Both the position numbers and the translations under genes were made by a program. This document shows positions 1 to 64,000 of a DNA stretch of 64,000 nt, piece by piece (position 1 is the first letter of the stretch; the number at the start of each line of letters is the position of its first letter). The stretch is taken from positions 11,389,241 to 11,453,240 of the forward strand of contig CM049318.1 of NCBI GenBank assembly GCA_026874595.1, in the 5' to 3' direction. The stretch is from Sipunculus nudus (taxonomy: Eukaryota > Annelida > Sipuncula > Golfingiida > Sipunculidae). The notes beneath the pieces are model-generated. The model made no database searches and was not told the DNA's origin. It saw only the letters and a list, made by a program, of their open reading frames with translations.

Positions 1-208
1 TGCAGCACTGTAAAAATGCCCAGACCTTTATTCAGTATAGTATTTGCAACACTTTGCAGCACTATGCTGCGATGCACAGGGCTGCAAAGCGCAGCACAGA
101 ATGGCACAGTGCAGTGGTTGGTGTGGCCAGGCTTTAACTTACAGACTTTATTTTAATATGCAAATGACCAGTCACAAAATTTATCGTAAAAATGTGTTTC
201 ATTATCTT

Positions 209-290
<82 letters not shown>

Positions 291-1640
291 CTAAGGGAAT
301 CACTTAGGCTGTACAGAACTGTTCTTATAAAATCCAGTAATACATTTCTTATTGAATAATGGCTTTAAAACTAAAATTTACAAAATCTCAAATGTATCTA
401 CATTATACATGCCCTTTTAAGTACAGCTTAAATGAAGTAAGGTTTTCACTGGAATTTTATTATAGTAAACAGTGGTCAGTAAAAACAAAATTTTAAACAT
501 AAAGCACATCAAAATTATTTTGAAAGTTTATTTATATTAACCAGATAACTGTTTGTCTCTGGGTGTGCAAGATAGGTAAGTATTATCCATTCAGTATTCC
601 TTACCCAGTTTACATGTGATTTTATTAAATAAGAATATTGCATATGAACTTGTCAAGAAAAATGCTAGAAAATCAAATTTCATAACTTTTTCATGAGTTT
701 ATAATTAAATATTTGATAAAAATTCATATTTTGCTTAAGTACATAAATTTCATTCATAAATTTCATGTTTTTTTTTTTAGAATTTAAAAAAAATATAGCT
801 TAAATAAAGACAAAGGTTGATTCTGTTAGTGTTACCTTTCAGTACTTAGGTAAGTCAGGGAAATGAATTATTGACAGTTGTTTTGATGACAGACATCATG
901 GACAGACAGGGTCACACAGGGATGGTTGCTCCAGTACAGTCCACTGACATAAATGTGATGAATGATTATACATCAAACAGCATATATCAGGTCTTGATTT
1001 CCCTGGATTCTCCACTGAGTTTACCCTGATTGTTGATGATGTATTTATACGTTGAGGAACACAAATGTTATTCAGTTATTCCTCAAAGGATTCGCTTAAA
1101 GTGATTATTATAAAGAAAATTGAGTTTCAGGAAAATTTAGCTTAATTTTGAATAAAGGACCAGTTTAAAAATAGGATCATGTTTGAACAAATTTAAACAA
1201 TGTTATGATGGATACATTGTTATAAAAAGGCTGTGAATGCAATTTATGTTAAACTGCAGGACTTTGTTAATTTAGCAGATGATCACAGTGGCACTTATTC
1301 ATTTAGCAATAACCATATGATCACAGTGCCCCACAAGTAAATTCTTTACTGCAAGTGTTATCATGGATAATCTAGTATAACTGCCAAGACATAGGTTTAA
1401 GGAAATATGATTCACCCTGATGACAGTGTAGCAAGGTTGCAAAATCCAATATCTCATGGGAAAAAGTTTAAGAAAAGCATTCCCCTCTATTCTTTATAAT
1501 TTGATTTTAATAGCTGTATGTAGTAAAATTTTTCCTTGTAAACAGGTTCCTCTCTAATACAGACACTACTCGTTAATGGACATTAAAAAAAAAGGATGGA
1601 TTCAGAAGTCTTATGATCCCTCTAACATGGGCACAACTCT
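1..1640. other. AT-rich noncoding DNA upstream of the visible SH3BP5 exons
   Basis: No exon of either recognised gene could be placed here. The first 130 bases are richer in GC, with several copies of a GCAGCAC-type word, and may be part of a repeat. The rest is ordinary AT-rich noncoding sequence, either intron of SH3BP5 or its upstream flank. The small open frames are low-complexity and show no domain. Confidence 0.5.
211..287. repeat. (AT)n microsatellite
   Basis: About 75 bases of uninterrupted AT/TA dinucleotide repeat. The nearby open frame that encodes a run of Tyr-Ile is only this microsatellite translated. Confidence 0.95.
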
Positions 1641-1644
1641 ATTA

Positions 1645-2891
1645 CAGTGAAACCCCTCTGGGGCGGACAGTCAACGGACCCAATGATTTGTCCGTAATAG
1701 CGGGGTGTCCGCCCCAGAGGGGATGGGCCCAGGAGTTCCAGTTGAGACCAAGTAAGGGACTAAATAACCATTTTTTATCTAATATTTGATCCTACATATG
1801 TGTTATATGTTAATAAAATTTATTGCAATCGGTTGTTTTATTTTACCCAAATATGAAGCTTTTATTATTAACTGGAACATTATCACCATTACTTGTGAGA
1901 AAATAATATTCTAACATTGATCGACATTGACTAGACTTACTTGTAGGCATCTCATCGTATTTATGTACGAGGTGCGTAAAATTTCTTAATTACCCACTCT
2001 TTCCCTGATATTAAAAAAAATTGCTTATGGTATAAATTAATTTCTGACATCTCCCTCAAGGTATGTTAAAAATCCTACATGATCATAAGCAAATGTGAGA
2101 AATAAATGTATGATATCATATGTGCCTTATGATTGGTAGGTGGGACTCATTTCCATGATACAAATGTTACAGGATCAGGGATTGGCTCCCGGCCCAGGTG
2201 GGGGTCAAGACCCGTGATAGTGATTGTCTGGGTGTGTTATTTTGAGTTAATCATTTTGAGCAATGTCTGAGCACATATAAGTTGTCATACAGGTGCATAT
2301 ATCATCTTTGATTGTCTTTGATACAAAGCCTTGCTAAGCCCCCATCCAGGCGAGAGGTCATGACCGGTGACATGTATCGTCCGGATGTGCAACAAAAAAA
2401 ATCATTGTCCTCACTTCTGGGCCTATGTTAGAATAATGTGGCCCGAATTCAGAATGAATATGTAACTTCACTGAAAGCTCATCATCTCATTAGAAAATCT
2501 GTGAATTCTGTCATATTGTGGGCACATCTATTGATAAAAGGATAAATACCTTTACATGATCCAGCTGAAAAATAAGAAAAAATTGAGTAAAACTAGCCCA
2601 GGTCTTCTAGACTTGCAATATATGCCTAAAAAATAAAAACATTTGAGTTTATTAAGGCATACCAAAAACAGACAATATTTACAATTTCAAAGTACTTCTG
2701 CCAACATCGATCGGGGTGGCCACTTGAGTGTCCGTTAGCTAGGGTGATTTTAGCCGTTGGGCGGACAAAAAGTGTCCTTTGTCGTGAATGACGGGTTGTC
2801 TGCCCCAAAGGGGTTCTTAAAGGAGAAAAACCGCTCGGTCGGCCCAGAAACTGTCCATTAGGTGGGGTGTCCGTGGCCCAGGGTTTCACTG
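1645..2891. mobile_element. Non-autonomous TIR DNA element, pogo/Tigger-like
   Basis: The left end reads CAGTGAAACCCC and the right end is its inverted match, GGGTTTCACTG, each flanked by TA (1643-1644 and 2892-2893). That is the TA target duplication typical of Tc1/mariner and pogo elements. The terminal repeats are perfect over about 11 bp and continue imperfectly through a GCGGACA block. A second inverted copy of the left end lies inside (1653-1669 pairs perfectly with 1706-1722). Related GGACA/TGTCC blocks recur at 2700-2890. No transposase-like frame is present, so it is non-autonomous. Two overlapping smaller elements are an alternative reading. Confidence 0.6.
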
Positions 2892-5800
2892 TACTAGCAA
2901 TATCTCAAGTTTGTCAGTGTCTGTAATTGAGGGGCCTCTGTAATTTTAATTAAATATTGACCTGATACCAGATTCCGTTATGCTATAGTATATCAGAGTA
3001 GTGTGATATTTAGTATAACATGCTGTATAAAAAATTCATTAGATACACCTCAGGAACAAGCTGTCATATCCATTCGTGTGATTTAGTGCTCCACTGATCC
3101 ACCACCCTGGCTAGATGCCACTACGGCCAGTCATCAATAGCAAATACCGCAGACTCCGTCCTTCATGGGATCAGCCAGTAATCTTATTTCAGACACCGCC
3201 TCCTCTATCCTGAACATGATTTCCTGAGTAGGATGCCTTAGAACACCTGATACTAATCAGATATAGTTTCTGGTTTTTATCTTGATATACAAGTAGCTGA
3301 AAGGGCTAACAATGTAGAAGCATGGTGGCCTTGGTTTTTTGGGAGCTGATAGTTGTGGCTGGTTATGACTTTTTTCTGTTTGAAAAGGAAAGGCTTTTAT
3401 GTCTCAAACAAAAGGTTATCACTTGCTGAACCATAGAAAATCCTTTCATAAATAATGGTATTTCTTTCTTGGCTTCTTTGATTTCCCTTATCAAAAGTTT
3501 TCCATGAATCTATAAGGCCCTTAGTTTGATGACTGTGTGTATATTATTTTGGTGCATCATATGGTTCAAACTAAAAAGGCAGTCAAACTAATTTGAAATT
3601 CCCACTGTTAATGATATCTAAATATTCAAAAGGTTTCTTTCACCAGATCTGATATGTGACAATGTTAGGACATAAGTTTTTAAGATTACCAGTATGCAAA
3701 ATTTAGCAGATATTTCTAAGATATTGTTGAACAAAAGATTTATTAATGTTTTCTTTGTGTTTGAAAAAAACAAACAAACACTTTTTTAATGCCCATGATC
3801 AATGAGTGATACCAGCTTTACAAGGGATCAGTTTGTAATTTTTTTACAGCTTACATGAAACTTGAAGGCTTACAGTCTGTTACAATAATTAATAATATGG
3901 CAAGGTATGCAGAATATTTATTATACATTTCTCTTATGTTTGGGATAAAAATTTGAGAGTACTTGAAATATGGGCAGATATTTGATTGATTACCTGTTCT
4001 ATCTTCAGGGAGCTTTGTTTCCATTTTCCCGGGTGCTTCATGTGTGATTGATTAGAATGGATCATTTCATGTTACTGAAGGCTTCCTTCTTTGGATGGCA
4101 GTAACAATGATGCTTTTGTTAGAGGTTATCTTTATCTTGGTGTGGTTTTAGTCTCCCTATATATGAGCACTGTACTACAGGCAAGTGAACACAATTGATA
4201 GAGTAAAGGAATTAATAAAATAGAATATTATGAACCAAACATGTGTTCATTTGCATCATGAGTCTGCAATATATTGTCATGAAGATGATGATGATGATGA
4301 TTATCATACTTCAGTTCTGATAATAATAATACTTTTAATGTTTCTGCTCTTATGTACAGTCCCATTCAAGTTCATGTTAAATAGGCATTCATTTTGCTTT
4401 AATCATAGTACTCTTTCTGTACATCTCTCTCTCTGTCTCTCTCTTTCTTTCCTTTTTCTCACTCTCACTCATTCTCTTTGTCTCTGTCTGTCCTTTTTCC
4501 TCCACACACATAACATGGTTATAATAATTTTGAATCTGTGTAGTTTTCTTGCTGGTAGGAACAGTTTTAATTGTCTGATCTTAATGTCCCTGATCCACAG
4601 TAATTGGTTGCTTGTGACAAATACACATGATTCATATAAACAGGTGCTGGTGCTGGTTGATTATAATATTGACAGTACACAGACAGTATCACATTGAGAG
4701 GTTATATGATTAACTTAGCACAATATACTGTACTACCAGAGTACCTGTGGTATCATATACTGAAGATTGGCATGGCATAAAAAGTAGTGAACACCACACG
4801 ACAGTATGCTAGCTCCTAAGCTCCTAGCACACTGTTATATGGTATACATCAGCAAAAAACAGAGTTAATTGACTGACGTTGAATAGAGACTAAATAAAAG
4901 TTTGTCATCACAAAGAGTACCGTTGGCTTATATAATGCTTTGATATCCCATTGAAGTTTAATTAGCCAGGCGCAATTATTTTATATGACATGTTTTCCCA
5001 TAGATGGTTTGGACACCATTTTGCATATATTATGATCAGATCAGCAGGTCTCAGCAGGTTGTTGAGGCAGTATGATCATTGACAGGGGTGTCGTTTATTG
5101 AAAGGTTTTTTTGTTAAATGATCAACGATGTATAAAGTCTAAATACAAGTACCATCGTCCTAAACAATGCTTTGATGTCCCATTGAAGATTAGCCAAGTT
5201 AAAGGCTCAAGATTCTTTGCCATTCAATGATGTGTCAAATTAATGTTACCCTACTAGGATTCGTCTTGGAGGAGTCATCGTAAACTGAACAAAATGTCAG
5301 CTATTCTAATTGGGTAGGTCAGGCTGTTTAACCAGTCAATTAAATTAATAAATTAACAAAGCCAAGCAACATACACATTTGCAACTTGTTCAGTTTCCCA
5401 AAACTGTTATGCTTGACTGCAAATCAGCATACTGCAGCATTCCTAGCTGCAGCCTAGCTTTTGAGGACAGAAACTTTTTATCGTTGTGTCCCCATACATC
5501 ACACAGAAATGGAACGTTGTGAGAATGTGGTGCGGCCATAAACTAAGGTTTTGGGTATTTTTTACTCCATTTAAAGGAGCCTTCAAGGTATTTTACAAAC
5601 ATGGGGTGTGGCCATTAAACGATGTGCGGTCACAGAACGCAGTATTTTTATCTTGAACAGTATGCAGTGAGGTGTTCTGGTTTAGTGTACATGCCCCAAT
5701 GCTGTAGTAGTGTCCAGTATACTGTTGTTTGTCATAGAGTAGCATATTTTTTTGGAGTACATGTAGCACTGGTGTACAGTCTTACTTGGAAAGCAGTATA

Positions 5801-8800
5801 TTACAGCAGAATGCTCAACATATTTTTTTTTCTCAGAATTGTAAATAAATAATAATATAAATATTGCTTCAAAATATGTAACACATGCTGGTATATTCAA
5901 TATGCATCATTATGGTACTGGTATTCTGTTGTGAGCTTCATATATGTGGAGATGACTTTTTTGTCAGGGTTCTGTTTTCATGTTCTTGCTGTAGAGTAAC
6001 TTCACACACACAAACACATACACATCTAAACACTAAACAGTCACTATATTTCCCTCAGTGTATAATCTTTTTTCCATCTAAATTGATCAGACCCTTCAGT
6101 TCATATCTAAAGGTCACATACACCTAGAATGGATGACCCGTTCTCTTTCCTTCAGTACAAGATGCTAATTAGTAATGCAGATATATTCATGTTGCTTATG
6201 TCTAGAATTTATCATGCATATTTTTGCCACAAAAAAACTCTCAGATGGCTATCTTTGCTTTGATTTGGCATACCTACAGATTCTCATTATAGGTAAACAC
6301 ATTTTTGAAACTGTCATGTACCAGTTTGTGTTTATATATGTATACCAGCATGTACCAGTTGATTGTGTTTGTTTGTTCATAAGTATCTCTGTGTGTGAGA
6401 CTGAAAGAGAGATAGTAAGAAAAAGAGACACAGAGAAAAAAAAGAGAAAGATGGAAATGCAGAGATACACAGAGAAAGGGAACGTGGTAGTTTAAATAAT
6501 GACCCAAAAACTTGTTGGACGCAACAAAAGAAAAGGAATCTGTTGTATGTCCTAACAAAGGTTTGGTCCAGGTGACATTGCATACAGTAGTGAGGTACGT
6601 GTATGATGATGTACATATACATGGTAATGTATGCCACCTTACATATCTTCATGATTTATTGCACACATACTAGATGTCACTCAGACGCACAGGATGTAAA
6701 TGATAGATGATTATCTTGTTGCAAGAATGCACTTGCATCTACACATACATAAACGGTTATGTTAGTGAGTACTACATGATACCATTGTACTTGTGCACAC
6801 ACGTGTGGTTACTGTATATTTGTACATATATAACACAGAGCCAGAACTTGTGTATGGTGTATGATTCATGTATGAGGGTACAGTGGTACAACCAAGTGTG
6901 TACACAGATTTATCAACTTGACAATGTGGTGCTTATGTGAGGCTTGGATGGATGCACGTAAATGTCCGTGTGTATGACACAACAACCATTAGAGGTGCCC
7001 TGGATTTGCAAGGTCTAACAGCTCTCAATTGCAGCATTTTGTGAAATAAATATTTTGAATATTTGAATGATTGTGTGTGCATTGGCCCACAAAGTTTTAA
7101 CCGTTAGTTGAATCTGCTGGCAGGCAGAAAACCGGCCCAGAAATCTCAACTCCAAATAGGTATTCAGATGAACAACGCCTCCTGAGAGTCACACTGTGAC
7201 TGTCATATGAGTTTAGACAACTATATAATTGAGACAGGATGGATCTAATTATTAGTAATTAAGAGACCTACTGGTAAATATCACCAAATTTTTAACAGAT
7301 GTATCCCAACAGTACTCTATTTTTTCAGTTCAGATTCTGGTAGTGGTACATCTTGCATTACCACTCCAGGATCAGTTTAATGTTAGGATTTGTAAATAAA
7401 TATAGCTAAATTGTTCTGTTTCTAAGCTCGCTAATTAAACTCTAAAAATGTAAAACTTAAGGACACTTAATATATTTTGGTTAAATTGGAATCTGAAATT
7501 ATCTTTCCATTTGTCCTGCTTATATATTTTAATTATCTGAAACCTGTATTAGCAGAATATAAAGCCTATTCAGCTGATCAGCTTTTTCCAGTCCTGGGTC
7601 TGGTTTTATATTTGGACAAAATGTTTTAAGTAACATTTTATAATCAACTTCCATTATACAAATTTGATATAATCACATAATTGAACTTTGCATGAAATAT
7701 ATACAGTTATTTATAAATCACACTTAAAAGTCCCAGTATCCAAGAGTTTATTTTACTAATTTTAGGCTCAAAACCCACATCTGCACTACATAATACAGTT
7801 TGATTTTCTTTAATATAACTGCTGTTACTTTTGGCCTTACTTAACCTATTAAATATATTGGAATTCAGTATGCTTAGATTTGGATGAATCTTAAACACTG
7901 TTGTCAGATTACGTATCCTCACAAAGCCAGTATATGATTCTGTGTTATGGGACAGGAAACAGTTGGTTAATTAGAACGGCCATTGATAAGCTAGGAGAAT
8001 GTAGGAATATTGATTTATAACAGTATCATAAAGCAAATTAGGTTCTCTGGATGTTGAAATATTATTAGAGGAATCATGGCTGGCTTTTCAGTTGATTTTC
8101 CTCCCACAGGGTCAATGGCCATGGTCAATCATCCATTAATACTGTGCTGTTTAAAATGTTACATTTACTTTACGGATATGTAGTTTTATCTTATATGGAC
8201 AGCATTCCTGTACTGAAGCTGTCTGTTTGTAAATGTTCTCCATAAAGTACTTCATATAATTAAGTATCATTAAAAGGGTTTGAAAAAACATATGACTAAT
8301 ATTTAAAATAACTCATTAATTCGTTTATTTCATTAGGAATAAAGGATGGAGCAAAGAACTTTGTAAGCAAGAATAATTTTGTAAATTATAAATTCCTGTA
8401 TACACCAAAATTAATAATCTGAATTTTGAATACTTAAATAACATTGAATCAGCCACATAGTTAATTTAATCAGGAGCCATGCCAAGTCACTTATGATTTT
8501 TCTCAGTTTTTGCAATAAGTAAAATTAAATAGAAATTTGCAGGCACCATCTGGAGATAGTAGCTGGCTTCCCATCATGCACTGCAGCAGTATAGAAGTAT
8601 AAACAGTCCCTCATAAAAAATGGACAACACACTGCGCACACTTATCATTCAGATATATACTGAATCTATATACGGGATCTAGCCTACAGTGATTACTCTC
8701 CCCCGTAATGTAGTGTGTCTGTTCTGTTCTACATATCCATATGTTTTTCTGCTTATCATGGGTGACATATAAAGACACAGGGTCTGTATTTATCATTAGT

Positions 8801-9260
8801 GTGTATGAACTAATCAAGAAATATATAAGTTGTCTCAGAAATGTCAAACCTCATGCTTAATGTCAGTGATTTTTAAGAATAAAACAAAAATTATAATGTA
8901 TTTTTTTTAACAGGGTAGTACACTGTTGAATATTGAATAATATTCCATACTGTTGTAAAATGTAGAAGGAAGCTTGAAAGTGTGTCATCAAAAATTTTAA
9001 AAAAAGTTTTGAGTAAATTATCTATTACTGTATAGATGTGTGAATATCATTTGTGAAGATTTAGATAGTTTTGCAGCACTTCCTGAATATTGAACTGATA
9101 GATATCTTCCAGTTGTAGGCATCAGGGTCTTATTCTTCGATATAAATGCATTATGTTATCAAAAAATTTCTTAATCATTTCATTCACATTTAACCTTTTA
9201 CCTGTACACCAGTTATTCATTTGAGCAGTGTCTGGGAAAACTCAGTAATCAGACCTGTGT
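2892..9260. other. Noncoding DNA upstream of SH3BP5 exons, simple repeats only
   Basis: No supported exon. It holds a short ATG-triplet run (about 4283-4302), a CT-rich tract (4425-4510) and AG-rich purine stretches (about 6398-6480). The open frames here are compositionally simple, overlap on both strands and lack recognisable domains. I looked for the missing N-terminal SH3BP5 coding exon, which should encode an acidic coiled-coil segment, and did not find it. Confidence 0.45.
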
Positions 9261-9267
9261 TCACAAT

Positions 9268-9340
9268 AAAGGGGAGAGAGAGAGAGAGAGAGAGCAGAGA
9301 GAAAGAGAGAGACAGAAACTGCTTGATTGAGAGAGAGATC
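9268..9340. repeat. GA-rich microsatellite
   Basis: Purine tract dominated by GA dinucleotides, with interruptions. It lies about 150 bp upstream of the first visible SH3BP5 exon. Confidence 0.85.
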
Positions 9341-9483
9341 TATCACATGATTAATATATTCTGTCTGCTGTTTACTTGTCACACTATGCATGTGAATTGT
9401 TATCAATTATTAGTGGATTATCATCAGGACAATCTACCTGTGAGGATTCTTGTAATATTATTGTTTAATCTCATTGACCATAG

Positions 9484-9612
9484 GTAGAAGGGGCAGCGTT
9501 TAGGACGCTGATGACTGGAGCAGGTCAGCAGCTGAATCAGTTCCACAAACGACTCGGAAAATGTGTCAACAAGGCTCGGCCGTACTTCGAGGCTGTCAAA
9601 GAAGTCAGAAAG
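9484..9612 (+). CDS. SH3BP5: SH3BP5 exon (first visible)
   Basis: Acceptor 'ccatag' precedes GTAGAAGG, and donor AAAG|gtcaga follows. It codes 43 residues in phase 0, including GKCVNKARPYFEAVKEV, which matches the family segment with a conserved Lys-Pro-Tyr-Trp/Phe-Glu-Ala core. It begins mid-helix, so a coding exon upstream is required. Confidence 0.9.
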
Positions 9613-12600
9613 GTCAGAGGTCAATCCTTTATCCATTAAGTCAAATTTTTTAATTGGTTTTAATAAAGGTACACTGAAATGGTTGATATCTTATCTCATC
9701 TTATGAGATATTATGATTGGAAACCCTGGGAAAAGCATGCCCAGCTTTGGGAGGTTAAATAAATAAATAAGTTTTGCTGTTAACTTTTATTATATTTTCT
9801 TCTTTCACTCATACCCTGGTTAAAATAAAGGAAGAATTAACTTGTTATTTGTACAGAATTATGATAATCACCATGATATTGACAAGCTGAGATTTTCATA
9901 TTTATTTATTTAATTAAATTTCTTTATATAATTGTATAATACAGTAACCTCCCTTCAAACAACCACCAAGTCAACATAACCACCCTGCTGTAACAATTAT
10001 AATTATTTGTGGTCCAGGCTATGACTACAGTAATTTGTGGTGAACAAACAGTAAAACCATCTCACTAAATGAACGAGGTTTTGTTGTGTTCAGAATGTAA
10101 TTATTTAGATGGATATTACTTTTTAATTTGTTAATGCTTCACATACTGTGGATTCAAGGTTATTTTTTTCTTTTAGTTTGTAGATTTTGGGGGTTATAAA
10201 ATTATTTTAAGAACTTGACATCTTTCTGTAAAAGGAATAAAGATTTAATTTACTATCAATCCATCTTCATATACATAAAAATCAGTATTTTTAAGAACCT
10301 GACATCCTTATGAAAATGAAATAAAGGTTAAATGAAATATCAACCCGCCTTCATATACATAAAAGTAAGTTTTATAAATGTTAGTGATATATAATGATAT
10401 TGCATTAAAAAAGTAGTGGTAGTTCACTCTACATACCTAAAACCCTGGTAACTTTGTGCTCATAAAGTGTACATTATGGAACATCAGCCTTACTTAAACT
10501 GAAGCTCTCAGAATCTTTGGAGACTTGATCCTCAGAAATATTATGTTTTCCTATTGATCATCCTTGATAAAAAAAATAATTAGTCTGAGACTGCAGAACT
10601 TCACTATGCTGCCATCTTGGGACCAAAGAATGAACAAAAATTTAAAATATTTTAACCTTTGATCATGATCTGGATCATCTATAAGGACCCCAAGATATTG
10701 TACATAAAGTAGACTTTTCAGGTGAAAATATGCTGTAGGTTTTGAGTTACATTGCCAGCCAGACAGACATATACAGATACACACAGACAGGTGTTTGCAG
10801 TACAGAGGATTATAAGCCTGCAGTTATTATTGAAGAAAACAAATCAAGTCTTTTATCCCATGAAATTTTCTGAATTGACTATATGTTAATATTGTAATTT
10901 TGCTTATTTATGCTTTATGTACAACTTTTTGTATAGAGCCTGACTGAAGCCCAGGAAGCTGCTGTTAAGTTTCAGCGAGCAAACAGTGTGTACAAGGAGG
11001 CCAAGGATACTGTAGCTAATGTAGAAAAGCACCAAGGTCAGGAACTAAAGGACGATGTGGACTGCAGGCAGTTTGACTCCGCGTGGCAGGAGATGTTAAA
11101 TCATGCTACCATGAAGGTAGTACCTCTCAACATCATTATGTTATATTACTGTCTGCTACATAAAATAGATAAAAACTGTAGACTTATACCTTATATGACC
11201 AAATTTACAACTAAATTCAGTTTTTCCAGTAAACAGTTTACCCAGGCAAAGTTATGAAGGGCAGAAAAATGAGAAATAAGTGGCCCTGTTCAAATAGGAA
11301 TTATTCAGGGTGTCTCTTGCTCAAATGAAGGAATAAAGAAGTGATAAAAATCATAATGAAAGAACTCTTCTTTTGGATATTTTTAGGAAGACTGCAGTAT
11401 TTCTCATGCAACAAGTCTGTAATTCTGTACATGCAAACAGTGTATTACACAGAATATTGTTTCAATGAAGTGAATGCTGTGATTTGTTATTTTTTTTAGT
11501 TGAAAATACCTTAAATATGATACCAATTTGATATTAATATGATATGAATTTTACCATAAATGTGCTGTACTATCGTTTATAGTTTATGGAGTCTGAGGTT
11601 GAGAAGACTCGCAGTGAAAAGCTACACTTCACGAAGGCTGGTGCATGTTCCCGGGCCCAGCAGAGACTACGGGTACTAGAGAAGTCCCTCAATAAGAGCA
11701 TACCCAGAGCAAGGTTTGCAGAAACATCTTTATGAATAATCATGAAAGTTTTGTTCACTGATTTTTTAACCCTGGAGTGTGTTTGGTACAGTCTGGTTCC
11801 CAAAGTGCAGTGTATTACATGCAAAAAAATGGCATCCCTAGGTGACAACTTTTTGGGAATCAGAAATACTCAGCTGTTTTCAGCAGATACATCAGTGGAG
11901 TAAACAAGTTTTTAAAGAGAAAAAATCATCATCTGGATATAGAGTTTAAATTACTTTTAGCTCCTTGATTGTATTTATATAAACATCACAACCCCATGAG
12001 CCAGTATATGGTGTGTGAGACCTGTGTGTTATCGCCTTTCTGCACAGAAATGTGCACCATTCATGTTTCATGTTGTTCTAACCACTAATTTGACCAAAGC
12101 TGTAAACAAGGTGTCTTATCTCTGTTAGAGCACCAAATTACACCCAGGGTTCAGAAGTCATCATAGATTTTGTCAAATGATGATCTTCCATTTTCAAGGC
12201 ATTAAAATGTAATACTGAGTGCTTCAAGCTAAATGTGTAACTTTATACTACAGAACATTTGTTATTGAGAATGTTTCAGTTTTCCTAAAATCAAAAGGTA
12301 GAAAAAATGCCATATTGTTGTTCTGGTGCAAGAGATAATTTTAAATTACACCCGAATCAGGCATCATTAATTTGTATTAGAAAGAAAAAGGAAATGCATG
12401 CATTAATGTAATGGTTACTCCTTTGCAGGCCATACTTTGAACTCAAAGAAAAACTTGAAGCAGAACTGCAGGTATGAAAAAAATTTTATTGATCAATTTT
12501 GAAATTAATGTTGAATATAGTGTATGGATAAACAAATTACATGGAAGCAGAAACAGTTAAATAAATTGTAGGTGAATCCTTGTAAAGACAGGGGTCTTAT

Positions 12601-15287
12601 TATTACTCTTATACATGTTTATCTCTTTCCTTCTCATCTTTTTAAACTCTCTCTTACTTTCTACAACAATAGTCTGTCAGTGTCCATAGCCATTTCTTGG
12701 CTATGTAGCATACTCAGCTGCAGATATACTTGTACGTATGGCATGCATTTTCAGAATGTAACATTTATTTAAATCACCAAAATGATTGATGGAATTTTAT
12801 CTTCACAGCTTCAGAAGCAGCGAGTTGAAGCTTTGACAAAGGCTGTGATGTCAGCAAAAGAATCATACGCAGGGACGCTGCGACGCCTTGAAGACATATC
12901 AGAGGAAGTCCACCAGCGCCGAAAAGCTCGACGGAAACTACCACCGAGGACACCTGGTGTGGGGGCTGAGGAACAAGCAAACATGGAGGAATATGACCTT
13001 GGTTTGTCATCTAAATTACATTCTACATCTTGAAAACTTTTAATTTTATTCAAAATCATGAATAGTTGAAGTGATAAGTGATGATGGATAAATTGAGAAT
13101 TCTTGCCAGTAGGTGGCACTAACTGTCTGTTAAATGAAAATGAAATGTTAGAGTTAAAACATCTTAATTGCAATTTGTGATTAAAATTTCAGTTATCTAA
13201 ATGTTTATAATATTTTAATGTTTTCTGATGATGGTAATATTTATATGTATTGCAGCACAATAATTGTATCCCCAGACAAAGTCAGGGGATACTATGTTTT
13301 CATACCGGTCCCCCCGCCGCCGCCGCATATAAATCTTGTTGGCGCGATAACTCAAAAAATATTTCAATGATCTTTACCAAACTTGGTATATGTATTAATT
13401 TGGGTGAGAGTACAACGCCTATTTAAAATGAGGTCATGACCTTGACTAGGAGAGTGTCCTTGACCTTGAATAGGTCCAATTTAGGGGAAAATCACACAAA
13501 TTCTTAAATATCTCAAGAAATCTTACATGGATTGATCCCAAAATCAAGTTGGTGGAAGATCATGAATAGGGTTGTCATGTTCCAGAAACTGGTGGCGCCA
13601 CCTATTATTCTTCACTTGTTTTCGTGCGGTTTAATACCCCCAAAATTGCTACTCACAGTATTGTGAGCATTAAAGGTCAAAAACTAATAGACAGATTTCT
13701 TTCATATTATGCATATACATAGATATGGGTTATGGGATGTTGTTTATTTAAATTGGGGTCATGACCTTTCCTATGAGAGTGTCCTTGACCTTGAATATTG
13801 CCATATATGGTGAAAATCACACAAAATCATTAATTTCTCAATAAGGGATGCATTGATTGGTCCAAAAATCAACTTGACCGAAGATCTTGGATAGTGTTAT
13901 CATGTACCGGAAACTGATAGCGCCACCTGTTATTCTTTTACTTATTTTTGTGCCGTTTAATACCCCATCATTGCCACTTAACAGTACTGTGAGCATTATA
14001 AGTCAAAATTAATGGACAGATTTTCTATCATATTATGCATATACATAGACATGGGTTAGGGGATGATGTATATTGAAATTGGAGTCATGACCTTTTCTAT
14101 GAGAGTGACCTATTCAAAGAGTGTCATCTGATATTAATTGTTGCTGAAGATGGGGGGCCTATTCTTAAAGGGGGGGGGATTAATTGTGTGGGGATACTAT
14201 GGCACCTGCGGTGCCAAGAAATGTCTAGTTGAACATAGATATTGTTCACTCCCATGACATACCTTACAGCCCAACCACACAGAACACTGTGTTGTGCCAG
14301 GCTGTGTTGTGCTGTGTGGCTCTGTGCCAAGCTTCATGGCACATTGTGGTGCTGCAGGTCTTCACAGGAGCTGTTAAGATCAGCTCTTGAACATTTCTGT
14401 GGCAATGAAAAGTGGAGGAAGCAGAATATTCTGCTTTTTTGTGCAGCACTGCAAATCCATGGTCCAGCATGGCTTTTGGTATGGACAGTTAAGTGTATTT
14501 AAATGTACTCGGCATTTTTAGGCAGCTCATGACAATGTGGCATTGAGTTCATTGTGGCTCCACCTTTACCCTTCTTTGGCATTAAATGGTAGTACACCAG
14601 AACAGAGCTGTCCATCAATTTATTATTTAATTATCTAGATTACACAAATATGTAGTTACCAGTGGCACCTACAGTAAACAGGTCTTTTTCTCTGTCCATC
14701 TGTCAGGCCCTTTCATGCTCATTATCTCAAGAACCATACAAGCAATTGTCATGAAGGTTTTACTGAAAATTGAAAACTGTGAGAGGATGTGCACATCAAA
14801 ATTCAGACCCATCAGAACTTCAATATGGCCACAAGGCAATGGAATTCTTTGTACTGGTATGATACTAGTTTAGGTTTATATTGTGGATTTTTGTTTGTTT
14901 ATATTAAATCATTATTTACTCATTGTATTTACAGACATTGAGCCTCCTGAGACACCAGAGACACTCACTAAGGCTTTATCAGAGTTGGGAATAAAAACAG
15001 CCGAGAATTTAAACCAAGACAGCAAATCACAATCGAACACTGAGGAAAACCCAAAGACTGTAGATGTTCCAGGAACGAGTAAAGACAACACCACTAAAGA
15101 GGGCGCCACTGTTAACCAAGATGAGGGTAAAACGAAAGATGAAATGAAAGCACCGATACAAGCCAGTGACGCAAAACTGTCGGAAGACCCGGAGGTTGAG
15201 TTTGATCCTGAGCTACCTCCACCGATACCGCAGAAAGATGCCAAGGTATACTACACACTAGGTTGCAAGGTGGATGAAAATCGGTGA
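9484..15287 (+). CDS. SH3BP5: SH3 domain-binding protein 5 family (SH3BP5/SH3BP5L), six exons, 5' end missing
   Basis: Spliced gene; exons 9484-9612, 10937-11116, 11583-11713, 12429-12471, 12809-13001 and 14935-15287. All introns are GT-AG and the phases join without a break, giving 342 visible codons. Family landmarks appear in order: a motif with ARPYFEA (compare SKPYWEA in vertebrates), then RQFDSAWQEMLNHAT, then RPYFELK, then LRRLEDISEEVHQRR. This is the long coiled-coil N-terminal domain, which in vertebrates acts as a guanine-nucleotide exchange factor for RAB11; SH3BP5 (Sab) also binds JNK at mitochondria and the BTK SH3 domain. After the coiled coil the protein becomes Lys/Glu/Thr/Pro-rich and ends with an acidic, proline-rich stretch (PELPPPIP). 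The start codon and first 30-50 residues are absent. Whether it is orthologous to SH3BP5 or SH3BP5L cannot be decided; invertebrates often have one gene. Confidence 0.9.
9613..10936 (+). other. SH3BP5 intron, with a two-copy 84-bp tandem duplication
   Basis: AT-rich intron. Around 10200-10370 a segment containing TTAAGAAC(T/C)TGACATC and CTTCATATACATAAAA occurs twice about 84 bp apart. The stretch near 10148 (ACTGTGGATTCAAGG) resembles the end of the CTGTGG-type TIR elements seen near 18466 and 33054. No other feature. Confidence 0.6.
10937..11116 (+). CDS. SH3BP5: SH3BP5 exon, coiled-coil core
   Basis: Acceptor TATAG, donor AAG|gtagta; 60 codons in phase 0. It encodes the most conserved part of the family, RQFDSAWQEMLNHAT, preceded by an Ala/Lys/Glu-rich helix. 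This exon gives the firmest identification of the gene. Confidence 0.95.
11583..11713 (+). CDS. SH3BP5: SH3BP5 exon
   Basis: Acceptor TTATAG, donor AAG|gtttgc; 131 bp, so phase 0 in and phase 2 out. It encodes FMESEVEKTRSEKLHF and then QRLRVLEKSLNKSIPRA, the helical stretch that runs into the PYFELK motif of the next exon. Confidence 0.92.
12429..12471 (+). CDS. SH3BP5: SH3BP5 micro-exon (43 bp), PYFELK motif
   Basis: Too short for ORF detection. The acceptor is 'tttgcag' and the donor CAG|gtatga. The split Arg codon AG|G restores the family motif RPYFELKEKLEAELQ exactly, which fixes both edges. Confidence 0.93.
12809..13001 (+). CDS. SH3BP5: SH3BP5 exon, end of coiled coil
   Basis: Acceptor CTTCACAG, donor CTTG|gtttgt; 193 bp. 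It encodes LRRLEDISEEVHQRRKARRK, matching the family's ISxEIHxRR end of the folded domain, then a linker beginning PPRTPGVG. Phase 1 at the donor joins G|AC to the next exon. Confidence 0.93.
13262..14230. repeat. Dispersed mollusc-type repeat block with internal 326-bp duplications
   Basis: It begins with ATCCCCAGACAAAGTC and GGGGATACTATG and ends with GGGGATACTATGGCACC. Inside, the words GTCATGACC and GAGAGTGTCCTTGACC recur at about 13432, 13758 and 14083, roughly 326 bp apart, so the block has about two and a half internal units. A shorter related copy sits at 22853-23060. No coding frame. It lies in the last SH3BP5 intron. Confidence 0.7.
14231..14934 (+). other. Rest of last SH3BP5 intron
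   Basis: 14255-14480 is rich in GTGTTGTGC/CACTGTG words with local inverted symmetry. 14680-14850 (CTGTCCATCTGTC then ATCTCAAGAACCAT) looks like another dispersed repeat. The overlapping open frames on both strands here have no recognisable content. Confidence 0.4.
14935..15287 (+). CDS. SH3BP5: SH3BP5 last recognised exon, acidic/proline-rich tail
   Basis: The acceptor is 'tttacag'. The frame runs to TGA at 15285-15287. It encodes a low-complexity Lys/Glu/Asp/Thr-rich tail and EVEFDPELPPPIPQKDAK. A plausible donor AAG|gtatac lies at 15245/15246, so the last 13 residues before the TGA may be intronic. If so, the next acceptor with an open frame is at 15413 (see findings). The exon start is firm, the end less so. 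Confidence 0.8.
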
Positions 15288-17655
15288 TCCCACTTGGTGC
15301 AGTCTAGTTGTGTATCTGGTGCTTTTGAATGAGTTTATGTGATGACATGCCTAGATCTCAGGAAAATCAAAAATGATTTTTTACAAAAATGTGCATTTGT
15401 TATCAACTGTAGGTTAGTGGAATGAATGACGTCGTGAAATATGTCCTGTTAGGTTCATACACTGAACAGCATAGATTATATAGGAGTGCATTTCCCATAG
15501 ACATTAACATGGACAATGTTAGCCACTTCAAGTAGACGTACAGTGAAAAATGTATCTGGAAAATTTTTGTATGTATGTCTTTGAGTATGTGGTAATTTGA
15601 GGTTCCACATTCAGACATACGGTATTTGATGTCCAGAGGAAAAGTGCCCTTATTGCACTAATAACTATTACCAGTGTGATACACTAGTCATTTAAAATGG
15701 CTGCCTCTTGCCAGTCCTTCCAGTTTGCCATGTACCAGTCTAAAAGTATGTGTTATAAAGGCACTACCTTTCTCATCTGTTTTCATTGTTGTGCATGCTC
15801 AACTATGAATGCATTATGACAGGTTCTGTTAATAAATATAATATTCTGGGCAAATACATGTACAGGAGTTATAAAGAGTGGGTAAACTGTACCACGTGAA
15901 AAGTAAAATATATGACGGCATGGTTTGCTTTTTCAATATCAAATGATCTGAAGTTGACTTTTGCTGACCTCTGGTGGCAGGTAGATGTACTAATACTTCT
16001 GATAGTACAAATGCTTGCCTGCTTTTGTTTCATTATGTATGCTTAATATGTTTTTAATGTTAGATGTGTATCTTGGGCAGACAGATCTTATGTCTATTGT
16101 TTCAAGTTTGTATTTCCACAATGTGATGCCAGTCTGTCCTGCATGCTTGTCTGTTGGGATGATCTTTATTTTCTTAATGTGTAATATTTACACAAGTCAT
16201 GATTTGAATCACTGTCAGTTTGTGGTGACATTGAACTGAATTTTTTCTCCATACCACTAACTGTTATTGTACAATGACTGTGCCTTATCTTTGCAATGAA
16301 GTGACTTGTGCAAAATTTCAGTTTTTTTATAGCAGATTTTCTTCCTTTGTTTCCATTAGGTGTTAGTACTGTCCATGTTTTTATCTCTGCTGTATGATGT
16401 TGCATATTTTATAAATCTGTAGTTATTATTTAGCATTAAAAACCAGTCCCTAGGACATTCTGTTGATAAAAAGTATGAATGCTCTGAAAAAAAAAACATG
16501 AAAAGCAATTGAACAGTAATAATGGAAAATGTTTACCAAAATATTATATCCAAATTTGCTGTCATGATCTTTGGAGCCACTTAAATGCTAAGCACTAATA
16601 TCACATAATTTAGCATGTTTTTAGATACCATGTTTATGCATGCTGAAATCCTTCACTGTTGTTCTTTTCATATGTTTTCTTATCATTTCTTACCTAAAGC
16701 TTTCTATGACATCGTCCTATTCCATACAACTCAATTAATATTGTTTCCTGAGTTGAACACTTCTGTACATCTAAACAAAGCAATAACTGTCATACTTTTG
16801 ACTTTGGACTGTATCATCCACCAGTGTCAGTTGCTATGGTTTCAGGGACTGAACAGTTATCGTTGCCTAGCAATAATGGTAGTCTTTAGTAACCAGAATG
16901 GGAAAGCATATCAGTTCTTTACCTAGAGAATATTCTAGGGAAAGAACAAAACTCTAAGGTTGTGGAATTTTTTTTAAATGATGGGTTGACAGTAAATTTG
17001 TTGCATGCAAATATTTTTCTCAAATTTTTAATTGGAAATGTATTTAAACCTAAAGTTACACAACTAATGTGATAAAAATGTAGGGACAAGATTTATTTTT
17101 ATAAAGACCATACTTTAAGAGCAAAGATCAAATTATCCTGATAATCAGTATCAAGGAAATGTATGTAAACTTACATATAGAAAACAGAGAATACATCTTT
17201 TGTTCATATTGGTTATCAATGGAAAGTCCAGTAAACTGTGACTGTAGAAGATTTGCATTTTTCCTTGGAAGAAAGTTAAAATACATATTTCAGTGTACTT
17301 TGGTGATAATTATTGATTTTAATGCAGCAGTAGCATCTCAGCACCATCTAATGAACATTCAGAGAGCCAGTGTGTTTCAGAGGGAGATGTTCAAATTGGA
17401 AAATATCTTGTATATTTTCTTGCAAAACAAATTAATTAAAACAGTAAGGTGAGATAAATGCTACCATAAGTAATAATGTTGAAAAGCACTAGAAAGATTA
17501 AAACTAAATAATTTCAAATTTCACCACTAGATGGTGCTGAGAAACAACTGAGGTATTATTTTAAAGATTAAATACCTTTCTTCACAACGATTTATTCATA
17601 TTTGATCAAAAATGCCTTACACTGAGCTGAACTTCAGCCTCAGTTAAAGGAACTT
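15288..17655 (+). other. Probable SH3BP5 3' UTR and flank
   Basis: AT-rich, no supported exon apart from the candidate at 15413-15535. AATAAA at 15831 is the first clear poly(A) signal candidate, and another lies at 21131 (CAATAAATATTTTATG). Which one is used cannot be seen from sequence. Confidence 0.4.
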
Positions 17656-17661
17656 GCATCA

Positions 17662-17893
17662 CATATGTATAATGTTTTTATGTTTAAACCAAGATCTTAC
17701 ATTAGATCATATTGTCATGTATAGATTAAGCATATGTTCATGTAGACTAATCATTCATAAACTCATGATGTTTGTATAATTCATATGTATAATGTTTTTA
17801 TGTTTAAACCAAGGTCTTACATTAGATCATATTGTTCTGTATAGATTAAGCATATGTTCATTTAGACTTTTCATTCATAAACTCATAATGTTT
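17662..17893. repeat. Two-copy 120-bp tandem duplication
   Basis: The segment starting CATATGTATAATGTTTTTAT occurs at 17662 and again at 17782 with few differences, so it is a recent direct duplication. No coding content. Confidence 0.9.
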
Positions 17894-18465
17894 AACTGTT
17901 GGAGGCCTGAGGCCTGTCTTGTCTGTACCAGATGTGATGTTCTTGAGTGACCTTTCATCATATTTTCTTTATGCCATGTTGCTATCTGTTTCCTGCCAGA
18001 AGCATGTTTATACTAGATAGTGATAGTGAAAGTAAAGATTATGTGTATAGGAGAAATTGGTCTCTCAGCTTCATTTTCAGTTCAATGAAAGTGCAAGTAT
18101 AGCTGAATACTGGATATGATAAGAAAAAGCTTTATCTTGAAGGGAATGTAAGTTTCCATGTTCCTGGGGGCAGATAAAGGTCATAAGTACCGGTAGTTAA
18201 AACCAGAATAGTTTGATCAGATGTACATGTGTACATTAAATTTCATGATGTGTCAATGATTACTATTTTCTGCTGTGCTTCAGTGAGACTTGCGAGTCAA
18301 GCAGTGATACAAGTCATTTTCTCATTTATTAACTGCAGAGCACCACTGTGTTACAAAGAATATCTGGCAAGGTCAGCATGGTGTATTTCTTATTTCTGTA
18401 TGACATTCACTAAGGAAATAGTATTAAAATATGTCGGTTCATATTGTATTTTAACCCATGAGGTA

Positions 18466-18833
18466 CTGTGGTTGCCCTTTTGTTTGTGAGGGTTTCAAAT
18501 TTGCAATATTCCCACAAGGGGAATTTGTCGAAAATAAAACCATCATGATGATTGGTTTAATGGTCGAAGGCAAAGTTGAAAAGTAAAAAATTGACATTAT
18601 GAATAAATTAGGTCATGTATGTTAAAAGATCAATAATTGTCTACCATAAACAATATTTTTGTAAATATGATTTTTTTGCAAAAATTTTTTATTATAATTA
18701 TTTAACAAAATAATGGTAATCCTCTGTGTATAGGTCTTTTGTAATGTGAGATATCGAAAATGAAACCCTCACAAAACAATGAAAAAGTGAAAATTACAAA
18801 ATTTTAACCCTGCAGATATGAAGTCAACCACAG
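18466..18833. mobile_element. Small TIR element (MITE-like), about 370 bp
   Basis: Ends are CTGTGGTTG and CAACCACAG, with TA on the left (18464-18465) and TG on the right, possibly a mutated TA. The interior is very AT-rich. Its right half (AAACCCTCACAAA ... TTTTAACCCTG ... TCAACCACAG) is matched by a truncated copy at about 32965-33054, which supports a mobile family. No coding capacity. Confidence 0.5.
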
Positions 18834-21775
18834 TGTGTTAAACTGTTGTTATAGTATTATGTTATCACTGTTATATGTTATCATGTAAGGTTTATAGATA
18901 GAGAGTTTCAGAAGGCCACAACTTGTCTCAGTTGGTTGCTTGGTGTGCTTGGTGCCATCTTTATATATTATGACACTTTCCATGAACAGGAGCCTTGTAT
19001 TTCTTGTATTTCTTCTAATTAATTCATGTCAATGACAAACACTACTACATACATGCTAACATAATCATTTGTTACTTCACACACCTAGATTTATGTTATG
19101 ATCAAATTCATACATGCATTTGTACTTACAAGACACATCTGTCTCTGACCGGTGTTGATTAACCAGGAGCAAAGCACTCGGAACAAATATGAATATTTAA
19201 CAATATTACAGTTTTAGTAACTTTTACACTGTCCATATCATTACTGATATGAAAAGTGTCTTAAAATATTTTTTGCAATTTTTTCATCAACCTCTCTGAG
19301 GTGTCTCTCATTCTAAAGAAAGTGACCAATTAGTGGCCATATCTGTCACATTTGAGGAAGGTATTCCTCTGACCAGTGCTTTGCTTTGTAGACCAGTGCT
19401 AGTATGGCCCCCTGTGTCTGCAGGAAGTTACCTGCCAAACTATCAGGCATTGTGGGAAATATTCTCCACGCAGATATCTTTTGAAATAACCAGTATGAAA
19501 AATGTAAGGCCAGGTCAAGCAAAAGTGAGAAAGTATGTGGAGGCTACCTGCTCAGGTACAATACATTGTGGAAGTATTCCAGTGGCATGTGATTTGAGAA
19601 ATTGGCTATTATATAAGAGGAGTGACATGTATACAGGAGATTAATCTAAGCTTGAAAGTCACCTTCAAGGCATTTTCCTAAATTTTGAAAGAGGGTAAAA
19701 TACTAGCAATTTGCTAGGTTTGGCAGGTTGCCATGGATATTAATGTTTGCTATTAAAGCAAAATGTTAGAAACAAGTTTCTGTTGTTCTAGTCAGAATTT
19801 GATACAATTATTATAGTACACATGTATAGTAACTTTGAACAAATGTTAAACAAAGGTTAAACAAATGTTAAAACTTTATATTAAATTGATTTGTTTTTTT
19901 TAGCATGTGTTTCAGGAGTTCTGATGTGCATGATTTTGTAATTTTATATTATGAGCATTAGTTGTATGCATTTAACTCATATTTAACATTGAAACTAGTA
20001 TCAACTGTATAGTCCATTCCTGTTAGGGGTGTCCATTGATGTTTGGTTAAAAAAAATGAAATGCATATATTTCTGTTTCTGTAATGGATGCTGGCTGGTA
20101 ACTTGGAGAACTATGGTGGTGAAGAAAGACATGTTTGATTCAGACTGATTAATTTATACTTAATATTTTTATGCTGCTTCATAAACTTATAGTATTGGAT
20201 GGTGTCTTTCAGCTGAGGATGTAGTTATGGTACCAGCTGTAAACTGTTACCATTATCCAGTCAGCATCTGTCAAAGTTAGTTTTATTGTATCTTTAAAAC
20301 TGAAGCAGTCAATCAGCAAATAATAAAGAAGCCACCATGGATGTTACTTTTGTTTTTGTGGAGTATTCTTGTAAAATAACAGGTAACCACATCAGAGACT
20401 ACAGTTTCTTCTATAGCTTTGGGATGAGCAGGATTCACTTTATTGAAACATGGTAAATGGTTTTAGTAATGACGGTGATCTGGCAGATCATCAAAAATTT
20501 TGTTTCTGTACATTTTTAGAGGTGAAGCAGCCATTCCATAATTGTGGTTTTTGGTCTATGTTATGGCATTATTGTTTATGAAACACTGATTCCTTTAAAT
20601 CTCATTTTACAATTTCCACATTTTATTCTGTGTCATTCAAGTGTTTATTTGTTTTAATCATGGCTTGCTAAACATTTTGCATGAACATCCCAGTGTTCAT
20701 TTTTTATGTTAGAAGGCCCTCAGCCTAGAATTGTTTAATTAAAGCGAGGTATGGGAAGCAAAGTAGAAAAAGGAAAATGGATGAAATATATGTGGAAAGT
20801 TGTGTTTTCTGGGTTTGACTGTAATGTAAAATATGTAAATCCTGTAATAATAATAAGTACTGATTGACTGTTTGTAGAAGTCCATCTTTTCACTTTTTAT
20901 GTTCGCTGTACACCTTGTCATATATAGTATGCCATTTTCAGTTTAAAGTATTTTAGTATTACAGGTCCATTCCCAAATGTAACATTCCTGAGATGAAAGT
21001 ATTATTGTCATAACTACAGAGCATTAATATTGGATAGTATTCCATGGGCACTAAGACCTTCAGGAAGTTGTTCAGATCGATATACTGAACATGCTTCGTT
21101 TACCTTGTATTGTTATTACACTGACAATACCAATAAATATTTTATGTATCAAGTATCAATGTTAGGCAGCTAGTTTCAAAGTAAATATCCAGTGGATATA
21201 TTTTCTCTTTAAATTTACATTAAACTTGAACAGATAATCTGTCATAATAGAAAACATTCTTGAGCCCTTTCACAATGTGTTATATAAGATTATATATGAA
21301 AGAAAATCAGAATACAGTTATATGCAGTTGATGTTATATGGAAGTTTTAAAATTTGATGAGTGATTTAAGTTAAGTTATGACACTTAAAAAGGGAGGACA
21401 CTTTTCACCACAGCAAGTTAATATTAAGTATTAACTTTTATACAAAGTGCTGTTTGTTTCAGAAGTGCACCTTGTTACAAAAATTTACATTCGCAGATCG
21501 AGTGTAATGTAAGTGAATCATGTCATATAATGTAAGACTGTTTCAAAGTTACTGTTTGAAAGGTGGTCAGTATATTATTAAACAGTTAAGTTTGTCACCT
21601 GTCATACAGTTTTTAATGTACATGGTTTTATGGTCAGTGCAAGAAATAATATATATATATATAATTCTGACATGTTCCAATTGATTTTATGCATTTTGTA
21701 ACATTCCCTGCAGTAATACACTGTATGATCTCCAATATTGTTAATAAAATGTGTTGAAATTTTTATTTTCTTCAA
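18834..21775. other. Intergenic or 3' UTR DNA, nothing recognised
   Basis: AT-rich with scattered short open frames, the largest at 19333-19644 (103 codons), which matches no family I know. A poly(A)-signal-like AATAAATATT occurs at 21131. Confidence 0.4.
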
Positions 21776-21783
21776 ATTTATTG

Positions 21784-21925
21784 TTAGGTGCAGGGAGTGA
21801 GAGACTAAAACGAGTATTTGGGGCAGGGAGTGAGAGACCGAAAAAATATTTGGTGCAGGGAGTAAGAGATTTAAAAGAGTGTTTGGTGAAGGAAGTGAGA
21901 GACTAAAAGAGTATTTGGTGCACAT
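21784..21925. repeat. Four-copy minisatellite, about 33 bp
   Basis: Four imperfect copies containing GCAGGGAGTGAGAGAC and AGTATTTGG, with units of 32-34 bp. The minus-strand open frame here is this repeat translated. Confidence 0.85.
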
Positions 21926-22139
21926 ATCTCTACTCAAAACAAACCTCTCAGGCCCAGAGGGATTGTGGAATGACCGGAATTACATGTCTCAACGATCAAA
22001 ATTCTTCACCGTCTAAGTAAAAACCTTGTGTTTACAAATGAACATATATGCATCTTACACAAACTGTTTGTGTGTAAATCAATGAATATTCATTTCTTCA
22101 ACTTTATATAGTCCAATCAATTAATACAGAGTTCTTGTT

Positions 22140-22760
22140 AAGACTGTTACATATATCATCTGTCAAGCTCTAGTAATAGCAGGGAGGACTGCTAAAATGG
22201 TCTGCAGTAAATAAGAACACTTTAGCCTTTAAATCATATGCAAGGATTCCTTGGAGCTAGGGAATTCAATGAACACTCTATTGAATAGAATTATTAGTCC
22301 CACCCCATAAGAGGGAGGACTACTAAAATGGTCCATGCCTGTCTGTCTGCCCCACCGCTTTTACTTGATAGCTCTAAAACCCCTGCAGATTTCTTGACCC
22401 AATTTTACAAATTTCTCTTCAAATTTGGATGATTCAATAAATAAGAAAGCTGATGCCTCCAAATCCTATACACATATTCCTTAGAGCAAGGGGGATAAAA
22501 TTATTACTAAATGGAATAGGATTGTTTTTAAAATGGTTTAATATGTCTTTTAAATTTTTGTTAATAAGCAAATTTTGTATTTTCATAATTCCATTTTTTG
22601 TGCAAAATCTGCTGTCTTTCATCTTTTGAGCTGCTGTAAAGATTATAACCATGTGGGGGACACAATCATCACGTGACTGTTGTTTGATATTTCACCAGCA
22701 GATGGCACCACCTGTGGTCATGTCCTCTGTGAGGTGAAATGATATTTTCTAGTTTTTCTT
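22140..22760. repeat. Dispersed repeat fragments
   Basis: The word GGGAGGACT(G/A)CTAAAATGGTC occurs at about 22181 and 22313, followed by CTGTCTGTCTGCCCC. The style matches dispersed, non-coding mollusc repeats. Boundaries are not resolved. Confidence 0.45.
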
Positions 22761-22852
22761 GAAGTAGTTAAGAAATGTCAACTATATCATGTATGTACCT
22801 TGGTCACATCTGTCCTGGAGCAAGAGAAATAAAATTCATGTGAATGGTTTTT

Positions 22853-23660
22853 GTATCCCCAGCCTGAGAAGTTGGGGATACTATGGTTTTGATACTGTCG
22901 CAGCAGACAAATTTTGAGCAAGATAACTCAAGTAGGGCTTGACTGATGTTTTTAAAATTTTTGCAAGCATATAGATATGGACCAGACGACAAGGCCTCTT
23001 GAAAATTGGGTCAAGATCTTAACTGTGAGAGTGACCTTGAATAGGTCTACTTGCCCATTTTTAGCTCAGCTGACTATTAGCCTATGGTTGTGGTCACTTT
23101 TCCGCTGTCTGTCTGTCCAGCTGATAAAACGGCACATTTTGAAACTGTTGAACCTAGGAATAAAAAATTCTACATATAGTAAGATGTCTCAAGTTCTCCT
23201 ACCAAACCTGAAACTAAGTCACTGCAACTTCATTTCTTCGAGAAATTAAGGAAAAACCTCCGTTTTCCAGTAGAAACCTATTTTTACACTTCAGAACTTT
23301 CCACTATGTAAACGACTGGTGTTAATGAATTCATATTAAATACAACCATTACTGCATCCATTTCCTATGTACATGAAATTAGCTCAATATTGCATAATAG
23401 TTGAAGTTATGGGCTCAAACATAACACATTTTGTCAAAGTTCGGGAAATATATTTACTCACTTAACATGACAACTGTTGAAGCTAGAGACTTTTTTCCCC
23501 AAAGGATAAAACTTTATTTAATCAATATCATTCAATAGCATACCGGAAATCAGATCAGAATTTTTTTAATTTACCAGCATAATTGTAAAATCAGTTCATT
23601 AAATTTTGCCAAACTTTGACCATAACTCGGTTAATTTCCTATAAGCACTATTGATTTAAT
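22853..23660. repeat. Truncated copy of the 'tatccccag' repeat plus adjoining dispersed repeat
   Basis: 22853-23060 matches the start of the 13262-14230 block (TGTATCCCCAGCC, GGGGATACTATGG, later GAGAGTGACCTTGAATAGG). It passes directly into TTAGCTCAGCTGACTATTAG and CTGTCTGTCTGTCCAGC, which look like a second dispersed family. No coding capacity. Confidence 0.55.
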
Positions 23661-24232
23661 TTAAACAGTATGTATAAAGAGAATTTAATCTTTTAAAATC
23701 TGAAATTTGAAAATAAATGCTCTAAAAATTTGGCTAGAAATTGAATTTTTATTTGGAGGCTCTATTGTATTCACTTTATTTGTCAAGCTCCAGGCAGCCC
23801 ACTTCTGTTCACTTCAACAGATTGCTCCATTTTTGGAGACAGCTTTATCATTTACTGTACTCTGTTGGCATCATCTATAATTGTATTTCCGTTATGACCA
23901 TTTATACGTCTATTTTAGGTAAATATCAGACATATCTCAGTAATGGTTTAAGCTATTGGTCTGACATATTGCTAGCCATAGATTATGGATAGGTTTATCA
24001 CATTCATAAGAAAGGTGGCACCACTGATAATCATTTTGTGTGCCTGCTCTTCTAATTCTTGTTTTCTTGCATCCATTACAAACGACACTTTTGGATCCTG
24101 AATTATCCTATTTCAGCCAATCTGAAGGGAAAGCATGTCACAGAAAATACCACATGTTTGAAGTGTGCACGGGGCAGGGGACTTTTTGTTCCTCTAGGCC
24201 CTTGTTAAATATTTGTTAGGAATCCCATAGCA

Positions 24233-27200
24233 TCTGTCAAGTCCTATCACCAGGTATGGGACTTCTTGTTAGGACATGTGTAGCATCTGTCAAGTCTTAT
24301 CACCAGGTATCGTGCCTTCTTGTTAGGACATGTGTAGCATCTGTCAAGTCCTATCACTAGGTGTGGGACTTCTTCTCAGGACATGTGAAGCATCTGTCAA
24401 ATCCTTTCACCAGGTATGGGACGTCTTGTTAGGACATGTGTAGCATCTGTCCAGTCCTATCACCAGGTATGGGACTTCTTGTTAGGACGTGTAGCATCTG
24501 TCAAGTCCTATCACCAGGTATGGGTCATCTTGTTAGGACAAGTGAAGCATCTGTCAAGTCCTATCACCAGGTATGGGACTTCTTGTTAGGACATGTGAAG
24601 CATCTGTCAAGTCTTATCACCAGGTATCGGACTTCTTGTTAGGACATGTGTAGCATCTGTCAAGTCCTATCACCAGGTATGGGACTTCTTGTTAGTACAT
24701 GTGTAGCATCTGTCAAGTCCAATCACCAGGTATGGGACTTCTTGTTAGGACATGTGTAGCATCTGTCAAGTCCTATCACCAGGTATGGGACTTCTTGTTA
24801 GGTCATGTGTAGCATCTGTCAAGTCGTATCACCAGGTATGGGACATCTTGTTAGGACATGTGAAGCATCTGTCAAGTCCTATCACCAGGTTTTAGACTTC
24901 TTGTTAGGACATGTGAATCATCTGTCAAGTCCTATCACCAGGTATGGGATTTCTTGTTAGGACATGTGAAGCATCTGTCAAGTCCTATCACCAGGTATGG
25001 GACTTCTTGTTAGGTTATGTGAAGCATTTAATAAGTCCTATTACCAGGTATGGGTCTTCTTGATAGGACATGTGTAGCATCTGTCAAGTCCTATCACCAG
25101 GTATGTGACTTCTTGTTAGGACATGTGAATCATCCGTCAAGTCCTATCACCAGTTATGGGACATCTTGTTAGGACATGTGAAGCATCTGTTAAGTCCTAT
25201 CACCAGGTATGGGACTTCTTGTTAGGACATTTGAAGCATCTGTCAAGTCCTATCACCAGGTATGGGACTTCTTGTTAGGACATGTGAAGCATTTGATAAG
25301 TCATATCACCAGGTATGGGACGTCTTGTTAGGACATGTGTAGCATCTGTCAAGTCCTATCACCAGATATGGGACTTCTTGTGAGGACATGTGAAGCATCT
25401 GTCATGTCCTCTCACCAGGTATGGGACTTCTTGTTAGGAAATGTGTAGCATCTGTCAAATCCTTTCACCAGGTATGGGACTTCTTGTTAGGACATGTGAA
25501 GCATCTGTCATGTCCTATCACAAGGTATGGGACTTCTTGTTAGGAAATGTGTAGCATCTGTCAAGTCATATCACCAGGTATGGGACTTCTTGTTTGGACA
25601 TGTGAAGCATCTGTCATGTCCTATCACCAGGTATGGGACTTCTTGTCAGGTCATGTGTAGCATCTGTCAAGTCGTATCACCAGGTATTGGACATCTTGTT
25701 AGGACATGTGAAGCATCTGTCAAGTCCTATCACCAGGTATGGGACTTCTTGTCAGGTCATGTGTAGCATCTGTCAAGTCGTATCACCAGGTATTGGACAT
25801 CTTGTTAGGACATGCGAAGCATCTGTTAAGTCCTATCACCTGGTTTGGGACTTCTTGTTAGGACATGTGAATCATCTGTCAAGTCCTATCACCAGGTATG
25901 GGAAATCTTGTTAGGACATGTGAAACATCTGTCAGGTCCTATCACCAGGTATGGGACATCTTGTTAGGACATGTGAAGCATCTGTCAAGTCCTATCACCA
26001 GGTATGGGACTTCTTGTTAGGACATGTGTAGCATCTGTCAGGTCCTATCACCAGGTATGGGACTTCTTGTTAGGACATGTGAAGCATCTGTCAAGTCCTA
26101 TCACCAGGTATGGGACTTCTTGTTAAGACATGTGAAGCATCTGTCAAGTCCTATCACCAGGTATGGGACTTCTTGTTAGGACATTTGAAGCATCTGTCAA
26201 GTCCTGTCACCAGGTATGGGACTTCTTGTTAGGACATGTGAAGCATCTGTAAAGTCCTGTCAACAGGTATGGGACTTCTTGTTAGGACATGTGAAGCATC
26301 TGTCAAGTCCTGTCAACAGGTATGGGACTTCTTGTTAGGACATGTGAAGCATCTGTGAAGTACTATCACCAGGTATGGGACTTCTTGTTAGGACATGTGA
26401 AGCATCTGTCAAGTCCTGTCACCAGGTACGAGACTTCTTGTTAGGACATGTGAAGCATCTGTCAAGTCCTATCACCAGGTTTTGGACTTCTTGTTAGGAC
26501 ATGTGAATCATCTGTCAAGTCCTATCACCAGGTATGGGACTTCTTGTTAGGACATGTGAAGCATTTGATAAGTCCTATCACCAGGTATGGGTCTTCTTGT
26601 TACGACATGTGTAGCATCTGTCAAGTCCTATCACCAGGTATGGGACTTCTTGTTAGGACATGTGAATCATCTGTCAGGTCCTATTACCAGGTATGGGACT
26701 TCTTGTTAGGACATGTGAAGCATCTGTCAAGTCCTTTCACCAGGTATGGGACTCATTGTTAGGACATGTGTAGCATCTGTCAAGTCCTATCACCAGGTAT
26801 GGGACTTCTTGTTAGTACATGTGTAGCATCTGTCAAGTCCTATCACCAGGTATGGGTCATCTTGTTAGGACATGTGAAGCATCTGTCAAGTCCTATCACC
26901 AGGTATGGGACTTCTTGTTAGGACATGTGAAGCATCTGTCAAGTCTTATCACCAGGTATCGGACTTCTTGTTAGGACATGTGTAGCATCTGTCAAGTCCT
27001 ATCAGCAGGCATGGGACTTCTTGTTAGTACATGTGTAGCATGTGTCAAGTCCAATCACCAGGTATGGGACTTCTTGTTAGGACATGTGTAGCATCTGTCA
27101 GGTCCTATCACCAGGTATGGGACTTCTTGTTAGGTCATGTGTAGCATCTGTCAAGTCGTATCACCAGGTATTGGACATCTTGTTAGGACATGTGTAGCAT

Positions 27201-30200
27201 CTGTCAAGTCCTATCACCAGGTATGGGACTTATTGTTAGGACATGTGTAGCATCTGTCAAGTCCTATCACCAGGTATGGGTCATCTTGTTTGGACATGTG
27301 AAGCATCTGTCAAGTCTTATCACCAAGTATCAGACTTCTTGTTAGGACATTTGTAGCATCTGTCAAGTCCTATCAGCAGGTATGGGACTTCTTGTAAGTA
27401 CATGTGTAGCATCTGTCAAGTCCAATCACCAGGTATGGGACTTCTTGTTAGGACATGTGAAGCATCTGTCAAGTCCTATCACCAGGTATGGGACTTCTTG
27501 TCAGGTCATGTGTAGCATCTGTCAAGTCGTATCACCAGGTATTGGACATCTTGTTAGGACATGTGAAGCATCTGTCAAGTCCTATCACCAGGTATGGGAC
27601 TTCTTGTCAGGTCATGTGTAGCATCTGTCAAGTCGTGTCACCAGGTATTGGACATCTTGTTAGGACATGCGAAGCATCTGTTAAGTCCTATCACCTGGTT
27701 TGGGACTTCTTGTTAGGACATGTGAATCATCTGTCAAGTCCTATCACCAGGTATGGGAAATCTTGTTAGGACATGTGAAACATCTGTCAGGTCCTATCAC
27801 CAGGTATGGGACATCTTGTTAGGACATGTGAAGCATCTGTCAAGTCCTATCACCAGGTATGGGACTTCTTGTTAGGACATGTGTAGCATCTGTCAGGTCC
27901 TATCACCAGGTATGAGACTTCTTGTTAGGACATGTGAAGCATCTGTCAAGTCCTATCACCAGGTATGGGACTTCTTGTTAAGACATGTGAAGCATCTGTC
28001 ATGTCCTATCACCAGGTATGGGACTTCTTGTTAGGACATTTGAAGCATCTGTCAAGTCCTGTCACCAGGTATGGGACTTCTTGTTAGGACATGTGAAGCA
28101 TCTGTCAATCCTGTCAACAGGTATGGGACTTCTTGTTAGGACATGTGAAGCATCTGTCAAGTCCTGTCAACAGGTATGGGACTTCTTGTTAGGACATGTG
28201 AAGCATCTGTGAAGTACTATCACCAGGTATGGGACTTCTTGTTAGGACATGTGAAGCATCTGTCAAGTCCTGTCACCAGGTACGAGTCTTCTTGTTAGGA
28301 CATGTGAAGCATCTGTCAAGTCCTATCACCAGGTTTTGGACTTCTTGTTAGGACATGTGAATCATCTGTCAAGTCCTATCACCAGGTATGGGACTTCTTG
28401 TTAGGACATGTGAAGCATTTGATAAGTCCTATCACCAGGTATGGGTCTTCTTGTTACGACATGTGTAGCATCTGTCAAGTCCTATCACCAGGTATGGGAC
28501 TTCTTGTTAGGACATGTGAATCATCTGTCAGGTCCTATTACCAGGTATGGGACTTCTTGTTAGGACATGTGAAGCATCTGTCAAGTCCTTTCACCAGGTA
28601 TGGGACTCATTGTTAGGACATGTGTAGCATCTGTCAAGTCCTACCACCAGGTATGGGACTTCTTGTTAGTACATGTGTAGCATCTGTCAAGTCCTATCAC
28701 CAGGTATGGGTCATCTTGTTAGGACATGTGAAGCATCTGTCAAGTCCTATCACCAGGTATGGGACTTCTTGTTAGGACATGTGAAGCATCTGTCAAGTCT
28801 TATCACCAGGTATCGGACTTCTTGTTAGGACATGTGTAGCATCTGTCAAGTCCTATCAGCAGGTATGGGACTTCTTGTTAGTACATGTGTAGCATCTGTC
28901 AAGTCCAATCACCAGGTATGGGACTTCTTGTTAGGACATGTGTAGCATCTGTCAGGTCCTATCACCAGGTATGGGACTTCTTGTTAGGTCATGTGTAGCA
29001 TCTGTCAAGTCGTATCACCAGGTATTGGACATCTTGTTAGGACATGTGTAGCATCTGTCAAGTCCTATCACCAGGTATGGGACTTATTGTTAGGACATGT
29101 GTAGCATCTGTCAAGTCCTATCACCAGGTATGGGTCATCTTGTTTGGACATGTGAAGCATCTGTCAAGTCTTATCACCAAGTATCAGACTTCTTGTTAGG
29201 ACATTTGTAGCATCTGTCAAGTCCTATCAGCAGGTATGGGACTTCTTGTAAGTACATGTGTAGCATCTGTCAAGTCCAATCACCAGGTATGGGACTTCTT
29301 GTTAGGACATGTGAAGCATCTGTCAAGTCCTATCACCAGGTATGGGACTTCTTGTCAGGTCATGTGTAGCATCTGTCAAGTCGTGTCACCAGGTATTGGA
29401 CATCTTGTTAGGACATGCGAAGCATCTGTTAAGTCCTATCACCTGGTTTGGGACTTCTTGTTAGGACATGTGAATCATCTGTCAAGTCCTATCACCAGGT
29501 ATGGGAAATCTTGTTAGGACATGTGAAGCATCTGTCAGGTCCTATCACCAGGTATGGGACATCTTGTTAGGACATGTGAAGCATCTGTCAAGTCCAATCA
29601 CCAGGTATGGGACTTCTTGTTAGTACATGTGTAGCATCTGTCAGGTCCTATCACCAGGTATGGGACTTCTTGTTAGGACATGTGAAGCATCTGTCAAGTC
29701 CTATCACCAGGTATGGGACTTCTTGTTAGGACATGTGAAGCATCTGTCAAGTCCTATCACCAGGTATGGGACTTCTTGTTAGGACATTTGAAGCATCTGT
29801 CAAGTCCTATCACCAGGTATGGGACTTCTTGTTAGGACATGTGAAGCATCTGTCAAGTCCTGTCAACAGGTATGGGACTTCTTGTTAGGACATGTGAAGC
29901 ATCTGTGAAGTACTGTCACCAAGTATGGGACTTCTTGTTAGGACATGTGAAGCATCTGTCAAGTCCTATCACCAGGTACAAGACTTCTTGTTAGGACATG
30001 TGAAGCATCTGTCAAGTCCTATCACCAGGTATGGGACTTCTTGCTAGGACATATGTAGCATCTGTCAAGTCCCATCACCAGGTATGGGACTTCTTGTTAG
30101 TACATGTGAAGCATCTGTCAAGTCCAATCACCAGGTATGGGACTTCTTGTTAGGACATGTGTAGCATCTGTCAAGTCCTATCACCAGGTATGGGACTTCT

Positions 30201-30262
30201 TGATAGGACATGTGAAGCATCTGTCAAGTCCTTTCACCAGGTATAGGATTTCCTGTTAGGAC
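24233..30262. repeat. 53-bp satellite array, about 114 copies, with higher-order structure
   Basis: Core unit of 53 bp containing GGGACTTCTTGTTAGGACAT, then GTGAAGCATCTGTCAAGTCC, then TATCACCAGGTAT. Copies differ by a few substitutions (gtgaag/gtgtag, ttagg/tcagg, tatgg/tattgg). A block of 35 units (1855 bp) is repeated almost exactly: positions from about 25620 to 27475 recur at +1855, and part recurs again after 29236 lacking two units. Because 53 is not a multiple of 3 and the unit carries a TAG, open frames never exceed about 95 codons, so it is not coding. It fills the gap between the two convergent genes. Confidence 0.97.
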
Positions 30263-30470
30263 ATCTGTAGAGTCATATAATCAGGAATGGGAGTTTTTAT
30301 TAGTACTCCTACAATATATGTATGTCCTATCAACTGTTATGAAAGTTCTTTTTGGGTCTCCTATAGCATCTGTCATGTCTTATTGTCATATAATGGAGTT
30401 CTTGTTTGAACTCTTATAGCATCTGTTATATCATCCTATAGCATTGTATCTGTGAAGTCTAGACAGGGCT
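30263..30470. repeat. Degenerate edge of the 53-bp array
   Basis: The core array fades into diverged partial units (AGCATCTGT and GGACATCTGT words, at irregular spacing). Old edge monomers escape homogenisation by unequal exchange. A shorter decayed edge is visible at 24190-24232. Confidence 0.7.
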
Positions 30471-33400
30471 GTCCTATATTGTTGGAAAATATGTAGGATT
30501 TTAATAACAGCAGCTCCAAGAATGGAAAAGATGAAATTAAAATTTATCTGCTCATGGTGGATATGTAGTGATGCCCAGATATCCCGCAAATCTACAGAGA
30601 TAAGAAAAGACATTTCACAATTGCATCAAAACATTTATTACTATCACCAGAACAAACATGAGTGAACCCCACGAGTCTACCATCTACAGGCAAAAAAAAC
30701 AAATTAAAAAATATAAACTCAACCACAAAACAGGACACCTTAACTTAGAATCACTCAGTACATTCAAAACAAAGCAACATCACAACCTTCAGCAGTAAGT
30801 ATCACAAGCATGTGTGTGATTCACACCTGGGGAACATGGTATAAAACAGGAAAGTTTTGTATGCACACAAATTTTAAAACAAATTATCCATGGTATGTAC
30901 ATAATACTTTTAAGAGTATTTAAATTTTTATAAATTTTATAAATGAATCCAATATATGGCTTATTAGAGGTTGACAGGTCTCCCCTGGCTGCACATTCTT
31001 TACAGTAGAAAGAACCCTTGCAGCCAGTTCGAAATCACACGAGACTACAAACGAAAAGTGTCTCGTTTATCACCTTGTTATAACACGTCAAGGCATCACG
31101 TCAGCCCTGCCGTGTGGGGAGTACTGTATACTTCTCAAGAAGAGTCAGTACAGGTGATCAGTTTACTATCATGTGTCAATCTACCCAGACACTGAAATTT
31201 AAAATTTTTATTCAAATATTAATTTAAAATTTCATTTTTAACAAGAAAGATACAAAGTGAGGGGAAAAAAACAAAATATTTTTTAGATATTGTCATGTTG
31301 TTTAATATTAAACCTTTAAAAAGTGGCTAATTGTTACTGGGAATTTAATACAGTGTTCCTTTTAAAAACATTTTTTTAATGTTACAAAATCATATGAAAA
31401 TGAATGAAAATTTAAAAAATATTTATACCATCAGAAAGATTACAGTTCCAGGTTTAAAATCATGTACACTTTATGGGGTCTAATATGAATTTTTCAGTAA
31501 ACCAGTTTTGGATTGATTTTAGATAATGGGTTTTTAACACAATAATGATGCCTCAATAAATAAAAAGAGTCAGTATGTAAATAACTATACTGTACTTACC
31601 TCTGTGCAGAACAGAGGTACACTCCGACCTCTGGCATTGATCCCAGACCTACACAACTTATGATGCCGTGTTTGTGACATACTGAGGTTCAACCTGTTTT
31701 ACATCATGCTCCCAAGATGTTATTTATGATCAAGAACTACTACACTTGCTCAATGTTATTTAAAAAGTCAATTATCAAATCTATCATCAAAGAATTACCA
31801 AGGACGGGAAAAAGCAATGACAATTAACACTTTATATCTAAACTCTCCAAAATATTCCTTAAAAACCAAAGTTTTCAACAGAAAAATTGTAAATTTAGTT
31901 TCACATTTCATTAAAATATGCAACATGACTGACATGATTAAAACAAAATAATTAATGTTAAACAAAAGCTTTTTTAACAGAAGACAATACCTTACCGAAT
32001 TAATACCACAAATATAACCTTAATCACTAAACCAGCATTAACAATTTATATAAAACATCAAGGGTTTTTTTCTCCAATCATCAGCAAGTGCATATGGTGA
32101 TCTTTTTTTTCACAGCCTTGTGAAAAGTAGCACATAAACATATCATGGTATGCATGCATCCTTGACCTTCCTTTTTTATGAGTATATTTATGGTAAAATG
32201 AAACAGTATATTTAAGGTGAAAGTGAATCTGAGATGTGCTGCACATTCACAAGCAAAGTGCATGAGATCAAATGAAAACACAACATGTAAACAAACCTAA
32301 TACCTCCCCCCTAATTTCTTTGACTAAATTCCTTATGAACAATTAAAAGCAACATCAATATATATATATATGATTTTTCTCATTGATTTGCTTCAACCTT
32401 GAGTGATCTTGCTTATTTGAGTAATACATTACATTAGTTTTGAGTGAAGACTCAATACAACGTAATATTTACTGGTTACTTGAGCAGGCTTGGTGACATG
32501 GCTGGCATGTGATCACAACCATTATTTGCACAATATTGTATACCTGTAAAATGCTGTACTAATTCTGAATGCTGTTGGCAAAAATGAAATATTACTTAAA
32601 CAGTAGAGAAAATCCTGATGGAAAGGCAAGTCGAAGCTGTTTTGCAGACCACATTGGATACTGTGATTGGATTTTTCACAAGGGTTTACATTTGTGATAA
32701 TCACGAATGGGAAACGATTGAGAAAATTAAACCTTCATGAATAAGATACTCCAACACAGATCGTTTACTTTACAGCCTCATTGGCACATCATGTGGATTG
32801 TTCATGCCTTTTACGGTCTGGATCATTGACAGTCAATAGATCTTTTACAATATCTGCCAATACTTACATTATTTAACAACAATGAACAAAACATCCTCTT
32901 GTTTGATGATTGATATAAATATATTATATTAAAAAAGATTTGCTTAGCTTACGTTACGTTATGGTGGTAATGCGATAATGGAACCCTTGTGAAACCCTTA
33001 AAAAGTGAGAATCACAAAAAATTAACCCTGTGAATGTAGAGCCAACCACAGTATACTAAAATAATATTACATGAAAATATTCAGGTCTGACCAACTGTTC
33101 TTTAGATTACTTGAATAGTTTTTTTTTCTTCTGTCAATAAAATTCTATGAATAATTTTCAAAACTTATATAGAGCAAACTGATTTTTTTTCACATGTACC
33201 AACATTCACAATTTAATCTCATGTTTCTATCTGTCTGCCACAAATGATTTTTAAGGTTTAGAGGAGGCATATCAAACCATTAGGAGATACAATTCAGGAA
33301 TATTTTACCACTTATTTTTCTCAGCCTCCTTTTGGTTATAGTATGACACTGAAACAGGTTTATACGTATCACTATCACATATATTGCTTGACATGGCAGA

Positions 33401-34351
33401 CGTTGACTGTTAATACCAGGTAATACTGCAGTATATATTATAGCAACAGAAAATTACATGAGAAATAATAATACTGAACCAACAAGTAAATATCCTAAAC
33501 AATAAAACACAACAGAGGTGGGAGAAAGGTCACAACAAGTTTACAGCTTCTGTGATAAAAATTACTTTTTTTTACTTCTAGAAAACCACAACCACTTTGG
33601 TATATCCATGGACGGAATAAAAATCTGTGTTGATAAATTGATTAAAGAATCAATGATGATATATTAAAAAACTGTATACAATAAATGTCAATAATATATA
33701 GACATAGATACACTGATATGCTAAAGCTGTATCACATGGCAGGTGTTGTTTATTTTGATTGGTCACTGGCAGACATGTGATCGCCAGACAGAAAGTGTGA
33801 TGAGAGGATTGGTTGAACCAGTATAACAAGTTCATCCTGATTGGTCCCTGGCATAGGTCATGTGATCACAAAACATGGAAATTTGTGCATGTGACTACTT
33901 AGGGAGAGTCCTGGAAGTGATGTTCAATACATAATGAACAGAGAAAACATCCTCAAAATATCAGTGTTTAAAGATCTCCATCTTGCTCAGTTTAATGCTC
34001 TAGGAAATATAAATCAGCCCTCATGTAAATCCTACAAAATGCACAAACCCTGGTAAAATGCATTATAAGCTCTGTTTTTGTTAACATTACAAGGTGATGG
34101 CACCAATTACAGCAATGAACACACTAGTGTGTATAAATATACTGCACAAACACCTGTAATGCATAAAGATATCAAAAGGTAAACACCGGTGAATATTCAT
34201 GAAATTTAATATTCATGAGACCTAACCATAACATTCTTACACCAAGTTCTGCAAGCTTAATTAGCACTATGTGAATATTCATGAAGTAATGCATATTCAA
34301 ATGCTTAACTATGAATATTGAGTGTGTAACCAGCGACAATGGGCAGTCAAC
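30471..34351 (-). other. FTCD 3' flank: possible 3' UTR, otherwise noncoding
   Basis: No exon found. Several TTTATT (minus-strand AATAAA) sites occur, for example at 30634-30639, so the FTCD transcript end is not determined. 32965-33054 is a truncated copy of the TIR element at 18466-18833, ending CCAACCACAG|TA. Other short open frames have no recognisable content. Confidence 0.45.
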
Positions 34352-34438
34352 CTAAGGTTCTCTTTCCTCCACCAGCTTCAGGACTTCAGCACAACCTTCC
34401 TGGGCAGTTTTCAGGGCAGCTTCAATATCACCTTTGAC
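34352..34438 (-). CDS. FTCD: FTCD exon 15 (stop codon)
   Basis: Acceptor CATACACAG, then 28 codons, [16 protein letters not shown] and [11 protein letters not shown], and TAG at 34354-34352. This is the C-terminal helix of the cyclodeaminase domain, with a length close to that of the vertebrate enzyme. Confidence 0.93.
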   Translation of the reverse strand, partial: VKGDIEAALKTAQEGCAEVLKLVEEREP

Positions 34439-37400
34439 CTGTGTATGAATATTCATTAACATAAATATTCATTAACAAAAATAATAAATACATAAATGAA
34501 AGAAATAAAATCTGCACTGAATTTTACAAAAGAATTGTGATTTTTTTCATACTGCACCATATTCTCATACATTTATTTGTAACAGAATAATTTTCATTCA
34601 TAAGCATTAACATAACAAGAGCCTTAAATATATCACTGATGTATGTAATGCCTCACAAACTTGATATGACTGATTGTTAGCATCAGAATGACCTGACAGT
34701 AGTCATTCAGAGAAGCTCAGCAGTCAGCGTTACATACTGACCTTGGTTTTGAACTCTTCATCCTTGATACTATTCAGGTTTATCTGGACGTTATAGTATG
34801 CTCCCCACACGCCTGTCTCCAGGCTACGTGCACCCATCTACAAAATAACATAAACAAATATCAACTTAACCACACCCAACACTGTGACATTATAGTACGC
34901 TCCCCACACGCCTGTCTCCAGGTGACGAGAACCCATCTACAAAATAACAAAATCAAATATCAATCTAACCATACTCAACACTGTGACATTAGAGTATGCT
35001 CCAAACATGCTAGTCTCCAGGCTACGAGCACCCATCTACAAAATAACAAAATCAAATATCAATTTAACCACACCTTTAACTGTGACATTATAGTGCTCTC
35101 ATCACAAGCCTGGCCCAACAGCATTATAACTGGACCACATTTGTCACAGTAGTGCAAGAATTATATAAATTATCTTGTTAACTGCTGGTCTGAAGTGGTA
35201 TGCACACAAAATAATATGCTGCTCTGTATGAATATCTTTATACAGCCTTTTCCCATTGAAACTTAAATAAGCATTTATATTTTGGGTTATCTGCCACAGA
35301 TGATAACAGAATGTGACACCTTTTAATAGATGTGTAGTTTAAAGAAACAATCAGGAACAGGCCTGCATTCCACTTTCTTCTGTTCTGGTTAGGAGCCATT
35401 CATGAGCATACATAATATTTTCTACTGGACTTACTTTTACAAACAGCCAATAAGGAACATGTGCACAAGTTGCCTCCTAGCATACTGTTGTACAATATCA
35501 TGAATTACAATGCCATGACCATCAAAAGCCTACCAAAAAGGCACTGCTTCAAGAGCTCCTACAAACGTCCTACAGATTTCACTTACCTGTATGTCTGACT
35601 TGCAGTTGGGGTTGCCCACCCGAGCTAGTTCTTGGAGAGTAGGCCAGATGGCATTAGCTGTCATGGCAACCCTCATAGGGACAGAAATAGCAGTTCTTAG
35701 ACACTGCTGCATGGCCTGGTCCCTCCTGTATATAGATAATCCATGTATCAGTGTGATTCAATGGTTTCATATTTATTAAGCTTCAGGGTGGCTGCACCCT
35801 TAAGTAATTTACAGAAGGGCCAACAAAAATACTTGGCTGTTAAATTTACCACCTTGAAGAGAATGGTACAAAATTGTAATTTAATAGTAATAATGCTATT
35901 GGCCAATCAGAGGCAGTCAAGTATGGTAGAGTCCCTACACTGGATATTACTTTGTGAACAGTCAGATTTGTCAATACTCTAACAAGGTCTGAGTATTAAG
36001 TCTATGCTGTTTACCCATAATGTTTGATTGTTCAGTAAAACAACGCCTTGTTCAGCGGCCAAAATTCTTGCTCTGGTGCATTCCTTAGTCAAATGGCTCC
36101 CACTCATCAGTCAGTAGATAACTCTTTTGTTTTTGTATGTTTGAACAGTTGTAAACAATTTTCTTCATTTTAATAAATGACATATTATACAATATATCAA
36201 TTTATTATGTTGTGATTTGTTGGGCACTGAAATAAAATATAGCATATGACCTGGATAAGTATCAATATATTCAAGTCTTCAACAACACGGGCTGTTTTGA
36301 TAACAGAACATACAACATATACCACTGGCTACTGTTCATTACAAAATATGTCATCTTCATCTGAAATATTATTAAAAGAACATGTCCTTTTTATAACATA
36401 CAGTTCACCACCGGTGATAAGATATCTAACACAGTATAGGACTGAATCTATATATTTCTATGAAAAGAATTACATGTAATTACTCTAATACAACAGGTTG
36501 TCTATTATAAAAATGATCATGGGCTTTGGTTTCTCAGAAAACAGGAGGGGGCTATTCCAAGAAATATCATCAGAAGCAATATCACCGTAAGTTTTCAATG
36601 AATTTCAGCGACTTAATGTAAAATGTCAGAATAATGGTTGATAAAACTATAAGGTGGGTCTGGAGGCAGATACAAGTTTTGGCAGACATATGCACTCTTG
36701 TTTTTTTTCTAGTTTCACATGTATTGATGTGGTAAGTTATGATGATTTAAAATATATAACATGAGAACAAAAATAATGGCTACATAAGACTTGTTTGTAC
36801 TCACATTTTCTCTTCATCTGGGTCCTTGTGGCTCATCTTGACAGTTTTCTGAAGAAAAATAAACAATCCATATCTAGCTGTATGACAAAATATGACCTCA
36901 GAGGTATCAAGTTGGGTGACATCATATGATACATGTTGGTATCTATTTGTGTGACATGTATAATCTGTGTTGGTATCTATTTGTGTGACATGACATGATC
37001 TGTGTTGGTATCTTTTTGAGTGACATGACATGATCTGTGTTGGTATCTATTTGTGTGACATGACATGATCTGTGTTGGTATCTATTTGTGTGACATGTAT
37101 AATCTGTGTTGGTATCTATTTGTGTGACATGACATGATCTGTGTTGGTATCTATTTGTGTGACATGATATGATCTATGCTGGAATCTATTTGTATGACAA
37201 GATTTAATCTGTGTTCGTATCTATTTGTGTGACAAAATATGACCTTAATGGTATCTATTTGAGTGACATGATATGATCTAAGCTGGTATCTATTTATGTT
37301 ACATAAAATGATCTGTGAAGGATTCTATTTCTGTGACATGCCATCATCTCTACTGGTATATAACTGTGATTTATGATATGATTTGTAATGATATTAAGCA

Positions 37401-40400
37401 GTTAAACATATTTCTACAATCCATTGTAGTATCTCTGTGTCATATTACAAAATCCAAACAAGAACCTGATAATTTATGAGTTGGGTTTTAATTTATATGC
37501 TCCTATGTCTTAAATTCCATGTCCAAGAGAATGCTCTAACTGGACTGAATTATAAAAGGAAAACTAAAATATTTACAAATACAAATCATTGAATATCAGT
37601 TATGTTTATGTTTTAAATGAACCTTGTAACAGTTAAACTGACACATATGAAGGTATCCTATTTATAACTATTTGAACAAAGTGATAAGTTATATTATACT
37701 GGTTATAATGTGCATGTGGTAGACATGGCACACAGACCTAGTAGAAAAACCAAACAAAGTGCATGTTAGTAAAACAAACTGAAATGTGCATATAATTCAT
37801 CTCTCATCTCACTAAAGCAAGCTATAATACACAGGCAGAGAAGTAAACATAAAATAAATATATCTAAGATAAAAATTTATATGTTTCTTTATCATAGTTA
37901 TATCAAGTGACAATCCATGCATCTTTATAATAATATGACATTCTAACTGACAAACCCTTACAGATGGTAACCATATATGTGGGCAAGGGTACGTTATTTT
38001 ATATTGAGTACCATTTTGTTTTATTAGTTTTATTATATAATCTATTTTTTGCTAAAGATGGATTTTCTATTGTAATTTTATAACTTTACATCTTTATTTA
38101 AATTCACCTTATTTATATTGCCCTTAATAACAACAGGAATTAATTATCATCAGCGGTTAAGAAGAAGAATGTCCAGCATTACCTGCAGGTTGCAATGACA
38201 ATCAATTTTGGTACCTCTGACTTAAATTAACTGAATAAAAATATCACCGTCTACAATTAAATAATAAAGTTAACAGTGTTCATGTTGCACAGCACATTCA
38301 TTATACACTGTAGAATTAATTTTGAGATAACAAAAACTGAAGACAAAGGCCAGATGAAAGAGCGTCAGTAAAGAAATTAAGGAAAACAAATTACAATAAA
38401 ACTACTAGCAAAAACTAAAGCCAGTCTCCACACAAGGTCTCTGTCCAAGTGTTAAGTGTTACAACAAGAATTTTATGTCATGAAAAAATGGCCTCAACAT
38501 ACTATAAAGCCAAACAAAAAAGGTATGGTTCTCAGGCACTTTTTTTCAGAAATCAGTGCAGGTGGGCAATTTTTTCCCCCTTTTTTTAAATGTGTTGATA
38601 TAAATGTCATATGATCAGGGAAAAGCATGAAAATAACAGAATTATTTTGCTAAACAGTTGAAAGCACTATATAACAAAGGAAAACTTATCAAAATTGTAT
38701 TATTTTATCTTCTTGAAAGATGAAAATCAAAATAAAATTTGTGATGTGGGGGGTTAAAATTGACACAGGCAGTGCCTGGGAACCATACCTTTAAATTTTT
38801 TTGGCCTAATAAAAACTTGTTTTGATACTTTTAACTTATTTGGTGATTTGTAAAATTAATGGTCATATACTTAGGGAGATGGATATAAAAAAAATACAGA
38901 ATGATTCTTGCTCTGGAATATTAATGTCAGTAAGTAAATACATAGATGGACTTATTACTGAAGTTCAAAAGAAAATCTGAAGAGCAACTTGTAACAGAAT
39001 GACCAGCATGGTGGAGACTGAATAAAAGCAAACATGGTGAAATGTCTAGTTCTAATTCTTGCCAGTAGGTGTCTCACCTCATCCTCTCCCTCCTCACTGG
39101 CATCAAGGAGGGAAAAGTATTCTTTCATGCCCTATGAATATTCAAATCATAAATATCTCATGAATATTAAATGGAAAATGACCTCAAGGTCTACATATGA
39201 ATGCTGTGTCATAACATAATATACACAATATCAATCAATGTTCAGGTACAAATGACATTTATTATAAACATATTAAAAATGAATAATTTTGATAAAATAT
39301 TGGAAAATACAAATCATGTCTAAACTGAGTCATAATATGAAAGAAACACTTGTTTCAGTCTTAGTGGTAGATTTATATTCGGAGATCGCCATGAGCTTAT
39401 GATATATTTAATGGACAATATTCTTTCTTCTAATTATCAGTATTATAGTGTGTTACTAATCCAAGCAGTGTTCAACAGCGGTGTCATACAGTTAATGGAG
39501 ACCATAAGAATATTCTCTGCAAAAGCAAAAGAATATGGAACAATGGAACACAAAGCACACTTTCTATTCTTCACATTTTGCAACTTCAGACACCCCACAA
39601 AAGATATAATTACTAACATACACTGCTGTTTGGATTTTTACAGTGTCATAATTATGATATTTGAAGATTTTATTAGTGACACAAAACCATGAGAATACTT
39701 GAAAGATTTTATGACGGTGCAGAAGTGGACAGTTCCTTCAGTTCAAGAAACCTTTTCAAGCTCTGAAAATCATAAATACCTTTTGTCTGTAAAATATATT
39801 TCACATATGGCATAAAACAATGCAAGGTGCTATTAGAAGAACCAATATGTGCTATATAATGCCTTTTCCAAAGATACCAACTCTTATCATTATGTTATAA
39901 TCAGATAACACATTAATGTTACAATAAATTACCATTTAATGTAATGAAGTACAGCATTCCTCACCATATAATCAGCGAAGGCCATGGCATCTGCATCCAC
40001 CAATGGGAGGAGGTCTTTCATGGCCTTGTAGAGAGGTGGTATGACCTTCCTCATTTGTCCATCCAGAGGGGCAAACTTTCTGTTCCCATAGGTCAGGAAT
40101 CCCACCATGGTGGCCAATGCTGCCCCCTATTGTGCAAATCAAGAACAAATTTGTACATCAGGAGTTGTGGACACAATATTTTTTCAGATAAATTTGTAAA
40201 AACACAGCAAACAATTTAACCAGACACACAGCTGATAAAATTCACTATTAAGACTAACAAAAGCTGTTAATGAACTATGTTTTAATTTATCTATAAGAAT
40301 CCCATCAGTTTGGTCATCATCAAATGGTTTCCATTCAGTTTATCTATCATCAGACTGAGAAACTGTTAAATATTTAAATAAATATATTCATAAAATGTTC

Positions 40401-43400
40401 AAAATACTCTAGATCAAATAAACACTATATTCAGGGACCATTTAGTAAATAACTTTCTCTGCCACAGTGACTGATCAGTGAAGGATGAGTAATCCTTACT
40501 AGACTGGAAATAAGTGCAGCCACTGATCCCCCACCAGGACTGGCTGAGCGAGCTCCGACGGTGTAAACGAAATCCTTCAGGTCCATGCTAACGAGGGGCC
40601 CGTCCTTCTCCTCAGCCACCATGTACCTGAAATAAGAAAGTTAGTAAATAAATTTTATCAAAACTTATTTTTATCTTAACTTCATGCAAAAAATGCATAT
40701 GAGCATGAGATAAGATTAGTTCAGAAACAAAAAAGACCTTTGATTTTGTTTTTAAAAAATTACTGGAAAATTTTAAAAATATGCGAGCATGTATACCAGA
40801 CTTTATCTTGAATGGTTTAGATCAAACTTTTCCCACATAACCAGTGGCACCATCAGAAACAAATGACTTTGAGTTTCCAGACTCATTAAACTGACAAAGA
40901 TTATATTTTGTGATATCTAAAATGATTAATGATAAATATTATACTATTATTTAAACACAAGCTGTGAGATGTAAATAATCTCTTTTATAAATGCTTTATG
41001 ATAACATGATATCTGCTTTGGGTGTAGAACAAGTAAAAAAAATTTTTTTTACAACTAATTTCCCTTGCCCCATCATCATATTGCTAAAGAAGTTCAGTCA
41101 ATGTGAAATACTTGTTGATTAATTCAGGCATTGGTGAACAGATGCAGTGCAGAATAATAAATAGTAGAATTATTTAATTGCCAATTACTGGCCCCCATAT
41201 TTTCCTAAATTCCCTCCAGTTAGTGACAATTAACTACCAGGGTTTGAAGAACCTATTACATGCTGATGGCACTGGAAATATCTCACACAAAGCTGGTTTA
41301 TGGCATGATTAACTCTAACCCCATGACATCAGAAATAATTCTCTAGTGTATACAACTCATAGCGGTCATAATCATACCACTCTCAGATATGCTCACTGAT
41401 GTTTGCCTCAGTTACTCACTCAATGATCCTCTCCTTAGGATTAAACGGTCCCAGTGAGTGTAATCCAAGCCGGTCCACCACCTGTAACAACAAATACACA
41501 TAAATTAAATTGATCTGAACCATTATAACAATATATTAGTGGGGAGTTTTTCGTATTTTTATTTCTTGTTTAAAAAGAGTAAACTACACAATTACCAACA
41601 CCAGTGGTAATAGCCTTTTGCCAATAACAGAGGAGTTCCTATCAAAGAGAGGTCACAGGTCCCTCAGTTTACTTTCCTCAGGACTTCCTTCAGTGTCCAT
41701 AATACAAAGGTGTCTGTAGTAAAGAAGTCCCTATGAAGAGAGGTTTCCTTGTACAATTAAGGACTATTTATTATGATATTTGTTCAAGTTGGCTGATGTA
41801 ATATTTCAGGTGTCTGGCTTCTATTTATTATGATATTTGTTCACGTTTGATGAGGTAATATTTCAAGTGTCTGGCTTTCGTGCCTTAGATTGGCCATGAT
41901 CTTATTTAACCATTTTTATATGGTCTCTTACCCAAAAGTGGCACAGAAAGCATTCCTGGCTTGTGGTACAATAATTTATTCTACACATATGAGTGCTTTG
42001 ATTTTATGTCTTAAAAGGGTATATTGTATCATAAGAGTAAACTGATCACAATGATCATAATAAATCAGACAAAAATGGCAACATCAGTGATATGATCCTA
42101 AAATAGTTTTTCAAGGTGCTATAGTCTGTTTCATCCACTCATGTCCACTTGTTGTTTGCTATGAAAATTTTTATTAGGGACATTTCAAGGGAAAAAAATA
42201 TAGTGTAGGGTGGGGCATTAAAGAACCTGATCTTCAACAAGATAAATGAATACCTACATTACACCTTATTTAAGAAACAGAATTATTTAAAAATATGAGA
42301 AAACAGTCTACATTTTACAACATATCAAACCCACTTCTGGCAGTCAAATTCATTGGTGACATGCAAAAACTCCCTCAGTTGACAGCTGCTGATTGGATGA
42401 TATCATGTAAACACTCAACAAAAATATAACCAGCTAAAACAAAGATGGTTACTAATACAGGGACACATCATATCTGCAACATCATTGTGAAGAGAACAAA
42501 GAGTTGTGAAACATAAAACTTTGGATTTATTGTAACATTCCTAATTGCTATATTAGGTTGTCACTTCCAAATGTAATTTTCTAGGAAAGTAATGAAAAAT
42601 ATAAACATTTAAGAAAACTATCTAAAAAAAAACAAGTGGACAGCAAGTGGTTAAACGTACTATAGAACAGGATATTTCTTAATCCCTGTCTAACCAATAG
42701 ATATACTGAACAATACGTCCTGTGTATATGAGTTATAATTTATTTAAGGATATAATGTGTAATGAAGAACATACCAGTCTTATCTTCTGGTCCTCTTCAA
42801 GAATAAACAGGTTTTCCTTCTCCATGTAGTAGTCAGCAGCCTGCATCATGGCCGACAATGGCACAAGTCCTACGATCTGCGACCCGACCACAGCTAGATC
42901 CAGCTCCTGTAACAGGCAGCCATTTCTATATCATTACCAAGGGGGGGGACATGGCTGAAAGCACCAGCTTAGAATTCACCAGAAACCAAGAAGCAATTGC
43001 TGATAGTAAATGTTCCTAAGCATGTCACGTAAATTGAAAAATTTTCAATCTAAATTGAAAATTTAAAGAACTTCAGAATATTCTACTGCTGAGAATTCTA
43101 CATGCTCATAGAAAAAAGCTTTAACAACCATGTCCATAGTGTCAATGTGTATGCACCTTGACTTTATGGAACCATCAGTAGTTTCCAGTGGATGTCTAAA
43201 TGTCTCCACCTTCAAATTCTTTTCAAAGATCTATGAAAACCTTCTTACATTTACGATGACTTTAAAGATTTGATTTAATAAAAAAGAGGTCAGTTTTAAT
43301 TTCTGGGAACTGGTTTCAAATCTCTTTAAATTAAATTCTGATATTTTGCAATCCTGAATTTTTATATTCTTGTTTCATATATATGTATCACATTTAAGAA

Positions 43401-46400
43401 CTTAATTTTACTAACAAGGCCTACAGGCCTAATGCGAACCTGTGCATTGGAAAATACACCAGGTATAATGCTTCAATGCTGGACCATTACTTTTCATGTA
43501 TATGAACAATGCAAATACTTAACATTTTGAATAAGAAACAATTACACAAACATCACAGCTGAAATTCTGGCATGGGTGCACACAACACAAAAATGATTGT
43601 AGCTGGCACCACCAGTCTTGTATACAACGAAGCTATCAGAGATATATACATATGCCCAATTTCAGACTGATATATTAAACCCCTCTTGAGAAATAAGCAG
43701 GGACACACACTGTGCAAAAATTATTGTAGGTGGCACCACCAGTCTTGTATATGACAAAGCTATTTGATATGTATAAATATGCCCAATTTCAGGCTGATAT
43801 ATCAAATTCCTCTGTAGAAATAAGCAGGCACAAACACTGTGCATAAGTCATTGTAGGTGGCGACACCTGTCTTGTGAACGAGAAAGCCATCAAAGACACA
43901 TAGACAGGTCAAGATATCAGGCCAATACATCAAACTTACCTTGAGTCTGATGCATGGGGCTGACCAGGCTTAGGAGAGAAAGGCAGTTGCCCCTAGTGTG
44001 ACAAATTGCTAGCTCAGGCTCCTGCACTGAGTGAACTCATGATCTGCACCTTGCTAGACTGAGTGAACTTTTGACCTGTCCCTGGCTGCACTTAGTGAAC
44101 TCTTGACCTATTGCATAGAGCTATAAATAGATCCAGGCTGAACTTTGGTGCCAAATCTGATGAAGTGGGCAGTCTGCCAAGGCTATAAATAGAATGCAGC
44201 TACTGCACTGAGTGAACTCCTGACCTATACCTGGCTGCACTGAGTGAACTCTTGACCTGTTGCCTAATCTGATACAGTTGGCAGTCTGCCAAAGCTATAT
44301 ATAGATCCAGACTGACCTTTGGCCTGTTGCCAAATCTAAAATAGTAGCCACACCATTGTACAAGCTCACAGATTGGCTCAACATGCAGCCCCGAGGAGCA
44401 TGTCACACATGAGGTGATCACATGATACTCATGAGGTGATCACATGCTACCTAAGAGGTGATCACATGGTCCCCATGAGGTGTTCACATGTCACCCATGA
44501 GGTGATCACATGCCTGTGTTTGGCTGCACTGATTGAACTCTTGACCTATATCTGGCTGCACTGAATGAACTCTTGATCTGTTGCCAAATCTGAAACAGTT
44601 GGGAGTTTCTCAACCTATTTAAAGGTACAGACACAATCATGGCCTTTTGGTAAATCTGTTTACACATACTGAATGACTTTGGCTATAATGCTTTTTTTTC
44701 AAGCTGACAAATTGATAAACTTTTTATCAAAATATCTAAATAATAAAAGATGCAGTCCTTTCATTGTTAAAGGTCCAATAATTCTACCAAAAATCATTCA
44801 AGTAAACTTGAACAAAGGCCACCTAAGAATAATTTTTGTGCAATGTTAAAGAAGTTATAATTGAAACAATAATATTGTAGAAGAACACTATTGCAGTCCT
44901 CAGTTTGAAATAGATATAATAATGGCCATAAGACCAACTCAAGCTTTTTATGACTCAACTAAAAATCAACAAACTCAATCTATTCTGATATGATTGAAAG
45001 AACCATGTCCTAGGATAATTCTTTTGAAAAATTGAATGATTTAACTTGACAGTTTCATCATAAACATTTTAAGCTGAAAGAGGCTAAAATTATAAGGTTT
45101 GTGCCCATAAAAAAACAGGTCAATGTAGATGGCACCACAAAATCTGCAACTTCAAATATGAGTCATGTTACCAACATTTGCACAATACTTGGTAATGCTA
45201 GCCTCTGTCATTTCTGAGATTACTATGTCAGTATGCTTACTTGGCCAAATGACTACATTCAAATTCGTGTAACTAAAATTAATCAAATGCAAACCATTTG
45301 AACACAATTGAGAGGGCTTGCCTCTGGGATCATTTCTATAAAATAATGAACAATTTGGCTAGACTGTTTACAAGAAGAAGACTTTTAAAGGTTTTCAGCT
45401 TTTTCTCTATAAAATCTAAGAAAATGCAGAGTTTTTCAGATGGCTAATTTTTTGCATTAAATTTCTTGATGCTAGCTCCAGTCATTTTTGAGATAGTATG
45501 GGTTAACGTACAGACGACAGACTAAGGAAGCCGCCACACCATCGCATTAGCTCACAGGTTCTCTAAAAATTACTACAGATGCATACTGAATGCAAAATTA
45601 TAATACAGATACATCTCACTGATGGTAATATCTTGAATTAAGTTAAGTATGGATACCAATTATTTATAATCCATGTACAGCCGTCTTTAAATACCCACAG
45701 AGAGCTGTATACCTGTGATTGTAAACATTGCCTGGTATAAGGAATATCTAAAATCATAAATCTACATTTTTCAAAAGCTTTTAAAAAACAATCTTGTCGA
45801 TATTAACCATAGATAACCTGAAATCTAAATGTCTAGAGGAATGATGTAATGGATGCTGATAAACTGGTGCCAGGCTAGATGTATCTGCTTCACACAGTTA
45901 ACATATATGGTAAAATAAATTCAATCTTTATAATTCAGCCAAAATTCATTCTTTGGAACCATAAAAGACAAATATTATAAGAACTATTCAGGGGATTATG
46001 CTTGTAAAATATTAAACAAATTGGCCTCGGTGGCATCAGTCAAAAAACGTTTTGTAGGTTTATAACTCATATGGGAAAATACAGCAAAATGGCTAAGTTA
46101 AGCTTCCCATAACTCAGCCAAAAATCACTGAACCTTAACCATTTGAACAAACTTGAATTATCAATATCTAAGGATAATTAATGTGTGAGATTTAACAATT
46201 TGGCCAAGTGGTTTTTGAGAAGAAGATCTTTGTAGCCACTGAGCTAAAATGGGCTGTTATGGCATATGACTAAATTCAGCTTCCCATAACTCAGCCAAAA
46301 GTCACTGAACTGAGACCATTTGAACAAACTTCAGAAAGCACCACCCTAGGATCATTTCTGTGCAATATTAAACAATTTTGCCAAATGGTTTCAGAGAAGA

Positions 46401-49400
46401 AGTTTTTTGTAGCTGTCAGTATGATACAGGCACTGATGACCCCCCGAACAAAATAGGCTGATGCAGGTGGTGCGACCAACACCTCAATTTCAGATATGAC
46501 TCATGTGACCAATGTTGGCATAAAATTTGGTGATGATAGCTCCAGCCGTTTCTGAGATTGTAATTTTAGTATGCTTTTTTGGACAGATGACTAAGTTCAA
46601 CTTCCTGTAACTCGGCCAAAAATCACTGAACTCAAACCATTCAAACAAACTTGAGAGAAATTGTTCAAGGAATCATTTATGTGAAATATTGGACAATTTT
46701 GCTGAACAGTTTCTGAGAAGAAGATTTTTAAAGGTTTTTTAGCTTTTTCCCTATAAAATCTAAGATTTTTTTAGACGACTAATTTTTTGCATAAAATTTA
46801 ATGATGCTAACTCCTGCCGTTTTCAAGATAGTATGGGTTAACGTACAGAGGAAGGACGATGGCGGACAGACAACAGACGACGGGCAATGCCACACCATCA
46901 CATAAGCTCACAGGTTTGCTAAAAATTAAAGGAATAACATAGCAAATCTTCTATATGAAAATGTCTAAGCTGAGCCAGAGAGGTAAATTTATGCTCTCTT
47001 TTCACACTTGTATATCAGCTTGTGGCTCCCCCTACCTTTGCATCTTTGACAACCTCTTCGTAGACACGGTGGATTGGGGTGACATCGTGGTCTACGATGT
47101 TCGCAGACACTTGAGCCATATTGGCCTCCTCCAGGTACCAGCCTATGGCCTGTACCTTCTGGAGACGACCAGGCTGAAGCAAAGTGATCCATTAGTGACA
47201 ATGTTCAGAACTATACAGATTATTTTACAGAGTTTGCTGTTATGGTTCCATTTCGTTACTTATTGTTAATTGTTAAAATAAAAGGACACACTGAATATAA
47301 TTATATTATTGTCATTGTATTATGCATGCACTTTTGGTACTATGGGTCTGAGGCCTTACATTTTCTTAATATAAACATTCATTTATTAAAGTTAACAAAA
47401 ATTATTTAAATAATCTTTTAGAATTTTCAATATATTTTATTTTAAATTTATTTTTGTTCCATGACTGTATGCCTTTATCACTAGGCTTTAACCTAAAATA
47501 ACAGAAGTGATATCTCATGCAATAAGGAGTCACAATTCTTGAGTGTTGGAGGATGACAGAGAATATGGCTCAGTCTTACTAAATTGCTACTTCAAGTGAA
47601 GAGCCTAAATTCTTGAAGATGTCTTTAGCCAGAAATATGCTCAGTAAAGAGAAATTTTAATCAGTCAAAGGTATGGGGGAAAAAGGTGAAAAAAGTATGA
47701 TATTTGTAAAAGTAACAATTGGTAGCAATACCACTTGATCTTAACTTGAATATCTTTTCATTTACAGAGAGATATGAGCTGTATCCAGACTGAAAAGGTC
47801 CCAATGTAGCAATTGTACAATTTTCTGGCACACCCTTACACTTACCTCATCTTTGCCGCGTCCCTGCTCGCGAACATTGAGAGCGATGCGGTGAGCTTGT
47901 TCTTTTGTGGAGAGCATGTTGATGTTGTACGCTACAAGGAACTTGCGAGCACCAACCATTGTGGCCCCCCACACTGGTACAAACTCTGGTGGCCCAAAGT
48001 CAGGCTTCCACTCTTCCTTACCGAGCTAGGAGTAAAATATAAACCTCTATAGTATATACATATTTTTTGGTATTCAATAACACAGCAACAGGGTGCTGTA
48101 TGTAACATTCAGTATTTTTTTTGGCAAGTGTTTGGAAAAATCTGACACAAACACATTCTAGAACAATTTTCCTTTTTCCTATTAATTCTGTTATTGTCAG
48201 TATTGTATCTGCAGATTTGCAATGCTCTCAGTAACATACATCAATCATGGTCTGATTTCATTATCATTATTATTTCCACTTTTTTTTATTTACATAATAA
48301 GTAAACATCATGATATTAAACAGCTTGTCATTCTGTTAACCTATCCTCCCCACTGGTAAGGAATAATAAATATTAATCTACAAAAGATTTGGGGCTGAAA
48401 ACTGAATTTTCAATTGATACTGATCATGAATATGGGATCTACCAAAATAACTGAATATGGAAACTACATTGCCCTTCTCCCTACATTTATGCCTATGCTG
48501 CTGGTATATTTAGGGATTTATTTACCCACAATCCCTAACTAACAGATGTACTCTTATGAGTATGTTTCTGTACAATCTGTCCATTAACAGCAGAGACATG
48601 GAGGGGGCTGGTGGTTTTTACCTTCTCCATCAGTCCTTCATACTCCCCGGCCCTGATCTGAGGAACGGTCTTCCTGTGTTCATCCTCAGCAGCCTCTCCA
48701 TACAAGTACACTACAATCAAAGGTCAAGGTCAGGAGAAGTCAGGTCAACAAAGGTCAAGGTCACTTGTGATGGAAATGTTTGCTATGACCTCTAACATTT
48801 ATACCAAGAAGTTTATTTATCTAAGAATCTTGTGTGTTCAACAGGTTTCAACAGAATCACAATGGTAAAATTTGAAGTGGATCAGAAAGTATCTCTATTT
48901 GCTAATGTACAAGCAAGGTAATACTGCCCTGGTATATGAGCTAAGTCATGAGTACAAAGACATGGGACCAGAGAGCAGAGTTCCTTACAGTGTTCAGTGG
49001 GGAGTAATCTTAATAGTCAGCTGGATAAATAGACACAGGATAATTGTCTGGTTAACTGAGCAAAAAAGTCTGCTTGTTTGGGCAATGACAGGAATAAATA
49101 CATTTTCTTTAATAGAAGACTTGATTGTACATGATTAAATGAAAGCAAGGTTAATGATTTATTAGAAATACACCAGTGAAGATCATTGACAGCAATACTG
49201 TCTACTGTTTAACAGAATGGCACGTCTAGGTCAGTGCCCAAAGTATATATGTATACACTGTTCAAACAATGTGGGGTACCTGGAATTCCAAACTCAATGG
49301 CAAGTCTTTCTGCAAATTCCTTGGCACAATCCACACAGTCCTCCATGGAAACGCCCTTGACTGGTATAAAAGGACACACGTCAATGGCTCCAAGACGTGG

Positions 49401-52400
49401 ATGTTCACCTGTAGTACAAAACACAAATATGTCAGCTGTTTGTCTGATTAATAAACTACTCTTATAAATCATCTGGGTGAACTCAGCATAAAAATACATC
49501 AGTAGTTATATGTTACTGCTGTTAAATATTGATATGTTCTTATTTTCTCACATTTGGCATCATGTGTAATATAAATGTGTACCAGGAAATGATAAAAGAA
49601 ACTCAATCTAAGCAAATGCAGGGATCAGGTATTAAATGTTTTTTGAAAGACATCCAGTTTGCTTTCAGTCATATCAATGACATCTATGTCCTGTGTTTAT
49701 TCATATCAATGACTTCTGTGTTTAGTCATATAAATGAGGCTCATCTACTTCTGAGTTTAGTCATTTGTATATATGTATATTCGGTCCATTGACCCAAGTG
49801 TTTAGTTATATCAAGGAGCTCCACCTAACTCTTGTGTTTGGTCATATCATGAGGTCCACCTCCCTCTGTGCTAGGTCATATCAATGAGGTCCACCTACCT
49901 CAGTGCTTGGTCATATCAATGAGGTTCACCTACCTCTGTGCTAGGTCATATCAATGAGGTTCACCTACCTCAGTGCTTGGTCATATCAATGAGGTTCACC
50001 TACCTCTTGTGTTTGGTCATATCAATGAGGTCCACCTACCTCTGTGCTTGGTCATATCAATGAGGTCCACCTACCTCAGTGCTTGGTCATATCAATGAGG
50101 TTCACCTACCTCTGTGATAGGTCATATCAATGAGGTTCACCTACCTCAGTGCTTGGTCATATCAATGAGGTCCACTTACCTCTGTGCTTGGTCATATCAA
50201 TGAGGTCCACCTACCTCAGTGCTTGGTCATATCAATGAGGTTCACCTACCTCTGTGCTAGGTCATATCAATGAGGTTCACCTACCTCTGTGCTTGATCAT
50301 ATCAATGAGGTCCACCTACCTCTGTGTTAGGTCATATCAATGAGGTTCACCTACCTCAGTGCTTGGTCATATCAATAAGGTTCACCTACCTCTTGTGTTT
50401 GGTCATATCATGAGGTCCACCTCCCTCTGTGCTTGGTCATATCAATGAGGTCCACCTACCTCTGTGCTTGGTCATATCAATGAGGTTCACCTACCTCTGT
50501 GCTTGGTCATATCAATGAGGTTCACCTACCTCTGTGCTTGATCATATCAATGAGGTTCACCTACCTCTGTGCTAGGTCATATCAATGAGGTTCACCTCCC
50601 TCTGTGCTTGATCATATCAAGGAGGTCCACCTACCTCTTGTGTTTGGTCATATCATGAGGTCCACCTCCCTCTGTGCTTGGTCATATCAATGAGGTTCAC
50701 CTACCTCAGTGCTTGGTCATATCAATGAGGTTCACCTACCTCTGTGCTAGGTCATATCAATGAGGTTCACCTACCTCTATGCTAGGTCATATCAATGAGG
50801 TTCACCTACCTCTGTGCTTGATCATATCAATGAGGTCCACCTACCTCTGTGCTAGGTCATATCAATGAGGTCCACCTACCTCTGTGCTTGATCATATCAA
50901 TGAGGTCCACCTACCTCTGTGCTAGGTCATATCAATGAGGTCCACCTACCTCTGTGCTTGATCATGTCAATGAGGTCCACCTACCTCTGTGCTAGGTCAT
51001 ATCAATGAGGTCCACCTACCTCTGTGCTTGATCATATCAATGAGGTCCACCTACCTCTGTGCTAGGTCATATCAATGAGGTTCACCTACCTCTTTGCTTG
51101 ATCATATCAATGAGGTCCACCTACCTCTGTGCTAGGTCATATCAATGAGGTCCACCTACCTCTGTGCTTGATCATGTCAATGAGGTCCACCTACCCCTGT
51201 GCTTGGTCATATCAATGAGGTCCACCTACCTCTGTGCTTGTTCATATCAATGAGGTCCACCTACCTCTGTACTTGGTCATACCAATGAGCCACCTACCTC
51301 TGTACTTGGTCATATCAATGAGGTCCACCTACCTCTGTACTTGGTCATATGAATGAGGTCCACCTACCTCTGTACTTGGTCATATCAATGAGGTCCACCT
51401 ACCTCTGTACTTGGTCATATGAATGAGGTCCACCTACCTCTGTACTTGGTCATATCAATGAGGTCCATCTACCTCTGTGTTTGGTCATATCAATGAGGTC
51501 CACCTACCCCTGTGCTTGGTCATATCAATGAGGTCCACCTACCTCTGTGCTTGGTCATATCAATGAGGTCCACCTACCTCTGTGCTTGGTCATATCAATG
51601 AGGTCCACCTACCCCTGTGCTTTGTCATATCAATGAGGTCCACCTACCCCTGTGCTTGGTCATATCAATGAGGTCCACCTACCTCTGTGCTTGGTCATAT
51701 CAATGAGGTCCACCTACTTCTGTACTTGGTCATATCAATGAGGTCCATCTACCTCTGTGTTTGGTCATATCAATGAGGTCCACCTACCCCTGTGCTTGGT
51801 CATATCAATGAGGTCCACCTACCTCTGTGCTTGGTCATATCAATGAGGTCCACCTACCTCTGTGCTTGGTCATATCAATGAGGTCCACCTACCCCTGTGC
51901 TTGGTCATATCAATGAGGTCCATCTACCTCTGTGTTTGGTCATATCAATGAGGTCCACCTACCCCTGTGCTTGGTCATATCAATGAGGTCCACCTACCTC
52001 TGTGCTTGGTCATATCAATGAGGTCCACCTACTTCTGTACTTGGTCATATCAATGAGGTCCATCTACCTCTGTGTTTGGTCATATCAATGAGGTCCACCT
52101 ACCCCTGTGCTTGGTCATATCAATGAGGTCCACCTACCTCTGTGCTTGGTCATATCAATGAGGTCCACCTACCTCTGTGCTTGGTCATATCAATGAGGTC
52201 CACCTACCTCTGTACTTGGTCATATCAATGAGGTCCATCTACCTCTGTGTTTGGTCATATCAATGAGGTCCACCTACCCCTGTGCTTGGTCATATCAATG
52301 AGGTCCACCTACCTCTGTGCTTGGTCATATCAATGAGGTCCACCTACCTCTGTGCTTGGTCATATCAATGAGGTCCACCTACCCCTGTGCTTGGTCATAT

Positions 52401-55400
52401 CAATGAGGTCCACCTACCTCTGTGCTTGGTCATATCAATGAGGTCCACCTACTTCTGTTCTTGGTCATATCAATGAGGTCCATCTACCTCTGTGTTTGGT
52501 CATATCAATGAGGTCCACCTACCCCTGTGCTTGGTCATATCAATGAGGTCCCCCTACCTCTGTGCTTGGTCATATCAATGAGGTCGCCCTACCTCTGTAC
52601 TTGGTCATATAAATGAGGTCCACCTACCTCTGTGCTTGGTCATATCAATGAGGTCCACCTACCTCTGTGCTTGGTCATATCAATGAGGTCCACCTACCTC
52701 TGTGCTTGTTTATATCAATGAGGTCCACCTACCTCTGTGCTTGGTCATATCAATGAGGTCCACCTACCTCTGTGCTTGTTCATATCAATGAGGTCCACCT
52801 ACCTCTGTGCTTGGTCATATCAATGAGGTCCACCTACCTCTGTGCTTGGTCATATCAATGAGGTCAACCTACCTCTGTGCTTGTTTATATCAATGAGGTC
52901 CACCTACCTCTGTGCTTGGTCATATCAATGAGGTCTACCTACCTCTGTGCTTGGTCATATCAATGAGGTTCACCTACCTCTGTGCTTGGTCATATCAATG
53001 AGGTCCACCGACCTCTGTGCTTGGTCATATCAATGAGGTCCACCTACCTCAGTGCTTGGTCATATCAATGAGGTCCACCTACCTCTGTGCTTGGTCATAT
53101 CAATGAGATTCCAGGCAGCCCTGGCACCGTTCATCGCTCCCTCTATCACAGCCTCAGGGGGTCCAACAAAAGTGTACACAGTCCGGTTGGTGGACGGGCC
53201 GGGGTCCACATCCAAAAGGTTGACATCCTCTGTGCTGGCGATGGCATTGGCGATCGCTTCAATCACCTAGAGACCAAACATTAACAGATTGTTCAGTAGG
53301 AAACAGGGAGATACATTTATAAAACTTGTTTATATATACCCATCAGTTATATATATACAAATGTTATCAAATATAGGAAAATATAGGATATTCATATCTG
53401 AATGCTGAAAAATACATGAAGTTATAGGAGACAATTTTAACATAGGAATATATGAGGCAGCATGAGCCCTGGATTATAAACACCCACACTGGCACTTTAC
53501 ACTTTGATTAAGGTCTTAAACATCAGTATGCTTAAATGCTGATCAAATCACTTTGTCCATAACTCTACTGTACATAAACTGTTGCCCTGGGACAACTTTT
53601 CATGTTCATATTCTGCTATAAATATTTCCTAAAATGTGGTATTTAAAAAAAGGAGAATTCCAAAACCGGTTTGATATTTTAAAGATTAAAAACAAATTTA
53701 TTTTATATTTTACATTTTTTATTTATAATTTTAACTTTAATTTAAGTTTACATCAATATTTTCATTCATTCCTTCTTCTATTCAATACGCAAATGTAGAG
53801 ATGTAAACCTATGCTAAGAAAAGCATATTTTATTTCTGACAATATTTGATGGGGGAACCTTTTATAGGTGACCACTGAAAAAAATTCAAGTACATTTGAA
53901 AAATAAATATCGTATATAATAAAATTGTTGAAGGTTAACACCCCTAAAAAAAATACATCGGGGGGGGGGGGGGGGGGGTTTACTGCAATTTTTTACATGT
54001 TGCATTTAGGTGTTCTGTTTGCTGGAATAAATGATTTTAGTCAATTAATTGACATATATCAAAATCTAACATATCCATAAACTAGATTTAAAAGGAAAAT
54101 AACAGCTAAAATAAGATGTCCGTATCATGTGGTCACAGAGCAGTCGTTATATAGTATAGTCATATATTCAAGATAGAGAGGGAGCAACACAAGGCTGATG
54201 CTGCTCATTATCTGATACAGCCAGTCTTAGACAGGCATATAGTAATCATAAAAACTAAAACAATGCCTACACATGCTTGTGTAACAGTCATTCAGACACA
54301 CAGAGGACGAAACATTTCTGATGGCATTCTGTAAATATGAACACTTCTGATATTACATACAGCAGTACTAATATTTCACAGACTCAATCAAAAACCAGAG
54401 TGTGCACATCATATCACTCGAACTCACAATCAATACATACAACATATGACACGAAGGTCTGGTGACCCTTTGGCGACCTGAGGTAGACAGGTACAGGCTT
54501 TCTGCCTCGTCAGAAAGCACCGACTTTAAATCAAAATCAGGTACATGTATTAAGTCTTTGTAGGACTGAATGAGGTATGAGAATTTCTGTCTGCCAGTAA
54601 CCTCAGGTCCTCAACAGCAATGTTTGCTCAGTAAACTGTGATCACCAGCAGCACAGATCAATACGTCGTGGTTGTAGGTTTGTTACAGTATACTGTATGA
54701 CCAGGCTGCCAGCACTGTAGAAAAGGTATGTTACCATCAATAAGCTCAACTTCATAGCTACTTGACCCCTGTGTGATATATCTTATTCTGTGTTGATGGA
54801 TTTGTCAGTGTTCTACAATACTTGTCTCATGTCACGGCTGGGACCTAGAGTTAACGGTCCACCTTGACTGCCAGACAGAACCATTAAACCAGCTCTGTCT
54901 TTAATACTGATGCCTTTTATCTTTGACTTCAGCACTGTCTACAACATTTCTGCCTGTGTCATAAGTTTTTCCAATTTTGCCATTGACATTAGGACTTTCC
55001 TAGTTACGTCTGTGACATAAGGTGTTTCATAGTTATACCTGTGATATTAGGATTTTCCTAGTTATGCCTGTGTAATTAGATTTTTCCTAGTTACGTCTGT
55101 AACATCAATGTTTCATACGGTTATATCTGTGACATTAGGTTTTTCCTAGTTACATCTGTGACATTAGGTTTTTCCTAGTTACATCTGTGACATAAGTGTT
55201 TCATAGTTATATCTGTGACATGTTTCATAGTTATATCTGTGACATTAGGTGTTCATAGTTATATCTGTGACATTATGTTTTCCTGGTTATGTCTGTGACA
55301 CAAGGTTTTTCCTAGTTTTGTCTGTGACATTTATAATTGGTTTTCCACATTATGGAAGACCATGATATATCTTTTAGACCAAGGATGATCTTTACATTAC

Positions 55401-58400
55401 TAAAGGAATCAGGTTGTCTGATTAAGAAAAGTCAGGTCTTGGGCAGCTCTCTCGTTTAATTAAGACTGCAAAAACAATTACACTTGTCACATAGAGCTAT
55501 ATTAATCTGTAACAAGTTTTTTTATACCTTTCTTTAATATTTGTTATTTTTAATATTTTGCATTAAATTGTCTGAGCAATTTTTTTTCTCTTGGATCAAA
55601 ATGAAAATTAAATTATTTCATTGTACAAAAATAGACACAATTTCCCAATTCTTCTTAACTGAAAACAATGGGAGAAAACAAAATTGACATTTCATGTTTC
55701 AATCCCATTTAAACCTGCCAATGAAGATGTAAAACATTACCTCCCAAAACCTGTGATACCAATTAATTCTGGTGAATATTTATTTCAATACCTGACTAGA
55801 TATAAAATACCATCATGATCTGACTATATATCAGATATCCTCATGTTCTTAGAAGATATCAGATATCATCAACAGCTGACTTGATATAAGATACCTTCTT
55901 GATCCAGAAGACTAGATATCAGATACCATCAAATTCTGACTAGATATAGGATATCCCAGGTCATGATCTGACTAGATATCATATAAAATTTTAATTATGA
56001 TCTGACTAGATAGCTGATATCCTCAAAATTTGACTGGATTTCATATATCCCTATGATTTGACCAGATATCAGATATCCTCAAGTTCTGACAAGATATCAG
56101 TTATTCTCAAGATTGGACTAGATACCTGTTTCCTCAAGAATTGACTAGATAACAGATATCCTCAAGTTCTGACTAGATATCAGATATCCTCAAGATCGGA
56201 CTAGATATAAGATATTCTCAAGATCCGACTGGATACCTGATATGATCAAGATCTGACTATATCAGATATCCTCAAGTTCTGACCTGATATCAGATATCCT
56301 AAAGTTCTGACTTAATATCAGTTATCCTCAAGATCTGACAAAATATCAGATATTCTCAAGATCAGACTGGATACCTGATATGATCAAGATCTGACTAGAT
56401 ATCAGATATCCTCACATTCTGACTAGATATCAGATATCCTCATGTTCTGACTAGATATCAGATATCCTCATGTTCTGACTAGATATAAGATATTCTCAAG
56501 ATCTGACTGAATACCTGATATGATCAAGATCTGACTAGATATCAGATATCCTCAAGTTCTGACCAGATATCAGGTATCCTCCAGATCTGACAAGATATCA
56601 GATATCCTCCAGATCTGACAAGATATCAGATATTCTCAAGATCTGACTAGATATCAGTTATTCTCAAGATCTGACTAGATATCAGATATCCTAAAGTTCT
56701 GACTTGATATCAGATATCCTCCAGATCTGACAAGATATCAGATATTCTCAAGATCTGACTAGATGCCAGTTATTCTCAAGATCTGACTAGATAGCTGATA
56801 TCCTTAAGATCTGACTAGATAACAGATATCAACACAATCTAACCACAGATAAGATACAATCATGACCTGACAAGAATTCATCATAATATGCTTAGATAAT
56901 AGATATCATCATGATCTGGCTCATTTTCAGATATCATCATGATCTTACCAGATATCAGATGTCTTCACAATCAGACTACAAATCATATATCATGATGACC
57001 TGACCAGATATAAGATACCATCATGATCTGACTAAATTTCATATATTACCATGATCTTACCAGACACTGGATATCAGATATCATCATGGTCTGTTCAACA
57101 CAAATAAAACCATCTTGACTAAACTTCAAATAACTTAAATCTCAGTCACATTAACCGGTGTGCAATGTCACAGTAACACTGGATAAGGCTGACAAAGGTG
57201 TTCATGTTATTCAGGTTTGCTAATAAAGAACATAGCCTCTTTTTTGCTAAAAAAAAAAGTCTGTATTCAGAACCACATTACACTACCATGACATCATGAC
57301 CAAAGCTGGAGAGATATCAAACACACAGGGAGCTATTTCCGTGAACCAGTAAACATCACTTACCTGATTAACTACTCCATTAAATCTAATACACTTTATT
57401 CTCTTCTACTCCTCCCAGCTCACCAACTACAAAACCACAACCTTAGGCCTTAGTAATCATCACCCGCAGAAAGCAACGCCACTGTGTCGGGTAAGTGCAT
57501 CTGATACTGTGATTGTATGTATATATTTGCATCTGGACAGGTAGCTTGTAATACTACAAAGGGTGCCCAGAGTCCTTCTTTATTTAGGTGATATGGGGGT
57601 TATAAGCAAGTTATATAACATTTTGGGTAGGTGAGGGCTCCAGCACTCACTGCAACTATTTATGGGTTGGCTTGAAGTAAACATTACTTGACATGGTGTT
57701 TGAAAACTTTAGTAAAATCTACAAATTTTGATCAATTCTTTTCAAATTTCAGATTTAAAAGAAAATATTATGCTGTGAAAATTAAATCAACAGTGCACAC
57801 AGGAGAAAACAGCTTGTACCTTATTGTCACCAGAAAATCGGTGACAATATGTACGGTGTTTTGTATCATAGTTTAACGAAGTCTGTTCTCTATTGATATT
57901 GATGTGAAGCGTCATCCTAAAGCGTTGACAGGTCTGGATTGTATATATATTGTGTATTCTTGTATGAAATCCCATCGGCTATCAGCTGATTTATCTGTGT
58001 CAAGCATTGCGTGTATTACATCTGGTATGTGGGTTGCCATGGTGATGCTAGCAGTCATACTAGATCACATATATCCTTATATGGGACACTTGAGCCATAA
58101 GCCAATCAGAGAACCGGATCGCCGTACACAGTGCACAGGCGATTGTGATGTCAGAGTTCAGGGAGAGACGCGGGACGCTGCTTCAGTTGGGTCTTGAAGC
58201 TTGAAGAGGCAGCACGCATGCACGGCAGAAAGAACATTGAAACGCTTAAACCCGCCAGGAACGGCATAGAAGCAAGCTTCTACATGAGGCAAGGGTCAAG
58301 CTCACGAGATCACAGCCGTGCTGCCGACAGAGCATCGTATTGGCAGTAAAGTAAGTGCACACGCGTCACCTGCCGGCCTAGTTCAGCTTGACCTAGATAC

Positions 58401-61400
58401 ATAATCGCTGTAAGCCGTGAAACAATTGCTACACCAGTAAGGTCAAGGACTCTAAGCTCATATGTAAACAAAGAGAGCTATTACCATTCATGTGAACGTA
58501 AACCTACCCGGGTCGCTGTCAAGCAAGATCGGTTGAAGATTGCTAAACTCAGAAAGACTATATGGTACTAACCATACGCTAGATTCTACACAAAACAGTA
58601 ACCAGAGATCTCTGAAGGAACTGGACTTTATTGTTTTTATACAAACCATGGACTCAGTAAATATCCTGTATTTTTAATGTGAAGGACTGTCGTATTGACA
58701 CATCAACGCACACACACTCACATCTATGTCTCTGTATGTATTGTCTTGAATTATATTTGTGAATTTAACCTGATGTCTCGTAGTTTCTATTGATCTGGGT
58801 GTATGATTGTCTGGTATTTTTATACACGTCCTTAAAAGATCCTGGAAATGTCACCTGTAATGACCGGGATCTAATTTCCTGATTAGTGAAATCAAATGGC
58901 GAGTGTAAACCCATCCTATTGTTTTATAGGATATATCCATTGTAAAGTTATCACGTTAAGTCAGGGGTGACACTTATGAACAGTATACTGTTGCTCTGGA
59001 ACAACTCGCATTCTTGGAGCACGGTGGCGTATGGTTAAGGGCAAGGGACTTGTGACCGCAAGGTTATGGATTTGCGCCCCGTTCTGACCACTGTCCAAGC
59101 TAAAACTTCTAGGCAAAGTCCTTAATACCAGGGGACGCATTCGTCCCTTGAGTGAATTGGTACTGGTCTTTGGGGGATGGCTATGTAGAACAAATAACTA
59201 ACCAGCGCCTGATATGGCTGCTTGGGTTGTATGTTAGCCAGGGAACAGAGAAAAGCTACAAGAATGAACAAGCCAGAAAGACCATGAAGGCAAAGTGTAA
59301 ACTATTAAGTCAGATGAGACTGACATCGTCAATGATATCAGACTATAAAACCCCCACCTTTACCTTTAATGTTCTTCCCTGCTCACATTCCTCAGACAGA
59401 GCAGAAAGTCATCATGTCCAAGGAATGTTCCACACTGAACCAGAGGCATCAGGTTGCCAATAGGTTTTTCAATATGGTTCAAGCTCGTTTTCATGAAATC
59501 CTTATTAGAGCAAAAGATGGCACGTCAGACAGAATTAAGCCAAGACCCAGACAGTCATAGAAACACAAGGAAACGCATAAAGTGACTGTAGGGAGACACA
59601 GATACTGCAGATGGTGTGGGGTTGTTTTGTTTTTTATTCCTGCACCACAAACAGTCTTCATCTAGTTGTTGTCAGATATAGTTTGTGGAAGAGTATTAAT
59701 GCACTTAAGGGTGTCTGTTACACAGTGACGAGACCTAATGAACATTCAATGTTATACCTTTACAGGCAATTGATACCTCAGCTGGTAATTATGGTTTAAA
59801 TGCTTTTCTGGGGGCTTAAAATAAATACTAGAGGAAAATATAGAGTTTACTGAACTGAAACTGCTTGAATGCTTTTAGATCTATGGATCAACAAGAACCA
59901 GATCTATAAAAAAAAAGAAAAACAAACCTGGGGTACCTGCTGGTGTGCCTAAGTTAATCAACGACATAAATAAGCAGGCTCGAAATACACTTGGCAGGAT
60001 TAGGTATTTTCCAACTATACCAACACTGAAAGTAATAACATGACTGCAGAATTATATTTAGATCAAATATCTCATTTATATTATTTGGATAACAAAATTT
60101 AATATTCTGTGGAAGTGGTTAATCCGGCATGTCTGAATTTTCATGCTTTTTTAATAAACTGCATTAGTGCAGTTTGTATTTTCGCGCAAATCAGTATGTT
60201 AGGTAATTCATTTTGTATCAAATTTTTTAAAATATCTATGAAAGACAGGTTTGTAGTGCAAACCTAACAACCTCCGGGTGACTGCATACATGCCATGGAT
60301 GACTGATTAATTATCACGACCGCAAGGTGTAAGCAACTCGTACTGCACCCAGCCACATTGTTGACATCTGAGTAAGTTGTAGAAAGCTCAACAACAACAA
60401 CTGTGATTACTTACCAGAAGCGGCCAGCTATGTGTGAACAACAAACAGAGCTGACAACAATCCCATCTCATTCTCAGCTCCGTCGTAGGCCTACTTCAAA
60501 GCCATTGGGAGGGGGGTTCTAAAGTTCTTGAAAGACTACTTGTTAATCACAGTTGTTTCCACATATCGCTATATATGGGAGGTGATCTCAGCTGAGATAT
60601 CAATTGCTATAACAGTAACATCATATTTGAAGTAGTCTCAACTCATGCGACTCGGCAAGGAGAGATTACCAGACCCATATGACTGTGTAAGGCAAAAATG
60701 CTGCAATCTTCTGAATGATTGGATCAAAATAATGCTTGTTCTTAATTAAGCGCAAATCTAGCTCCCACATAAACCCTGCCATATTATAAACAAAACCACT
60801 CAACCATTATATTCTTATACCAATAATTGACTAGAGCTACTGGCACAACTTCTAAAAACTGAACATACTAATGCCAATAAACCAAATGGATAAACGTCTG
60901 AAAAATTAGATTACAGCATTAACTAGAAGTTTGGGACTATGAAGGTCCTCCATTAGGGCCCCATTATTCACCAGTTCCTAAAAATGGTCATCATGGGCAC
61001 TACCTCCACATGAGTTCAATCATCTGTCACTCATTTAGTGATTCAAGGCCAGGCAATCCCTCTACATGAAACACATGAGTTAAATCATCTGTCACTCAGT
61101 CAGTGATTCAGGGACAGGCAATCCTTCCACATGAATCACAGGAGTTTAATCATCTGTCACTCAGTCAGTGATAAAGGGCTAGGCACTCCCTCCACATAAA
61201 GCAAAGGAGTTAAATCATCTGTCACTCAGTCAGTGAGTCAGGGCCAGGCAATCCCTCCACAAGAAGCACAGGAGTTAAATCATCTGTCACTCCGTCAGTG
61301 ATTCAGGGCCAGGAAATCCCTTCACATGAAGCACAGGAGTTAAATCATCTGTCACACAGTCAGTGATTCAGGTCCAGGCACTCCCTCCACATGAAGCACA

Positions 61401-62414
61401 GGAGTTTAATCATCTGTCACTCAGTCAGTGATACAGGGCCAGGCACTCCCTCCACAAGAAGCACAGGAGTTAAATCATCTGTCACTCAGTCAGTGATACA
61501 GGGCCAGGCACTCCCTCCACAAGAAGCACAGGAGTTAAATCATCTGTCACTCAGTCAGTGATTCAGGGCCAGGCAATCCCTCCACATGAAGCCCAGGAGT
61601 TTAATCATCTGTCACTCCGTCAGTGAGTAAGGGCCAGGCAATCCCTCAACATGAAGCACAGGAGTTAAATCATCTGTCACTCAGTCAGTGATTCAGGGCC
61701 AGGCTAGCCAATAAGAATGAACTCCTCAATTGCCTTTTTTTCAGTGACTGACGCAATGTGGAGTCCATAGATTGTACCTGCAGTTAACTGTGATTATAAC
61801 ACTCCATACAAAACTGTGAGATATAACATATATCCATTGATTAATTTTCAGTACATCTATGTGTATTGTATATTTGACCACTAGAAAACATTACTGTTCT
61901 GTTCTCAGCCCTATTTTGCACCAAGGAAGTTAAAATATGAACATAATAGTACACAGGCCTAAAGCCTTATACAGGACTGCCACCGAATGCAAGATGTCTA
62001 CCGGGGATGTTAATGCTTCTATTCTCTCTGGACAAATAATATCAGTTGTGGATGTTACAGGTGCTTCATGCTTTCCAGAATGGTTATTTTTTATTACAGA
62101 CCTTTCGACATACAACATTATGTGAACATTGGTTTGTTGAAACCATAGGAAATATTTTTATTCAATTTTCTTTCTAAGAGTAACAGATCGTATTGTGCTA
62201 TAACCCCAGTTAGCCCTTTGGTGGGCCGGCGACGCAACAGAAACCTGAAACCCGTTGCATCGCCGTCAGCGGCAAGGGCCAGGCAATCCCTCCACAGTTT
62301 ATAGTATGTAAACCTTTTGGTTTTGTCCAAATATGTGATAGTTTGTTACTGTAAAATGGCACAAGGATTTATTGGTACTGCACATTCTTCTATAATTTTA
62401 GAGAACTGATTGAA

Positions 62415-62501
<87 letters not shown>

Positions 62502-63217
62502 GTGCATTTATTTATCTTGAAACAATTTATTAGAATATATGATTTAAATTGAAAGGACATATATATAAGGCATTTTTTCATGGGAGTTTTGACAATTATC
62601 ACTCATTTAATTAATAATAAATTTTATTTATTCTTATTTGTTGATTGTGGGTCTTAATAAAGTTTTAATTGACATTAAATACCTTACTGAACTTTAAAAA
62701 TCTATATCTCTTTCTTTACAAAGTATTTTTATTTTTTAATTCAATCAAAAAATAATAAAGAATGGTTATCATATGAACGGCAGTGCATTTTCTAGATATA
62801 AAGAACAAATTTACATTAAAACAGTTAAAATAAAATATGTACCATTGGCAATAGTAGTACCATATATATATACAAACGCGCGTAATAATTTGTCCAGTTA
62901 AAGAAAAATGTTAGAATATTCCCCCCTGTGATGGAAGCGCTGATACAGACCATTTTTTTATATTAAATACATATATAAATTGGAGGCACGCTTTGGCTTG
63001 TGCTGCAAACAATGGCACAGAATCCCAGAAATATTATTAAATAATATTTGACAATAAATGTTTATTATCAAAGATACACAGACAGTTTATCATCAATGAC
63101 ATCAAAAACTTACACCAAAATAGATGTTTTATTTTGTAAAATGTCTAGTTTTAAGCATCGTACCTCTTTCCTCTGGCCTTCTGAGAAGTTGGGGACACAT
63201 TCTACAATCCTTGCCAT
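34352..63217 (-). CDS. FTCD: Formimidoyltransferase-cyclodeaminase (FTCD), complete, 15 coding exons
   Basis: Bifunctional cytosolic enzyme of histidine catabolism. It transfers the formimino group of formiminoglutamate to tetrahydrofolate, then deaminates 5-formimino-THF to 5,10-methenyl-THF. I placed 15 exons on the minus strand with consistent GT-AG sites and phases, giving 558 codons (540 without exon 11; the human protein is 541). Residues 1-about 326 form the transferase domain, with [14 protein letters not shown] at the start, [20 protein letters not shown], and [10 protein letters not shown] with the catalytic histidine at residue 82, as in vertebrates. A linker containing PKERIIEY leads to the cyclodeaminase domain, with [16 protein letters not shown] and LVDADAMAF. 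Exons span nearly 29 kb because introns 1 and 2 carry long minisatellites. The gene converges on SH3BP5. All key motifs are intact, so it looks functional. Confidence 0.97.
34742..34837 (-). CDS. FTCD: FTCD exon 14
   Basis: Acceptor TTTTGTAG, donor ACCAAG|gtcagt; 96 bp in phase 0, residues 499-530. It encodes [20 protein letters not shown] and LNSIKDEEF, matching the GVFGAYFNV block. Its first 48 bases and the 3' splice site are copied in the tandem repeat immediately upstream (transcript sense). Confidence 0.96.
34789..35120 (-). repeat. 99-bp tandem duplication of exon-14 start and its 3' splice site
   Basis: The phrase TTATAGTA(T/C)GCTCC marks successive units at 34791 (in exon 14), 34890, 34989 and a decayed fourth at 35088, exactly 99 bp apart. 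Each full copy carries, in transcript sense, TATTTTGTAG|ATGGGT plus about 47 bases of exon-14-like sequence, but no donor. Copy 2 would read [17 protein letters not shown] and copy 3 [17 protein letters not shown]. In frame, each copy runs into the next unit's TTGTAG stop. Confidence 0.95.
35587..35725 (-). CDS. FTCD: FTCD exon 13
   Basis: Acceptor TATATACAG, donor ATACAG|gtaagt; 139 bp. After the split codon it encodes [20 protein letters not shown] and [24 protein letters not shown](R), LQELA and GN..C.SD are conserved cyclodeaminase-domain blocks. Confidence 0.97.
36805..36848 (-). CDS. FTCD: FTCD exon 12 (44 bp)
   Basis: Acceptor TTTCTTCAG, donor AAAAT|gtgagt. It encodes [14 protein letters not shown] plus two bases of a Met codon completed by exon 13. 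It matches the human loop that contains a conserved Pro and acidic residues at the same spacing. Confidence 0.93.
36870..37330. repeat. 35-bp minisatellite in FTCD intron 11
   Basis: About 13 imperfect units containing GTGTTGGTATCTATTTGTGT then GACATGACATGATCT. It has the same 35-bp period as the intron-2 array but unrelated sequence. It begins about 20 bp from exon 12 but does not include any exon sequence. Confidence 0.9.
39078..39131 (-). CDS. FTCD: FTCD exon 11, 54-bp in-frame exon, candidate cassette
   Basis: Acceptor TATTCATAG, donor GATGAG|gtgaga; 18 codons, [18 protein letters not shown], phase 0 on both sides. Skipping it joins exon 10 to exon 12 in frame and gives a gapless fit to the human enzyme across this loop. 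Including it adds an acidic 18-residue insertion just after the DADAMAF motif. I therefore call it an exon with good splice sites that may be optional. Confidence 0.65.
39965..40126 (-). CDS. FTCD: FTCD exon 10
   Basis: Acceptor GCACAATAG, donor TATATG|gtgagg; 162 bp in phase 0, residues 366-419. It encodes [18 protein letters not shown] and [16 protein letters not shown]. The DADAMAF acidic motif is conserved in the cyclodeaminase domain. Confidence 0.97.
40500..40626 (-). CDS. FTCD: FTCD exon 9, start of cyclodeaminase domain
   Basis: Acceptor TTATTTCAG, donor AGTCTA|gtaagg; 127 bp. The G completes the split Glu codon, then YMVAEE follows. [16 protein letters not shown] is the cyclodeaminase signature, which contacts folate. 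The apparent Met start inside this exon is an internal codon. Confidence 0.97.
41420..41481 (-). CDS. FTCD: FTCD exon 8, interdomain linker
   Basis: A 62-bp exon, easily missed. Acceptor TGTTACAG, donor TTGA|gtgagt. It encodes [20 protein letters not shown] and the first two bases of the next Glu codon. The PKERIIEY segment links the transferase and cyclodeaminase domains. Confidence 0.96.
41764..41878. repeat. Two-copy 57-bp tandem duplication
   Basis: CTATTTATTATGATATTTGTTC begins at 41764 and again at 41821; both copies run on to ATATTTCA(G/A)GTGTCTGGC. It lies in FTCD intron 7, between exons 7 and 8. Confidence 0.85.
42775..42906 (-). CDS. FTCD: FTCD exon 7
   Basis: Acceptor CTGTTACAG, donor AGACTG|gtatgt; 132 bp in phase 0, residues 259-302. 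It encodes [20 protein letters not shown] and [29 protein letters not shown] is the family's strongly conserved signature near the end of the transferase domain. Confidence 0.97.
43580..43935. repeat. Three-copy 127-bp tandem repeat
   Basis: ATTGTAG(C/G)TGGCACCACC starts at 43596, 43723 and 43850, an even 127-bp spacing. The units carry TGCCCAATTTCAG and AAATAAGCAGG. It looks like local amplification of a dispersed repeat in FTCD intron 6. Confidence 0.88.
44010..44640. repeat. Mixed tandem repeats: 'CTGCACTGAGTGAACTC' units and a 22-bp array
   Basis: GCACTGAGTGAACTC(T/C)TGACC and relatives recur irregularly at about 44022, 44060, 44090, 44204, 44237, 44527 and 44560. Within them 44408-44516 is a compact array of about five 22-bp units containing GAGGTGATCACATG. 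The unit contains the palindrome TGATCA. Lies in FTCD intron 6. Confidence 0.8.
45118..45573. repeat. Dispersed repeat, full copy A (about 455 bp), in FTCD intron 6
   Basis: Direct copy of the 46455-46926 element with many substitutions and the same 3' end (GCCACACCATCGCATTAGCT then CACAGGTTCTCTAAAAATT). Divergence indicates an old insertion or old duplication. Confidence 0.7.
46020..46450. repeat. Partial dispersed repeats between copies A and B
   Basis: The phrases CTTCCCATAACTCAGCC, ATTTGAACAAACTT and AACAATTTTGCCAAATGG occur here twice, about 180 bp apart, and again inside copy B. They are internal parts of the same family without its 3' end. Confidence 0.6.
46455..46926. repeat. Dispersed repeat, full copy B (about 470 bp), in FTCD intron 6
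   Basis: It shares with copy A (45118-45573) the order: ATG(T/C)AGGTGG..., ATGACTCATGT, TTTCTGAGATT, CTATAAAATCTAAGA, CTAATTTTTTGCAT, GATAGTATGGGTTAACGTAC, CACACCATC, AGCTCACAGG. Both end in an AAAAATTA-type tail. The defined 3' end and shared orientation suggest a non-autonomous retroelement. No coding frame. Confidence 0.7.
47036..47173 (-). CDS. FTCD: FTCD exon 6
   Basis: Acceptor GCTTCAG, donor GCAAAG|gtaggg; 138 bp in phase 0, residues 213-258. It encodes [20 protein letters not shown] and then [20 protein letters not shown]. This is the substrate-binding C-terminal subdomain of the transferase. Confidence 0.96.
47846..48025 (-). CDS. FTCD: FTCD exon 5
   Basis: Acceptor ACTCCTAG, donor GATGAG|gtaagt; 180 bp in phase 0, residues 153-212. 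It encodes [20 protein letters not shown], then [20 protein letters not shown] and REQGRGKDE, all strongly conserved in the C-terminal half of the transferase domain. Confidence 0.97.
48622..48710 (-). CDS. FTCD: FTCD exon 4
   Basis: Acceptor ATTGTAG, donor GAGAAG|gtaaaa; 89 bp (phase 1 to 0). It encodes [20 protein letters not shown] and AGEYEGL, matching the conserved YLYGEAA and IRAGEYE blocks of the transferase domain. Confidence 0.96.
49280..49408 (-). CDS. FTCD: FTCD exon 3, catalytic histidine
   Basis: Acceptor TACTACAG, donor CCAG|gtaccc; 129 bp. It opens GT GAA CAT, completing the split Gly codon and placing His at residue 82 in [19 protein letters not shown], the conserved active-site region of the transferase domain. 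Confidence 0.97.
49790..53082 (-). repeat. 35-bp minisatellite in FTCD intron 2, made of exon-2 end plus 5' splice site
   Basis: About 95 tandem copies with a period of 35 bp. On the minus strand each unit holds CTCATTGATATGACCAAGC, then ACAGAG|GTAGGTGGAC, that is 25 bases identical or nearly so to the exon-2 coding end and 10 bases of intron. It starts directly at the true donor. The proximal part mostly reads GTAGGTGGAC and the distal part (49.9-50.6 kb) mostly GTAGGTGAAC. Variant monomers recur at multiples of 35 bp (the CCATCTACC variant at 51465, 51745, 51920, 52060, 52235 and 52480), showing multi-unit turnover. Decayed units extend to about 49667. Confidence 0.97.
53083..53266 (-). CDS. 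FTCD: FTCD exon 2, whose 3' end founds the intronic minisatellite
   Basis: Acceptor 'tctctag' precedes GTGATTGAAG; 184 bp. It encodes residues 19-79, including [20 protein letters not shown] and NLIDMTKHR. The donor is AGAG|GTAGGTGG. The last 25 exon bases (codons L-I-D-M-T-K-H-R and the first base of Gly) plus ten intron bases are the unit of the tandem array that follows without a gap. Reading past the donor gives GRWTSLI and then TGA. Confidence 0.97.
53282..54960 (-). other. Proximal part of FTCD intron 1, with a poly-G run
   Basis: AT-rich noncoding sequence. 53959-53979 is an uninterrupted run of about 19 G flanked by AT-rich DNA. Nothing coding was recognised. Confidence 0.6.
54960..55335. 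repeat. 29-bp minisatellite in FTCD intron 1
   Basis: About a dozen imperfect units combining TTCCTAGTTA(T/C)(G/A)TCTGTGA and CATTAGGTTTT, with a 29-bp period in the best-kept copies (55110-55190) and shorter, deleted units elsewhere. Confidence 0.85.
55790..57085. repeat. 28-bp minisatellite in FTCD intron 1
   Basis: Roughly 45 imperfect units of 27-28 bp containing TCTGACTAGATATCAGATAT and CCTCAAG. The GATATC/AGATATC words make it rich in short palindromes. It is most regular at 56000-56830 and decays towards both edges. Confidence 0.9.
57086..59015 (-). other. FTCD intron 1, moderately GC-richer interval
   Basis: 58090-58400 is richer in GC than its surroundings, with an open frame ending near 58197, but the peptide matches nothing I know and has no splice-site support. 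A possible alternative 5' exon or an old element cannot be excluded. Nothing else was recognised. Confidence 0.35.
59016..59165 (+). mobile_element. tRNA-derived SINE
   Basis: GAGCACGGTGGCGTATGGTT followed by AAGGGC gives an A-box-like start, and GGTTATGGATTTGCGCCCC about 30 bp later gives a B-box-like element (compare GGTTCGANNCC). A tail with CTAGGCAAAGTCCTTAATAC follows. This layout is that of a tRNA-headed SINE, inserted opposite to FTCD. The B box departs from consensus at the CGA, so it is probably an old, inactive copy. Confidence 0.6.
59166..60995 (-). other. FTCD intron 1, nothing recognised
   Basis: Noncoding. Short open frames at 59152-59560 and 59611-59799 show no family resemblance and no splice support. 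Confidence 0.4.
60999..61705. repeat. 65-bp minisatellite in FTCD intron 1
   Basis: About 11 units of 65 bp containing AAATCATCTGTCACTCAGTC, AGTGATTCAGGGCCAGGCAA and TCCCTCCACATGAAGCACAG. The units are well kept in the middle. A stray 20-bp piece of the unit (AGGGCCAGGCAATCCCTCCA) reappears at about 62275. Confidence 0.93.
62414..62499. repeat. (AT)n microsatellite
   Basis: About 80 bases of AT repeat in FTCD intron 1, about 0.7 kb from exon 1. Confidence 0.95.
63164..63217 (-). CDS. FTCD: FTCD exon 1 (start codon)
   Basis: ATG at 63217-63215, then 18 codons including [12 protein letters not shown], the N-terminal signature of the formiminotransferase domain, and a donor AAAGAG|gtacga. The methionine is placed as in the vertebrate protein, and the match begins at the second or third residue, which fixes the start. 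Confidence 0.95.
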
Positions 63218-64000
63218 GTTGAATTTGGAGTGACTGCGTCGGCTTGGACAGTATTTGGACCGTGGACAAGCTCCCACCTGTTACAAGCCCTGGGATTCCT
63301 CTCCCGTGACGTCAGAAAGCTTTGCGTTCTTTGCTATGGCAATGCGGGCTACGTCACTGGTTTCTGTGGTCACTGACGTAGTACGCACAGTGTTCCATTT
63401 TTCAACAACAGCAGTCCAGGGTTGTGTTTTTGTGTGCCCTATGTCAATAATCCCGATTAACATAGACCGGATGTAAGCAGATTCCGCATTCAGCGCTGAG
63501 GGTTTGCCAAGGTGAGCCTTGTGCACAGAATTATTATCAGAAATCCCGGCCCTACCTGCAAATCTGCCAAGGTTGACCCCAAAATGGTCCAGCTATCTGT
63601 TCAACTTCAAGTGTCGCAGCAGGTTGATTCGGCTTGACTGCCGGTCTGTCCTCAAAAATACAGACTTGTTTAGGTGTCGTATCAACAGGAGGGGCTGGTC
63701 AGACCTCCTCATTGCTAGCAGCTTCAAGAGATTACACTATCATTTATTGTTATACACGAATCTACACTTGTTCTACGCGAGTCTACAATTGGAGTGAGTT
63801 CTTTACTGCACCCCCCCCCCCCCCCCAAATACACACAAACACAAGGCTACATAGATCACACACTGATGAAAGTAATAATACTACAGTCCGTTCCACTACC
63901 CCTGTCCACATGATTTTTCCCTGAGTATTTATTTTTTGCAAGTCCAGTGCCAATTTTTTTATTCCTAAGCTAGGGTAGAAAAAGGTAAATGTGTAATTTA
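63218..64000 (-). promoter_or_regulatory. FTCD 5' flank with three CRE-like sites
   Basis: This 0.8 kb upstream of the FTCD start is less AT-rich than most of the window. TGACGTCA, a perfect palindromic CRE, is at 63307-63314. The half-sites ACGTCA (63351) and TGACGT (63374) lie within 70 bp of it. Spacing from the ATG is 90-160 bp, a usual position for promoter-proximal sites. The transcription start and any noncoding 5' exon are not visible. Assignment as promoter is inference. Confidence 0.4.
63812..63828. repeat. Poly-C run
   Basis: About 17-18 consecutive C bases, about 0.6 kb upstream of the FTCD start. Length may be unreliable because such runs are hard to sequence. Confidence 0.8.

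Follow-up and report, generated by a model that had tools for sequence, protein, structure and literature searches.

The second intron of FTCD begins with a minisatellite built from the gene's own exon-2/intron-2 junction. In our judgment (probability about 0.8), this is a mirage-type minisatellite, which would have arisen by a duplication spanning the donor, expanded by slippage or unequal exchange, and been tolerated through exon definition. The relevant features of the window (the whole 64,000-nucleotide stretch of DNA that was analyzed) are as follows.

34739..63217, minus strand: FTCD gene, assigned by homology; 12 coding pieces, stop-free once trimmed to the homologous part
53083..53266, minus strand: FTCD exon 2, 184 nt, assigned by homology; bases 53083-53107 form the exonic portion of copy 1
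53077..53085, minus strand: true 5' splice site of exon 2, GAG|GTAGGT, cut between 53083 and 53082
49409..53082, minus strand: FTCD intron 2, 3674 nt
49819..53107, minus strand: 94 tandem 35-bp exon-2/intron-2 junction units; copy 1 overlaps the exon
49668..49818, minus strand: degenerate distal unit and remnants of the donor array
49290..49408, minus strand: start of FTCD exon 3 (49290 is not a set exon end); acceptor AG at 49410-49409

Exon 2 is homologous to pig and rat FTCD (1QD1, E=1.8e-20; 1TT9, 7.2e-19), and the homologous protein is continuous across exons 2 and 3 only with the donor of copy 1. TRF reported a 35-bp unit in 94.3 copies (49808-53107, 93% matches). A script cutting from exon 2 yielded 94 clean units (53107 to 49819), then 1 degenerate unit (49818-49784), with diverged remnants beyond it down to about 49668; the copy number is that of the assembly, which represents one haplotype. 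Each unit comprises the last 25 bases of exon 2 and 10 bases of intron 2. Unit 1 is exact, consisting of the 25 terminal bases of the exon and GTAGGTGGAC, and copy 2 adjoins the true donor with zero gap. Exon 2 is the founder of the array. The first-pass annotation had described a minisatellite of about 95 copies of a 35-bp FTCD junction, founded by the exon and starting at the real donor without a gap. The copy counts, the position of copy 2 directly after GAG|GTAGGT, the exon homology, and the exactness of unit 1 bear this out, as does translation the premature stop that it had noted: readthrough from exon 2 past the true donor meets a stop within the next copy.

Clean copies occupy 3264 nt (89%) of intron 2, and 410 nt are copy-free. 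A 70-base, two-unit query gave 40 matches, all within the FTCD array, in a search that scored one candidate place and skipped very common words. A dispersed satellite is not supported; the unit was found in the FTCD array alone, and with one place scored its absence elsewhere is unproven. No known RNA family was found in the whole window at gathering thresholds.

The 94 units have a mean identity of 96%, and GT is retained in 89 of them. Donor strength was scored with a Shapiro-Senapathy matrix. By this measure 66 of the 94 units (copy 1 included) equal or exceed the true donor, as do 65 of the 93 decoys; there are 93 decoys rather than 94 because copy 1 sits partly inside exon 2. Copies 1-14 carry 0.71 differences per unit, copies 15-55 carry 1.17, and copies 56-94 carry 1.87, so that divergence climbs the farther a copy lies from the exon (Spearman 0.41, p=4e-5). 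A higher-order structure also was evident. In units 15-55 the identity between units peaked at lags 9 and 5, and in units 56-94 it peaked at lag 2; one lag differs little from another, and the blocks stand out more clearly in the list of units than in the lag identities. Among the 93 decoys are 38 distinct haplotypes, with their blocks in order. The higher-order blocks and the divergence rising from the exon fit slippage or unequal exchange.

The following course of events is proposed. A short tandem duplication that spanned the donor of exon 2 would have placed a second exon end and donor right behind the first, an arrangement that is visible in the sequence, and slippage or unequal exchange would have raised the number to 94. 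Coding constraint acts on copy 1 only, the remaining copies being intron. Exon 2 would be recognized as a unit, and the donor nearest its own acceptor, that of copy 1, would be used, by analogy with published minigenes. The decoys would survive because exon 2 lies between two long introns (about 9.9 kb and 3.7 kb) and is defined as a unit. In five minigenes with identical strong competing donors and 365-nt flanking introns, the upstream donor was used exclusively (PMC9225289). The earlier inference that the first copy has to be the one chosen by splicing is sound, and the exon-centric proximity described in that paper may supply the mechanism. Several points count against the proposed tolerance. 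When the identical donors were weakened, larger exons were skipped (PMC9225289), and under the classical in vitro rule (Reed and Maniatis, as cited in PMC9225289) the donor lying downstream is favored when introns are short. In addition, when the array was born intron 2 may have measured no more than about 0.3-0.4 kb, near the quoted switch point of 200-250 nt. For FTCD output the array is most probably close to neutral, the evidence for neutrality being that of one array (FTCD).

The same gene carries an array on an acceptor junction:

34787..35112, minus strand: 99-bp x 3.3 array on the acceptor junction of the exon at 34837 (here called exon 13)

The exon-13 acceptor junction is present in three copies, of which the two upstream ones carry decoy acceptors, and each decoy acceptor leads to an in-frame stop. 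At acceptor arrays, that of exon 13 included, the exon-proximity rule would select the final copy. The first-pass annotation missed this array, the recurrence of such arrays across the genome, and the prior description of lancelet mirages (PMC3087553). A 53-bp x 114 array (24229-30264) with CACCAG|GTATGG was considered as a second donor array and rejected, with no exon visible by eye at its upstream edge.

Junction arrays recur in this minisatellite-rich genome. Ten of 19 sampled tandem AGGTRAGT arrays begin, under fixed criteria, at an exon that has copy 1 as its donor, and 13 of 19 do so by looser eye; the 19 are all those among the matches listed (C1, and C2 to 69.8 Mb), which cover part of the genome. 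Arrays of FTCD-like anatomy were found on unrelated genes. An exon was called at a codon score of at least 8.2 or a Pfam E value of <0.01. The codon score was run on all 19 arrays and on 40 single sites, taking the best of one to three copy-1 GT sites for arrays versus one GT for single sites. Pfam input consisted of peptides picked by eye at 15 of the 19 array loci and 15 of the 40 single sites, and PDB searches, made for array exons only, were kept out of the exon counts. A weak G-gamma match at L017 (0.0085) was not taken as Pfam support; this locus passes on codon score. The single sites are 40 of the 50 listed places outside one dispersed repeat family, with a near-duplicate skipped and the last nine untaken. 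The loci as cut hold just 74 and 105 bases upstream of the array for L007 and L010, respectively. The copy-1 donor departs from the motif in some arrays (GTCAGT in L007, GTTAGT in L014, and GGGTGAGT in L020). The 19 arrays were chosen for intact donors and therefore provide no test of donor decay or conservation.

Of the 11 strict arrays, 10 have a unit that is more than half exon sequence (p=0.012); adding three weaker cases brings this to 11 of 14 (p=0.057). The exon share of L003 and L021 was measured as zero, probably owing to first copies that differ in length. The excess of exon-rich units is unexplained and may be due to chance. A broader picture, which we hold only tentatively and consider rather doubtful as a whole, is that in this non-lancelet genome junction-founded arrays are common (about 80 strict AGGTRAGT arrays, extrapolated from 10 in about 181 Mb), that they set up to about 100 full-strength decoys beside housekeeping exons, and that splice junctions are mildly favored starts for duplication.

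It is unlikely that tandem duplication has hot spots at splice junctions, such that a donor would found an array more readily than an equal sequence located elsewhere. In keeping with such a bias, exon-based cases make up 10 of 19 arrays versus 11 of 40 single AGGTRAGT sites (odds ratio, 2.9), although this has a p value of 0.08, and with the codon score alone the figures are 7 of 19 versus 10 of 40 (p=0.37). Strong enrichment of donors as array founders thus is not established. The donor-motif triplet gave 1733 matches versus 1048 for the reversed motif, but these counts are weighted by array length, and the first 7.6 Mb of C1 holds 4 reversed-motif arrays versus 1 donor-motif array. Base -3 is C in 11, A in 5, G in 2, and mixed A/C in one of the 19 arrays, compared with C in 14, A in 14, G in 7, and T in 5 of the 40 single sites. 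The acceptor motif is in no excess over its control (5580 versus 5626). In a small control of 4 reversed-motif arrays, considering the best coding-like segment per edge only, that segment reaches the array at 0 of 8 edges versus 7 of 19 upstream edges of donor arrays. Two of nine sampled acceptor-motif arrays (L065 and L067; the nine are those among the matches listed, C1 to 3.1 Mb) abut an apparent exon by eye. These exons had no credible Pfam support (best E=0.1), and that of L065 had no match in PDB.

The first-pass annotation had further suggested that array length tunes FTCD or that the array soaks up U1. A regulatory device, in which decoy donors divert FTCD pre-mRNA to early-stop transcripts and array length sets output, would draw on the 66 of 94 donors (copy 1 included) that match the true one in strength and on the stop met in the next copy. 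We regard it as improbable: decoy donor columns are no more conserved than the others (29 of 744 changed versus 98 of 2511; 3.9% each), arrays built in the same way are present on unrelated genes, and the exon share of donor arrays is not clearly above that of single sites (10 of 19 versus 11 of 40, p=0.08). More improbable still is a U1 platform that recruits U1 and shields the intron from premature polyadenylation, or that titrates U1. The true exon-2 donor is predicted to pair with U1 at -10.1 kcal/mol, versus -11.8 for CAG|GTAAGT, and the common decoy likewise is predicted to pair with the U1 5' end at -10.1 kcal/mol (consensus donor, -11.8), but the donor columns are without constraint; to our knowledge, a single pre-mRNA species cannot plausibly deplete so abundant an snRNP. 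Since the donor columns of the decoys have changed no less often than the remaining columns, neither a regulatory nor a U1-sponge role has support here, and the occurrence of such arrays on unrelated genes weighs against both suggestions. An over-expanded or misplaced repeat in the assembly is hardly credible given the 38 haplotypes in ordered blocks, the divergence gradient, and the further arrays of the same kind, although a draft genome contained an aberrant assembly of one lancelet mirage (PMC3087553).

Splice-site choice usually is studied with two competing sites, whereas FTCD presents 93 decoys. These share the true donor's sequence and local context, so that position relative to the exon is almost the sole remaining cue. 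The array suggests how well splicing ignores exact decoys and that tandem duplication at an exon edge is tolerated. It further suggests that such duplication can expand an intron, which in FTCD would have grown about ninefold, from 410 to 3674 nt, if the array accounts for the added length. If junction arrays are indeed common, they would form a natural library for examining how the number and distance of identical donors or acceptors affect the choice that exon definition makes among them.

Human intronic VNTRs such as that of ABCA7 share with the FTCD array an intronic tandem repeat; the splicing effect is a feature of ABCA7, and the portions of the source consulted (PMC5954066) make no mention of an origin from the gene's own donor junction, unlike the FTCD array. 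Intron gain by AGGT tandem duplication (the Rogers model, as cited in PMC3087553; PMC4974935) likewise involves a duplicated gene stretch bearing splice signals. Under that model an exon acquires a new intron, whereas in FTCD the duplication extends an intron already present and leaves the exon as it was.

The closest counterparts are the mirages of lancelets, reported for Adh3, the globins BflGb6 and BflGb9, troponin C, and PGBD5 (PMC3087553, PMC3902484). As in those cases, the FTCD array consists of head-to-tail, minisatellite-sized units (35 bp x 94) that span an exon/intron boundary, the unit lies within the 10- to 72-bp range of the Adh3 mirages, many but not all copies retain AG/GT (GT in 89 of 94), and both 5' and 3' boundaries are affected (exon 2 donor and exon 13 acceptor). 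Lancelet mirages were reported to leave splicing undisturbed, as suggested by globin RT-PCR and Adh3 data (PMC3087553). Copy number differs, with 94 in FTCD versus 6 and 3 in two BflGb6 haplotypes. The host also differs and is not a lancelet, because its genome gives 15 strong innexin matches versus the one innexin of lancelets (PMC8769644). This kind of array is already known (PMC3087553); what is new is the lineage and the apparent number of arrays, which suggests that mirages are not peculiar to lancelets.

The minisatellite at exon 2 of FTCD is real and belongs to a known kind, the mirages, as minisatellites spanning an exon/intron boundary have been named. The window corresponds to C13:11389241-11453240, and the assembly that holds it comprises 1.43 Gb in 153 contigs. 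The gene was located by tblastn with a human FTCD protein, together with the Pfam FTCD_N domain, and the features are as follows.

63217 to 34739, minus strand: FTCD coding pieces.
53266-53083, minus strand: FTCD exon 2, whose translation matches pig and rat FTCD.
34787-35112, within FTCD: a 99-bp repeat of 3.3 copies.

TRF reported 94.3 copies of a 35-bp unit directly behind exon 2. Cutting outward from the exon gave 94 clean units as far as 49819, with degenerate remnants beyond, down to about 49668. Unit 1 is GTAGGTGGAC preceded by the last 25 exon bases. Since the units have this anatomy and lie directly behind exon 2, the first-pass annotation, which had described about 95 copies of the exon-2/intron-2 junction, was right in register, number and place. 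It had also noted that readthrough past the exon-2 donor meets a stop, and this stop lies in copy 2. The clean array makes up 3264 nt of the 3674 nt of intron 2. Three more minisatellites were noted in intron 1 (54984-57046 and 61007-61704; units of 28-29 bp and 65 bp), touching none of the exons found.

The units show a mean identity of 96.0% to the exon copy. GT is kept in 89 of 94. With copy 1 counted, 65 have exactly GAGGTAGGT, and on a Shapiro-Senapathy matrix 66 equal or exceed the score of the true donor. The predicted U1 pairing energy of GAGGTAGGT is -10.1 kcal/mol, compared with -11.8 for a consensus donor. A list of the units revealed a block structure. Within units 15-55, identity between units peaks at lags 9 and 5, and within units 56-94 it peaks at lag 2, the margins being small. 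Differences per unit climb from 0.71 to 1.87 with distance from exon 2, the least divergent units being those near the constrained exon. Blocks and gradient fit growth by slippage or unequal exchange.

It had been proposed that decoy donors might tune FTCD output or soak up U1 snRNP. Among the 93 decoys, 29/744 cells differed from the founder in the donor columns (-2 to +6) and 98/2511 in the other 27 columns (3.9% each). When the donor block was shifted circularly, 19 of the 35 positions yielded an equally low or lower value. With the 38 distinct decoy haplotypes each counted once, 13/304 donor cells were changed versus 62/1026 elsewhere. No clear preservation or removal of decoy donors was seen in these column change rates, and the regulatory readings are without support here.

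The 99-bp repeat at 34787-35112 holds three copies of TTTTGTAG/ATGGGTGC (the slash marks the boundary) or near variants, of which the last is the real exon 13. Use of a decoy acceptor would add an in-frame TAG. Together with the exon-2 array, this means that both kinds of boundary are repeated in FTCD.

Published minigene work suggests how such arrays might be tolerated. When flanking introns exceed about 200-250 nt, the donor nearest the exon's own acceptor is reported to tend to win; with identical strong donors, the upstream one was used exclusively in five minigenes, and larger exons were skipped when donors were weakened (PMC9225289). The introns flanking exon 2 measure about 9.9 and 3.7 kb (the exon-1 donor position is approximate). 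By analogy with the minigenes, the donor nearest the acceptor of exon 2 would win there, and the array could be harmless; at exon 13 the same rule would let the last acceptor win.

The exon-2 array is one of several with such anatomy in the Sipunculus nudus genome. Three AGGTRAGT motifs spaced 15-45 bases gave 1733 matches genome-wide, and the reversed pattern gave 1048. Long arrays weigh more in such counts; in the initial 7.6 Mb of C1, a count by rows found four reversed-motif arrays versus one donor-motif array, so the surplus of matches does not establish a surplus of arrays. The matches listed, spanning contig C1 and 69.8 Mb of C2, included at least 19 donor-motif arrays. For each, 3 kb was cut at the 5' edge and translations were inspected, an exon being called when the codon score reached the 95% point of 358 AGGT sites in the window or Pfam gave E<0.01. 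By these fixed criteria, 10 of 19 arrays begin at an exon and have its donor as their copy 1. Three (L009, L015 and L017) were called from codon score alone, and a PDB search with the L009 exon returned no match; L003, L005 and L021 look exonic by eye only and are additional to the ten.

Array exons with a protein match
ABCC2-like: homology; Pfam ABC_membrane 3.8e-5
Axonemal dynein heavy chain: homology; Pfam 7.8e-5
PKA regulatory subunit RI: homology; Pfam 0.0013
HADH: homology; Pfam 1.5e-5
Aquaporin: Pfam MIP 6.6e-10
Pyridoxal-dependent decarboxylase: Pfam 5.6e-5
PH domain, weak: PDB 8.3e-4; Pfam 0.016

As a control, 40 single AGGTRAGT sites, picked by an unrelated downstream GATCA, were judged by the same criteria, and 11 were exon ends (10/19 versus 11/40; odds ratio 2.9, p=0.08). 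Codon score alone gave 7/19 versus 10/40 (p=0.37) and Pfam alone 6/19 versus 4/40 (p=0.06). The share of arrays that sit on a real donor may thus be somewhat higher than the share of motif sites that are real donors; equality is also compatible with the data. In the 19 donor arrays the best coding-like segment touched the array at seven upstream edges, compared with 0 of 8 edges of four reversed-motif arrays. The window holds eight arrays of at least three copies with period 20-75 in the TRF listing, and the pattern is compatible with a minisatellite-rich genome in which junction-spanning arrays are not all removed. The repeat unit tends to contain more exonic than intronic sequence, with an exon share above half in 10/11 strict cases and 11/14 overall (L003-L021 with FTCD).

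The acceptor motif TTTNCAGR showed no excess over its control (5580 versus 5626), and two of nine sampled acceptor-motif arrays end at an exon by eye. One, a 51-bp array with TTTACAG/GGCTGAGTGGGAGC (C1:1625544-1636379, about 10.8 kb), enters an apparent exon (RAEWEHRFWNPKDPEDCVDQ) with its last copy at the 3' edge, L065; by eye this is an acceptor-side counterpart, and the apparent exon had no match in Pfam or PDB. In the window, a plus-strand array at 24229-30264 has 114 copies of a 53-bp unit that carries a donor-like CACCAG/GTATGG, over 6 kb; inspection by eye showed no exon where the array begins on its upstream side. A dispersed repeat with AGGTAAGTATCGTAAGAGGTGTGACAGTAGATCA and near variants occurs on many chromosomes (50/100 among the matches listed).

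The assembly contains bacterial contigs. Among C60-C89, eight carry COX1 matches, nine in all and with nearly equal scores. The two loci inspected there (L079 on C60, L080 on C61) are both aa3-type, and C123 (112 kb; L081) carries a cbb3-type oxidase. The bacterial contigs are possibly symbionts.

The exon-2 array matches the published description of mirages, which in lancelets occur in globin, Adh, troponin C and PGBD5 genes (PMC3902484) and where RT-PCR reportedly suggested that splicing is undisturbed (PMC3087553). The present host is not a lancelet, because its genome gave 15 separate innexin matches (264-380 bits), whereas one innexin is reported in lancelets (PMC8769644); it is probably a protostome. 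A narrow literature search found no mirages outside lancelets. What makes the finding of interest is the lineage, the number of cases that there appear to be and the natural test of exon definition that these cases offer. The exon-4 duplications of earthworm metallothionein, reported as absent from the transcript (PMC12783039), and tandem repeats described at human exon-intron boundaries, from which new introns may arise (PMC2812944), may be related to mirages.
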